Shown here one piece after another: positions 1-64,000 of a stretch of 64,000 nucleotides of DNA. The notes below the pieces were generated by a model. That model ran no database searches and was not told where the DNA came from. It saw only the letters and a program-made list of their open reading frames with translations. The position numbers were made by a program, and so were the translations under genes. The stretch's first letter is position 1; every line of letters begins with the position of its first letter. The stretch covers positions 29,916,001 through 29,980,000 of the forward strand of contig JAYKYS010000004.1 in NCBI GenBank assembly GCA_036924285.1, read 5' to 3'. Source of the stretch: Asterella californica. Taxonomy: Eukaryota > Streptophyta > Marchantiopsida > Marchantiales > Aytoniaceae.

Positions 1-907
1 TCGTGTACACGCTTGAGCATCTCCTTCGGTAACAAGTTTGTCCATCATAATTGTGGACAATGTGCACGAGATCTCACTCTCGCTGCATCCAACAACACTA
101 CCGGTCCCAGGACCGCATTTGGTGCACACTCGCCATCATATCCGTACGAGCATCATCCAACAAAAGAACGTTCTTCAAGATGTATGTTGGAGAATCCACC
201 TGATGCATCTGGAGATGTCGTAAGGTCCATAACATCTCTCAAAATATACTAGATAATGAGTCATGTAAACCTTGACCTCTCCTAGCACGCGTGTGGTCTT
301 AACATGACCACCCGATTATCACCAAGTGAATGGTGTCAATCAATGTGAGATCTTGCGTCCATAGTAGCGAATATTCGACGATAATGCTTATTGGTATCCT
401 CTAACGACTGATATGAGCAACAACTCAGGATATCTCTGCACCAAATGTGTCACATGACGCAATGAGATGCGTCTGACAATCTCATCTCTCTCCACATACA
501 AGTATCGCTGTACTCGTATGCTTATCTACAATACCGCAACCAAATCTGTGCTGATCCCTCCAAACAGCTCTAGCACACATACATCCTTCTCTGGATATTG
601 CCATAGAATGAGAGTCGTATCGAACAGTGATAAGATCATAAGGTCAGTAGCAAGAACAACCCGCTGTTTTTCTACTTGCGGTACAAAGGCTTCACTCTAA
701 GCTTGCTACACCAACCGATCAGCATACTGCTGCAACTCTCCACTCGAACTCCAGAGTGGAACATCCAAAGTAGATGATATTGCCCGTAGTCATATTAGGC
801 ATGTCCTCCATCTCCTCAAAGACCGGAGTATCCTCCGCATAGACATTGTCTTCTAACAACTCGTTCGATCAAGTGATGACCAAACTGAATCTTGCAACGG
901 ATGCCAT
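1..907 (-). pseudogene. DNMT3-like methyltransferase fragment, inactivated
   Basis: The minus strand here aligns with codons of the methyltransferase at 39380-40903. The ATG at 907-905 is in the matching place, just downstream of the gag stop. The catalytic motif, Pro-Cys-Gln in the better copy, reads Ser-Cys-stop here (minus-strand codons 307-305, 304-302, 301-299); both changes are C to T on the coding strand. The Glu-Asn-Val region and the RxxRPR-like region are still recognisable near 100-160 and 10-40. The gene cannot give a full-length enzyme. Its 3' end is beyond the window edge. Confidence 0.85.
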
Positions 908-966
908 CGTCCCTGGTGTAGGCTCCATTGTCCCAACTCCAACACTTAACCGCACTGGTAAGCGGC

Positions 967-3050
967 TCACTCGTCCCTCACTAGACTACCAACCTGGTCT
1001 GTAAGATGCTATCTCCGTCCAATAGTCGATCACGAACTCCATAGGATAGAACACAGCACCTCCAACCAATACTCATAAGACTCTGCAACCGTAACGATAG
1101 CCTTGGCTCTCATCATGGAGTCATCCGTGGGGTGATCTGGTCAAACTCTCACTGTCAACATCTCGCATGTCATATGTAGAGCTGTACCCTTGATCCTAGT
1201 AGAGATGTATGTAGCTGGAATGGACATCTCTCCATCTCGGACTTTCTCAAAACCTAAACTAATGCACACCGTCTTCTCCAACATCAACGGCTGGGCTCTA
1301 GAATCTAACAAGACTTTCTACGGTCGATACACCTTCCCTGAAGATGCCACCAAACAAAAGATACCACTTCCGTTGTCCAACAACACCATACTTGGTCCCA
1401 AATCAGTATAGTCAATCGCCGACATAACTAGTAACTCATCTAACCTGGTAGCTATTGCTTGCCAAGTACCACTGGTAGCTGTCCTGATCCTCGACTCCAC
1501 TGACACATCCACCGTCTCTCGCTGAACCACCTCAGCACTAGAGGTAACTACATCCTCGCTTTCACTGAGCGTAGCCGCCTACCAGAACATTAGAGCCAAG
1601 CTAACTCCCAATGCTCTCATGTCCGTGGTTGAAAATAGTGAGGCTCGCAAAACTGTTGTAGCCGCCTCCAACATCAAGTTTGACGTCGCATCCACAAACG
1701 TTGAGGGTTGACTTGTATCATCTCTATTCCTTGATGTCGATGCCTCCAACTCCACTGCATCATCTGTATGTCGTTTAGAAATCATAGACGTGATCCTCAA
1801 CGACTGAGGAAGCCTGGCCTGTCTACCAGCCTCTCCGCATTGTAGATCCACTCCACCGACACACCTTGTGACTCAGAGGTACGTACTGCACTCCAAGTCA
1901 CTACCGCAGATGCCTCGATCTGCGTCACACCAGTCATGAAGTCGAAGTCAACTCTTTCTCCTCCATAAGACGTGAAAGTCTCTATTCTTGAATCAGATCT
2001 CCGCTGAGCCATAGCCGTGCTAGCTATCCTCTGCTCTAACTGCTCAATCCGAGTAGCCATACTCGCATCTGACGTCGTAGCAGGTGGTGGACCGATTGAT
2101 ATTCTCTCAAGTGCTGGACCTCTATCTCCAGCTCGACCACCACGGTCTCCTTGAGCTCCTCCCCCTCGTCCACGATCAGCCTTCCCTTGCCGTAGCTCGG
2201 GGTGGAGGTCAAAACAACAATCACTATTGTGACATGGTCGCTCGCAATGCTCAACTGTCTAAACACCACTTGAGACGTCTCAGATGTCTCGTAACCACCT
2301 CTCCTCTGTGGACAGTCCTTATGTTGATGAGGACCATCACACTCCAGCAAGGACGCACTTGCTGCTGACTAGAAAAGGACTGCATGAGCTTTTGTACATT
2401 AGATCCTCCAACACCTCTATGAGATTGTGACTATTCTGCACGATCCTTATCATCACCACCACCACCACCACCACGTGTTGCGTAGCCTGTGATCCTCGAG
2501 AAGAGGTGATCGTCCCGTGTGGTGCCTCCTTGTTGAACCCAGCAGTCACCATCCTCTCCTCCACCATGTTGAGCTCAATACGCTCAACGAGACCAAAGAT
2601 AACGGCCAACATCGAAGCGATATCTCTAAGGAGAGTCGCATCTCTGACTGTCATACGTAGCTCTCGATCTAGTATCTCATACGAGAACAAGACTGCTTGT
2701 GGTTTCGTCACCCCTTGGGTAATGCTGATCAACCGCCTCATGCCACAGGGTTAAACCCTGGTGGTATCTTGTTCATACCACTGCTTGCTCCACTGCTAGT
2801 GAACGCACCGCTGGTAGTAGATACTCCGTCACTCGTGGATGTATCACTGTTACTGACATCCGACCTCGTAGATGCTACGCCTCCTAAAACTGCGCCAGTA
2901 GTGATAAAAACGTAGTTGGGAACCAATGTTGTCTTCACAACTCAATCTTCACGTTGTAGTCTCGCTTGAACTCATGATAATCGTCGGTTAGTTGGAACAA
3001 ACTTTTCCACACTATGAAAGATGTGAACCGTTGTGAGTTCGACATCCACG
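967..3050 (-). pseudogene. Gypsy gag-protease remnant
   Basis: Five overlapping minus-strand reading fragments (about 2938-2738, 2741-2337, 2350-2036, 2060-1797 and 1851-1318) match consecutive pieces of the gag-protease protein at 36960-39320, including the PPGFNPV segment, the RRLIS-TQGVT segment, the coiled RIEQLEQRIAS segment and the region leading into the protease aspartate. Frame changes separate them. The terminal TGA at 969-967 is the same stop, in the same context, as in the better copy, so that stop is an ancestral feature of the family. It is not functional. Confidence 0.8.
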
Positions 3051-6000
3051 TTTTTTTTCTCTCGCTGCTCTTGCTTTCTTCGTGTTGTTGATGAGAGAGT
3101 TTCCTAGGAAGAGCAGAACCTTCTAGCTATGGTATGATCGTGAAAAGGAGGATGAAAATCACAGACAGAACACGGAGCGCAATGAAATCTCCATCACATT
3201 CTTGATCCAAAACACACGATACGCAATAATCTTCAAATCCAAATCGTTCAATCTGCAAGCCTTCAATTCCAAATCATATAGACTGAAAATCTCACGCTCA
3301 GAACTCAAAACTTCAGAAAATTGCTCATGTGAAGCACTCGCCCATTCATCTAGAAGCTTCCCGTTTTCTATTCAAGAATATATGCATACAAGCTGTAGGT
3401 CTCCTCTCTACTCGTTTCTGCCCTCTATCCTCAGTTCCTCAATGTCAAACTATCATCAGTCGGAAAATCCTCTGGTTGTAAGCTCCATAAACATCTCTCT
3501 TCGGCTCTTTGAATATCTCTCTTCGATAATGATTGAAAAATATCTAAAATCGTACTGTACACCCCATCTTGGATTTTCTTCCTTCATACATGACCTCGAC
3601 TGTCACCTAACAGGTGTAAAATGTTACGTTAGACAAGTGGCAATAGAAAAATAAATCTCTGGTAAAAATTCAATACGTTATATTTTTGATGTGTCAGAAA
3701 GATTAGTTAACATGTAATCATAGATCTATGTGTATGGATGGCTATTGAGTTAGTCGTACAATCAGCTTTTGACACCTCAAAGTAACTCCACTATGGCTAC
3801 CTCTGATCACCAGAATCACCTCGTTCAGACACTCGGTGCTCGAGTTATAGTCGTTTTCGTTCTCTGGCCTCTTTTAACTTCGAAATGTCATTACTGTTTC
3901 TTGAGATCTCAATTCGACTTGATTTTTTGACCCAAGTGTATCACATGATGAAATCTATATTTTTCTACAAAAGAATTGATAATGACTTGGAGTATCTTTG
4001 ATGCCATCTTGTTACCCTAGGACTTAAAGAGCAGCACATCAAATTTGTAGTAATTATCCTAACATCTCGAAGGGGAGTTAGTCCTCTAGCATAGGATCCA
4101 TTTCAAAATCTTGCAGTAACCTCCTTCTATCATCCACACCAGGTGACAACACTAATGCAGGAGTAGACGGAGTCATCTCGCATTCATAATACGACTAGTG
4201 CAGGGGTAGACGGATGTGTCTCGCCTTTAAACAACTCATTGTCTCACATATTCTCCTAAAAGAGCCTACCTACTCCAAGCCGGTTATGAGTCTGAAGGGA
4301 CTTGATCTTGAGACCTCCTCCCTACAAGTTTATTCAGCTACTCATGGAAGCCAATCTCACAAATGGTTATAGAGATCAATTTCCAAGTTTATATGCTACT
4401 AAAGCATGTTATTTCTTCTTCTCTTCACTAACTCGAACCACCATAACTATCTCCTGACGTGGTCTCTTTTACATTTAAGATGCAAATATATACTTGTCAC
4501 TACAATGTACGTGATGAAAAATCTAGAACATAAATCAGATTTATGATACACTTCTCGGTTTAGAAAAATATTGTAAAAGTATTCCAAATAACTTTTTACC
4601 TGTAACTTTATTTATAACTTTTTAAATATACCACGGTGATCAACGTGATGAGACCTACGCCATGGTGTTTTTGGATTCTCAAATGCTCATTTCTTTTCAA
4701 ATCGACTTCTCTGAGGTCTTAACTTGACTTAGAGAGTCTAACTTATTACAAAAGATGAATTATTTATCACATGAAATAATTCACATCAGAACAGCATTTT
4801 CACCGTGCTCTTGCTCATGATCTCCTCGCATTCTCATTTTCACTTTGCTCTCGCTGCTCTTGGTCTCCTCGCGTTCTAGTTTTCGCCGTGCTCTTGTTGC
4901 TCCTGGTCTCCTCGTGGTGAGCACTTCACGCGAAAGATCTTACAGAACTCCAAAATCTTTCCTCGGCTCCAAAGCCTATACTCAATCTCCTTCAACTCCC
5001 TCGGCTCATCCTTGGCCTCTAGAAGAGATTCATCGTCCATCTCATCCTCCAATCCATCTGTAAGTACCTCACTAGGTCTTTGTCTGGCTTGAGAGACATG
5101 CACTATGTCTTGACTATCCTCTACAATCATAGACTCCAAGGGCTCTCTCGATACATCCTCAAAAATGCCATGTAGACCCGTATTTTGAACAACAAGTTCT
5201 CCAGGTTGTCTCTCTAAACCCTCAATACGTCCTGAAGCTCCGTCTAGCAACCACCTTAGACAACGAGCATATGTGATGGCAGGTCCTAACGCATGTCGTA
5301 GATGGTTGTAGGAGTCTAAGAGATACTCGAGAATCCGGATGACCTGAGCGCTATCTGATCATCGTCGAACATGATAGTTCACTCTGTATGATGAGAGCTG
5401 ACCCCAAAACCTTTCAACCATTCGGATACCTGCCAAGATACCCTAATCAATAGTCTATGAATATCCTAATATTCTTCTCATACAAATAATTTGCTAATCA
5501 AATTTCTTTCCAATACACTAAAATCTAACTAAATATATACATGAATTACAAATGATTGTGCAAATGCATAAATACCTCAATACACTTGTGAAATATGCTG
5601 TGTATTACCACCTCTCCCTCACTGAAAATATCTTATGATATCAACCACATTCTTGCAGAAAAATTCATAGATTTAGACATAAAAATCACGTCAAACCAAA
5701 CAAATATTTCAGAAGACAAGCTAGAATGCAAGACTCACACTATGTGCTCATCAGGAAAAAAGAAACTAACTCCTTTGGACATTACCAAGAGAGGAAAAAG
5801 GGGCGCGCTTGCTCCTTGTGCAAACAATGCACAATGAGTCTCAAAAGGCAGAAGGCAGGGAGATACCCTCCCCCACACACTTTGGAAGGAGGAGGAGAGG
5901 CCCAACTGGCGACCCTCATCCTGTCAGCTGGGCTGGATAGGGCGCAGTGAAGGTACAACCATTGTACCTTCACTGTCAGCTGGGCTGTGTAAGGGGTTTC

Positions 6001-6107
6001 TGCCATGCTGCGCAGTATTGAAATTCTTTTGAAATTCAAATTTCTCGTCTTCTTTGACTTTCATTGGTTGAGACTGTTTTGACTCGTCTGCCTTTTCAGG
6101 ATAACAG
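3051..6107. other. Unassigned sequence with short local repeats
   Basis: No gene is recognised. A minus-strand 124-codon frame at 5250-4876 is acidic and has no family I know. At about 4796-4915 three imperfect units of roughly 40-45 bp, each holding a GCTCTTG...TCTCCTCG core, stand in tandem, and a related piece occurs near 3060. At about 4150-4220 a phrase ending in GTAGACGGA occurs twice. The stretch probably consists of old transposon debris, but no domain shows this. Confidence 0.4.
5945..5975. repeat. Perfect palindrome, 14-bp arms, 3-nt loop
   Basis: The arms are 5945-5958 and 5962-5975 and pair without mismatch around a CCA loop. A 15-bp phrase, CTGTCAGCTGGGCTG, lies once on each side (5921-5935 and 5973-5987) in direct orientation, so the hairpin is embedded in a small direct duplication. 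Confidence 0.85.
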
Positions 6108-6185
6108 ATCACAAACTACAATACGTCCAAGAGTTTTACAGTACGTAGTTTGTGGATAGATTTCAGTTGACAATTTCAGACGCCG
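6108..6185. repeat. Dispersed 0.42-kb repeat, left piece (split by Copia)
   Basis: Together with 12040-12372 this forms a repeat of about 415 bp, interrupted by the Copia element at 6186-12034. The reverse complement of 20949-21367 carries the same sequence uninterrupted. The left end is an imperfect hairpin whose arms carry CACAAACTAC and GTAGTTTGTG. No coding content is seen. Confidence 0.8.
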
Positions 6186-6445
6186 TGTTGGAAATGAACT
6201 ACTGGTAGAATAGGCTAAGACAAAACTCTAAGTCACGGCATAAGGACAATATGAGAGTGTGAGAGAGCTCCTCAAGAGAGTGTGGGCAGAACCAAGTAAA
6301 TAGATTACTCAATAATGTACAAATGGCCTTGGACCTGGATAATATACTCTTGGTCTTGGCCTTGGTGACCTTACGAAAGGTCTCCACCTAATAACCTGAA
6401 CTGGTTATAGCAAAAGGGGTTTCATACTTGTACAGTATTCTAACA
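6186..6445 (-). repeat. 3' LTR of the large Copia element
   Basis: This 260-bp copy matches 11775-12034 with scattered substitutions. The internal polypurine tract on the minus strand lies just above 6446, next to the end of the RNase H frame. Confidence 0.93.
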
Positions 6446-6479
6446 CTCCCACTCAGTAACAGTTCGGATAAAATATTAC

Positions 6480-7231
6480 TTAGCTAGAAAACATTCCTAG
6501 CTTTGGTAGTAGATAGTCCAACTTGGGAGCTAGTAAGCTCTTTGTCAGAATATCTGCAACCATGTCCTCAGTAGGACAATATCTAACTTCTATAACTTTT
6601 CCAGCGACGTGATCTTTGATGAAGTGATATCGGATGTCGATGTGCTTCGTACGGTCGTGGAACTTGCTAATGTCGACAAGGACCATTGCACTTTGGTTGT
6701 CACATAAACAGTGGGCTCCTTGTCGTGCAATCCGATGTCAGTCAGGAGCTGACTTTATCAGATTGTCTCTGAACAGCTCGTGCTAAGAGCTACATATTCT
6801 GCCTCTGTGTTTGACAGGGCTACTGACTTCTTTCTTTTAGAGGACCAGCTGATGGCTCCTCCAGAGTAGATGAAGCAATGACCTGATGTGGATCGTCTTG
6901 TCTCTGCATGTCCTTCTCAGTTGGCATCGGAGTAACCGAACAGAGAGTAGGGCTGGGGTGACTGAGCATACTGAAGGTATAAATTCAAAGTTCCCTTGAT
7001 GTAACGAAAAATCCGCTTCATAGCGGCAATGTGTCTAGATCAAAGACTACTCATAAACTGGAAGAGTACACTAATGAGATAAGACAAATCAGGATGAGTG
7101 CATACTGCGGCCCAATTAATAGAACCAGCTGCACTCTGATAAGGATAACTATTACATAGCTTCTTTTCATCCTCAGTGACAGGAGAGTCATCCGAGGAAA
7201 GTTTTTCATCTGTAACTAGAGGGGTGCTCAC
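6480..7231 (-). pseudogene. Copia RNase H and end of reverse transcriptase
   Basis: The frame at 7231-7040 encodes the segment with PYQSAAGSINW and HPDLSYLISVL, typical of the Copia reverse transcriptase-RNase H connection. The frame at 6686-6480 encodes the C-terminus with RTKHIDIRYHFIKDHV and MVADILTKSL, which is diagnostic of the Copia RNase H end. The frame closing at 7040 ends at a TGA that fits a CGA arginine codon changed by C to T. The stretch between is broken. Confidence 0.85.
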
Positions 7232-7243
7232 GAGTTTGCAGTC

Positions 7244-8068
7244 CTACAAGCCAAACTGAAATAGTTTTTGTGTCAAATACAAAGTTTGACTAAGTCTAAT
7301 AGTGCCAAAAGGTGAATCACGATTAATCTCAGTGCTAAGACAATGATGGACTGGACCGATGTCAGTCATTTTGAATCGTGAACTTAATTTCTCTTTTACG
7401 TGAGATAGTAGAGCCTCATTGCTGCTGGCAATCACAGTGTCATCCATGTAGAGGGCAAGGATGACGAAGTGCTATTTTTGGTGCAAGTAGTAAACATTTC
7501 CGTCTGCACCGGACTTAGCAAATCCAAGAGAAAGCAAGAATTTATCGATGATCAAGTACCATTCTCCTGATGATTGCTTAAGACCGTAGAGAGTCTTAAG
7601 CAATCTGCATACTTGACTACGCCTTGCTGTAGTCACTCCTTCCGGAACACACATGTATATTTCCTCGTTTAGTGTTCCATTCATAAATGCAGTTTTAACA
7701 TCCATTTGATGTACGTGTAGATTATACTGCGCTGAGATGGCAAGGATGAGCCGTATTGATTGAATATGTACTACAGGGGAAAAAGTTTCTGTGTAATCCA
7801 ACCCGTAGATCTGAGTGAAACCACGAGCCACGAGTCTCGTCTTATAACGAGCAATGGACCCATCGGTATTAAGTTTCAACTTAAAGGTCCACTTACATGT
7901 TATCGGCCGGCGTCCATGTGGCAAGTCGGTGAGCTTCCAAGTACCGTTAGATTCGTGAGAATCTAACTCTTCCTCTATTGCTCTTCTCCACTCATCGGCA
8001 TCGAGAGAAGATATTGCTTCTGTGTAAGAAACATGTTCCATTGGCATAGGTTTGAGAGTTATCATCAA
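7244..8068 (-). pseudogene. Copia reverse transcriptase
   Basis: The minus-strand frame at 8068-7472 carries the Copia RT opening (WRRAIEEELDSHESNGTW, CKWTFKLK, RYKTRLVARGFTQ, DYTETFSPV and MDVKTAFMNG). The same frame continues after one TAG at about 7474-7472 into the catalytic YMDD box, encoded at about 7456-7445. A second TAG closes the frame at 7246-7244. Both stops can be derived from CAG glutamine by a single C-to-T change. Without them this would be a nearly normal RT, so inactivation is by point mutation and not by deletion. Confidence 0.88.
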
Positions 8069-8159
8069 TGCATACTTGGTGTTCTTCTGAGACTTCGGGA
8101 TCAGCGATGAAGGGTCACAACCTTCATCTAGGTTCCGTTGTGGAGGAACTGAATGTCGA

Positions 8160-9510
8160 GCTGATCATCTCAGTGGAGGCGGTGCTGAGAAATCCAATGG
8201 AGGAAGGGAGGACTCGCTATGGGTAGGACCGGAAACTCGTGGTGAGCGTGGTGATGTGCGCCGAAGGTAAGGATCGAGCGGGCTCAAGATCTCTGTAGGA
8301 GGAGAGTGATTGTGTGTGTGGCTTGAGGAGTGAGAACGTGGAGGATGACTACTCCCATTGGACTGTGTACTGCTGGTGATTCCTCTGTCAGGACCATGAC
8401 TACTAGAGACTCCTCCTCCAGTTCCAAGACCAACGGATGGGATTGGAGATGGACCGGTAGGAGATGGCAGAGGAATTTCGACTGAAGGGAAATCGGGAGA
8501 GACGGACGGAACGTAAGCTGGGCCAGCAGAAAGGGCAGGCACAGTATGATAAAAATAGCGTCGGTCTCAAGAGACACTTGAGTGAATGAGAGATCGGTAG
8601 AGGAGACGGATGTGAGAGAGAGAGTCAGGGAAGACGCATCGAAGATAACATCACCAGAGGTGAAGGTATGACCGTCAGATTTTCTTTGGAGACGGTAGCC
8701 CTTACTCTGACCGCTATAGCCAAGGAAGATACACTCGTGGGAATGATCGTCAAGCTTTGTGCGCTCAACCTCGAGGCCCTGGGAAAAAACACGACAGCCA
8801 AAGACGCACAGAAAGGAGAGATCGGGTCGGCGAGGAGTTGGAGGCATAAGAGTGCCAGAGTTCATAAGGTGTTGTTATAGACGGGATGGCCTTAGATGGA
8901 CACTGGTTCTGGAGGAAGGTGGCACAGGTGATTGCTTCACCCCAGAAGGGCTTGATAAGACTAGAAGTGAAAAGCATAAAACGGACAGCATCAAGCAAGC
9001 TACGGTTCTTACGCTCAGCAACACCATTCTGCTGAGAAGAGTAAGGGACTATGAATTGACGCTGGATGCCGCGCTCGCGATAAAAAGCGTCAAAAGCAGC
9101 TGAACGGTATTCACCGCCATTGTTAGATCGCAAAGTGACCCAAGAGATTGACCAATGGCGCGCTCAGCAAATGCGAGATAGTCCCGGAAAGCAGCAAAAT
9201 AGTCACTCTTATCATAGAGAAGACGAGTGACAATGTAGCGCGAGTAGTCATCAATAAAGGTGATGAAATATTCATAGCCAGAAAAAGTGCAAGGGGAGAT
9301 GCAACCACTAATATCAGAATGGACCAGTGCTAGAGGACGAGTTGATTGAGTGGAGCTGACACGTGGGAATTTAGTGCGTGCATGCTTGCCGTGTGCACAA
9401 GCTGGACAAATATCTTCAGAGAGTGGGAAGGAAGGGAGACCGGTAACATACCTGCGGTGGCTCAGCTCATGGACTCGATGATGGTTGATATGACCGATCG
9501 CTGATGCCAC
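8160..9510 (-). pseudogene. Copia integrase with Pro/Ser-rich linker
   Basis: The frame at 9510-9049 holds the pre-integrase end (CPACAHGKHARTKFP) and the integrase core start (LALVHSDISG, FITFIDDYSRY). A frame change leads to 9133-8765 with RSNNGGEYRSAAF and QQNGVAERKNRSLLD, giving the D-D-E triad region. The frame at 8865-8284 continues with FGCRVFSQG and CIFLGYSGQSKGYR, typical of the Copia integrase C-terminus. The proline/serine-rich frame at 8542-8165 matches the usual low-complexity linker before RT. At least three frame changes are needed, so it is not functional. Confidence 0.87.
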
Positions 9511-10491
9511 AAGGTAGAGAGATCGCCCGTTGTAGTAACAAGGGCACAGGGTCGAGGTGACATCGGTGGAAGAGTCCGGCTACCAGATGTAAAACCCTGA
9601 AGACCTTCTAGCATACGCGGAGGAGACCGGAGTCGGAGAAACGAACCGGAAGAGTCGACGTGATGTGAGCGAAAAGGATCCCAAGTTAGCAGCCCGCGTG
9701 GGGGCGCGTGGTCCGACGAGGCCGCGGGTGGCGCGCCTCGTCGAGGGTCCCTGCGGACAGGGGAGTCTCCGCTGACAGGAGACTCCATGTCTTCATTGGG
9801 TATAACACCCAATGGGTGTGAGGGATTCCTCGCGTGAGAGTCTCCAGTGACAAGGGACTCCCGGTCTACGGACGTCATCAAGACGTCTTGTGGTCTTGAG
9901 AGGTCATGATGAGACTCGATCCGTGTGAGAGGAAGAGGTGTGCTGTCAAAGGGTGTTCCAGTAGGCGTGCGTGGGATAGGAGGCAGGCCAGCTGGTGGTG
10001 TCCGCATGGGAAAAATGCCAAGAGGCGTGGAGGTGAGAGGGATAGAGGCCGCGTGCACAAGAATTTGTCTCTCATTTTCCAAGTGGTGTATTTCCGGAAT
10101 TTGTGGAGTGAGGACTTCACTTGTGGAATTATGCTCCGAATTAAGAGGAGAAAAAATCCGTGAGTCACTTGTGTGCATTTCTGCTTGGGTAGGTGCACAT
10201 TTTGTGAGACGGGGCTGGACATAGACCGTGGGAAGCGGATCCTGCGCATATTGCGATTGAATAGAGAGACACTAGTCCACTGGTTTGATTGCGGTCTAGC
10301 TCGTAGGCGCGGTCTTGATCTCTGGCTAGGTGGTAGTGTGTGGACTATTGGAGTCCTACCAGCTGTAGCTACAAGCGCGGTTTGGTCAGCAACCAAAATT
10401 AAATTCCCGAGCATGTAGAGATCGTCGACAGTGGGACAAGGAGCGAGCACTTGTCTAAATCTGTCTTCTAGGTGATAGAGTCCGTTGTCAA
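9511..10491 (-). pseudogene. Disordered Copia region between protease and integrase
   Basis: This minus-strand piece lies between the protease and integrase fragments but gives no clear family match. Two overlapping Pro/Ser/Arg-rich frames (10178-9462 and 10450-9878) run through it. Near 10430-10380 the phrase MLGNLILVADQTA can be read. It may be an expanded or inserted linker. I cannot tell an insertion from fast divergence. Confidence 0.4.
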
Positions 10492-10752
10492 TTAAGCACC
10501 AGCCGTCATTGACATCAAATGTCGAGCTGAGAATAAATTCTTCGGCAAGGCGGATACATGGAGAACGTCATGTATGTACACATGCTCGCCGTTGAGCAGA
10601 CGCACTTCCACCATGCCAGAACCAGCGACGTGGATGGTGGTATTGTCATCGAGTAGAATCGCATCATTCTCGGTGTTCTCAGTAGAGACGGGTGAGTATT
10701 CGACGAATTGTCGTCGATTATGTGCCATGTGGTGTGTGGCACCCGTGTCCAC
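10492..10752 (-). pseudogene. Copia aspartic protease
   Basis: The minus-strand frame begins in the D-T-G-A protease signature (MDTGATHHMAHNRRQF) and continues through GSGMVEVRLLNG, VYIHDVLHVSALPKNLFS, the standard Copia protease layout. A TAG just upstream in frame (near 10755) separates it from gag and again fits a CAG-to-TAG change. The active-site aspartate is retained, but the fragment is isolated by stops. Confidence 0.88.
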
Positions 10753-10866
10753 ATACTAATTAGGATCAGCTGTCTGCACGATTCCAGATGAACATTGTGC
10801 CACCAGAACCCGCGGAGTGTTGTTATTGTTGTTTTGAGAACGGTGATTCTTGTTCCTGTTCTTGTT

Positions 10867-11700
10867 CTAGTTACCAACATTGGAATTTTCGTTGCTGCTG
10901 CTGGGTTTGTCCGAACACTCGGCGATGCGATGTCTGGGCTTGTTGCACTGGAAACATTTCTCGTTAGGATCTGGTGATTTTTTCGATGGCTGATTACCGC
11001 CTTGTTGATTGCCACCATTGTTGCGCCGGTTGTTGCCATTGTGTCCTCCTTGCCGGCGTCTTGCAAACAGAGCAATGGATGGTTCCATCGATAACTTGCG
11101 TCCGATCGTTTCCTCCTGGATGAGAAAGGTGATGAGGTCCTGTAGCGAGAGATTTGGGTTTATTCTCATCGCCTGCAAGAATAAATGGTAGTTGTTGGGC
11201 ATGCTGCCCATCAACGCGAGGAACTGCTCTTCGTTGGTAATTATCAATCCAGCTGAAGTCATCTGCTGGATGAGAGACTTGAAGTTGTTCACATGTTGGG
11301 TGACAGTCTCGTTGGGTTTCATCTTTAAAACCCGCAACTTTTCTCTTAAGTGCATCTTGATCATCATGTCTTGACCAGCAAAGTGTCTGGTCACGGTGGA
11401 CCATGCATCGTTCGACGTGGTGCAAGACATTAGATGTCCTACCACACTGTTCTCGCAGCATTCGTTGATCGCAACGAGCGCATTGCCATCACGCTGATCT
11501 CAATCTGCGATGCTGCCGGGTCCGGTAGTAGGGGGAGGGATAAGTACCGCAGTACCTCCGGGTGTAGTGGCACGTGGTCTCTACACGTTCCCTTCCACGA
11601 TATCAAGAACACCATGGGCCCTGAGCCGCAAGGTTGTCTTGTGTTTTCAAAGCGTGAAGCGTCCTTCTCGCAGCAGTTGAAGCGTCCTCCAACTGCTCTC
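10867..11700 (-). pseudogene. Copia gag with CCHC zinc knuckle
   Basis: The frame at 11445-10867 carries the UBN2-type gag region (MSCTTSNDAWSTV, LREKLRVLKMKPNETV, ITNEEQFLALMGSMP) followed by a Gly/Asn-rich stretch and one CX2CX4HX4C knuckle (CFQCNKPRHRIAEC). The N-terminal part at about 11450-11700 is readable only in shifting frames. The product would coat the element RNA. A TAG close to 10867 interrupts passage into the protease. Confidence 0.85.
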
Positions 11701-11760
11701 ATCTAAGGGCCGAAGGCCTACCTAGTGCCTATGCTATTGTGCTAGTGCATCAACAAAGCA

Positions 11761-11774
11761 AAGCTCTGAAACTA
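11761..11774 (-). other. Decayed tRNA primer-binding site of the Copia element
   Basis: On the minus strand the bases directly after the LTR read TAGTTTCAGAGC, two substitutions from the initiator-methionine primer site TGGTATCAGAGC found in most plant Copia elements. Confidence 0.65.
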
Positions 11775-12034
11775 TGTTGGAAATGAACTATTGGTAGAAT
11801 AGGCTAAGGCAAAACTTTAAGTCACGACATAAAGACAGTATGAGAGTGTGAGAGAGCTCCTCAAGAGAGTGTGGGCAGAACCAAGTAAATAGATTACTCA
11901 ATAATGTACAATGGCCTTGGACGTGGATAATATACTCTTAGTCTTGGTCTTGGTGACCTTACGAAAGGTCACCACCTAATAACCTAAACTGGTTACAGCA
12001 AAAAGGGTTTCATACTTGTACAGTATTCTAACAT
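11775..12034 (-). repeat. 5' LTR of the large Copia element
   Basis: This 260-bp repeat pairs with 6186-6445. Both keep TG...CA ends in plus-strand reading and the shared blocks GAGAGTGTGAGAGAGCTCCT and CAGTATTCTAACA. Confidence 0.93.
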
Positions 12035-12039
12035 GCTGT

Positions 12040-12372
12040 AAACTAGTTTAATCTTTATATCCGAAGTTTGTCGGCCACTAGAGGAGAGTGAGAAGTGTCT
12101 TAAGCTTGTGCTCAAAAGACGGCCATAACGTTAACATGCATGCTGCAATTCGACGTCCAGAAAGAGAATGTCCCACTTTGCCAGATAGAAGCATGCTGAT
12201 GAAGGTCCTGAAACCTTCAGCCAGCCATGAATTCGAGTTTGCACGTCATGCTACACCATCGAGATGAAGACGTCCGTGGACACCCTTCGCAGGTGTGCTA
12301 AACAGTAATGATTTTGAGGATCATTTTCTCTCATCCGTATACAAGAACTATAGCTAAATGTTTTGACGAAAT
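12040..12372. repeat. Dispersed 0.42-kb repeat, right piece
   Basis: This continues the repeat begun at 6108-6185 and is the reverse complement of about 20949-21280, with moderate divergence. The shared end reads CATCCGTATACAAGAACTAT followed by GACGAAATT. No terminal inverted repeats or coding content were found, so the class is unknown. Confidence 0.85.
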
Positions 12373-12397
12373 TGGATGAACGTATTGAACCAAGTTA

Positions 12398-13742
12398 ACT
12401 ACAGTAGTGACACTGGATGTAAGAAAGTTGCAGCAGAGTAACAAACAATGACAAGGTAATGGCCAGCTCCTAGGAAAGTTTGGTCCAGCCTTTGACCGGC
12501 CATAGAGTCCACAGTATCAGGAGCAGAGTTCAACGTCAAATGTACTTGATGAGATATAGTAGGAACGGCTAAAGAAGGATTGTGTCCGTGTTCAATCAAT
12601 AGTATCGTTGTTGCTATACTTTGCAGACGGATACCATGTCCAATTGATCCAGGGCCTATTCACATCATGTGCGTATCATTGGAATGAGCTTGGACTAATT
12701 TCTGAGAAGGTAATGCATGACTCTTCTTGGGAGAGCACATAACACACATTACATTTTCCCTACACTTTGCTTAAAGTGTAGGGAAAATGTGTAGTGTAGG
12801 GAAAACGAGTAGGACTACAAGTGCTCCTGGTTACCCAAAAGACCTTATTTTGGGGGCTTGGTTTTAAAATAACTGATAATGCTTTTTGGTCACTACTTCT
12901 TCATCCCAACTTGGAATTTGTGAAACAAAGAATTAAATAAAACTATTCGAATACTTTACAAGTTATAATTCATCTCAAAATAAATTATTTAGTATTGATA
13001 GAAAATATTGGTTACTTGGAACAAAAGATAATCTTTTCTTCAGACTCGAAGAACACTGAGGAAAAAAGATTATTTTGTTTCATGTTTTTATACTCATACT
13101 CCGGTTTTAATTCAATTTGTTTTCTCACGAATTTTATCGTTCTTTCACATGATTAGGTTCATATTTCATCCCAGTATTTGATCTATTGAAGATCGATAGA
13201 ACATTTAATAATGGCTACCTCCAAGAATTGTTCCGGTGAAATGAAGTCCGGTACATCCACATGAACAAACATGTAAGATTGAAATTAAACTAAGATATGT
13301 AGGACAGGAAGAGAGAGCCTTTGGGCTTCAGAACTCTTATAATATGAAATTATCCAGTTGCAAGTCCCCGTCGATTCCGACAACGGCCCAGATTGCAGTA
13401 TACGGTGTTTGCCAGATGGGCCCAACTTCATCTAAAGACCCCCTTAGTCCCCTCTCTCTCTCTGGACCTCATTCCCCACGATTTCAGACGCGTTTGAAGG
13501 AGTTCAAGTAGCATTCGTGCAGTACCTCAACCTTACAAATGGCTCGTAGAATGGCTCGTACAGAGGTGATGGTCTCGTGAGTCACTGAAGAAAACCAGGA
13601 CCTCTGTGTACGTGTACACTCAGAGTCAACGGGAACTGTTCTTATCAGGATCTGCCAAGCTTTTATTATAATGTCTTCCTGATCGTGGTCTTTCTCTTGA
13701 GCTTAGGGATTGATACAGTGGCCTCATTCTCAGGGTTCTTGC
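12398..13742. repeat. Duplicated segment, copy 1
   Basis: This is a diverged direct copy of 21978-23018. Shared blocks include GTAAGAAAGTTG, TCACAT-ATGTGCGTATCATT, TTTTCCCTACACTTTGCTTA, CTCTCTCTCTGGACCTCA, AGAGGTGATGGTCTCGTGAG and GGAACTGTTCTTATCAGGAT, in the same order. Copy 1 is longer by several hundred bases, mainly AT-rich sequence at about 12840-13250. Homology stops abruptly after TCTCAGGGTTC. No conserved reading frame is seen in either copy. Confidence 0.85.
12751..12790. repeat. Perfect palindrome, 18-bp arms, 4-nt loop
   Basis: Arms 12751-12768 and 12773-12790 pair perfectly around GCTT. The sister duplicate at about 22341-22360 has the left arm (TTTTCCCTACACTTTGCTTA) but continues differently, so the right arm is particular to this copy. 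Confidence 0.88.
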
Positions 13743-15530
13743 CACAGCGCTGGCCATCGAGTTGCTCCAGGCACGGAGAAAACTTTGCACTTTTCCCTTT
13801 TCGACAGCCGATAGAATCCAGAACCACGTGCTGCACCAATATTACTCACGTGAGTGATATTGGTGATGGTGCCATTTGAGAAGTAATGATCACTTGGTGA
13901 GAAAATAATACCAACAGTTTCATGTCCGAGGACAGAATGATATTCCTCATCAATCATCTTTTGTAGTACCCTTCGATTAGTGTATGACTCTCTGTATACT
14001 CCAAGTAGCTAGCACTGAGAGTTCCAGGAATCCAGGACAGTCCAGAACACTAGCTCGAGATCCGATGGGTAACATTGAAGTGAACAACTTACAGACCCTT
14101 TAGCTGATCTCATGGTGCTGGAGCTCAATCCTTCAGCCCTTGGAGCTAGTAAACCACCACGCTGTTACAAGCAGCTAAAACACCGAGATTCCTCTGGCTC
14201 GATCAGTTCCATACTACACAGAGCTTGATGATTATACTGGACTTGGACTTCAAGTCAGGATATATAAGTGCCTGCAGGGGTCTGTGTCTTGTGCAACGAG
14301 TATCCAATGCCTTCAAGCATCTCCCGGACGGAGCTCACTATTGACTCGTTTGTCCTGCTGTGTTTTTACATAGGAGTCTCTGTTTCGGTCTTCATTAGAC
14401 TAGTACCATGCAACTCAGTAAATCTCAAGAGCTTGTTCAATAAGTTTCAGTGGGGCCGAACGAAGGGCCAGTGTGGAACTAGACGCAGCAAACTGCAAAC
14501 ACGCGATACTGGTCTACAGATGATATCATGCTAGAGTACAGAGCTAGCCGGTTTCCCCGTCTTTGGTTGAGAACTATAGCTACTGTCGAGTTTCAGTATG
14601 CATGCTAAATAATAAAAGAAAGAAAGAAAAAGAGAAGAAAAGTGGTGCAGTATGCATGCTAACCATGAACTCTGAGTACTGATCATGAGTGGAAACGACT
14701 GCAGCGATTGTAACCGTATCGAAAACTCTGCAGAATCAGAAAGATATCGATACATGCCTTACAAGGCGGTGCTATGCGTGCAAAACACGTAAACTTTGAT
14801 TGGGGTACCGTATGATTACGAGGAGCGAGAACACCACCAAGCCGTTCACTCTTTAATTACATATATGAAATCATGATTACTGAAGCCACCACGAATTCGA
14901 ATTTCTTCTTTTATACTGAACAATGCAGGAATCCCGGAAAAGAGTTATGTTCTGTCAAATCTCGATCAGAATATTGGTTCAGCGAGTGTGCTGAACGACA
15001 TCATTATTCTTACTATATTCTCTTATTGTCACCCACTGAATTCCATATTGCATAACAGAATGAGACAACAGGAGCATTCCTAGTGTAGAGCGTACTTGAC
15101 TTAGTCTTTTTCTCATGATTTGCTAGAAATTGGCCACTTAAGTCTTGAACGTGATGAAATGGCAGGGACAGCAGAGCAACTTACAGGGTGTAAGCTTCGA
15201 TCATGTCTGACTTTACCTCAAAGAGTGGTGCACGACGACTATAAAACGGCAGCCTTCCTAATGAGGGAATCACCGGTGCTTCCTGCTCCCAGAGACCATT
15301 GGACCCCCGATCGATCCAAGCTCTCAGATGTCGGTTCTATTGTGAATTCAGTACGTGCACTCATTTAAACTATACTTTCCTGCATCCTGAACATCTTTCT
15401 TTACTCTTTAAAGTTTATATCGAGAGTTCGATGCCACAGCTCTCGATCTAGACAGTCAGCCGACACAGACGTTATCTGGATTTCTCGATCCGATCCAGTA
15501 GTGCTCTGAAACTAATTGAGTATCTGACAC
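13743..15530. other. Unassigned upstream region of the peroxidase
   Basis: No gene is recognised. A near-perfect palindrome sits at 13834-13865. A minus-strand frame at 13957-13730 reads plausibly (GHETVGII) but is too short and unsupported to name. The stretch next to 15530 should contain the peroxidase promoter and perhaps a small first exon carrying its ATG. I cannot place a TATA box with confidence. Confidence 0.35.
13834..13865. repeat. Palindrome, 16-bp arms, no loop
   Basis: Arms 13834-13849 and 13850-13865 meet at CAC/GTG and pair with one mismatch. Confidence 0.85.
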
Positions 15531-15536
15531 CTGATT

Positions 15537-17208
15537 TTGTTGTCCAGGCAGGGCAGTCAACATATAAATATCAAGGGGAGGATTGCATCAGCAAGCAGGC
15601 ATCGCAGCTGGGTGTTTTTCAGCGGCTTGGCGCTTTTCGCAACGCTATGCGCTGCAACCAATCCTTATGCCGATGGGCTGTCAGAGAACTTCTATAACGA
15701 ATCTTGTCCCTACGCAGCCGCGATTGTAGATGTTTATGTCACGAAGTTCCTCCACAACAACAGGGCCTTTGCTGCGGCCTTCAACAGACTGCAGTTCCAT
15801 GATTGTTGGGTTGGGGTATGTCGTCTTTGTTTATCTGTACTTCCATGCAACTTGCAGAATATGATGATGTTTCTTCCACAATGCCTGTACATGTTTGAGA
15901 ATTCCTATCTTATCTCTACGTAGAATGAATATAGAAGATGCCAAGGAGAACAGCATGCCCAGAAAAAGATCACGTGCGACTCTGCTTCTCCAAACTTTAA
16001 GCACAAACATAACATAAATAATCTTCAGAATCTCCTGGCACTCGTAGAAAACTCAGAAACTGCGACGTAAAGTCAGATCCATTTTGCCTGTATATAGAGA
16101 ACCTCAAATGGCTAATGTAATTCGTCGTACAACATCGGCCGTGGCTTTCCTGCAGGGATGTGACGGCTCTATTCTTCTGAACTCGACGGCGACGAACCAA
16201 GCAGAGAGGGAAGCCCATGTGAATTTCGGTCTCCGAGGTGTCGAGGAGGTGGATGTAATCAAGGCAGCTCTTGAGAAGGTTTGCCCACGTGTTGTCTCCT
16301 GCGCCGACATTCTCATTCTGGCTGCTCGTGACGCCACCTTCAAAGTGAGTATCAGTTCATTACAACAATCAATAAATTCGCATGGTGTTTGAAAGAAGGA
16401 CAGTGTATCAGAGCACTCGATCGAACAGTTTTGATCCTCAGTTCCGGTCTGAATATATATATCCGCAGGTCGGAGGTAAGAAATGGCCTGTGGCATTGGG
16501 TCGCAGAGATTCAAGTGTGTCGACAGCCTTGGAGGCCGACACCAACCTGCCCTTCCCAGTCTTCCCGTTCCCTGTCCTCGTGGATAACTTTGCCCGCAAG
16601 GGATTCAACGCAAGGGAAATGATCGTGCTCTCAGGTATTGCAATTCTCACCACCAGCCTGGATATCGATATCCAGGCTTCACTTGACTTCGTTCTTTAAG
16701 GTGTAACTCAATGTGAAGCTCACAGTGTCATGGAGATTTATGAGCCAATGTGCAGCTTGTGAATGAATGTGATGGTGATTTGCTCGTTCGATCTCCAGGT
16801 GCACACACCATCGGTCAGTCTCACTGCAACGGAATCCTCCCCCACTTGTACAACTTCACCGGCGGCGACAATGCCACAGACATCGACCCTACTCTGGACC
16901 CGGCCTTCGCTGCTAGCCTCAAGGCGCAATGCCCTCAGGGAAACAGGCTCAACGTCGTCCCCCTCGACTCCACGGCGGCTTCATTCGATCGCGTTTACTA
17001 CAAAGACATCTTCTCTGGGAAGGGAGTCTTCATCACAGACTCTGCCCTGATCACCGACACAGTGGGAAAGGAAATTGTCACTTCGTTATCGAAAGCACCG
17101 TCGACTTTCAAGGCTGAGTTCGCTGCTGCAATGGTGAAGATGGGCAATCTCGGGGTGCTCACCGGTTCCCAAGGTGAGATCCGCAAGAAGTGCCAATGGG
17201 TAAACTAG
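15537..17208 (+). CDS. Class III secretory peroxidase, four exons
   Basis: This heme peroxidase of the plant secretory pathway would oxidise phenolics with hydrogen peroxide in the cell wall or vacuole. Exons are about 15537-15815, 16156-16344, 16469-16634 and 16799-17208; all three introns have GT-AG borders and the exons join in frame (about 347 codons). The three intron positions match the classical plant peroxidase pattern. Visible hallmarks are a hydrophobic signal segment (SWVFFSGLALFATLCA), the distal heme site RLQFHDC, GCDGSILLN for calcium and disulfide, VSCADILILAARD, the proximal-histidine motif AHTIGQSHC and the final KKCQW; all eight expected cysteines are present. The residue after FHDC is Trp where Phe is usual. 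No in-frame ATG occurs in the first exon before the signal segment, so the true start lies in an upstream exon or is a non-ATG codon. Confidence 0.93.
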
Positions 17209-17476
17209 GACCGATGATGATCATTATAGTATCACTGGACGTGCTAGCTAGGTAGATCACATGATCAGATACGTGACTACTGAGTACTAATGTACTAACA
17301 AACGTGTCCTGCGTAGATAGCTGATGATTATTTTCTACGTAGATAGTGGTTGATTAGTTCATATTGTTATTCCCAAATAAGCTCCAGGTTCAGACGCCAT
17401 GACCCAGTTCTACGTATTCCTCCTGTCGGGTTCAAGTTGCGACTGAAAACAATGAAACGACAACGTCTATGAATCC

Positions 17477-17531
17477 TTCTCGACGCTGGGGCTAGAAGCC
17501 AGCGTCGAGAAACTAGCCCCAGCGTCGAGAA
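17477..17531. repeat. Perfect inverted repeat, 19-bp arms, 17-nt loop
   Basis: Arms 17477-17495 and 17513-17531 are perfectly complementary. The loop contains a further copy of CCAGCGTCGAGAAA, so part of one arm is also repeated in direct orientation. Confidence 0.88.
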
Positions 17532-17653
17532 ACTGTCAGCCCCGTCTTCTTCGAATTCAGCGCCGTCTACTTCAAGAAGTAGACAGAAGTCTACATAGAA
17601 TCTTGACGTCTTTGTCATACTTAGAATTGAACAAATCGATACATATGTTAAAC

Positions 17654-17706
17654 AGTTTGGAGGCATGAACGGTTTATGAAACATAAACCGTTCATGCCTC
17701 CAAACT
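17654..17706. repeat. Perfect palindrome, 25-bp arms, 3-nt loop
   Basis: Arms 17654-17678 and 17682-17706 pair without a mismatch around AAA. The loop is too short for a typical microRNA precursor, and the perfect pairing suggests recent formation. Confidence 0.92.
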
Positions 17707-18054
17707 TGTGACTTTGTAACGGTAATTCTAGTTTAGTGTGCGCACGTAGTGTTAATGAGTTTTAGTCAGAATGCAAAGCTGTCATCAGGTGATAGCTAGG
17801 AATTGTTATATCAAAAGCGAATCGGAATTTTGCTCACGTGATATTGATACATCAAGGACCTTGTACTGAAATGATTATACATGTTTGAGTCGCTGCTAAT
17901 GAGAATCTCCCTTGGAAAGTTCTTCCTCCGCTTGTACATCTTGACTTTTGAGAGTTGGGAGCACGAAACAAGTTTTAGGTTTCTCGATGGTACACTTGAA
18001 ACTCCCTCATACTTCAACTGTGTTACAACCAAAATGTAGAAGACAAGAAGGAAG

Positions 18055-18086
18055 GTTACAGGAAGGTTACGTAACCTTCCTGTAAC
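18055..18086. repeat. Perfect 32-bp palindrome without loop
   Basis: Arms 18055-18070 (GTTACAGGAAGGTTAC) and 18071-18086 meet directly and pair without a mismatch. Confidence 0.92.
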
Positions 18087-18729
18087 AACCCCCAGAGTCT
18101 ATGGTAGTGATGCTCTTTGTGATCGTGCTTTGTGATCCCTTTAATCTACTAGTGTATATAGGTATCTACAGTAGTGTTGGAGAGAGCATAAGCTCACAAT
18201 GGTTTTCACACATTCGAGTCCTTGTGTTGTTGGTCGGTCCTTAACTTGGTCCGACCTACACGTGCACCTAGCTACGCCTGGTTGTTGTGGGTAGTCGAAG
18301 GGTGGGATCCGACCGTTGTAGCAGTGCTTCGGAGCACTCGACGTTCATCTATTTGTTCGCTATTGATGGATTATTAGTCTTGCCTCGAGTGCTAATTAAC
18401 CTTGTGGTGCACCCTTCGAGCTCCTCTGAGTCACATCGCGTATCGGTCTAAGATGAAGGTGAGTTCAGATCACGTCACGATATATATTCTCCGAGAATTC
18501 TTCGTTTCCCGGAGATCTCTGGAACAAGAAATAACATAACTGAAATGCTCCGGAACATGCATCCTTTTCGTTACTCGGAGACATCAAACATCGTGCAGAG
18601 ACAAATTAAAAGTTGTGAAAAGTACTCCAGTAAACTCCATTAGAGCCATAGCAACTGTATCTGTCATCTGATCATGATGATATATAACGCGTACGTAAAT
18701 TCGAAGACCTGGAAACATGGCCAGTATCA

Positions 18730-18983
18730 TGTTGAGATCAGGGAACTGTAAAAATTCTATTACAAGGAAATCATAGCCTAAGCATAAACTGAAGAGAGGC
18801 GGAGAGTCTGAAAATCACACAAGAGAATGAGTCAAGGGTCATCAGTCCCTCTTTACTAATAGGAAGGAGAAAGAGACAAGGAAGGGTGAATTGGGGTTGG
18901 GTCCTCATACCCTAAACTAACTAGGTTCGCAATTAGAGCAAACCACTACTACAGTACATAGTTAGCTTGCACAGTATTCAACA
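18730..18983 (-). repeat. 3' LTR of the deleted Copia element
   Basis: This 254-bp copy pairs with 20444-20697. The greatest difference is a short block after position 18748 (AAAAATTCTATTACAAGG against the CATCTTCCCTCTCAAGG-like text of the other LTR). Confidence 0.93.
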
Positions 18984-19059
18984 CTCTCTCTCAAGCTAGA
19001 ATCTATGTTCTTAACACCTAGACACAATCTGAAATACTCAAATTTGTCTCTAAGTAAGG

Positions 19060-19660
19060 CCTTGGTGAAAATATCAGCAACTTGCTCATCAGTAGGAAGC
19101 TACCTAATCTCTCCAGCTAACATTTTCTCCCTGATGAAGTGATAATGGACCTCTATATGTTTGGTCCTAGCATGAAAAATAAGATTAGAAGCAAGTTTAA
19201 TGTTGTTGATGTTGTATGTGTGTAAAACAACTGGATCAGAAAATGTGAGACCCAGTAGGGTGCGAAGCCAAACAGATTCACACGTATCATTGGTAGCGTC
19301 TCTGTATTCTGCTTCTGTAGAAGACAAAACAACTGTTTGTTGCTTTTTCGATTGCCAGTTAACCGCAGAATCTCCAAGGCAGAAAATGAAACCTGACGTA
19401 TATCTCCTGTCTTGGGTACTTCCAACCCAATCTGCATCAGTAAAGAAGGGAAATGAAGTCCAAACTGAAGTGTAAACTTCACATACTGTAGAATCCGTCG
19501 AACTGCATCAAGGTGAGGCTTCCTCGGAGCCTGTATGAACTGACTGACTAAGCCAACAGCATAAGATAAATCTGGCCTAGTTATAGTAAGGTAGATCAAG
19601 CTACCTACAATATGTCGATACATGAAAGGATCTGCTAGCAACTCATCATCTTCCGCATTT
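19060..19660 (-). pseudogene. Copia RT end and RNase H fragment
   Basis: Minus-strand reading from about 19640 gives YRHIVGSLIYLTITRPDLSY and AVGLVSQFIQAPRKPH, the Copia RT-RNase H connection. After a frame change 19327-19100 gives SSTEAEYRDA, ARTKHIEVHYHFIREK, and then LPTDEQVADIFTKAL past a stop. These are the standard last motifs of Copia pol. The frame is broken. Confidence 0.88.
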
Positions 19661-19739
19661 AGCTTAACACTAGCAGCAAGAGGGATAGAGATTGGTTTTT
19701 AGAGGCAGTCATCCCGAACTTCTCCAACATGTTTAGACA

Positions 19740-20104
19740 ATATTATCTCCGCAGCAGCCATAATGCAACACCATTCTTGACAAAGCTTTGGTTGATGTCT
19801 AGAACACATTCGTCAAAACATCCCAAACTTCCTTAGGAGTGTCAACTGTCTGTATTGTAACCAAACATCTGGGCGAAACACACAACGACATGTAGTGCAC
19901 AGCTTGCTGAGCACGTCTGTTTCATTCTGCAACAATCGGATCTCCAGCATCCTCGTGTGATTTGCTGTCAGTGCCTGTGACAAGACCATGGAGTCCTTGT
20001 CCCTTGAGAAAGATAATAATTCGATACTTCCATATGGAGTAGTTGTTCTTGCCAAGAGGTTCACCTGTGATGCCTGAGAATGTGTCTATCCTGCTGCCAC
20101 TCAT
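19740..20104 (-). pseudogene. Copia gag N-terminal fragment
   Basis: An ATG at 20104 on the minus strand opens the frame SGSRIDTFSGITGEPLG, NNYSIWKYRIIIFLKGQGL, the usual Copia gag opening (LNGxNYxxW, MxxFLxGxxLW). It runs to about 19920 and continues in another frame to about 19813. The zinc knuckle and everything up to late RT is missing, so the deletion joint lies near 19.7 kb. Confidence 0.82.
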
Positions 20105-20430
20105 GACGCAATAGACGACAGACGTCGATTGTGCAAACAAGCTCAGAATAACTCGAGAAAGATGGCAATGGAAAGATAACGGAGAAGTAAATTGCAAAGA
20201 AAATATGATTCCAGCCACTAAGTCAGTCGATCGGCAAAGCCTTTTTCTATCGCTTTTCACTTGTTTTCATATGCTAAAATCGAGTGGAAGACCTCCAAAA
20301 ACACCTTTTTGCGTTTAGGATTTCACTCAAATTGGGTAGATTCGACCCTGCTGAAAACTCGAAGGATGTCAGAAAACCTATCACTTCTCTTTCACATTCT
20401 CGATCTCAGTCAATCTCATCTTCCCTCTCA

Positions 20431-20443
20431 TGCTCTGATACCA
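20431..20443 (-). other. tRNA-iMet primer-binding site
   Basis: On the minus strand the 13 bases next to the 5' LTR read TGGTATCAGAGCA, an exact complement of the plant initiator-methionine tRNA 3' end. Confidence 0.92.
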
Positions 20444-20697
20444 TGTTGAGATCAGAGAACTGTGCATCTTCCCTCTCAAGGCAATCATAGCCTAAGCATA
20501 AACTGAAGAGAGGTGGAGAGTCTGAAAATCACACAAGAGAATGAGTCGAGGATCATCAGTCCTCTTTTACTAATAGAAAAGAGAAAGAGACAAGGAAGGG
20601 TGACCTGAGGTAGGGTCCTCATACCCTAAACTAACTAGATTAGCAATTAGAACAAACCACGACTACAGTACATAATTAGCTTGCACAGTATTCAACA
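20444..20697 (-). repeat. 5' LTR of the deleted Copia element
   Basis: This 254-bp LTR is flanked by the target duplication TATCA at 20698-20702 on the outside and by the primer site on the inside. Confidence 0.93.
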
Positions 20698-20948
20698 TAT
20701 CATGCATGGGAAGCAGTCAAGCTGTAGTGACTCACGATTCAAGTCCCGCGAGATCAAGTAGATCAGTTTTACTCCTCACCTTCGAAGACAGTTGAATCAT
20801 CAAATTCTGATTTCTAGACAAGGAAGTACATAAAATCAGATTCAGAGCTCGAGGTCTGGTCTGGTCAGAAATCAGAAAGCTGGACACAGTTCTAAGTGAT
20901 CATGAGAGTAACCCTGATTATGCAAAAGTACGTTCACCCATGAGCAAA

Positions 20949-21367
20949 TTTCGTCAAAACGATTAGCTATAGTTCTTGTATACGGATGAGAGAAGATGAT
21001 CCTCAAAATCATTACTGTTTAGCACACCTGCGCAGGGTGTCCACGGACGTCTTCACCTCGATGGTGTAGCATGACGTGCAAACTCGAATTCATGGCTGGC
21101 TGAAGGTTTCGGGACCTTCATCAGCATGCTTTCATCTGGCAAAGTGGGACATTCTCTTTCTGGACCTCGAATTGCAGCATGCATGTTAACGTTAGAGCCG
21201 TCTTTTGAGCACAAGCTTAAGACACTTCTCACTCTCCTCCAGTGGCCGACAAACTTCGGACATAAAGATTAAATTAGATTAAATTACGGCGTCTGAATCT
21301 GTCAACTGAAATCTATCCACAAACTACGTACTGTAAAACTCTTGGACGTACTGTAGTTTGTGGATAG
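20949..21367. repeat. Dispersed 0.42-kb repeat, uninterrupted inverted copy
   Basis: The reverse complement matches 6108-6185 plus 12040-12372 and so preserves the empty site of the large Copia insertion. Its right end is a hairpin, arms 21313-21331 and 21348-21367, with one bulged base. Confidence 0.87.
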
Positions 21368-21977
21368 ACTCCACTGGAAGCGGAAGCGTCTGAGGCATAC
21401 ACTGATAATCCGCACTTGAGCCATAATGATTGATATCAAAATAAGCTTTATTTAAGGATTGGTTACGTCATTTAAGCCACTGTGGAATCGCAGAGGAGAA
21501 AATCAGACAGACCTTTAAAAAGGGCTGTGATATGCCTGTCCATTCCTTTCAAGAAAGACCCCTACGTTTTAGTGTTGGAAATGTACTCATAACCGGACCA
21601 ACTGGACCAGACGGAAGATATATACCGATACACTGTTTGATCACATCCGACACGTACTAATCTTAAATGACAGTGTAACTTGAAACTAACTCTAACTATA
21701 CTTCGTTGGAGGACTTGAAAGTTTGAGTATGTGGTTTTCAACGAGAAACTAGTGCACATGTCTTGAAACTACTCTCTCCTGCATGTGTAGGCGTTCAACT
21801 CTGAAGAAAATCATATGATTACTGCATCTTTTGGACAGTTCATTTCGCTTGTTAAACCCTGACCCTAATGGCAGTGAGATGCGGCCTAGGCCCCCTTCAA
21901 GTGTACGAAAGTTGTTTCCCTTGTGGCTCCTGATATCATCGGCTGTGGAAGGAGAAAAGACCCATCAAAAGAAAGTG
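21368..21977. other. Unassigned sequence
   Basis: I see no gene or clear element between the two repeats. A phrase TGTTGGAAATG near 21574 resembles the LTR start of the large Copia element but the following sequence does not match. Confidence 0.4.
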
Positions 21978-23018
21978 ACAGTAGTGACAGCGTATGTAAG
22001 AAAGTTGTAAACAGAGTAACAAACTATGCCAAGGTGCTGGCCAGCTGCTTGGGAAGTTTTGTCCAGCTTTTGAGTGTCCACTAGTGGCTAAGCGTCCACA
22101 GTAAGCAGGAGCTGGATTCCAGAGTTGACTGTACTCTTGATGGGATCTAGTAGGAACTGTCACTATTCAATCTACAGTATGATTGTTACTACAGTACGTT
22201 GAATGCTGCAACTGGATACGATGTCCCGATTGGGCCAAGGACCATTCACATTATGTGCGTATCATTTGAATGGGCTTCGACTAATTTGCGGAAAGGTAAG
22301 CTACGACACCTTCTTGGGGGACCATAAAACTCACAGCAGATTTTCCCTACACTTTGCTTAATAAGTAGAAAAGTAGGTTATGAAACAGTCAATGGTTCTT
22401 AAAAGATCATGCATTTTCTGTCATTTTTGTTGAACTTCATTCTAAAGATCATTTTAGTGAGCAAGGAGTCGACGTTATGAAGTACACAACTTGAAAAACT
22501 GGTTTCTCAGGTTCAGTTCAAAGATTATCCGAAATTGCTAACCATGCATCCTTTCAATCAAATGTTGGCTTCTCAACAAACATGTAAAGTAAAACTATGA
22601 TATGACGAATAGGACGAGAGAGTCTTTTGGACTGGAAAACTTTTAAATGAGAATGAAACTGACGACCAAGTCCCATCAGACAACTGCCCAGACTGCACTA
22701 TACTGTAATTCTCCCGGATGGCATTAGCCCAACTTCACGTAAAGCCTCACTCCTCTCTCTCTCTCTGGACCTCACTGCCCACGATGTGGGCAAGTAGAAG
22801 TTCGAGTAGCATTCTCGCAATACCTCAACCTTACAAAGATAGACAGAGGTGATGGTCTCGTGAGTGACTCAAGAACACCAGGACCTCTATGTATACACTC
22901 GCAAGTCGACCGGAACTGTTCTTATCAGGATCTTCCAAGTTTCTATTAGAATGTCCTCCTATTCGTGGTCTTTCGCTTGAGCTTTAGGATTGACTCAGCG
23001 GCCTCTATTCTCTGGGTT
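21978..23018. repeat. Duplicated segment, copy 2
   Basis: This is a direct, diverged copy of 12398-13742 and lacks most of the AT-rich middle. It ends close to the 3' side of the DUF177 gene, while copy 1 ends 1.8 kb before the peroxidase, so the duplication does not include either gene. Confidence 0.85.
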
Positions 23019-23305
23019 CGAGAGATGAAACCCACGTTTGGAACCACTGACCGCATGACAACAGGGACACCTCGCAAACACGCCTAAGACAGCAGGCAAG
23101 AAATCTGTCCGTCTGAGCAGTCAGGAACAGGAACAATTTTGTGAACCTCCGCGGACAGAATACAGACAGAATCTCGACAAGCTTTGCACGGACCAGCACA
23201 GAAATTACACTAAGCAGCTACGTCTGCGCAGTATGGTATCCGAACACCGTGAGAAGAATCGCATTATCTTACAAGTACACAGGACCTGCTGAAAACATGA
23301 CTGTT

Positions 23306-24384
23306 CTACTCCGAACCATCCAGAATTTCCATATTGTCGTCTCCCGTTTTTTCCTCTTCAAGCTGCCGTTTTAACTGTTCGAGTGGTCCCCAGGAGGGTC
23401 TAACTTTCACATCAACGCATTTGCATGTGTTCTTATTCAGATTTACGCCGCAATTAAGACAAAGCCCACGGCACTCACTAGAGCACAATGACTTGGATGG
23501 AATTTCGAGATGCACCGTGTCCCGAATGTACTTGGAAAGGTCCATCTCCCTGGAATCCCGGGGGAAATGGAGCTTGTCATCCAAGTCGATGTCCAGCTCT
23601 CCCCCGTCTTCACCCGGAGACAGGTAACCGTTCTCACCTAGCACAACGCCAATCCGTTGTTGAGTTGGTTCCTTCACCATTTTTTCCGTTAACAGCAAGC
23701 TGAAATCGGCGAAAACTCTCTCCACAACTGGAGACAGACACCTAGTACATCAAAACACCAGACTTAGGTTAGTACCTCCCCCGATGAGCTTATCAAACTC
23801 GTCTGCTCATGATGACTAGCTTCTCGATAGCTTTTCCGAGTAAGTTGTTCACCATACCTGTTGCAGCAAAGACTGATAGCCGTGCGCACAAGTCCATCCA
23901 GTCTCAAGTCCCTCCCTTCCCTGCTAACGTCGATCGAGATGGCAACTGGGGTAAACTGTTCAAGGCCAGATTCATGGGTTTTGGAGATAATTCCTGTAGA
24001 ATGAGCTAATGATATGGACCTATCTGATGATAATACGGCTAACCCTAACTTCTCTAGTGACGTTTGAAACTCAAAGTGAGTCTGAACTGCACTACGCTTG
24101 AATATAACAGCACCGAGCCAAGGTTCCTCGTTCACTGAATCATCTGCTTCTGCCTCGCTGTCGACACTACCTCGATCCAGAGGAAGAGCCGATTGTTTGA
24201 GGAAGCGTAACCTGCTCATCTTATGTAAGGGTTCAGCGAATACGTGACCTGCATCTCGCTCTGACTTGCACGACGTTCGTATAAGATTTTCCTGGCATCC
24301 TGACCTGATGCTTGGCAGTCTGCTTGATTCACGTGCTTGAAAAGATCTCGAAGGGAAAACCCCCAGCTTCACCAATGCCGCCAT
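23306..24384 (-). CDS. DUF177/YceD-family protein, probably plastid
   Basis: Plant DUF177 proteins are organelle relatives of bacterial YceD and have been linked to plastid 23S rRNA accumulation. Exon 1 runs from 24384 down to 23858 and exon 2 from 23741 to 23306. The intron has GT-AG borders, and joining restores the expected stretch CNR-CLSPVVERVFADFSLLL across the junction. The C-terminus carries VHLEIPSKSLCSSECRGLC, LNCGVNLNKNTCKC and WGPLEQLKRQLEE, the family signature with its Cys cluster. I chose the ATG at 24384 because MAALVKLGVFPSRSFQARES resembles a transit peptide; an in-frame ATG at 24429 is possible. Predicted length is 320 codons from 24384. The gene has no visible operon-like partner; the nearest upstream sequence is unassigned. 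Confidence 0.88.
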
Positions 24385-24429
24385 AGGTTTGAGCAGCGAA
24401 CTCTCGGAATTCGTCTTCAAGAGGTTCAC

Positions 24430-27400
24430 CGATGCCGCCCAGTTCCTCGCAGCTTGTTAAACGTTCCCTCGCGAGCTGACGCTGTAAGCACGCGTCTGGA
24501 AACTATGCCACCTGATTTCATGCGCAGGGTCCGACACATCTCAGGAATCGACAACGTATTCCATCTGCTTACGGTGAGAACACTCGTGTGGAGAAGCTCA
24601 TCTTTGCGTTTGACACAAGCGTACAACAGCTTCACCACGATAAGCTGATTCCACAGCAGACTACACCTGCAATCTTGCGGAATTGACAGTTCGGAACAAG
24701 TTGATAACCTTTTCCTTATCCCACAGTCAGCTTCGCGTTGTTGCTAGGTCCTTGCTTGGTCCCACCACTACCGACCTACACCTGGTTGTAGGAACGATGG
24801 ACACGCGACGCAATGACTAGCCAACATGGAAAGACCCCATCAAGCATTACAGGGGAAAGAAGGAACCGAAGGGCCAAGCAACCCCGAACGGAGGAAGAAC
24901 ACGAGGCCTAAGCAACGCTATAAGTAGCTCTAAAGTCGCTCAGCAATTATCAAAACTTCTGCATACAACATATGTACATAAAGTAGCATCACCTAGTATA
25001 ATTGTTCTCATGTGGACCATGCAGGCTAAAGCTCTCTATAGAACAATGAAAATTCGTTGTCTAAAAAACGTAGTGCAAAAAAATAAAGAAAGTGATACCT
25101 CTGACACCTCTCATGATAAGCTCTAGCAGAATCTCGAATAAAAACGTCAAACTCTGATGTTGTCGATCCGTATATCGTCAAGGCTAAAGAGATGAAGCGA
25201 TGTCCCTCCTGCATATCTTTATATCTGATCATCTTCGCTACTGCTACCACGCTTGTAGTCCATCTTGAGAGATGGGTGATCCATCTGTCATTGAAATCTG
25301 ATCCTCTCTCATCATGTACAGATCAACTCTCACTGATCTTTTCATCTGAAGGACATACCAACGCTCTCTCTACGTCATGCAAGTGCTCTCCTGTGCTAAG
25401 ACAAACCCGACGTCTTTGGTAGCATCTGGTAGTTACTCGTTCTCCACCACGAGGACAACAAGCAAGATGTCGACACCGCACTCGTAAGTGGACAGTGCCG
25501 AAGCAACAAGTTGGATCAAGTCTAGGTGGAACCTCATCGCTGGAGAGAAGATTGTCGATACAATTCGGAACGTTCTAATGCAAGATAGAGCTATGAGTCA
25601 AGAGCCTGCACCTTTGCTCGAACAAGAGCAGAGTTGAGCTATAGTATCTCGTGAGATGGAAGGATCAACTAAGAGCGCATGAAGAACCTGTTGGAAGTGG
25701 TGTCTCGTCAAAGAGGACTATAGTCTATGAGATCCATCGGTAACTAAGATATCGAATCGAGGATGTTTCTCACGTGTCTCAACAGTCAAACTATCTCTTG
25801 TCTCACAGAGACACATCTGTAGTGGATAAGAACCATCATCCACCTCTGTCGCATAGCTCTCCAAAATAGATCTATCTCACACGAGGAAACGACAACAAAG
25901 TCAATATGCTGAGAGAGCCCAACTATCCAAAAAGACTACCGGAGTAGTCTCCTCCATGAATAATAAATCCACCTCGTCACATGATATCGACGAAGATGTC
26001 TGCTTATGTGCGAGAGGTCCTGTCACACACTCAAAGGTCCCTGACCTTAAGATGTCACCAAATATCTCTATGATCTTCTTATCAAACTCTCTAAGGTGCG
26101 AGATGAAGGTACTGTGCGGAATAAGTAACCCGGACGACGTGCAGTGCGCGATGAAGGATATCAAAGACAACATGTGGGTCCTCTAACTTGGAGAGATCCT
26201 CGTTATTGAAAACGTTCTCCGCCAAGGAAAACATCTAAGAACTAGGAGACGAAGTCTTCTGTACCCACTAGTACTTGGAGGATACGTAAACCATCTCTAG
26301 GTTAATATATCCCTCCGAGAGCTGGAAGTCCGACAGTATACTATGAGAGACCAAGCCCTGCACTTTGACATCTTCACTCAACTCTACGAAGACCAATTGA
26401 GAGACGAGGTGATTAAAGACATCATACTTAGTTCGTCATACTTACGATGCGTGTCATCAACTAGAGATGAAAAACACAACTTGGAGCAACCAAGGAGGTG
26501 GCCAAGAGAGCTCTATAGTGAGCTAAGGCAAAGAGAGGTCCACCCAAAAGGTCTCCCTGACAAGTACATGCAGTAGAGCTGATGACTGTAATCCTCTCTA
26601 TCGAAAGACCGTGCTGGTAATAAAGAGAGGAGGAAGAATGGTAATAAAGAGAGGAGGAAGAACATAGCACAATCATACGAAGAGGACGAGACTCGCTAGA
26701 GATCCATCACTATCCATGAGCTCCCTAAAGATGGAAGCGTGAGAATGCTATTAAAAATTATTTCCACGTCCATTTGTAAGACAACCCAATCGAAATGGGT
26801 CTAAGAGAGCTTGAATACCGAAGGACATAGACTCACAACCTCCAAGCATCACAAGTCCAAACTGATGTGGACAAAAGTGATCATGAAAAGTATCTCGAAG
26901 CCGAAGAACAATAATATGACTAATAAGTTGTAAGATAATATCACCGATGGTATCTGTCGAATCCTCTCCGTCATCCTTCATCATGATCAAAGGTCTAGTT
27001 GTCCCCAGTACTTGAGCTATAGAATGAGAAATATGTCCTTGAGCTATTGTTGCCGCTACCTAGAAAAGCTCCCTGAAACTACTAGAGGGATTGTCAGTTT
27101 GAAAAAAATCTCGTAAGTGCTCGTAGATCATCCTAGACAGACCTCCAGAAACTAGACTTGGAGCTGTAAACAAGGATGGTCCTTAAGCTGAAGTGATGTA
27201 GGGTGAAGGAAACGCAACAAATTGATTGTCTCTTCAGTAGGACATGCCAGTGACAAAGGATGCAATGTTCTAGCAGCTCTACTATACTCTCCAACCTTAC
27301 CTAACATCTTACAAATGTCGTATGCGAGCGGAAGATGAAACATCACGTGTAGAGACATGCTCACTCCTATCTCGTATCGCATGTACTGTTTTTTTGTAAT

Positions 27401-27780
27401 GCCGTTCAATCACCAGCATAGAATCTCTGGAGACGGACCGTCATCTCTCGATGTCTCATTCTGTCACCTTGAGTATAACAAAGACACCAACGAGGTGGTA
27501 AGAGGAATACGAACCACGTCGTCTCGTCCTTGGTGTTCCATGTCAACATGTCGAGAGATATACGGAATGACTGCCTCACCTAGTCATGGAGAGCACGGGA
27601 TAGCCGATGAAACAAACGCGGACAAGAAAAACTCATCTCGAACAATTTCAAAATAGTGTCAATGTGAACTCTCAACCACTCCCACGACTCAAGAAGAACT
27701 CCAAGTAGAAGGACTAACGATATCATAATGACTGCACGTGTAGACCTCCGCTCTCGGCTAACCTGTGCATCACATGTGGT
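24430..27780. other. Unassigned sequence, perhaps old transposon coding debris
   Basis: Upstream of the DUF177 gene no further gene is recognised. Several minus-strand frames of 60-90 codons (25250-25026, 26173-25901, 27409-27152) have protein-like composition but match no family I know. The region reads like a coding sequence decayed by frame changes. Its class cannot be stated. Confidence 0.35.
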
Positions 27781-30534
27781 TCAATCATAACTCTTCTGCA
27801 TCTTTCTCACATGAGACTTTACTCCTTGCGAGATAAATAACTAACAACACACCGATATTTATACTTTTTCTTAAATAAAGACTTTCTGCAAAAAACAAAA
27901 AAATTGTTCCACTTATCAGTCTCGATCTCATGAGAGAGTATCCATAGCTAGAAAAGAGATGATATCCAACCAAATAGTACTCGTAATAAGAACATCTCAA
28001 ATATACTCACGTATTTAAAAAACTCTGATATGTATGAATAAAAAATACACTATATGTAGCAAAAAAACTTTTAAAAATCACTCGAAAACCCTAAACAGAA
28101 GACTTTGTAATCCGTAAAACTCAAAGAACCCCAAAAGTATTTAATACTTATAAGAAAGGTAAGAAGGTCACTGGCAAGGTACTCATGTCTCTTCGTCACC
28201 GTCTTTGTAACAGATCCGTACTCGAAACGGATGTGAGAGTAGGGAGGAATGAAACGGATGTGATGACTGTTTGAAATTAATTCAGTTAATCGACTGTGAA
28301 ATTAAATGCGAAATGGTTTGCTAATAACACTAAAAATTTTAAATTTATGATTTGATTAGTTCTTAGGCATCTTTCTCTGTGGGGCAAATATAACAACTTA
28401 TGGTCGAGCTTGAAAGTGAAACGTGCAAGACCCAACTAATCGTCTCTTTCGCTTACTTTTTCTATTTCTTTTACTTCCTAGCAAGTGTGAAAGCGTTACC
28501 ATATCTTTTGGGTTATGGATATCGTAGACTAAGTTACATGAATATAATATAAACATTTTCCCTCTATTCCCTTTGTATTTTCAGTGGTTTATATTTGATA
28601 AGTCATCGATCTCTGCGCATGCACCACTGTCAAGGTTTGGAAACTGAGAAACCGTCGCTTAGGCTGAGTTTAGGACTAGAAATTGATAAACCACTATTTA
28701 AGCTCGGGATAAGTGGATAATCCACTCTTTAGGTTCGGTTTACTGTCGAAAAAGTGATATACCACTGTTAAAATTCGTTCAGAAAATATATTCAAAGAAG
28801 GTCGTTACCTGGCGACATAAAAAAAGTAAGTGAACCTGCGGCCGAACCTACTCCCAAAAAATAATTTATACATCGTTTAAAATGACATATATGGTTCTTG
28901 CCAATCAACCTATGAAACGGTCGTGGTTTATTTGATAAACACCACTCCCTTAAAATCTCAGGGGAATGGTTTACCAAGATAAACCATTCCCTTCCGTGCT
29001 TTACTTACTACGTAATCAATCAGTTAGAGAAAAATTTCGTATTCATATATAGTTCTTAGCATAGCTGTTTCGGGGTATCCGTTCCAATACCTTGTGCATG
29101 TATCACTGTTAGATGGTGTTTATCTAACAGTTTTACATCTAATAGACCATATCTTAGAATAATGGGTGATTAGTTATAAGATTAACCTTATTTTATTGTA
29201 TTTCTTAAATTATGTATGACTAATCTTAAATTTGAACTTACCGTCTAAAAGTTATTTTTTAATCTAGACCCTACAGTTATCCTCTCTAACCCTACTTTGC
29301 GCCTCTAAACCCTACTTATGATCTCTAAACCTTAACATACGGGTATTATTAACCGCACTCTCCCCTGAAACGGGTATGTTACTTTTACCTCGTAATAATA
29401 TCAAGTTTCGACCACCGAGTCAAGTTGCAATGACACTTTTGACAGGGAAACAATTAATTGTGTTCGTATGTGGGTAAAGGGAACTAAAAGCTCGAGCGTG
29501 TACTTCAGCAGTGTCTCTCGTGAACGTACAATATGGATATTATTCATCTCATGTACACTTAGAAAGCTGGATTGCTAAGTGTACTTTAGTTTATTTTCTA
29601 AATTTTCCGGAGAGAAGAGTCAGCAAATAAAATTAATGTGCACAAAAAATGATAACTTTTGGGTTACAAAGTTCTTGACTTATACCCCTAACAGCGTCTC
29701 AATCCGTTTCACACTTATTGGTTATGTCAAGATGTGCTGGAAACTCCGAGACTGGTTAATACATACCAGTTTGCACATTTCAAGGCTGTGGGGGAGGATA
29801 TTTAACTTCATAGTATGAGATACAGTATCCTTCAAACAGCCATAATTATCGTCTACTACCTCCTAACAAACCTGAAAATGAACTAAATCAATTAAGAGTG
29901 TAGAATAACAATCACAAATTTAATACAATATGAAGATTGATTATATAATACAAATAAGATAGACTAGATCTTCAACCATGCATGCACACAGCAAGTAGCC
30001 AATGAACTCAAGACGTGATGCCGAAGACAACGGTACCTCGTTGTTAGAGATTTTCAATCAGCAACTTTGACATAGTGTATCTCTTTATTTGAGTATGATC
30101 TCCGTGCTAAATTCACAACATAGCTCCTTCATCTCCCTTGCAGCACTTCCATGAAGTTTCACCTCCAAACCCAAAGTCGTTTGGTTGTAGTTAGCCAAGT
30201 AGGTGAAATCACTCTTCTCCTTCGAAGCCGTTATGCTATAATCTAAACTTTGACAACCTCGTGCTCCTACCTCGAACTTCCAACTGAGCTCAAACTTCAC
30301 AGGAAATTCCCCATGACCCTTCAATACTACTCTCTGAAATTTCAGCTTCAGACCTCAAACCAGTTGCTCGAAATGGACCAAGTCTTTCGTCTGTGCTAAC
30401 TTATGATCTTTATAGACCCTGATGGCAAAAGTTCACGACCCCAACATCTTCTCTTAACCAAATGAACTGAAATTTCACATGCAATAAGATGATAGGGCAC
30501 ACTCCAATCCTGTAAATTTTCACTCCGAGATTCG
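27781..30534. other. AT-rich intergenic sequence
   Basis: No gene is seen. At about 28650-28780 a phrase of the type ACCACT-TTTAGGCTCGG recurs four times in loose, diverged form at intervals of 30-45 bp. Phrases like CTCTAAACCCTAC near 29285-29330 recall plant telomere units but are not in tandem. Confidence 0.45.
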
Positions 30535-31640
30535 ATTTCGTGCACCTATCGCCTTGTTGCGCTAACGGAAACTCTTGCTCAATAGATCAGGAAACTCATA
30601 ACGCTAACTTGCAAACCACGATCACACGTTAGCGTTAATGCACCACTTGCTTTTGTCCCATTTGGTCCGGACTAGAGCCGGACCGTCTCTTTAACTCTCA
30701 AGATCAACATTCTCTAAGTCTCGACCTAGATCCGACTAGGTCGATCCAAAACATGAACAAGTCACAACATGACTTGAGACGGACTTCCCATAAAGTCTAA
30801 GGTCTTAAGCGGTGCCTCCAACACACCTAGCGGTCCAACCGCCCGTGATGTTCGTTTGACTCCAAGCTCCCAAACGGTGGTCTAACCCGCCATCTCTTTC
30901 CCTAGTCTTGTCCTAGTCCTTTGATCGTTCCTAAGTCGAGAACACGCCTTGGTACTGATCCAACCACCACCTCATGCCCCCAAAGTTTACCCGCCGAACC
31001 CTGAGGTCAGGTGACTCGTCCTGACCCACCCAAGCATCGAGCCCCCCTCATATATACTTTTGGAGTCGATGACCCCGCCTTCCTCTTTGGTCTCTAAAAT
31101 TATATCACAATCCGATCACGAGATCGATCATAATTCTCAGCTCCAAGATCAGTTCGAGGATTTCTATACCTCACTGGAAAGCTCTCACTGATGTCTTTCC
31201 AATGATACTTGACTCGCCTCAAAATCTTACGTGGAGCTCCTCCACGACCCAAAACGTCGATGGAGCTCCAACACTTAGTATTTTTCCAAGGATCCGTGGT
31301 CCAACACTAGACTTGGATCATGTGGTTCGGATCGATTTCTAGACTTGCTCCCTTAAGTCATCATTGGTTCATCTGGAGTCTTCTTGGGGTATGTCTTTAT
31401 GTCCTAACCCAATGTTCCAATCTTGGTTCAGAGAACCATTTAGGATTCATCTATTCTCGTCTTCTCGATCAAGCCGTTAAGTCTTACTTGTAGCATTCAC
31501 AACCTAGCGCAACTCCACTAGGATTCTGTTGTTCGCAGCTGTACGTAATCTTGAGACAAAGAGTCGCGGCATTCACCTCCACTTTGGAGGTTAATGCTCT
31601 CATCAACAATGATCCTTAAGTTAAGATCAAGTTCAAAATG
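30535..31640 (-). repeat. 1.1-kb interspersed repeat, possible old Gypsy LTR, copy 1
   Basis: This stretch aligns with 59050-60235 in the same orientation; shared blocks include AAGTCACAACATGACTTGAG, CTAGCGGTCCAACCGCCCGT, CCAAGCTCCCAAACGGTGGT and TGGAGCTCCAACACTTAG. On the minus strand both copies keep GTATATATGAG (plus 31048-31058), which could be a TATA box. The neighbouring minus-strand Gypsy 3' end at 32.3-33.1 kb makes an LTR likely, but clean borders were not found. Confidence 0.6.
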
Positions 31641-32269
31641 GGTAGCCAACCTTTTGGGGCCAAAATTACGTTCGTGTAGCTAACCCGTAATTCTTTTCTT
31701 AGCTTGAGTCTTAAGTTGTCGCTAGAACACTTAGACTCGAGAAAGCCTAACCTTTTTTATCATCCTTAAACAAAACTAGTTGACAATTTCTAAACATTAT
31801 ACTTAAGACTCTAACTTGCTAACTTATAAGTATTCACACTACTTACGAGGTCTCCCGAAGCTCACTTTATGGTCGCAACCTGATTTGACTTAGACATGCG
31901 ACTAAGTTTATCTTGCAGTTGGCAAACTGCAACGCCAAGTCCAAAGACAAGTATAAAAATTCATACTTGCTTTGCCAATGCTAAGTCTTGACTACAAGAC
32001 TCAGTCTTGATTTAGATGCTTATCCAAACCAGCTCGCTTCTTTTGAGTGTATTTCGTTCTTCCTCTTGACAACATCCTAAGCATCTGATCAGAACTAGTT
32101 ATAGCCATGCAATACCAATACACTTGGACAATTTTCAAGAAACAAATTCTTTATTTCTACAAAATATGAGTCAAAGCTACAAAGTCCATCGGCCCAAATC
32201 GCCTCAAGTTGCTACTTGTATGGTTTGTCGTTTCTTCACTTCTCGTTGGAATAAGATGTCTTCATCTTG
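31641..32269. other. Unassigned sequence next to Gypsy remnant
   Basis: This lies between the 1.1-kb repeat and the integrase tail. It could be the rest of an LTR or the 3' untranslated part of the old Gypsy. It has no coding signal. Confidence 0.35.
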
Positions 32270-33060
32270 CTAACACCCTTGTTGTCCTTGTCTCTGTTTG
32301 AAGAGATCCAATACTTCGTTTGCATGTTCCAAATCTTCCTCTAGCACCCAAATTGTTCCTTCAAATGGTATCCATGGCATTTGACCAAATACTCTGTTCG
32401 GTTGGATTTGCGTCATGATAGTAAAATAATCTCCATCTCGTATTTGCTTTATCTTGCATGACATCAGATAGAGGCTTGAGAACTTGTTTGTGCTCTGGTC
32501 GCAAATCATCCTTGAAGTATTTCTTTAATAATGAAACATGGAAGGTCATATGCAACTATCACTGGAGCGAAGGTCTAGAGTATAGACATCTTCGTGTGGA
32601 TTCTTGACGATGACAAAAGGTCTCGCAAACTTCGATGAGAACTTCACTGATATAACCTCCGGATGGATGAAGTTCTTTGTACTTAATCATACTTCTTCGT
32701 CCACTTGAAACTTCACTTGTCGCCGATGCTTGTTTACCTACTTCGTGTAACGTTGCTGTGCCTTCTCGAGCTTCCTTTTCACTTGTTCTCGCGCCGTTGC
32801 ATTTCCATCACCAACTCTGATGTTTACCGTGTTCTTAATCATGTCGATGTAGAACTCCTTGTAAGAGTCAAGTCAAGAGACCTTTTTGGCTCACGTCCGT
32901 AAGCCAGCAAGAAAGACGATTGTCGATTGTTGAATGCTTCATGGAGTTGTAACAATACTCAGCAAGACTGGATCACTCCATCCAATCACTTTGGTCCTCG
33001 TTGTCGTGTTGTGGTACGGCTCTTGTGTGAAATTCTCATAGAACTTAAGATGTGTTTTTT
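32270..33060 (-). pseudogene. Gypsy integrase C-terminus and chromodomain-like tail
   Basis: The minus strand from about 33030 reads AEYCYNSMKHSTIDN and AYGREPK (integrase end), then KRKLEKAQQRYTK, VKFQVDEEV (GPY-like region), then FHVSLLKKYFKDDLRPEHK at 32555-32361 and WVLEEDLEHANEVLDLF at the end, similar to a chromovirus tail. Several stops and frame changes interrupt it. It supplies exactly the part that is missing from the Gypsy fragment at 53988-57378, on the same strand and in the right order. Confidence 0.8.
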
Positions 33061-34727
33061 TCTATGTTGTGTGAACCTTATCACGTAACTCGCCAAACGG
33101 TGTGATGAATACCACGTCGCAATAATCTATCTCAATGATCGCACGATAGTGAAACGTGTCAAATCAACGTGTCACTTCAGTGGTCCTTGTTGTCAAAATT
33201 GAGTATAAAATGGTGGGTCGAGGATTCGTAAGGCATTCTATCTTAGCAGGTGATTCATGAGGATTTCTTGATGGTTTGCATGGAGAAGTGAAGTACTGTG
33301 GGAGTGGTGGTTATGGAAGGAGGTCTGATACCAGCTCCGGATTTTCTTTTCTCGAATCAGTTTCACATTAAGCTTCATTGCATCCACCGTGATCAGTTTC
33401 GACAGTGGTTAGTTGCATATTTTGACGATGAATTCATGAAAAAGATGATTGTTACATACGGAGAGACTTTGGATCTAACGATGTACATCTTGTTGTGACG
33501 AAGAATGGATCTCAACTACCCAACCAACGTTCTTTTCAACGTCTGGATTGATATTCGATGTCACTGCAGATCAAAGATCAATCTTGGGGCATGGATCATG
33601 AGGAACTTTGGGGAAGAATATTTAGACCGAGTGATAGTCTCACCATTTCCTTTTGTCGTATTTTTCATTGTAGATCATTTTCAGGTTGTAATATTGACTT
33701 CGTATTAGTCTATGACTCAATTGTTCCATTCTGGTTGAGCACTTCTGTATAGTTACGGTCCGTAGAGAATCTTTCGACATGTCTTAAGGATTTTTTGTTC
33801 TTATTGGTGTCTAGCGTTTCTTTGGGTGTTATAAGTCATTCTAATGATAAAAGTTGAGTGAAGAAAAGCCAAACCAAAAGCTCTTTTTGCTCTCCTTGGT
33901 CTACTTTTGGACCAGTGTGTATGGTGTTCTAACTGATCCTTGTGACGTTTTTTTGTGGTTTTTGGAAGCTTCGGAGGTCCATTCATACGAGGAAGGGTAT
34001 GGTTTGAAAGCTCTCGAGCAGGGCTACAATATGGATTGAAGAATCAAGTGATTTCATGGAGGATTGAGAGCGCTATGATCGCTTGAGTGGAGGAAGATGT
34101 AGTTCATACTCACTGTGATGTTTCCGGTTATTTTGAGATATTTGTGAGGAGTTTTGAAGAGCAGTCATTTGGGTTGGAGAGCTGACAACGAGTTGATCGT
34201 TTTGATATCAATTTCAGTTGATTCTTGATTGATCTGGATTTTGAACTAATCTATTGATGTTTAGAAATATAGACCTGATGAGACGGATATTGCGAACTGT
34301 GCTAATCATATGACATTGGCTATTTCTCGAGTTCTAAGTCAAATTTCTGAGTGAAATTTTCCAAGATTGAGAGATGCCTTATCAATAAGATATCTGAGAA
34401 GTTCCATCTCAAATGGTCGAATATGTTGTTTACGGTCTTGGATCAAATGTACTTGGATCTGTAAAGCTCTTAGCACAGATTACAGTTTGATCAATATTTG
34501 AGATTTGGTTTGAGGTTTTGACCTGAAACTTATTCAGGGTAGGAGTGAAGGGTCCAATAAAGCTTCTTGTGAAATTTGGTCACCATTGGTCGACTGAGTT
34601 ATGAGACTTGAGGTCTCAAAGCTCGGAGAAGCTTCTGTTATTAACAGATTCTAGTTTTCAGTCACATCTATTGTGGTCTTTGGTTCATTTCGAGCAATTG
34701 AGGAGGAGTTTGTTGCTGAAACTACCA
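33061..34727. other. Unassigned sequence left of the methyltransferase Gypsy
   Basis: No gene is recognised. The last bases (TACCA, 34723-34727) border the element at 34728 and compare with ACCA after its other end at 44710. Confidence 0.4.
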
Positions 34728-35021
34728 TGTCACGTCAGTTTGGGCACCTCGGCTAGGTTGACCGAGTGCGAAGTGGCGCATCCCGGTAAGGCCGTTAGTG
34801 CCGTTAGGGCGAGTTGGAGAGAGAGCCCACTAGGGGTAAACTTCGCAGGTAGGGCTTGGAGGCCTTAGTTCTTTGAGTTGAGCCTTCAAGCTCCAGGCTA
34901 TGGTGGATAGTCTAGTTGAGTGTAACCCGGATTCTCTTCGCGTTTAGAGTGGGTTTGGCTTGACCGTTTGTGAGTAGTCCTTGTTGTGGTGTTGGAGATG
35001 GTAATCTCTGTATTCAGATTA
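34728..35021 (+). repeat. Terminal repeat X, 5' copy
   Basis: This 294-bp sequence begins TGTCACGTCAG and ends TTCAGATTA. It equals 44310-44603 except for one base (TTCGCAGG here, TTTGCAGG there). It is part of the LTR, but the 106-bp piece that borders it at the 3' end is absent here. No typical TGG primer site follows it. Confidence 0.93.
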
Positions 35022-36959
35022 CTCAAAGAACTGAGTGCAGGTCGAGGCGGAGTTCAGTAAGAGCTCGCAGATCTGAAATCAGAAATCGTCCGCTGGTATC
35101 TTCGGGCGTTGCCGTTCGTGGTTGATTGTTTGGAGCTGTGATCGAGATGTGTGGGCGCCGTGCTACATTGCTGGTCGCAGATCGATTTGCTGTTGTTGGG
35201 GTCGAGTGGAGATTTCTGTCATGCGGAAGCGCTGTAGAAATTTTGCGGAATGTTCTTGAAGTGTGTTGTTGGAGTCGGATTGCGCGTTTGGGCGTAGCAG
35301 CTGAAATACTTGTCAATGTCGGGCCGGAGTGGACTCTTTGGAAGCGCATTGGAGAGACGATTCTAGCGCACTAAGTTTCGTGGAGTTTGGCCAAGGATTG
35401 AAGAAGTTATGGCATGTCGAAGTTCGCTGCCGTGAAACCCGTAAGCATTAAAAGGCTAGTTACGTCAGATTTTGGCTCAATTTCGTGGGGAAACTCGAGT
35501 TTAGTAGTTGTTTTGTGTGTGTGTGCATCCGCGAAGTGTGTGTGGTGCATTTGCGAATCTGTTTTGGTGGTGTTCGGGTTGGATTTGGAGGTTCTTGCTG
35601 TTTTACGTCAGATTTTGGTCACCCGTGTGCACCCGCAAGTTGTTTTCGCTGTTTTGGAGGTTGTTTTGGTGCAATCTTCTGCAATTCGAGCCTCTTCTGG
35701 TGTGTGTGTACCTGTTCTACTCTACTTCATGCGGAGCGGAGCGGGGAGTGTCGAGGTGTGGAGTGCGTGTTAGGAGGCGTTTAGAGGCTTCGAGGCTTCG
35801 AGGCTTCAAGGAGCAGAGGTGCGTGAGTGCGGAGGCGTGAGAGCGGAGTGCGAGAGTGCGGAGGCGGAGCGGAGCCTGAGCCCGAGCCCGCGCCCGCCGC
35901 AAGCCAGCTTGCTGGCGTGCGTGAGAGAGGTATCCAAGCTTCAGGTGTGTGGGAAGGGTAAAACCAGCTGGTCACCCATCCCAACACTATTCCTGGACCT
36001 GGACTCCTGACTCTGTAGTCTTAGCTTTGGCTTTACCACTAGACCAATAGCTCTTGGTGTCCTACAGGGATGCGTGCAAGTACTTATGGACTTGTATAAG
36101 GTAGTAGGAGACCTTCTCGCACGTCCCTAGAGGAGTGGTAGGGCGACCCCACAGTATTAGGGGGAAGCTATAGTTGTGGTAGTGTTTGCCTACACCGTAG
36201 AGGCGCGTATGGAGGCAATTGGTGGCAGTTGTCTTGGGTGAGCTAGTAGAGCTACCACATGGATGTTTTTGGAGCTACTAGAGGTGTGGACATCTAGTTA
36301 GTGACCTCTAGTGTCAGTTACGACTGTTGGTGACCATATATTGTGCATGTGGTCACCGACAAGGAGTCGTCAATCCGGATGGAGCTGGGTTTCTCTTTAT
36401 GTGAATGTTTGAGTGTGGAGGGTTATCGTTTGGACTTCTTGTGATTGGAACCCCTCCATACTCTACTTCCTGTTTGTGCGCCACGTTTGCGTGTGTTGGC
36501 GCTTGATTTCCGGAGTGAGTTCACTCCAGTGTGCTGTCGGTAGTGAGGCTGGAGTTGCGGACCAGTCAGACTACCTTTGTCTCTCTCACGGTGCGGTTGG
36601 AGTGACGACCAACAGACCGTGAGAGGCTGCTTGTGGTGATGGCAGGTACAGGTTACCCTTACCTTGACCGTCCTAGTAGGGGATAGGTGAGCTCAGTAGG
36701 AGCGGGATTAGGCAAGTGGTGGTTACGGTGGTGACGGAGATTGTGACATTCCGGTTGGGGAGTGTGTTAGCGGGATTCTCTCATCACGGAGTTCTCGGGA
36801 GGTTCTGGTGGGGACTTCTCGGACAGTGGATATACACGGAGTGGGGTGAGGTACCGACTACCTACACCATTGCCGTCGGTTGTTCCAAAGGACGAGTCAG
36901 ACGCAGACAGCGCGTTTTCTGGTGGTGAGTCTAGTGTCGCAACACCGTTGTTGTGGGAC
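35022..36959 (+). other. Long 5' leader of the methyltransferase Gypsy
   Basis: About 1.9 kb separates the 5' repeat from the gag ATG. It holds a GC- and CpG-rich stretch at about 35745-35925 with GAGGCTTC tandem units and GGAGCGGAG phrases, an antisense SINE-like block, and G/T-rich sequence. Several long overlapping frames run over 35.4-35.8 kb but have low complexity and no family match. No clear primer-binding site was found directly after 35021. Confidence 0.6.
35936..36065 (-). repeat. SINE-like block with tRNA-like and 5S-like boxes
   Basis: On the minus strand the block reads TTGGTCTAGTGGTAAAGCC, close to a tRNA A box, and about 60 bases further GGGATGGGTGACC, the internal box C of 5S rRNA genes, followed by CTGG as in 5S. 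A good B box is not evident. It may be a tRNA/5S chimeric SINE inserted antisense into the leader. No poly-A tail or target duplication was identified. Confidence 0.5.
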
Positions 36960-39320
36960 ATGGACGAGATCTATGGGGCCACGAAGGGACCTCGCCGTTA
37001 CTCGGGTACAGTTGGTACCATTGAGCTGGATGACTTCATCCAGGAGTTTGACAGTTGGTGCGATCTGCAGCAGATGCGGAACCCACAGCTGTTTACACCC
37101 TTCATGGCGTGGAAGGGTTTGTTCCAGCACTTGGAGGGACCGCCGATGGACGATTATCATGACTTCAGGAGAGATTACAGTGTTGAGATCGAGTTGTGGA
37201 GACAACATTGGTCTCCCAACTACGTTTCTATCACTACTGGTGCAGTTTCGGGAGGCGTAGCACATGCGAGTTCGGGTGTCAGTAGCAGTGGTACAGCCGC
37301 AGGTGGCGGAGTACCTACTACCAACGGTGCGTCCACATGTAGTGGAGCGGGTGGTAGTGTGAGCGGGATACCACCAGGGTTTAACCCTGTGGTTCAGTTC
37401 TTCCAATGTTTGAGGAAGAACTATCAGGGTGTGCGGACCGACAAGTTGAGGAGTCTGCAAGAGTTCCAGCGGAAGACTGGAGAGAGCCTACGCGAGGCGT
37501 TTACTCGCATGAGGCGGTTGATCAGCGTTACCCAAGGGGTGACGGAAGCACAGGCAGTTCAGTTCTGGTGTGGGATACTAGACCGGGAGCTGCGTAGAAG
37601 AGTTAGAGATGCTACTCTTCTTAGAGATGCTACTCTTCTTAGAGATACCGCTCCGACGTTGGCGGTTGTCTTTAGTCTGGCTGAGCGGATTGAGCTCAAC
37701 ATGGTGGAGGAGAGGGTGGTGGTTGCTGGGTTTAGCAAGGAGACACCACATGGAGCGACCACCTCTTCTCGAGGATCACAGGCTACGCAACAGCGTGGTG
37801 GTGGTGGTGGTGGTAAGGATCGTGCAGAGCAGTCACGATCGCAGGGAGGTGTAGAAGGATCTGGTGGGCAGAAGCCCATGCTGTCCTTTGCTAGTCAGCA
37901 GCAAGCGGGTCCTTGCTGGACGTGTGATGGTCCTCATCAGCAGAGGGACTGTCCACAGAGGAGAGGTTATGAGACGTCAGGGACATCAGGGACGTCTCCA
38001 GCAGTACCTAGGCAATGTGAGCATTGCGGACGACCTGGTCACAGTAGTGACCGTTGTTTTGATCTCCATCCCGAGTTGCGGCAAGGGAAGGCTGATCGTG
38101 GACAAGGCGGAGGAGCTCAGGGAGGCCGTGGTGGTCGAGCTGGAGGTAGAGGTCCAGCACCTGGGAGAGGACCGGTCGGTCCACCGCCTGCTACGACGTC
38201 AAAAGCAGATATGGCTGCTCGGATTGAGCAGTTGGAGCAGAGGATAGCTAGTATGGCTATGGCCCAGCGGAGATCAGGTGGAACAGAGGCTTCCACATCT
38301 TATGGAGGAGAAGGAGGTGACTTCGACTTCATGGCTGGTGTGACGCAGATTGAGGCATCTGCGGCAGTGACTAGAGGTGCAGTACGTGCCTCTGAGCCAC
38401 GAGGTGCGTCAGTGGAGTTGGATCCACAACGCGGGGAGGCTGGTAGACAAGCCAGGCTTCCCCAGTCGTTCACGTTATCGGAGGCGTTGAGGACCACATC
38501 TATGGTTCCTAAACGACCTACCGATGGTGCAGTAAAGTTGGAGGCATCGACATCCAAGAGTGGGTGTGATGTGAGTCCACCTTCGACGTCTGTGGATGCG
38601 ACGTCGAACCCGATGTTGGGGACGGCTACAGCAGTTTTGCGAACCTCACTATTCTCAGCCACGGATATGAGAGCATTGGGAGTCAACTTGGCTCCAGTGT
38701 TCCAGTTGGCGGCCACGCTCAGTGAGAGCGAGGATGTAGTTACCTCTAGTGCTGAAGTAGTTCAGCGAGAGGCGGTAGACGTGTCCATGGAGTCGAGGAT
38801 CAGGACAGCTACCAGTGGTACTTGGCAAGCGGCGGCTGCTAGGTTAGATGAGTTACCAGCTAGGCCGGCGATTGACCGTGCTGGTTTGGCACCAAGTGTG
38901 GTGTTGTTGGACAACAGAAGTGGTATCTTCTGTTTGGTGGCACCTTCAGGGAAAGTGTATCGACCTCAGAAGGTCTTGTTAGACTCTGGAGCCCAACCGT
39001 TGATGTTGGGAAAGGCGGCGTGTATTGGTTTGGGTCTGAAGAAGTCCGAGATAGAGAGATGTCCATTCCAGTTGCAGACATCTCTAGGGGGATCAGGAGG
39101 TACGGCTCTACACATGACACGTGAGATGTTGACGGTGAGAGTTCGGCCAGATCACCCCACGGATGGCTCTATGATGAAGGCCAAGGCCATTGTTACAGCC
39201 GCAGAGTCTTATGATGTATTGGTGGGAGGTGCTGTGTTGTACCCTATGGGGTTCGTGATTGACTATGGGCAGAGACAGCATCTTACAGACCAGGTTGGCA
39301 GTCCGGTGAGGGACGAGTGA
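36960..39320 (+). CDS. Gag-protease polyprotein of the methyltransferase Gypsy
   Basis: The frame is open from upstream of 36846; the first ATG is 36960 (786 codons). Domains in order: N-terminal gag, a Gly/Ser/Thr-rich stretch, the capsid-like region with LRSLQEFQRKTGESLREAF, a Gly-rich stretch, a first knuckle CWTCDGPHQQRDC, a second knuckle CEHCGRPGHSSDRC, a coiled segment RIEQLEQRIASMAMAQRR, and a retropepsin-like protease with LLDSGAQPLMLG (Asp encoded at 38982). An 18-bp in-frame duplication (37608-37643) doubles DATLLR; the copy at 1-3 kb has a single unit. The terminal TGA (39318-39320) is conserved in both copies, so release here is normal. The methyltransferase follows in the frame shifted by -1. 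Confidence 0.9.
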   Translation: MDEIYGATKGPRRYSGTVGTIELDDFIQEFDSWCDLQQMRNPQLFTPFMAWKGLFQHLEGPPMDDYHDFRRDYSVEIELWRQHWSPNYVSITTGAVSGGVAHASSGVSSSGTAAGGGVPTTNGASTCSGAGGSVSGIPPGFNPVVQFFQCLRKNYQGVRTDKLRSLQEFQRKTGESLREAFTRMRRLISVTQGVTEAQAVQFWCGILDRELRRRVRDATLLRDATLLRDTAPTLAVVFSLAERIELNMVEERVVVAGFSKETPHGATTSSRGSQATQQRGGGGGGKDRAEQSRSQGGVEGSGGQKPMLSFASQQQAGPCWTCDGPHQQRDCPQRRGYETSGTSGTSPAVPRQCEHCGRPGHSSDRCFDLHPELRQGKADRGQGGGAQGGRGGRAGGRGPAPGRGPVGPPPATTSKADMAARIEQLEQRIASMAMAQRRSGGTEASTSYGGEGGDFDFMAGVTQIEASAAVTRGAVRASEPRGASVELDPQRGEAGRQARLPQSFTLSEALRTTSMVPKRPTDGAVKLEASTSKSGCDVSPPSTSVDATSNPMLGTATAVLRTSLFSATDMRALGVNLAPVFQLAATLSESEDVVTSSAEVVQREAVDVSMESRIRTATSGTWQAAAARLDELPARPAIDRAGLAPSVVLLDNRSGIFCLVAPSGKVYRPQKVLLDSGAQPLMLGKAACIGLGLKKSEIERCPFQLQTSLGGSGGTALHMTREMLTVRVRPDHPTDGSMMKAKAIVTAAESYDVLVGGAVLYPMGFVIDYGQRQHLTDQVGSPVRDE

Positions 39321-39379
39321 GTCGCTTACCAGTGCGGTTCAGTGCTAGAGTTGGGACGACGGAGCCTACACCAGGAACG

Positions 39380-40903
39380 ATGGCATCCGTTGCAGGGTTC
39401 AGTTCGATCATCACTTGGCCGGACGAGTTGTTGGAGGGTAATGCTCATGCGGAGGATACTCCGATCTATGAGGAGGTGGAGAACATGCCTAGCATGTCTA
39501 CGTTAGTACCATCTGCATTGGATGTTCCACTCTGGAGTTCGAGTGGAGAGTTGCAGCAGTATGCTGATCAGTTGGTGCAGCAGGCTTGGAGTGAAGCTTT
39601 TGTACCACCAGTAGAGGAACAAAGGGTTGTTCCTGCTACTGGTCCTATGACCTTATCACCGTTGGATACGACTCCCATTGTGTGGCAGTATCCAGAGGAA
39701 GGTGTATGTGTGCTGGAGCTGTTTGGAGGGATCAGCACAGGTTTGGCTGCGGTATTGCAGGCAGGTATACAAGTACAGCGATACTTGTATGTGGAGAGAG
39801 ATGAGATTGCGAGACGCATCTCATTGCGACATGTGGCACGTTTGGTGCAGAGATATTCTGAGTTGTTGCCCATATCAGCTGTTAGAGGATACCAGCAAGC
39901 ATTACCGTCGGATATTTCGCTGCTGGGGGCGCAGGATCTCACGTTTGTGGGCACCATTCACTTGGTGATAGCCGGATGGCCATGTCAAGGTCACACGCGT
40001 GCAGGGAGAGGTCAGGGTTTACATGACCCGCGATCTAGGATGTTCTGGGAGATGTTACGGATCCTACGACATCTCCAGATGCATCAGGTGGATTCTCCAG
40101 CGTACATCTTGGAGAACGTTCCTTTGTTGGGTGATGCTCGTACACAGATGATGGCGAGTGTGCACCAAGTGCGGTCTTGGGTTGGACCAGCAGTGTTGTT
40201 GGATGCAGCGAGAGTGGGATCTCGTGCACATCGTCCACGGTTGTGGTGGACGAACTTGTTACCGAGAGAGGTGCTTAAGCGCGCACACGATGGAGTGAGA
40301 CGACCAGCGCACCTCACGGTTGATAGCATCTTGGATGCAGGACGACGATCTCAAGTAGTGAGAGTCGTCGATAGGTCACCCATGGCAGTGGTGAACCTAG
40401 TGGGACGACCTATGGTAGCATTACCCACATTGGTAAGCTTTCCAGCGTCACATGCTTACAGAGATGGAGGACCTAGGCTTGTGTGGGATGCTCAATTACG
40501 GCAATTGGTGGAGCCCAATGCCGATGAGAGAGAGCGAGCGATGGGTTTCACTACGGGTACGACGGCAGTAGCTTCGGTGTCGGAGGCTTCACGTCGTCAA
40601 GTATTGGATCAAGCAATGGACTTGAATTGCTTGACATGGATTGTTAGCCTTGGATTGGCTGAGCAGCGTCGGATGCGATCGACGGGTGTTACTGCTCGAG
40701 CACTCTTGAGCTCTTTGCCTACCGGATCGATGGAGGCAAAGGCTGGGGGCGAGGCAAGTGGAGTTCGTCATCCTTGGACAACATGGGATGTCATAGGAGA
40801 GAGTGTGGAGCTTGCAGCTAGAACTGCAGAAGTTTTACGCACAGTAGCGGTGGAGGTTGTTGGTGGTGAGCAGAAGGAAACTGCTCCAGAGGCTGCAAGA
40901 TAG
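39380..40903 (+). CDS. Cytosine-C5 DNA methyltransferase, DNMT3-like, retrotransposon-borne
   Basis: The enzyme would transfer a methyl group from S-adenosylmethionine to cytosine in DNA. Numbered from the ATG at 39380 (507 codons): motif I ELFGGISTG at 113-121 for cofactor binding; a YVERDE segment after it; motif IV GWPCQGH with catalytic Cys at 202; motif VI ENV at 245-247; an RAHRPRLWW segment at 282-289, like the motif VIII region; and a C-terminal segment with ERERAMGF near 383-390 followed by a helical tail. The motif order and the wording of I, IV, VIII and the tail resemble DNMT3 more than DNMT1 or bacterial enzymes. No PWWP, ADD or UBA domain is visible; the first 100 residues have no known fold to me. 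The open frame begins at 39317, before the gag stop, so -1 frameshifting is an alternative to reinitiation at 39380. TAG TAG ends it. All catalytic motifs are intact. Confidence 0.92.
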   Translation: MASVAGFSSIITWPDELLEGNAHAEDTPIYEEVENMPSMSTLVPSALDVPLWSSSGELQQYADQLVQQAWSEAFVPPVEEQRVVPATGPMTLSPLDTTPIVWQYPEEGVCVLELFGGISTGLAAVLQAGIQVQRYLYVERDEIARRISLRHVARLVQRYSELLPISAVRGYQQALPSDISLLGAQDLTFVGTIHLVIAGWPCQGHTRAGRGQGLHDPRSRMFWEMLRILRHLQMHQVDSPAYILENVPLLGDARTQMMASVHQVRSWVGPAVLLDAARVGSRAHRPRLWWTNLLPREVLKRAHDGVRRPAHLTVDSILDAGRRSQVVRVVDRSPMAVVNLVGRPMVALPTLVSFPASHAYRDGGPRLVWDAQLRQLVEPNADERERAMGFTTGTTAVASVSEASRRQVLDQAMDLNCLTWIVSLGLAEQRRMRSTGVTARALLSSLPTGSMEAKAGGEASGVRHPWTTWDVIGESVELAARTAEVLRTVAVEVVGGEQKETAPEAAR

Positions 40904-40906
40904 TAG
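40901..40906 (+). other. Tandem TAG TAG stop between methyltransferase and pol
   Basis: The methyltransferase frame ends in two consecutive TAG codons. The same frame then stays open through a Ser/Thr-rich stretch to the pol ATG at 40934. Pol could be reached by readthrough or by a new start; a double stop argues against simple suppression. Confidence 0.8.
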
Positions 40907-40933
40907 TCAACGACTTCGTCTTCTACCTCTAGC

Positions 40934-43900
40934 ATGGTGACAGAGGATACTTGGGAGCCGGAGATCGGACCCAAGCTTATAGGAGAGGAGAGACGAAGAG
41001 TCCAAAGATTCCTGAAGAGCTACAGGAATTGTTTTGCCTTCAGTATGAAGGATTTGGGTACCTTGAAGGGACCTGGTATACGGATCGACTTGGCTAATGA
41101 CACGTCAATCTTTCGACGTCCTTACAGGTACAGTGACATGGAGAGAGCCTTGATCGAGAGTCGGACTCAAGACTTGTTGGAGGCTGGGTTGGTGGAGATG
41201 TCGCATGGAGAGTATGCATCTGCCACAGTTATGCCAGCCAAGAAGGATATGTATGGCAACTACACGGATAGGCGGATGTGTGGAGACTACCGTCCTATCA
41301 ATCGGCAGACGAAGTCCGATAAGTATGCCATGCCGACACCTGAGGAGATCTTTGATGCAGTGGAGCATGTGAAGGTCTTCAGTACTTTGGATCTTCGAGC
41401 AGGGTATCATCAGTTGCCAGTGAGAGAAGAAGATAAGTCCAAGACAGCATTTTGGAGAATTGACTCTCACGGCAAGGATTGTTTGTATCAGTGGCGGTTC
41501 TTACCATTTGGGTTGAAGAACGCCCCTGCTGAGTTCCAAAGGGTGATGGACAGAATCCTAGCAGGATTGGATTTTGTCATATGTTATATTGACGACATCT
41601 TAGTCTATAGTGCTACAGTGGAGGAGCACGAGAGACACTTACGAGATGTGTTTGAGCGGTTGAGAGCTCATGGGTTGAAGTTACACCCTGGGAAGTGTAA
41701 GTTCTTCCAGGAGTTGGTAGAGTATCTGGGCCACATCATCTATCCAGGTGGATAGGGTGTTCAACAGACGAAGGTTGAGACTATTGCACGTATCCCACGC
41801 CTCACAGATGTGAGTCGAGTTCGAACATTTGTTGGTTTGACGAACTTCTATCGTCGATACGTGAAAGGGTTTAGTGCAATTGCGAAGCCGTTGACCAAGC
41901 TGATGAAGGTGGATCAAAAGTGGCAGTGGGGAGATGAGCAGGAGCGAGCTTTCATAGAGCTCAAGGATAGGTTGACATCTGCTCCCATCTTGAGGAGACC
42001 CGTTAGGGGGCGTCCTTTCCAACTGCACACCGATTGGAGTATGTTGGGACTTGGAGCAGTGCTGACTCAGCATGATGATGAGAAAAAGGAGTTCGTGGTG
42101 GCGTATGTCAGTCGCTCCAACAATTCAGCGGAGGCGAGGTATAGTTCGTATGAGGGAGAGTGTTTGGCGGCAGTATGGGCTGTTGCACACTTTCGATGTT
42201 ATCTGTTTGGGAACCCTTTTACTCTCATCACTGATCACCAACCGCTCAAGTGGTTGATGGAGTCCGACAAGCTTACAGGGAAGCTTGCACGATGGGCTCT
42301 GATCTTACAGGAGTATGACTTCCAGGTAGTACATAGACCTGGAGTTGCAAACCTAGATGCCGACGGGTTGAGTCGCAACCCGTGCACGAGTCAGCAGGAT
42401 CAGACTGGGGCTCGCTGGCATGACGAGGTTGATGAGGAGATAGTGCCAGGGTGGCATGCATCTGCCTTTCTTTGTGTGTTGGCCATGAACTCTAGTATGG
42501 AGGGCCAAGTCGTATCTTTCTCTGGTCAGAGAGTAGATGATGAGTCTCCAGATCCTGAGGGTGGAGATGGTGTTTCAGACCAGCGAGATATCCATGATGA
42601 TGTGACCGTGATGGAGTATCTACGTACTGGTGTGGTAGTAGGCACAGTAAGTGCCAAGGAGCGAGATCGTGTCCTTCAACGAGCGAAGAGATTTCGACGA
42701 GAAGGACGACATGTACTTCGAGTGTGGGGTGATGGGAGGGTACGGATAGTGCCACATCCATCCCAGAGGGCACAGTTAGTACGACATGCCCATGAGGAGT
42801 TGGGACATTTTGGAGTGAAGCGTACGCATAGCTTACTCCAAGGACAGTATTGGTGGCGTGGTATGCACATCGATGTGCAACAGTTTGTCGCACGATGTGT
42901 GGTTTGTGATCGAGTACGAGCATCGTTTAATGCTCCTACTCCACAGTTACACCCCTTACCGATTATGGGGTTGGGTTACCGTTGGAGTTTGGATTTTGCG
43001 GGACCCTTACCGTTGACCGTACGTCACCACCGGTATGTGTTGGTGATGGTGGAGCACTTCTCCAAGTGGATTGAGTTGGTGGCATTACCAGACAAGACGA
43101 GTGAAGGGACGGCGTACGCGTTCTTAGATCGAGTGCTGAGTCGTTTCGGAGCACCAGCTGAAGTGCTGATAGACCAAGGTACAGAGTTCCTTGGTGAGTT
43201 TCAGGCCTTGTGTGATCAGGCGCTGATTTATCATCGGACTACATCTCGAGATCATCCTGAGGCGGATGGTTTGGCGGAGAGGGTAGTTCAGACGGTGAAG
43301 AGAGGATTGCGCAAGTATGGCTTGCAGAAGGGCCACTTGGGAGACTGGGATGTGCAGTTACCATGGTTGGCTATGGGCTACCGTTTTAGCCGACAAGCGT
43401 CTTTGGCTTCCTTCTCACCGTATTTCTTATTGTATGGCCGAGATCCAGATCTACCTTCGGCCATTCGTCGTGATTCTGCTGAGGTGCTGGACCTTGATGA
43501 CCCGGATATGTGGGTGAGAGCATGTTCTCAACGAGCAGAGACATTTCGGAGAGTTATGCCTATGGCTTTTGAGAACCTAGCGATTGCCCAGCATAGAGAC
43601 ACGTTGTGATATGCAACTATCCGAGGAGGAGGTTATCGACCATCGATTCGCAGGTTTCATCCTGGCGATTATATCTATCTGCAGCAGACTGCACCGACGA
43701 CGTTGGATGTGACCGCAGGACGCACTATTTTACGAGTGCGTGAGGTGTTATCTTCTGGAGTACTCATGTTAGAGGGCCGTGATGGTGTTGTTTGGAAGGA
43801 CCATGTGCGTAATTGCGCGCCATGTCATCTTCCCAACATCGATGGTACCGTTGACCCAAGCTTGGCAGTTGTACGAGCAGGCTTGAGGTGTATATTGTGT

Positions 43901-44028
43901 GGGTCTGCTGGTGGAGCAGCCCGTATGTGGTGTGTGATGGTTGTTCGAGAGGTTGGCACATGTCATGTTTGACTCCACCTCTCAGTGTAGTTCCTACTGG
44001 ACGGTGGGTTTGTCCTCGATGTATATAG
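40934..44028 (+). pseudogene. Gypsy pol: RT, RNase H, integrase and PHD-like tail, with two stops and a frame change
   Basis: The RT is read at 40934-41752 with KDMYGNYTDRRMCGDYRPIN, ILAGLDFVICYIDDILVYS (YIDD encoded at 41585-41596) and FFQELVEYLGHI. A TAG at 41753-41755 interrupts; the frame continues with VRTFVGLTNFYRRYVKGFS. RNase H has LHTDWSMLG, YSSYEGECLA and LITDHQPLKWL. Integrase has an H-H-C-C zinc region (ELGHFGVKRTH, CVVC), then catalytic Asp at 42992, Asp at 43172 and Glu at 43277 (34 residues between the last two, where 35 is usual). A TGA at 43607-43609 interrupts again before RGGGYRPSIRRFHPGDYIYL. The two stops fit CAG-to-TAG and CGA-to-TGA changes. A single-base change inside the C-terminal finger follows. 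This copy cannot make full pol without suppression. Confidence 0.9.
43889..44022 (+). pseudogene. PHD-finger-like C4HC3 module at the pol C-terminus, frame-broken
   Basis: The integrase frame reads LRCILCGSAGGAA from 43883, giving the first Cys pair (43889, 43898). From 43921, in the frame shifted by one base, the strand reads YVVCDGCSRGWHMSC, LTPPLSVVPTGRWVCPRC and stops with TAG at 44026-44028. Together this gives C-x2-C, about 10-11 residues, C-x2-C-x4-H-x2-C, 14 residues, C-x2-C, the PHD layout, including the CDGC-x-GWH and PPL...W-CP signatures. PHD fingers usually read histone H3 tails. Here it sits where chromoviruses carry a chromodomain, so a role in choosing integration sites is an inference. 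Confidence 0.85.
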
Positions 44029-44187
44029 CGGAGATAGTCGATTAGATCTTTGCGTGGTATGGATTGCAGACAGGCGACTAACGATGGGGCAATGTACCAC
44101 CCGGCCTCCTGATCCTTGCACCCATGAAGGTGTGTATCACGTAGTTGGGATATGGAGCTATCTGGAGTTAGAGGAACCTAACCGTCA

Positions 44188-44200
44188 GTTAGGGGGGCGA
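44188..44200 (+). other. Polypurine tract of the methyltransferase Gypsy
   Basis: AGTTAGGGGGGCGA precedes the first 106-bp repeat unit (44202), as expected for the plus-strand primer next to a 3' LTR. Confidence 0.7.
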
Positions 44201-44201
44201 T

Positions 44202-44307
44202 TGTGGTACACTTGTGTATGTGTATGACATCGTCCATGTATTATGTGTATGTGTGGTGTACCTCTGACAGCGATGTATGTTGTGTAGCGATGTGTATGCG
44301 CACGACA
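44202..44307 (+). repeat. Terminal piece A, copy 1 (106 bp)
   Basis: It begins TGTGGTACAC after the polypurine tract and ends GCACGACA. It differs by one base from 44605-44710. Two bases (GC) separate it from repeat X. No copy is found at the element's 5' end. Confidence 0.92.
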
Positions 44308-44309
44308 GC

Positions 44310-44603
44310 TGTCACGTCAGTTTGGGCACCTCGGCTAGGTTGACCGAGTGCGAAGTGGCGCATCCCGGTAAGGCCGTTAGTGCCGTTAGGGCGAGTTGGA
44401 GAGAGAGCCCACTAGGGGTAAACTTTGCAGGTAGGGCTTGGAGGCCTTAGTTCTTTGAGTTGAGCCTTCAAGCTCCAGGCTATGGTGGATAGTCTAGTTG
44501 AGTGTAACCCGGATTCTCTTCGCGTTTAGAGTGGGTTTGGCTTGACCGTTTGTGAGTAGTCCTTGTTGTGGTGTTGGAGATGGTAATCTCTGTATTCAGA
44601 TTA
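44310..44603 (+). repeat. Terminal repeat X, 3' copy
   Basis: This 294-bp copy matches 34728-35021 and is sandwiched between two copies of piece A. Confidence 0.93.
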
Positions 44604-44604
44604 T

Positions 44605-44710
44605 TGTGGTACACTTGTGTATGTGTATGACATCGTCCATGTGTTATGTGTATGTGTGGTGTACCTCTGACAGCGATGTATGTTGTGTAGCGATGTGTAT
44701 GCGCACGACA
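44605..44710 (+). repeat. Terminal piece A, copy 2 (106 bp)
   Basis: It ends in CA at 44710 and is followed by ACCA, matching the left flank of the element, so 44710 is probably the outer border. Confidence 0.92.
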
Positions 44711-44924
44711 ACCATGCTTGCATGCAACTTGACATTGTGAAGATGTGGGGCTGATTTCAGCTCTTTGTGGTGAAGGAGAATGGAGTCGCGATGAGTCATA
44801 AGCCGCTGTTTGGATTTTCAGAGCTATCAAGTACCGCCATCATTAGTGTTATGTTGTGATTTGAGTAGTGTATTGAAGCATACATGCTTTACCTTGCTAG
44901 GATGCTTAGGAGACCAAGGTGTGC
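44711..44924. other. Flank between the two Gypsy elements
   Basis: This 214-bp stretch separates the methyltransferase Gypsy from the young Gypsy and ends in GTGC (44921-44924), the target duplication of the latter. No coding content is seen. Confidence 0.6.
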
Positions 44925-45840
44925 TGTAACGACCTATGTTACACATAGGAAGTTTATCTATTAGTAAGATGTTTAGTTCTAACTAAGTGTTGAGAATGTT
45001 TATTTGCTGCCAAAGTACTTTTAGGAGATATCAAGTTAGTCATGACTAGCTAAAAGTTAGTTATGGTTAAACTTAGCTGTACTTTTGGCAGAATTCAGAT
45101 ATTTGCTAAAGAGTGAGCACTACTATCTTGTCATCTTGTCTAAAAGGTAGAAAGGGGGTGGAAAGTATCCCTTATCTCCTTTTTGACTTGATATTAGTGG
45201 TTGGATTAAAGTTGTGGACTTTGTGGGCATTAAAAACAAGAAGAGATTCCACATGTTTCCTTTTTAGTGGGTCCTAGTGTAGAGGGGGGGTGGAAATTCG
45301 AGATTCCTTGAGAATATTCCAGAATCCTTCTAGAAGTTGTTGACTTTGAAGGAATAAGCCCATGTGAAAAGGTAAAAAGCCCATGTGATCAATGCTTTTA
45401 CCTTAAGTAATATCTTAGTAAAACCCGGTAAAAGTAGTTACGGCTGAGTTACCGGAGGGTACCAAAGTAAAAACCTAGAATGTATAAATAGAGGAGTAGA
45501 GAAGAGCTCCTCATCCTTGTTTTCACATCGTCGTAATGACAACTTGAGTAATATAGAGAGTGTGGGATATTTTTAGCATGTGAGAACTTGAGAGACGTCG
45601 TTAGAATGGAGGATTTTAGTGGATGAGATTATGGAGATTTTAGTTGATAAGTTTGTGGGTGTATGAATGAGAGTGAACTTAACATTTTTCCCTTCAAGAT
45701 TCATGGTGTGCTTCCATCAAAGCCATCAGAGGTGACCCCTGAGTGAGAGACAGGCCCGACAGTTGCAGATTCGTGGATGACGATCGTGGAGGTTGAGAGA
45801 TCGGGGGGTAGTTGATCGTTAGGACCGCGGAGGGTTTACA
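44925..45840 (+). repeat. 5' LTR of the young Gypsy
   Basis: This 916-bp LTR has a TATA box TATAAATA at 45483-45490, suggesting that transcription starts some 30 bases further on and that U3 is about 590 bp. Confidence 0.95.
45483..45490 (+). promoter_or_regulatory. Probable TATA box of the LTR promoter
   Basis: TATAAATA followed by GAGGAG; the identical site occurs in the 3' LTR at 53332-53339. Confidence 0.7.
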
Positions 45841-45844
45841 TTTT

Positions 45845-45861
45845 TGGTTCCGTTGCCGGGA
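45845..45861 (+). other. tRNA primer-binding site, Asp-like
   Basis: TGGTTCCGTTGCCGGGA begins four bases after the LTR. It closely resembles the tRNA-Asp primer site TGGCGCCGTTGCCGGGGA used by several plant Gypsy lineages, with a few differences. Confidence 0.75.
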
Positions 45862-46079
45862 CCTCACTTGAAGGGATCGTTGAACGATGTTTAGAGTTCA
45901 GTTCTATATTCGACAAAAGGAGATTATGAGAGAGCACATGGAGAGAACGTTGGGAGGAGAGAGAGCTAACGCGATGTTAGCAACGTTAGAACCTTTCGTG
46001 TATCCCGTAGTGATATATGACGCGTTCGAAGTCATTCTTTACATCTTGTTCACTTAGAAAGGGTTTGAGGAGAGTTGAA

Positions 46080-46620
46080 AGGAGGTGCAACAAGAGTTGT
46101 AGAGAAGGAGGAGAGAAAAGTTATTAGAGGAGAGAAATTTGTGAGTTTAGAAATTCTGCTCTCTGGAAAATTTGTACAGTCGCTGTCAACTTTTATGTGA
46201 ATTTTATTTTCCTGAGAAACTTTCCAGTGTTTTAGATTGGCTGATAACCTATCTAAGACAAAAGGAATCATAGGAAAAGGTGGTCTAGAGAGGGAGCAAT
46301 GATTTTTCAAAGTTGAGGGGGTCTATTCGTGAGAGTTGAGGAATTCTGTTATCTGGAAAAAATTTACAGTCATTGTCAGATTTTCTGTGAATTTTATTTT
46401 CCTGAGAAACTTTCCAGTGTTTTAGAGTGGCTGATAAGCTATCCAGGACAAAAGAAATCATGAGAAGATGAGGTCTGAAGAGGGAGAAAGAATTTTTCAA
46501 AGTGGAGGGGGTTGACAACCATGAGGGAAGTGGAAATATACAAATTTCAGTTCTCTGAAAATTTGTACAGTCATCACCATCTCTTCTGATTAGGGAAGTT
46601 TCTGTTGAAACTTCATGATT
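46080..46620 (+). repeat. Tandem repeats of about 190-200 bp in the leader
   Basis: Two full units and one partial unit start near 46153, 46343 and 46543. Each has TCTGGAAAA-TTTACAGTC, and the full units share AATTTTATTTTCCTGAGAAA, CTTTCCAGTGTTTTAGA and a GAGGGAG...TTTTTCAAAGT end. They lie in the untranslated leader before the first small ORF. Confidence 0.85.
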
Positions 46621-46727
46621 TAGTAGCTTGGAGGTTGAGCTACTAGAGATAACAAAAATCTTGGAGAGATCTCGTACCAACTAAGAGATACACGTTTCGG
46701 CATACAAGGAGGTCTTGAAGATACTTC

Positions 46728-47045
46728 ATGGGGAATCCTGTTCGAATGACGAGGTGGAAGAAGAGACGTTTAGGAGTTCGAACAGAGACGGAGAAACCCA
46801 AGTTGAGTATAGATGAGTTACGAACCCGCATCTATAGCACTTGGGGTGCTCTCTTTACCCTATACGAAGAAGCTTCCGCGACCATTGGCACAGATTTGAA
46901 GAAAGCCGAGTTTAAAGCATCATTCACTGTGGAGGCCACGAATGCTCCTGGTGAAGTAGAGTTGGATTTTTACAAGAGTGAGTTCAAGATGTCTGTTGTG
47001 ATTAGTACAAACGATGGTGAGGAGGATCATATCTTCGATAGTTAA
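46728..47045 (+). CDS. Small accessory ORF of the young Gypsy, unknown function
   Basis: This 105-codon frame starts with ATG directly after the leader repeats. It has a basic N-terminus (RMTRWKKRRLGVRTETEKPK) and an acidic C-terminus, with no signal peptide, membrane segment or zinc motif. I recognise no family. Because the element is young and the main polyprotein is intact, the open frame may be a matter of age and not of selection. It could be a nuclear-localised regulator, but nothing in the sequence proves this. Confidence 0.5.
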   Translation: MGNPVRMTRWKKRRLGVRTETEKPKLSIDELRTRIYSTWGALFTLYEEASATIGTDLKKAEFKASFTVEATNAPGEVELDFYKSEFKMSVVISTNDGEEDHIFDS

Positions 47046-47183
47046 ATTTAGATTAGATTTTATTTCGTGTATAGCATGTATAATACACGATTTCCAATAT
47101 AAAGCTCGGAAGAGTTAAGAAAGTGATGTAGAATTGTTTTCCTCTATGATATTTTGTCCACTTAATGGTTGAGAAGGTGCAAC

Positions 47184-47660
47184 ATGAGTGGAAATTTAAA
47201 AGATTGGAAAGTTAGACTTAGAAACCTTCCTCAAGGTTTAGATGTCATAGTAAGTGTCGGAGAAAGTTCGAGAGAGATTATCGTCGAGTTTGAAAACCCT
47301 AGTACTAAACCCCAAGTAGAATCTCCGAGGAGAAGAGTAGAAACCGACTTGTGGTGTTATTTCTGTAGAGGGTTGGGACACAAAGTAGTGAATTGTCCAA
47401 CTAGAATCAGAACCGAGAGAGCTAAAGGGAAGCGGGAGTTTACTGATTTGAGTCTTCGAGTGGGTCCATCGTCACCAGCGCCAATTCATCTTCTAGGCGA
47501 AGATCCTTGTCCAAGTTGTGGAGTGGGTGATCTATCAAGAGGACACAAGTGCGTCGATGTGGCCGCCCTACTTACGTCCGTAGTCGAGAAGTTGGACGAG
47601 ACTCAAAGAGCTGAGACGGAGAAGTTGTCGACTTCAAAGGAGGACTCGGCTGAGTTGTGA
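47184..47660 (+). CDS. Accessory zinc-knuckle ORF of the young Gypsy
   Basis: The frame has an ATG at 47184 (158 codons). It has a CX2CX4HX4C knuckle (CYFCRGLGHKVVNC) near residue 60 and a second Cys/His cluster, CPSCGVGDLSRGHKC, some 45 residues later; the C-terminus is Lys/Glu-rich. It stands upstream of a polyprotein that has its own gag and knuckle, so it looks like an additional nucleic-acid-binding protein. It might be a duplicated nucleocapsid that became separate, or a piece of the original gag. No closer family is known to me. Confidence 0.65.
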   Translation: MSGNLKDWKVRLRNLPQGLDVIVSVGESSREIIVEFENPSTKPQVESPRRRVETDLWCYFCRGLGHKVVNCPTRIRTERAKGKREFTDLSLRVGPSSPAPIHLLGEDPCPSCGVGDLSRGHKCVDVAALLTSVVEKLDETQRAETEKLSTSKEDSAEL

Positions 47661-47873
47661 TGGAGATCGTCATTCGGATGGTGGAGAAGGCGGTGATGCG
47701 ACTCAGACTCATGATTACCTTGGGGGAAGAGATGGCACAAGAGGTGTTGTTACAACCATTTCCTTTCATTTTACCTATGGTAGATTATTCGCGAATGGAA
47801 TTGGTGATGTTCGTACTCTTTTAGCGAGTAGTTATTGCACGACGATTAGAAGAGTAGAAAGAGTAGTTACAAG

Positions 47874-50800
47874 ATGGGAAAGCTACCCGTGTTTCATGGG
47901 AAGGACAATGAAGATGTAGAACCGTTTGTTCGAGACTTCAAAAGGGGTTGCATCGGAAACAACGTGAGAAGGAAGGAAGAATGGGTGTTGTTACTGCCAG
48001 AGTTTTTAGAAGATTTTGCTCTTACGTGGTATGAAGACCGAGTGAAGAGCCAGACACCTGGTGCAGTTGAGGACACATGGGAGACGTTGAGTAATGCACT
48101 CATCGAAGAATTTCTTCCAGAAGAGAGTTATGAGAAGCTCATGGTGGAGCTTACTCATTTGAAGCAACGTGACGACGAGAAAGTTCGGCAATATGCCGAA
48201 AGGGTGGATAAGTTGGAGCAACGGTTTCGGACGGTCCTACGGAAGAGTGGAGACAATGTGGAACTAACGATGGCGGGGATTGGAGCAGTGCTGACCAAGA
48301 ACTTGGTGGGAGGGTTGAGACCTTCAATTCGAACCCAAGTGAGGTACGAGAAGCCAGCAACCAAAGCGGAGGCCATCAAGATAGCGACAAATATGGAAGA
48401 GAGTTTGGATGAAGGAGATATCATCCAACCTCATCATGCTGCTCTGGTGTCAACTCCGACTCCTGGTGTAGCCACAACGATCGCACCTGCACCATCACAA
48501 TTGGTGATTGCTTCAACGTCAGCTCCTACTCCAACGGTGGTGCCAAGACCGTTTGTCCCAACAACGATGTCTACTGCCACCTCTGATTTTCATGCCGAGC
48601 TGAAGAGCATCACTGACACTCTTGCGGATCTCAAGATAAATGTGGTGCAGTTACGAGAATGGAGGAACAAAGGTGGAGGAGGAGGTCAAAGAGGTTACGA
48701 CAACAATCCCAACCGAGGAAATCAAGGTAACTTTGGAGGCAACCAAGGTAACTTTGGAGGAATCACTTGTTGGACGTGTGGAGGTTCTCATTTCCAGCGA
48801 AATTGTCCTAACAACGGAGCAAGAGGTGCCGAAGCTGTCAGAATGAATGTGGGTGGAGGAAATCCATCACAAGGACGAGACAAAGGGGTGGCTACTATCG
48901 ATGTCGTGCGAGATCCCATCTACGAGAAAGGAGAGAGTTCAAACTCTTCTCATGCACCGGTGGAGCTTTTAGCTCAAGAAAGAAAAAGAACTCGATTTTC
49001 TGATGAACCGGTTTTCATGGAGGAGTCAGCAAGTAGAAGTACTCGTTCGAGTAATGTTTCGAGTACACCAAGGGAGCCAAGAAGGAAGCTGGGGATGGCG
49101 GATTTCACCATTTCATCTTCCCAAGCGGGATATGATGTGGTTGAAGATGTGGGTGCTCAGAAAGCCAACATCACTGTTGGACAACTGATCGCACTTAATC
49201 CCAGCTTACGAAGGGAACTCAGAGGAGGACTGAGTTCTAAGAGAAGCAAGAAGAAGAAACCCAAGAGCAAGACATCAAAGTCAGTGGGAGTTGGTGTGGT
49301 GGATGTGCATGCTTCAGAGGTATGCACTATGGCTTCAAAGATTGAAGTCCGATTGAATGGTCACTACGTCTCTGACGTATTGGTGGATGGAGGGTCGGCT
49401 GTAAACGCCATATCGGAGAGGTTGATGAAGAAGTTGGGAATGGAACCAACTCGCCCGGCTAGCATTGTCGTGGGGATGGCTAACAAGCAACGGGTAAGAC
49501 CTCTTGGTGTGTTAGAGAAGGTGGTCGTGTCTGTGATGGGAGTTCAAACATTGATGTCCTTTCAAGTGTTAAAGGACTCTAGTTATGATTTGCTCCTAGG
49601 TAGGCCTTGGTTGAGAGCTGTGCGCACCACGGATAGGTGGCACAAGGGATACTTACGAATTGGGCCTAGAGATCATAGAGTGATAGTTCCTCTCTCGGGT
49701 GTTGGAGTTGTGACTTCTGACTCTGATAGACCCACTAGTGACTACTGGGAATCTGATACGGAGGATGATCAGAGTGTCTCGGAAGTAGATACTGGGGATT
49801 CTTACGACCAAGAATCCTCGTCTGAGGATGAAGGATTTGGTCGAGACGAATCAGTACATCAGCTTAGTGCTATTGACTTGTTGCCTCGACCAGCAGTGGA
49901 GAAAGATCCTGACAAAGAAGAGTTGAGTGAGGCAGAGATTGTGAGAAGACTCTCTACCCTGAAGTTTGGTATCAATGTCACTCAAGAAGAGAAAAGTAGA
50001 TTCCTAGATATATTTCGAAAATATATCCATGTGTTTGCTTTCAGCTACAACGATTTGAAGGAGGTGACCCTCGAGACTCATCGAATCGAATTGGAGGAGA
50101 ACGCAAGACCAGTTCGACAGAAGCAGAGAAGGGTCAATCCTACAACGGCAATGATGGTCAAGGAGGAGATAGACAAGTTGAAGGAGGCGAGTTTCATCTA
50201 TGAGGTGGAGAACTCAGAATGGGTTTCACCCATTGTGATTGTCAAGAAGAAGAATGGTAAGCTGCGAGTGTGCATAGACTATAAGAAGCTGAATGCAGTT
50301 ACCAAGAAGGACTATTATCCTCTACCATTTATAGATGAGATTTTGGAGGAAGTTGCCGGTCATGAGTGGTACAGCTTTGGTGATGGTTATAGTGGATACA
50401 ACCAGATCAAGATAGCACAGGAGTACCAGCAGTTGACTACTTTCACTACTCCTTGGGGAACATTTGCATTTCGAGTGATGCCATTCGGACTGTGTAATGC
50501 TCCGGCCACGTTTCAGAGGTTCATGAACAAGGTGTTTGAACCATTCATAGGGAAGTTTGTTCGGGATTTCATTGACGATTTCTGTGTGTACGGACGAAAG
50601 GAGGACCACTTTGATCATGTGATCAAAGTTTTGCAGCGGTTGGAGCAAGCCAACGCTTCTCTAAATCCAGAGAAGTGCATCTTTGGCTGCGAAGAAGGTC
50701 TGCTGTTAGGGCACATCATTTCCAAGAATGGGATTGCGGTAGATCCTGAGAAGGTGAAGAAGATTGTGGATCTTCCATTTCCGATCAACTTGACAAAGTT

Positions 50801-52760
50801 GAGGCAGTTTCTTGGCATGGTTGGATATTATCGTAGGTTTGTCTTTTCCTTCTCAAACAAAGCAATAGCTTTGACTATGTACATGAAGAAGGGAGTTGAT
50901 TTTGACTTGATAGTGCATGATCAGAAGGCAAAGGAAGCATTTGAGGAGCTGAAAAAGGCATTAGTGACAGCTCCTATACTTGCTAAACCTGAGTGGAGTA
51001 AAGCATTTATTCTGTATACGGATGCCTCCAATGTAGCAATCGGATGTACATTAAGTCAGCTAGATGGAGATGGGCATGATCATCCTATAGCTTATGCTAG
51101 TAGGCAGATGGTTCCAGCGGAGAAGAATTACTCCGTGACTGAACGAGAAGGATTAGCGGTGATCTTTGGATTGAAGAAATTTCGACACTACTTGCTAGGA
51201 GGGAAATTTTCCATAGTCACAGATCACAAGGCTTTAAAGTATATCTTTAATAAGCCTAATGCCGAAGGTCGTATTGCTCGTTGGAAGATCCTTCTAACAG
51301 AATACGATTATGTGATCGAAGATAGACCAGGGAAGAAGCATGCGAATGCTGATCTTTTGTCAAGGGCTTATGATGATGAGGGAGAAGAACCGTTTGATGA
51401 TTCATTTCCAGACGAGCATCTGATGACCATCACAAGCATCGAGGAGATACCGGACGAGTACAAGGAAATCTGGAGTTTCCTTGTAGATGGCTCTTTTCCA
51501 GAAGGTATGCATACCCGAGAACGTAACGCGTTGATCAAGAGATGCAAACCTTACACCATGGTAGAGGGAATTCTGTTTCATCAAGGAGCAGATGGGTTAC
51601 TAAGGAGAGCAGTTGGTCAGAAGGAGGCATTCAAGCTAATGCACGAGTTTCACGACGGAACTGTTTGCGGAGGTCACTTTGCTGGTAAGATAACAGCCTT
51701 CAAGATTTTGGATGCGGGTTACCACTGGAGAGGGATTTTCAAAGAGTGTTTAGACTATTGCAAAACTTGCGACGTATGTCAAGCATTTGCTCTGAAGTCT
51801 ACTAGAACACCTCCGTTAAGATCAATTCCCGTGTTAGGACCATTTGAGAAGTGGGGTATTGATTTTGTAGGTCCTCTTAATAAGACACCTCGAGGCAATA
51901 GATACATTGTAGTCGCCACTGACTATTGTACCAAGTGGGTAGAGGCTAGACCTTTGAGAGAGACCAATGAAACAGAAGTCGGTAGATTCTTATGGGAGAG
52001 GATCATCACAAGATTTGGATGTCCGTTAGAGTTGGTCTCAGATAGAGGAGGAGAGTTTGTAGGGAGCATGACTACTGCTATGCTACAACACTTTTCTATC
52101 AAGCCACGAGTAACGACCTCATACAAACCAAATGCTAATGGTCTTGCGGAGAAGACCAATCTTACACTTTGTATGATGCTCGCCAAAGATGCTGGTGTTG
52201 AGACTGCGAAACATACTTGGGATAAGAGGCTACATGCTATCTTATGGGAGTATCGAACGACAACAAAGACTTCTACTGGGTACTCCCCATTTCGACTGGT
52301 TTATGGAGTGGAGTCCAAGTTGCCGATCCAATTCGAATTGGATACTTTTCAAACTATTCAACGAAAGTTGAAGAGGTCGAGAGGAGAAGACGTGGTCAGA
52401 TCAAGAAGGGAGCAACTCATGGAGTTGGAAGAGACCCGAGCGGTAGCAATGATCCGGATGGAACGAGCTCAGGCGTATCAAAAGAAGAGTTACGACAAAC
52501 GGTTGGGCAAGAGGGAGGTAAAACCTTTTCAAGTCGGAGATTGGGTTATGTTGTATGATGCTATCAGATTCAAGAGGGCTAGGAAGAAGTTTCTTCCGAG
52601 ATATTTTGGTCCTTTTGTTGTAGATAAGGTGTGGAGCAACTTCACATATGACCTTCAGGAGCTGGGAGGAAGGAGATTCGATCGGGTCAACCATGACAAG
52701 TTGAAGTTGTTTCATCGACGGAAGTTCTCTCTTCACTCCGAGGACGGAGCGAAAATTTAG
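47874..52760 (+). CDS. Gag-pol polyprotein of the young Gypsy
   Basis: The single 1628-codon frame begins at ATG 47874. Gag spans about residues 1-290 with FALTWYEDRVKS and LKQRDDEKVRQYAERV; a knuckle CWTCGGSHFQRNC lies at 299-311 after a GNFGGNQ repeat. A retropepsin-like protease has VDGGSAVNAIS (Asp 505). RT has FIDDF at 899-903, RNase H has YTDAS (Asp 1050), and integrase has the HHCC zinc region and D1330, D1390, E1426 (DX35E). The tail with KRARKKFLPRYFGPFVV resembles the usual integrase end; a chromodomain is not evident. Gag and pol lie in one frame without a stop, so no frameshift is needed. No defects were seen, and enzymatic activity is plausible. Confidence 0.95.
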   Translation: MGKLPVFHGKDNEDVEPFVRDFKRGCIGNNVRRKEEWVLLLPEFLEDFALTWYEDRVKSQTPGAVEDTWETLSNALIEEFLPEESYEKLMVELTHLKQRDDEKVRQYAERVDKLEQRFRTVLRKSGDNVELTMAGIGAVLTKNLVGGLRPSIRTQVRYEKPATKAEAIKIATNMEESLDEGDIIQPHHAALVSTPTPGVATTIAPAPSQLVIASTSAPTPTVVPRPFVPTTMSTATSDFHAELKSITDTLADLKINVVQLREWRNKGGGGGQRGYDNNPNRGNQGNFGGNQGNFGGITCWTCGGSHFQRNCPNNGARGAEAVRMNVGGGNPSQGRDKGVATIDVVRDPIYEKGESSNSSHAPVELLAQERKRTRFSDEPVFMEESASRSTRSSNVSSTPREPRRKLGMADFTISSSQAGYDVVEDVGAQKANITVGQLIALNPSLRRELRGGLSSKRSKKKKPKSKTSKSVGVGVVDVHASEVCTMASKIEVRLNGHYVSDVLVDGGSAVNAISERLMKKLGMEPTRPASIVVGMANKQRVRPLGVLEKVVVSVMGVQTLMSFQVLKDSSYDLLLGRPWLRAVRTTDRWHKGYLRIGPRDHRVIVPLSGVGVVTSDSDRPTSDYWESDTEDDQSVSEVDTGDSYDQESSSEDEGFGRDESVHQLSAIDLLPRPAVEKDPDKEELSEAEIVRRLSTLKFGINVTQEEKSRFLDIFRKYIHVFAFSYNDLKEVTLETHRIELEENARPVRQKQRRVNPTTAMMVKEEIDKLKEASFIYEVENSEWVSPIVIVKKKNGKLRVCIDYKKLNAVTKKDYYPLPFIDEILEEVAGHEWYSFGDGYSGYNQIKIAQEYQQLTTFTTPWGTFAFRVMPFGLCNAPATFQRFMNKVFEPFIGKFVRDFIDDFCVYGRKEDHFDHVIKVLQRLEQANASLNPEKCIFGCEEGLLLGHIISKNGIAVDPEKVKKIVDLPFPINLTKLRQFLGMVGYYRRFVFSFSNKAIALTMYMKKGVDFDLIVHDQKAKEAFEELKKALVTAPILAKPEWSKAFILYTDASNVAIGCTLSQLDGDGHDHPIAYASRQMVPAEKNYSVTEREGLAVIFGLKKFRHYLLGGKFSIVTDHKALKYIFNKPNAEGRIARWKILLTEYDYVIEDRPGKKHANADLLSRAYDDEGEEPFDDSFPDEHLMTITSIEEIPDEYKEIWSFLVDGSFPEGMHTRERNALIKRCKPYTMVEGILFHQGADGLLRRAVGQKEAFKLMHEFHDGTVCGGHFAGKITAFKILDAGYHWRGIFKECLDYCKTCDVCQAFALKSTRTPPLRSIPVLGPFEKWGIDFVGPLNKTPRGNRYIVVATDYCTKWVEARPLRETNETEVGRFLWERIITRFGCPLELVSDRGGEFVGSMTTAMLQHFSIKPRVTTSYKPNANGLAEKTNLTLCMMLAKDAGVETAKHTWDKRLHAILWEYRTTTKTSTGYSPFRLVYGVESKLPIQFELDTFQTIQRKLKRSRGEDVVRSRREQLMELEETRAVAMIRMERAQAYQKKSYDKRLGKREVKPFQVGDWVMLYDAIRFKRARKKFLPRYFGPFVVDKVWSNFTYDLQELGGRRFDRVNHDKLKLFHRRKFSLHSEDGAKI

Positions 52761-52773
52761 TCCGGGGGTAAAA
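52761..52773 (+). other. Polypurine tract of the young Gypsy
   Basis: TCCGGGGGTAAAA lies directly before the 3' LTR start TGTAACG at 52774. Confidence 0.85.
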
Positions 52774-53689
52774 TGTAACGACCTATGTTACACATAGGAA
52801 GTTTATCTATTAGTAAGGTGTTTAGTTCTAACTAAGTGTTGAGAATGTTTATTTGCTGCCAAAGTACTTTTAGGAGATATCAAGTTAGTCATGACTAGCT
52901 AAAAGTTAGTTATGGTTAAACTTAGCTGTACTTTTGGCAGAATTCAGATATTTGCTAAAGAGTGAGCACTACTATCTTGTCATCTTGTCTAAAAGGTAGA
53001 AAGGGGGTGGAAAGTATCCCTTATCTCCTTTTTGACTTGATATTAGTGGTTGGATTAAAGTTGTGGACTTTGTGGGCATTAAAAACAAGAAGAGATTCCA
53101 CATGTTTCCTTTTTAGTGGGTCCTAGTGTAGAGGGGGGGTGGAAATTCGAGATTCCTTGAGAATATTCCAGAATCCTTCTAGAAGTTGTTGACTTTGAAG
53201 GAATAAGCCCATGTGAAAAGGTAAAAAGCCCATGTGATCAATGCTTTTACCTTAAGTAATATCTTAGTAAAACCCGGTAAAAGTAGTTACGGCTGAGTTA
53301 CCGGAGGGTACCAAAGTAAAAACCTAGAATGTATAAATAGAGGAGTAGAGAAGAGCTCCTCATCCTTGTTTTCACATCGTCGTAATGACAACTTGAGTAA
53401 TATAGAGAGTGTGGGATATTTTTAGCATGTGAGAACTTGAGAGACGTCGTTAGAATGGAGGATTTTAGTGGATGAGATTATGGAGATTTTAGTTGATAAG
53501 TTTGTGGGTGTATGAATGAGAGTGAACTTAACATTTTTCCCTTCAAGATTCATGGTGTGCTTCCATCAAAGCCATCAGAGGTGACCCCTGAGTGAGAGAC
53601 AGGCCCGACAGTTGCAGATTCGTGGATGACGATCGTGGAGGTTGAGAGATCGGGGGGTAGTTGATCGTTAGGACCGCGGAGGGTTTACA
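52774..53689 (+). repeat. 3' LTR of the young Gypsy
   Basis: This 916-bp LTR is nearly identical to 44925-45840 and is followed by the target duplication GTGC. Confidence 0.95.
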
Positions 53690-53693
53690 GTGC

Positions 53694-53987
53694 AGCAAAC
53701 TGTATTGGGATTCTATCAAGTTTGGTTGAGCGGTCTTATAGCATCTTTTGGTTGTATTAAACAGAGTTGTAATAGTAAAACTGATCGGTAGCTAGCATCG
53801 CTAGAAGCTATTAAGTCATGCTTCAAGTGATATAAAGTTACTTTCAAGTAGATAGTACAAATCACTTCTGCTAGAAGAGTAGATATAGAACATTTGGGTT
53901 GAAAGATCAAGGTTTAGAGCCAACTTGTTCAAGCCACATAACTATACACTCTCATATACACAGTGTATTTCTAGACAGAAAAATATA
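53694..53987. other. Unassigned short flank
   Basis: No coding content is seen between the young Gypsy and the older minus-strand integrase fragment. By the nesting model this could be flank of the methyltransferase Gypsy or part of the old element. Confidence 0.4.
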
Positions 53988-54480
53988 TTATACGGCAATG
54001 CTCACATAATTCCTCAAATATTGATTCAAAATCAAGTTAACTCGTTCCGTTTGTCCATCCGTTTCGAGATGAAAAGCGGTACTACATTTTAACTTAGTCC
54101 CCATCTTTTGGAACAAGTATTTCCAAAAAGCACTTGTGAACTTATAATAGGTCCGAAATAATACACTGAGGTAATTCATGTCAACATCATCAAGTATCTA
54201 GGAACAGTCGAGAAGTCGTGAATGTTGTTGTGGTATCCAAGATCGGGGTAAACTTCATTAGTTTGCTAAACCGTTCAACTACCACAAATATTGCATTGTA
54301 TCTATTTGAGTCAGATGGAGACGTAATGAAGTTCGTGCTGATGCTTTCCCAAGGTCTGGAATCGGCAAGGATGAAGCAACCCTTGTTTCTTCTCATAAGA
54401 AACCCGATTCGCTTGACAGATTACGTATGTTTTCACAAAGTGAACGACATCATCTTTTATGTGAGATCAATAAACTTTTT
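53988..54480 (-). pseudogene. Gypsy integrase core fragments
   Basis: The frame at 54396-54190 contains GCFILADSRPWESISTNFI and VVVERFSKLMKF, the integrase core with its first catalytic region (the usual Asp reads Asn in STNFI). The frame at 54179-53988 contains TAFHLETDGQTERVNLILNQ with the catalytic Glu. They are separated by a frame break. Confidence 0.82.
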
Positions 54481-55290
54481 AGCTATCACTGCTAAAGTGG
54501 ATTTTTCTCCTTTATGGTTTGATAAGGGTGCATCATGACATTCCTTAAGCAACTTAGTCTTAAGTTTTCCTTGTCCCACATAAACAGGACTTTGCTTGAA
54601 CATGAGTAAGCCATGTCTCAACTGCATGTTCTGCAACTTCACTCCTTGTTTAAGCTGTTCTAGATACTCCTTCGCTTGATCATCGTCTATGTAACCTTCA
54701 CGTATTCGTCTCTCCAAGTTTGATTCCTTAAGATACATAGCTTGCAAAATCTGTGTTGACGATGAAAGATATTCCTCCTTGCGACTCAAGGCACCAAGAA
54801 CCACATTGTCCTTTCTCGCTTTGTGGATTAGTTCCACATTCATGAGCGCTAAAGTATCATCCCACCGTAGTTGCTTTGACGTCATCCAATCTTGTGTCTC
54901 AAAGTACTTGAGCAAAATATTATCAATATACACTTGGGTTTTGTGAAGTCTTAAGTAATGCTGTCATTTCCTCAAGCAATGAATCACCGCAAATAGTTCC
55001 TTCTCGTGAGTCGGTGATCGACTCTCTATCTCATATAACTCTCTTGCTTTCGTACGCTACAGATTTTCCATCATGCACCAACACTCCGTCATCACATTGT
55101 CGCTCGCGTCTGTGTGCACCTCAAATGGTTAGTCAAACTCCGGTAGTTTCAAAACTGATGTCTTTGACAAAACGGATTTGATCATCCGGAACGTATCATC
55201 CACCTCCTTAGTCCAACTTACATGTGCATCTTTTCTCATCCAGTCCGTCAGCGGCTTTGTGATTTTTGAAAACCCCTTCACATACTTACG
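54457..55290 (-). pseudogene. Gypsy RNase H and integrase zinc region
   Basis: Minus reading from 55290 gives GFSKITKPLTDWMRKD, FEVHTDASDNV and SPTHEKELFAVIHCLRK, the RT end and RNase H. The frame at 54933-54457 continues with NVELIHKARKDNVVLGALSRK (RNase H end), then KLLKECHDAPLSNHKGEKST (integrase zinc region). At least one stop lies between each piece. Confidence 0.82.
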
Positions 55291-56030
55291 ATAGAATTGC
55301 ATCAATCCTAAGAATCACCGCATCTCTTTTACTATAGTCAGAGGCTCCCAAGTTACAATCGCATCCACCTTCTAAAGTTCGATAAGGAGCTTTGGAAGGT
55401 GATTTTGACACTGGCAAGACCTCGATCTTCTGATTCACCACCCGCCTTGGAGATAATTCAGCAGGTAACTCATCTGTCAAGACATCCTCAAACTCCTTAA
55501 TCACTTCGCGAAGCACTTTCAGAAGTTGAGTCACGTCTCTTGATGTTTTCTCTTGTCCGTCACTCATCGTCAAATCTGCAACTCGCATCAAACACATGAC
55601 TCTACCGTTGAAGTCCATCTGTTTATCTCTGATCAAACTCAAAGTCATCAATTTTCTGCACCTTTCGATCAGTCTCACTCCTAACTTCTGTCTTTTTACT
55701 CTGACGTTCAACCTCAAAGATTTTCGCTTAAGTTCCACTTCGAACTTATCCAAGAAAGTGTTTCCCAAAACCGCATGGATGTCATCCATCTCGCACACCA
55801 TGAAGTTCTCCATGAACTCTAACTTCTCACACGCAAATCGTACGTCCAAGGTCACTTCGGAAGTTTGGTGCTTCTTGTCCTTGGCAAAGCGCACCTGAAT
55901 AGACTTGTCTGCCTTGGAGGTAGACAAGCTCAACTTCTTCACCAACTTTGGACTTATGAAGGAGTGAGTCGCTCATGTGTCCACAAAGAAAGTAATATCA
56001 CGGTTAGCAACTTTAGCTTGTAGAAACATC
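55286..56030 (-). pseudogene. Gypsy protease and RT start
   Basis: The protease active site lies just above 55945: minus codons read FFVDT, then TGA in place of the active-site Gly codon, then ATHSFISPKLVKKL. The main frame 55945-55286 continues with AVLGNTFLDKFEVEL and reaches RVVNQKIEVLPVSKSPSKAPYR, the standard RT opening, after which the RT core is lost. The stop at the catalytic glycine alone would inactivate the protein. Confidence 0.8.
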
Positions 56031-56099
56031 AATCTCATAGTCTTTTTCGTGGTTCTCAAGGTCACAATCATCTGACCCTCCAACAACGCATTCATGCTA

Positions 56100-56825
56100 C
56101 AGTTACTAACCTTAGACTATCGTACACCCCTTAGCAATATGGTCCATCTCGTCGTAATTGTAGCAAATAAACTTAGTTTCAGTTCCCTTCTGAGGTGTTT
56201 GCTCCTTAGGTTTTAACCCTCTTTGCTGCCGCTTTGCTGCCGGGGCAGAAGAGTTCTTCTGATCTTTCTCACCCCCATCTCATTGTCGCTTGAAACCCTT
56301 GTTCTTCTTGTAAACCTTGTCCATGCTGTGTGGTTCAAAGAGTTTTTGTTGTTGGACTTCATCGTCCTTAATCCGCTCCGCTAGTTTCAAGAGTTCAACA
56401 CATGTCTCAGGTAGCTTCGGCATCCAAAAGAGAGCCTTCTCCGAGCTAGACTTGAGTCCTCCAATAAATATACATATTTTGGTCTCTTCAGTCCACTTGG
56501 AGAACAAATCTAGCTTGGCACTAAACTCGTGCACATAAGGACTCAAGGCCCCCGTCTGTTTCAACTTAACTAACTCAACACCATCCCGAATCCTTTGATA
56601 CTCTAGAGTGAATCGTCTCGCGAGCAACTCTTTGAACTCTTTCAAACCAAGCGCCGAGACGGTCAAGGCATGCTCGTCTCTGTATACAGTCCACCAAAGA
56701 AGCGCATGGTCCTTTAAGAACGTAACTGCCGCTCTCACTTTGTCTAACTCCTTAGCCCGTTGCGCCTCAAAGTATAGGTCCAACTCAATTAAGAAGTCCT
56801 TAGCTTTGCGAGCCCGTTGTAGCAC
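56100..56825 (-). pseudogene. Gypsy gag with damaged zinc knuckle
   Basis: The frame at 56825-56280 has FLIELDLYFEAQRAKELDKV, LLWWTVYRDEH, FKELLARRFTLEYQRIRDG and LFSKWTEETKICIFIGGLKS, the usual Gypsy gag capsid. At about 56165-56120 the knuckle reads CYNYDEMDHIAKGC, with Tyr for the second Cys. Confidence 0.85.
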
Positions 56826-57365
56826 TACTTGGCGGCTACATGCTACATTTCTACTCCAACACTTGAGTTTAGTAGTTCTAGAAGTTACCTAAATATGTTT
56901 GTGAAATCCTAAACTTGGAAGCATGGGTCTTAGGGACAGTTTGAGCTTTTGTTAAGGATATTCATAGATCTGAGAGCATAGGGTGAGAGAGCTCGTCGTC
57001 CCAGTCACTATCAATGTAAATTTAGATCCATTTGGAGTAATAAAGAGGGTTCAGATTGGATCAAAATTGCATAACAATTGTTGATTTTGGAGTTTTCTTT
57101 GCAGCAGAATAGAGATAACCGCTTCAAACCTTCGTGGTTGCGTTCACTGTCAGCAAGGCTACGACAGTCAAAAAAGTTTCATGTCATTTGAGTGAGTGAA
57201 TAATTCGAGGCGATCGCTGAAGCAAAAGAGGTCTGAAAAGCTCTCAATCTAGAGCACCAACTTCCAAGCTTTCACCTAGAAACGTTGATCCGCTTCGTAT
57301 CTCGCATCTCTCCTCAAACGTCTAGCCTTCAATCTCTATCTCAAGTTCTCGCTCACCGAAGCGTC

Positions 57366-57378
57366 GGCTCTGATACCA
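57366..57378 (-). other. tRNA-iMet primer-binding site of the old Gypsy
   Basis: The minus strand reads TGGTATCAGAGCC, an exact plant initiator-tRNA complement. The LTR should end on the higher-coordinate side, perhaps at the CCGACA near 57393-57398. Confidence 0.8.
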
Positions 57379-59049
57379 CTTTTCACTCTATCGTGTCGGA
57401 TTTTTACGTGAAGGTTGTCCAGGAAAAGATGAAGTTCTTGGCTGTGGAGATGTAGTGTGTCAAACAAAGACAAGACAGAGAGAAACAACCACGAGAACAA
57501 GCGTCGCAAAGTATATCAACTCGTACTTTATATACACTCCTGATTCTTCTTCTCTAAGAATGCAAAACAAAGAAACAGACCTGAGCGGTCTATAATCTGC
57601 ACCAACCCTCTGAAATGAGACCTTGAATCTCCACTTAGACCCAAAACTATCAAAGCATAGCTCAAAACAAGAGAAACATCTCTTGCTAACAAAAAAAGCT
57701 GCACCAATGTCACACAATTCAAACCCAAGCCCAAACAACGTCCATGTACAAGGCTAAAGCTAGCTACCAAGTTGTACATAACCAACTAGATTGTGACAAA
57801 CTCAAAAAGACAAAAACCGTAGCGAAAGAACCAAAATGACCTATCTTGGAACTTCCTTCTTTCGCCAAGCGGTCTTCATATGTCAATAAGGCTTTCCTTC
57901 CTGACTTTGTGGGTCTCAAGAACTCCCAAATCCGACTCTCGACAGCCGAGATATCACCTATTTTCAGTCATAGGTGACCGAATCTTCAAAAGCTCCTTCA
58001 TGCGGCTTAGAATCACGCACACCGCCCAAACGAATCGCTTGATCTGATATCCGTCTTCTATGATAGATAGATCTAGCTATCCTGAACCCAATGCGACTCC
58101 AAACAAGTTGGTTGGAGTTCCCCTCATGAAACCACACAAGAAATTTGGTCGCAAGAAGCAAAAAACTGACATAAATCGACTATCTGCGGCTCAAATTCGC
58201 TCACCACACCCAAACCAACAATCCAATCCACATACGGTCTTCTCCAAGGCACCAAGAACGAAGAGCTTGGCTCACTGATCGCGAAGAAGAACCCAAGCTC
58301 AAGTCGCAAACAACGCGAAGAAGCAAAAAATTGACGTAAACGCTTCCCTACAAGCCAATTTCATCCAAAACTCTCAAATCGTCAAATGAAATTTCGTATC
58401 GTCTTCAATTTCTTGAAGAAATCGGCGTTTTGATCCGGATGAATCTAAGGACAGCAAGTTTAGACTCCAAAACAGCCGAAATGGTCCAACTCTCCTTCAC
58501 AGATCGCTGAAGCACTTCAAAATCTTGCCCTATGTCTCAGTTTCTCTCAGAATATATTCCTCGATCGGCCTCTTCACGAACCGTCTTAACCAGTATGTAG
58601 CTTGTACAAGTCTAAACCCTATGAAGCCTTGCGCGTTTGCATTGGACCTCTCAATCTCTCGAATCGTCCACCGACATGTTGCAGATGCAAGCTAGTCCCT
58701 TAAGCTGCCCCCTTACATCAGCTCGCTTACTCGTGAAAGTTTTAATAGATAATGGACAAGCAGACCCCTTGCATCCTTAGTATAGCGACAAGAACCGTAA
58801 ATACCCAATCAGCAATAGTAAGCTAAGGCCTAGTTTGATTTCCTTATCTTTCAAGTCTCGTAACTTTACCACTATGCGTCCAAGCGAAGTAGATAAAATG
58901 CAACTTGGAAAGTTGACAAGGAGCTCTACCAGTTGATGTAATGAAAATGAAGATCCGAAGTTGTGTAAAAAAGCTCATTTTAGTCTAATGAATATCTTTT
59001 GAGCGATAACGATTGAAATTTGATTCATGAGCCGATCGAGGTAGGAGCA
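57379..59049. other. Probable 5' LTR or leader of the old Gypsy, unresolved
   Basis: The region directly upstream of the primer site on the minus strand should contain the LTR. No matching second copy was found by eye, so its borders are unknown. Open frames here have no family match. Confidence 0.4.
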
Positions 59050-60235
59050 GATCCACGATACGACAATGCACTCATCGTCTTGTTGCACCAGCGGAAGCTC
59101 TTGCTCAGTAGGTCACGAAACTCACAATGCTAACTTGCAAATCATGATCAAAGATTAGCGTTCATGCACCACTTATCTTTCTTTTGTTTGATCCGAACCG
59201 GTTCTGGACTATCTCCTTAACTCTCAAGTTCCACATTTCTTAAGTCTCGACCTAAACACAGCTAGGTCGGTCATGAGTAAATCACAACATGACTTGAGAC
59301 AGATTTCTCATAAAGCCCGGGGTCTTAAACGGTGTCTCCAACACATCTAGCGGTCCAACCGCCCGTGATGTCCGTTTGGGTCCAAGCTCCCAAACGGTGG
59401 TCTAGCTCGATGTCTCGTTCCTTAGTCTTGCACAAGCCCTTGGGTCATTTTTAAGTCCAGACGTCCAAGTTTGGACCAGAACACGCCTTGGTACTGACCC
59501 AACCATCACCTCATGTCTCTAGAGTTTGCCAGCCGAACGCTAGGATCATGTGACTCGTCCTGACCCACCCAAACATTGAGCCCTCTCATATATACTTCTG
59601 GGGAGCAACGACCACGCCTTCCTCTTTGATCCCTAAAAATTATACCACAATCCAATCACATGATCGATCATAATTCCAACTCTGAGATCAGTTCGAGGAG
59701 TTCTATATCTCACTGGAGAGCTCTCACCGAGGTCTTTCCTATGAAACTTTACTCGCCCCGAGATCTTACCTAGCGCCCACGACCCAAAACATCGTTGGAG
59801 CTCCAACACTTAGGATTTTTCTGAAGAATCGTGATCCAACGCCAGACTTGGATCTTGTGGTTCAGATCAGCGTCCGAACCACGGTCCATCTACGCCGGAC
59901 TCACGTCTCGATCTCGCGTCTCAGACCCACATCTCTGACTTATGTCTCAGATCTATGTTCCAATCCGTTTCCAAACTTGCACCTTATGTCAATGTTTGTA
60001 TGGGGTCGTCCTGGAGTATGCCTTTATGTCTTAACCCAATGTTCTAACCTTGGTTCAGAGAACCACTCATGGTTCATCTGTTCTCGACTTCTCGGCCAAG
60101 CCGTTAAGTCGTACTCGTAGCGTTCACAACCTAGCGCAACTCCCTTAGGTTCTGTTGTTTGCACCTGCGTCCGATCTTGAGACTTAGGGTCGCGACATTC
60201 GATCTCATGCTCATGGAACAACTCAATACTTAAAT
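59050..60235 (-). repeat. 1.1-kb interspersed repeat, possible old Gypsy LTR, copy 2
   Basis: It matches 30535-31640 in the same orientation and keeps the minus-strand GTATATATGAG at plus 59588-59598. Together the two copies bracket the nested Gypsy block, as the two LTRs of one old element would. Confidence 0.6.
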
Positions 60236-62313
60236 CTAAGAAAAACGGTTTTACTTCTATCGCTCAAATATCACAGCCAACTTCAATCGATCATTTCGAG
60301 GTCGAATCCAACCCTAATGTAAACCTATTTTACATCAGTGCAACCAGAACGGCGTCAACTAAGCTGAGCTGGCGCAACTATCACTAAGCTGACACGTCTC
60401 ATTATCCTGCGATCTCACATCTCAGATAATCATGAACGTGGCATCTAATACGCTCTCAAGCGAGTTACATGAGAAGGTTCACGAAACGTAGAAAACAAAA
60501 CACAATACAAGTTCTATCCTAAATTCACATGTGAACCGAGTCACAACATGACAACGAGACATCCAAAATACACATGGAACTGCAGAAATGCAAAAATACA
60601 AAGAAACAGACGTAAAAAAAATCAAAAATAGAATTTTGCAAAGAGAACACACACAAATAAGGCTTGTGCACACTTCGCGATCCTAAACAACAAATAAGAC
60701 TCACGACAATCTCACGGATTTCATCAATTTGACCAAAAAGTCCGATGTAAATCTCAATTTTGGTTCCTCACCACACAAAAAGAGCTCTACTGAACTCAAA
60801 CGGATTTCGTTTTTAACAATTTTGGTTGCACAAACTGTCACCAGCGACCAAAATTGATCCAACCAGTGACCAAACCTCCACCAAATCACTTCACGAATAC
60901 ACCAAACGAAGTGAAAATCTTCCCCTCTCCACTCCACAAATTGAAGATATCATCAATTTATGATCACTCAGAAATATCATTGGCAGAAAATCCACTACTT
61001 AGTTTCTCTCAATCAAAACTTCACGAATCACTTTTCTTGAGTAATCTGAGAGAACATGCATAAACACTTGCCAACCAACAACATATCACTCACGAATCAA
61101 GTCAAACTCACTCTATACTCGTAGAGAATCTAAGTTCTATTCACTAAGCGCATCTATCACAGCTATGAGCTTGAAAGCTCAACTCGAGAAAAGTGAGAGA
61201 CTACAAGCTCTAACTCAAAATATACTCCTTGGCGATGTTTCTGGCAATAAAAGAAATTTATCAAACTTTTCTTTCTTGGATATTTGTTCCCAAGAGGGAA
61301 GGGGTTTTAGTTGGGAAGCTTGTACAATAATCATCTCCTCGATGAAGAGATGAGGATGTATATGTATGCTCTTTAATTAATGACCAAATTCGTTTGATGG
61401 AAGATTTTGTTCATAAAAATATAAAAAATAAAGTGTATGAAAATAGAAAAATAATAAAATATAAAGTGTATAAAAATTATACTTTTTTCAAATTTCTTTA
61501 TGGTTTTTTCAGGACTGCTTTGAGTACTGCACTTAAAGTTTTTCGTTCTTTCTCTGGCCAACTGTAAAGACGGGAAAAGGTGGAATAAATAGCAAGATAG
61601 TTTTTCTTTCTTTTCTATCCCACTCTAAATATAATATCAGAGAAAAACAGATTTTTGTCGTTTTCGGGCCAAGACCAGAGGAAAGGAAAGAAGAATATAA
61701 GAGGAGGATTTAAATTAAGACTTGGATCGAAATGTACCCGTACGTCGTGATAGGCTCTCTATGACGGAAGAATATTTTATTTTTATTTTCTCGCGACCAG
61801 CCGCAAGGGAAAAATAAATACTTTTCTCCCTGTTCCGGTCCCCTGTAAATTTCTCGACGTTATCCCTGAACGTCGAGACAATATTATATTGCATGCATAT
61901 TTTATTAGTTTTTGTTGTTTGTGACATGATACGGACATACAGACGTGGAGACATGGATTTCTTTTCTTTCTTCTCTCTTTGTTTGCTGTATATACACTAC
62001 CAATAAACAAGAAAAGAAAAGAAGGAGCAATCAGTGATTGGTTCACGTTCAACGAGGGCCTTCTCGTCCTTCTCGTCCTCGTAAGTTCGTAGTTCCTGCA
62101 AACTTCTTTTCTCTTTTCGAACATGCACGGAGTTCTACTTTCGCAGTCTCACACAATCGCCGTGGCGTCACTATCGTCACAAGAGTCCAGCGTCCAGAAG
62201 CTCCTTCCGCGGCAGTAATTCCTGGGATGGATTGAGTTGTTTCTCGGTTTGTAAGGAAAGAGAGGGACCAATTTCCAACAAATTGGCACGGAAAGTGGTG
62301 GAGGCATAGGAGA
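60236..62313. other. Unassigned, AT-rich upstream region of the mTERF gene
   Basis: No gene is recognised. A 10-bp-armed inverted repeat, TCTCGACGTT and AACGTCGAGA, lies near 61850-61877. A 65-codon plus-strand frame with its own ATG (62038-62235) ends before the mTERF start and might be an upstream ORF in its leader. Confidence 0.4.
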
Positions 62314-64000
62314 ATGACTTGCATTGGCAGACCTCCGTTGTTAATTCCTGAGGTGTGCAGGGCGCTAGTCGGCGAGTCGAAGCAGGTCGGTTTTTGGAAA
62401 TTGAACGGGAAGGTCAAGTGGAAAGGAGGATTAGCTTGCAGGGATGGAGTCAAAATTGAGAGAATTTCGACCTCGGCGGTACAGACTGCCGAGGATCTGG
62501 GAGAGGGAACTTCTGAGTTCTCCCTGGACTGGAGACATCTTGTGAGTGAGAGAGAAGAGGCGAAGGCAGTGGTGTCCCAGTTTTTGAGGTCTCGAGGGTT
62601 CAGTGCGACCATTGCATCCCGAACCGTGAAAAATGCTGCTCTTTTCGCTGCCCATCTGCTCAGCCTTTTGCATTCTCAGCACCGCGCGCGTTATCTCGCA
62701 GGTATGTCACCAGCTCTGTGAGAGATTGAGAGGGAGTGGATTCGAACTTGCTGATAATCGCAGATAATCGGTCATGGACGTTTCGACCTTGTGGTGTTGA
62801 CGGTGTCCTCTCGAAATGAAGACTCAGGCGATATATTCTGTACCAGTTAAAGTGAAGAAAACGTGCGGAAGTCATTATCTCTCGTAAGACGATTGAAGGA
62901 ATTATAGGGGATATGTAGTACTCCGGCCCTGTCATGAGAACGTAGCCCCCCACCCCTAAGAACCGCACGTGCAATGTCAATGCATTCTTAGGACTGGCGT
63001 CCATGTCTATACAGTCACCACCAATTAGTCTTCCTTAGGTTCTCGCATCAATGCAAGTGTTTTAAGGGTCTCCTTTTACCGCAGATTTTCTCTGTTAGAA
63101 GAAGATCGAATTTATGTTCATTTCTGCCGTGGAGGATAGTTAGAGTTCACGTATTCGCTGTGTTTGATGTATCTGTAAGTTGAAACTTTCACCTTCGGAT
63201 TTCTGAGCTACAGGTTCCGGTTTTCATCTTGAAGGTTAAGGAGAGGAGGGACAGTGATAAATGGATGTTGTATTTGCGCAGGAGAAGAACTTGGAACAGA
63301 GGAGATCCAAGCTACACTGCTTCCCTATCTCGAGAGCCTAGCTTCCAAGTATGGCAGGGGTACTCCAGATGTCATAGTGAGCTTCCCTGAAGTGCCGGCC
63401 CTTTGGGCTGGAGGAGATGTGCTGTACAGCGTAACGACTGATGCTGAAGGCGAGGAGAAAGTCATAGAGGTAAATCTTGCGGAATGTCCCGCTCTTTTGG
63501 GACATTGCATCGATGGGAAGCTGCCTCCCGCCGCGTCCTATTGTTTGAGTATTGGAATGACCCCCGAGCAAATCAACGATGTGATACAACGCTTTCCAGC
63601 CTTTGCTCACTACAGTGTGGAAAAGAAGATAATGCGGGTTATAGACCAGATCATAGCTATGGGTTGTTGCCCTTCAAGCATTCCGAAAATCATTATGAAA
63701 AGACCTCAGCTTTTTGGCTGCAGCGTAGAGGAAAACCTTAAACCTACAGCCAGATTTCTCGAGAGTCACGGAATCGAGGCGGAGAGATGGGCCAAGATCA
63801 TGGTGAATTTTCCTCAAATCCTTACCTACAGTCGCACGAAGTTACAACTTGTTATTAATTTTCTGCTAGAAATCGGAATTCCTCAGTGCACAGTGGGCAG
63901 AGTCTTATCGAGGTTTCCACACCTAGTAGGTTACAGTCTAGAAGCAAAATTAAGGCCTATGGCATTGTACTTCAAGATGATAGGGATTGCTGACTTTAGT
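62314..64000 (+). CDS. mTERF-family organelle protein, 5' part (exons 1-2)
   Basis: mTERF proteins are helical-repeat nucleic-acid-binding factors acting in plastid or mitochondrial transcription, splicing or ribosome assembly. Exon 1 runs from ATG 62314 to 62701, exon 2 from 63282 to beyond 64000; the intron has GTATGT and CAG borders and phases match (GCAG joined to GAGAAG). The N-terminus is basic and may be an organelle transit peptide. Exon 2 shows mTERF repeats of about 35 residues, each with a Pro-containing phrase: IQRFPAFAHYSVEKKI, IMKRPQLFGCSVEENL, MVNFPQILTYSRTKL, LSRFPHLVGYSLEAKL. The reading frame is open to the last base of the window. Subfamily and target organelle cannot be fixed from this part. 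Confidence 0.92.

Follow-up and report, generated by a model that had tools for sequence, protein, structure and literature searches.

The window analysed here is a 64,000-nucleotide stretch of the Asterella californica genome, and all coordinates refer to it. Its open frame at 39380–40903 raises the question of how a DNMT3-like cytosine methyltransferase came to lie within a Ty3/Gypsy retrotransposon, and what the element does with it. A sequence-only reading had regarded the enzyme as intact and as occupying a frame of its own between gag-protease and reverse transcriptase (RT). The results below lead us to consider it likely that the locus belongs to a Ty3/Gypsy family that is of the KnitGypsy-Dnmt3 kind and has been active recently, with a cycle that would proceed through circles.

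The methyltransferase domain and its polyprotein

The frame runs uninterrupted on the + strand from the ATG at 39380 to the TAG at 40901–40903 (507 codons; the open part covers 39263–40903), as the sequence-only reading had stated. The profile search proposed there was significant, with PF00145 matching at E 3.2e-9 (37.1 bits; cut-off 22). A sequence search among solved structures placed DNMT3A on top (E 8.5e-10), followed by weaker relatives: an entry titled merely DNA methyltransferase (E 0.001), HaeIII (E 0.0019), and DRM2 (E 0.019). Foldseek comparison of the AlphaFold2 model gave DNMT3 entries in 50 of 50 cases among the matches listed, at 17–22% identity. The best TM score was 0.84 by target length and 0.45 by query length. 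The pLDDT values were mostly above 85 for residues 131–470 and mostly below 60 for residues 1–90. Sequence, Pfam, AlphaFold2/Foldseek, and motifs place the domain at 39704–40642 on the + strand, with approximate ends. Motifs I (FGG), IV (PCQ), VI (ENV), VIII (RAHRPR), IX, and X, in what we take to be their usual numbering, occur in this order, and the DRM-type rearrangement was not found. Motif I, PCQ, ENV, and the RPR region, all named earlier, could be read in frame. Pfam scans of the methyltransferase frame, and of 1045 codons of frame 1 in copy L002, gave no match to the ADD or PWWP domains of animal DNMT3. Sequence and structure model thus confirmed that 39380–40903 encodes a C5-cytosine methyltransferase domain with the DNMT3 fold, for which catalysis is predicted.

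The whole element spans 34728–44710 (+). RT, RNase H, and integrase had significant Pfam scores 3′ of the methyltransferase, which upheld the placement of a DNMT3-like enzyme in a Gypsy element. Pfam identified an rve integrase instead of the tyrosine recombinase of DIRS elements. Pol (RT, RNase H, H2C2, and DDE integrase) occupies 40907–43606 (+). Upstream, at 36960–39270 (+), gag with two CCHC knuckles and an aspartic protease (DSGA) were recognized by eye from the first ATG of frame 1 onward. The Pfam scores of this stretch were sub-threshold for gag (E 0.041) and the knuckle (E 0.26), and the protease had no match. The window copy is broken. A frameshift near 39.27 kb separates the protease from the methyltransferase, a second stop follows right after 40903 (next bases TAGTCA), further stops occur at 41753 and 43607, and the PHD finger is frameshifted. 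The term intact therefore holds for the open methyltransferase frame and fails for the element copy.

The A. californica assembly (516.7 Mb, 773 contigs) was found to contain at least 79 copies of the family including the window's own, a lower bound obtained by scoring 79 of 5297 first-look candidates. The remaining copies are unspliced and 96–98% identical to the window over residues 2–546. The domain is free of stops in 63 of the 79 copies; the 16 stops comprise nine TAG, seven TGA, and no TAA. An open frame of at least 1366 codons without a stop was present in 37 of the 79.

The copies revealed where the methyltransferase belongs. In L002, gag-CCHC-protease runs unbroken into the methyltransferase (1371 codons from stop to stop). 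Among 20 loci, the methyltransferase frame had no stop across 1500 nt upstream in 14 and was frameshifted or broken upstream in six, the window included. All 20 have the UAG and pol 3′ of the domain. The UAG (40901–40903 in the window, + strand) is in frame with both the methyltransferase and pol. The boundary reads TAGCAGTCA in 19 of the 20 loci and TAGTAGTCA in the window, so that the UAG is followed by CAGTCA, a CAR-YYA context, in 19. Leaky stops of the tobamovirus type have the form UAG-CAR-YYA (PMC3542737). Eight of 10 translated copies have pol open in the frame of the UAG up to a TAG behind the PHD finger (1041 codons in seven copies, 1038 in one). The distant element L042 matches in context (TAG CAA TCA), domain order, and PHD finger. 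The intact copies show gag, protease, and methyltransferase as one frame, with RT–RNase H–integrase–PHD in frame after the UAG, a stop that would allow readthrough into pol.

The proposed frame between gag-protease and RT thus turned out to be the C-terminal portion of a polyprotein that begins with Gag and protease; it appears separate in the window because that copy has decayed by frameshift. A separate methyltransferase gene was ruled out, since intact copies have an unbroken frame 1. In three relatives (P0119, P0122, and P0166) methyltransferase and RT are not separated by a stop, and the leaky stop is therefore not general to the kind. The element composition given at first was correct as far as it went, and is completed by the leaky-stop context, a PHD finger, and DIRS-like split repeats.

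The PHD finger lies at the integrase C-terminus (43889–44025, +). PF00628 matched it at E 6.8e-11 in the sister copy L022, and the nearest solved PHD relatives include CHD4, DPF2 (ubi-d4), KDM5B, and an MLL3 homologue. Its pN/pS was 0.31 in 35 of 41 copies, with zero stops, and 0.15 in seven copies. We infer that the finger reads histones; it would probably steer integration through recognition of histone H3.

Pooled pN/pS values were 0.17 for the methyltransferase core (190 pairs), 0.36 for its N-terminal part, and 0.17 for gag-pro (91 pairs; window omitted), with pairs more than 12% apart dropped as frame slips. The RT part of pol gave 0.10 (121 pairs) in the same 20 loci, which were not chosen by RT similarity. 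Seven copies yielded 0.03 for RT, 0.30 for RNase H, 0.19 for the integrase core, and 0.06 for the integrase C-terminus. The value of 0.17 points to purifying selection on the methyltransferase domain, with the ranking of the 20 loci by methyltransferase similarity biasing pN downward.

Split terminal repeats and the route of integration

The insertion is flanked by 4-bp target site duplications (ACCA, 34724–34727 and 44711–44714). Terminal repeat A1 (294 nt, 34728–35021) begins with TGTCACG. The polypurine tract TTAGGGGGGCGA (44189–44200) stands immediately 5′ of B1 (107 nt, 44201–44307, last bases ACGACA), which is followed by a GC spacer (44308–44309), A2 (44310–44603), and B2 (44604–44710), all on the + strand. 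The layout is A-coding-B-GC-A-B; the insertion starts with A (TG) and ends with B (CA). Of 41 copies examined, 34 have a B-A-B right end, and A was found on the left in 32 of these. Two others are A-coding-B (c526 and c313b), and five are truncated or rearranged. A was present in the left part of 38 of the 41 copies and B in none, which ruled out conventional LTRs. The 4-bp duplication was found in 34 of the 35 copies having both ends, the exception being the rearranged c43.

Copies c526 and c313b have 4-bp duplications and lack A2-B2; c313b carries an extra partial A at its left end. Both run counter to the cycle proposed below and could stem from one-LTR circles or from later recombination.

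A second Gypsy element directly downstream (44925–53073) contrasts with the split repeats in having conventional LTRs. Its 300-nt stretches at 44925–45224 and 52774–53073 are 100% alike, and its gag-pol frame is open (47850–52760, 1636 codons). Elsewhere in the window we observed a Copia-type RT fragment (7472–8164, − strand; PF07727, E 6.4e-49), with repeats 5.6 kb apart (6186–6445 and 11775–12033) that are perhaps its LTRs. A retroviral aspartyl protease fragment (55286–55972, − strand; PF08284, E 1e-8) is a remnant of another element. A 335-nt inverted repeat, 96% complementary, has its arms 8.6 kb apart (12039–12373 and 20947–21281).

The joints between the repeats differ in their behavior. 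The B1/GC/A2 joint did not vary among the 36 copies in which it was read, and the A1/coding and coding/B1 joints (38 copies each) showed substitutions with zero length change. The A2/B2 joint (44603/44604) has the usual length in 25 of 34 copies and varies in length in nine: seven have one extra base, k35 has polypurine-tract sequence, and c1b has a 22-nt repetitive filler. The one-base variants recur across different A subtypes. Other length changes in the aligned B-A-B stretch occurred at two places, in one copy each, alignment ends aside. A1 and A2 of the same copy differ by a median of 1 across 31 copies, in which a single value of 150 was attributed to a slip at an indel, as compared with 7 for A2 between copies (306 pairs of equal length). 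Zero difference in A or B was seen in 13 of the 31 copies. The ACGACAGCTGTCACG junction is also present in L042.

The 11 nt adjoining A1 (35022–35032, +) form a probable primer binding site. Their reverse complement, AGTTCTTTGAG, lies within A (34867–34877, +) and is the probable 5′ end of a self-primer RNA. Site and complement match in each of the 38 left ends read, and among 20000 letter shuffles of A nine contained such a complement. The pairing was set at 11 nt because position 12 of the site varies while A does not. The counterparts are 155 nt apart in the window; in L042 they measure 13 nt and lie 176 nt apart. A local 12-nt hairpin at the primer site makes the self-priming case weaker for L042. 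The complementarity suggests a transcription start inside A. Tf1 is known to prime itself, Tj1 has been proposed to do so, and the same is predicted of plant Tcn1 elements (PMC4600332, PMC6317226).

These features can be arranged into a cycle. The RNA would span from inside A1 to inside A2, and its first 11 nt would anneal to the site behind A1 and, as in Tf1, serve as the primer for reverse transcription. Plus-strand synthesis would start at the polypurine tract 5′ of B, and the linear cDNA would read BA-coding-BA. Joining of its ends at the A/B joint would give a circle, in which the integrase would cut the internal CA-GC-TG and insert A-coding-B-A-B. An A2/B2 joint of variable length, combined with constant length at the other three joints, is what such end joining and subsequent cutting predict. 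Joining of ends between two linear cDNAs would give the same A/B joint as a circle. In retroviruses, two-LTR circles are regarded as dead ends. For the present family we lean, by a narrow preference, toward the two-LTR circle as the normal substrate of a DDE integrase, in an element that also combines a leaky stop and a histone reader with a DNMT3-like enzyme carried on Gag.

The same layout might arise in a linear manner, if A-coding-B-A-B were reverse-transcribed directly from a long RNA running from A1 through B2, recombination kept the copies of A and B alike, and the joint were a mutational hot spot. DIRS elements attain this layout with a different enzyme, and the canonical length of the A2/B2 joint in 25 of the 34 copies fits as well. 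We nevertheless judge this route unlikely. Polypurine-tract sequence, small B-side start shifts, and filler are expected from joined polypurine-primed ends, the one-base variants arose in different A subtypes, and the equally repeated B1/GC/A2 joint is invariant in all copies read. The circle route is preferred, and for it the joints provide a sequence-based case that a DDE integrase inserts from circular cDNA. The literature searched on two-LTR circles together with DIRS yielded no report.

Possible roles of the methyltransferase

Being made with Gag, the enzyme would probably be present in many copies per particle. Its most likely substrate would be the element's own cDNA or the freshly inserted copy. 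Methylation of cDNA was suggested by de Mendoza et al. 2018, and CG methylation by SymbioDIRS domains was shown in yeast (PMC5890265). Concealment from host defence and control of copy number, both raised in the sequence-only reading, are further candidate roles. The observed/expected CpG ratio is not lowered in the element (0.77) relative to the flanks (0.76 and 0.82); the sequence thus shows no sign of CG methylation above background, and CpG depletion was rejected as a mark of self-methylation. Singletons in the methyltransferase were C:G to T:A in 65 of 89 cases, and singleton C>T changes were not concentrated at CG (per site 0.105 at CHG, 0.075 at CG, and 0.064 at CHH). Strand-biased G>A as a trace of cDNA deamination was rejected too. 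Per-site G>A was higher than C>T in the methyltransferase (0.089 vs 0.050) and gag-pro (0.046 vs 0.028), and the bias was reversed in pol (0.029 vs 0.037).

The enzyme might instead act in trans on rival elements or on the family's genomic copies and so limit copy number, a role that we regard as possible though doubtful. It would accord with the at least 79 copies, 63 of them without a stop in the domain, and de Mendoza et al. named the slowing of retrotransposition among possible roles (PMC5890265). The neighboring Gypsy frame, which has no methyltransferase, showed the lowest CpG observed/expected ratio measured (0.68), but a single neighbor set beside 0.69 for the element's frame 1 and 0.76–0.82 for the flanks is no test. 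The position behind Gag-Protease would, moreover, place the enzyme in particles with the cDNA. Action on the element's own cDNA or new copy remains our favored reading.

It is improbable that catalysis has been lost and that the domain works within Gag as a structural or nucleic-acid binding module. The K. nitens domain had no activity in yeast, a result called inconclusive by its authors (PMC5890265). Set against this, the catalytic Cys is conserved in 86 of 88 retrotransposon rows having a letter at the site, the ENV Glu in 90 of 93, and the two Arg residues of motif VIII in 86 of 92 and 89 of 91, despite identities to the window of 28–77% in the methyltransferase alignment of 48 rows. The idea that the frame is a host DNMT3 gene, or that it resembles a methylase by chance and happens to adjoin a Gypsy element, can practically be dismissed, given the at least 79 unspliced genome matches, each over residues 2–546, the UAG and pol behind the domain at 20 of 20 loci, the recurrence of protease followed by methyltransferase in proteins of Marchantia, Calypogeia, Sphagnum, and L042, and the co-inheritance of methyltransferase and RT described below.

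Relatives and comparison with known systems

Protein searches returned at least 86, at least 52, and at least 62 related proteins in overlapping sets. Their named hosts are Marchantia, Calypogeia, Riccia, Sphagnum, Closterium, Klebsormidium, Cymbomonas, and Chrzof1, the last of which we take to be Chromochloris. One record each stood under Candidatus Obscuribacterales and a Minisyncoccia bacterium; both are presumably contaminants. The nearest named kin of the element are in liverworts and Sphagnum. The presence of related proteins in Marchantia, Calypogeia, Riccia, and Sphagnum brings land plants into the range of the kind. As Marchantia is used in the laboratory, the benefit of an own methyltransferase to a transposon is directly testable there. 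A search of viral contigs gave one match, at 29% identity.

A 98-row tree built by a quick method placed the window in a starred 31-row set with all of its Marchantia, Calypogeia, and Sphagnum rows. Two layouts were distinguished, with the methyltransferase before RT (21 rows) or between RNase H and integrase (39 rows). This split was recovered in both the RT (98) and methyltransferase (99) trees of the 60 rows having both domains, which were unrooted and made by the quick method. A careful 16-row tree reproduced it with 100/100 for RT and 91/97, unstarred, for the methyltransferase. The agreement between the two domains indicates a long shared history of enzyme and element. The 21-row grouping is a side of unrooted trees and a putative clade. 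P0166 (KFL_009030040, K. nitens) fell on the window's 21-row side in both trees, with an unsure inner place; P0133 and P0134 have long branches and unsure placement.

The L042 methyltransferase is 42–50% identical. L042 is a Synechococcales MAG contig with a 127-nt end overlap (1–127 and 9159–9285), assembled as a circle, and is probably a eukaryotic retrotransposon misfiled as cyanobacterial.

A methyltransferase-carrying Gypsy kind is already known as KnitGypsy-Dnmt3, and capture in charophytes and dinoflagellates, mentioned in the sequence-only reading, is documented in the same paper (PMC5890265). New relative to the literature searched are the land-plant hosts, the position of the enzyme on Gag ahead of a leaky UAG, the presence of a PHD finger, and the evidence from the joints for integration out of circles. 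That literature, which left most subscription journals outside, held no report of bryophyte elements, the PHD finger, or the circle route.

Among known systems, DNMT3A and DNMT3B share the catalytic fold and motif order and differ in having PCN where the window family has PCQ, a family that also gave no ADD or PWWP match in the Pfam scans. Tf1/Sushi elements and plant Tcn1 chromoviruses have conventional LTRs. They share self-priming by the RNA 5′ end, which the 11-nt complementarity suggests here; they carry a chromodomain, whereas the window family has a PHD finger at the integrase C-terminus and split repeats (PMC6317226, PMC4600332). KnitGypsy-Dnmt3 of Klebsormidium nitens shares the Gypsy pol, the non-rearranged DNMT3-like domain, and the DIRS-like repeats (PMC5890265). 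The main text of that paper, figures aside, does not contain the words PHD or readthrough. The methyltransferase of KnitGypsy-Dnmt3 is described in the Pol frame, whereas here it stands in the Gag-Protease frame before the UAG, which is a difference of arrangement inside one kind. The partial K. nitens protein P0166, taken as a KnitGypsy-Dnmt3 copy, has a single uninterrupted frame that encodes protease, methyltransferase, RT, RNase H, and integrase and is 50% identical in RT-RNase H. SymbioDIRS-Dnmt3 shares the DNMT3-like domain and the A-coding-B-A-B repeats; it uses a tyrosine recombinase and a DIRS-type RT, whereas the window element has a DDE integrase and 4-bp duplications (PMC5890265).
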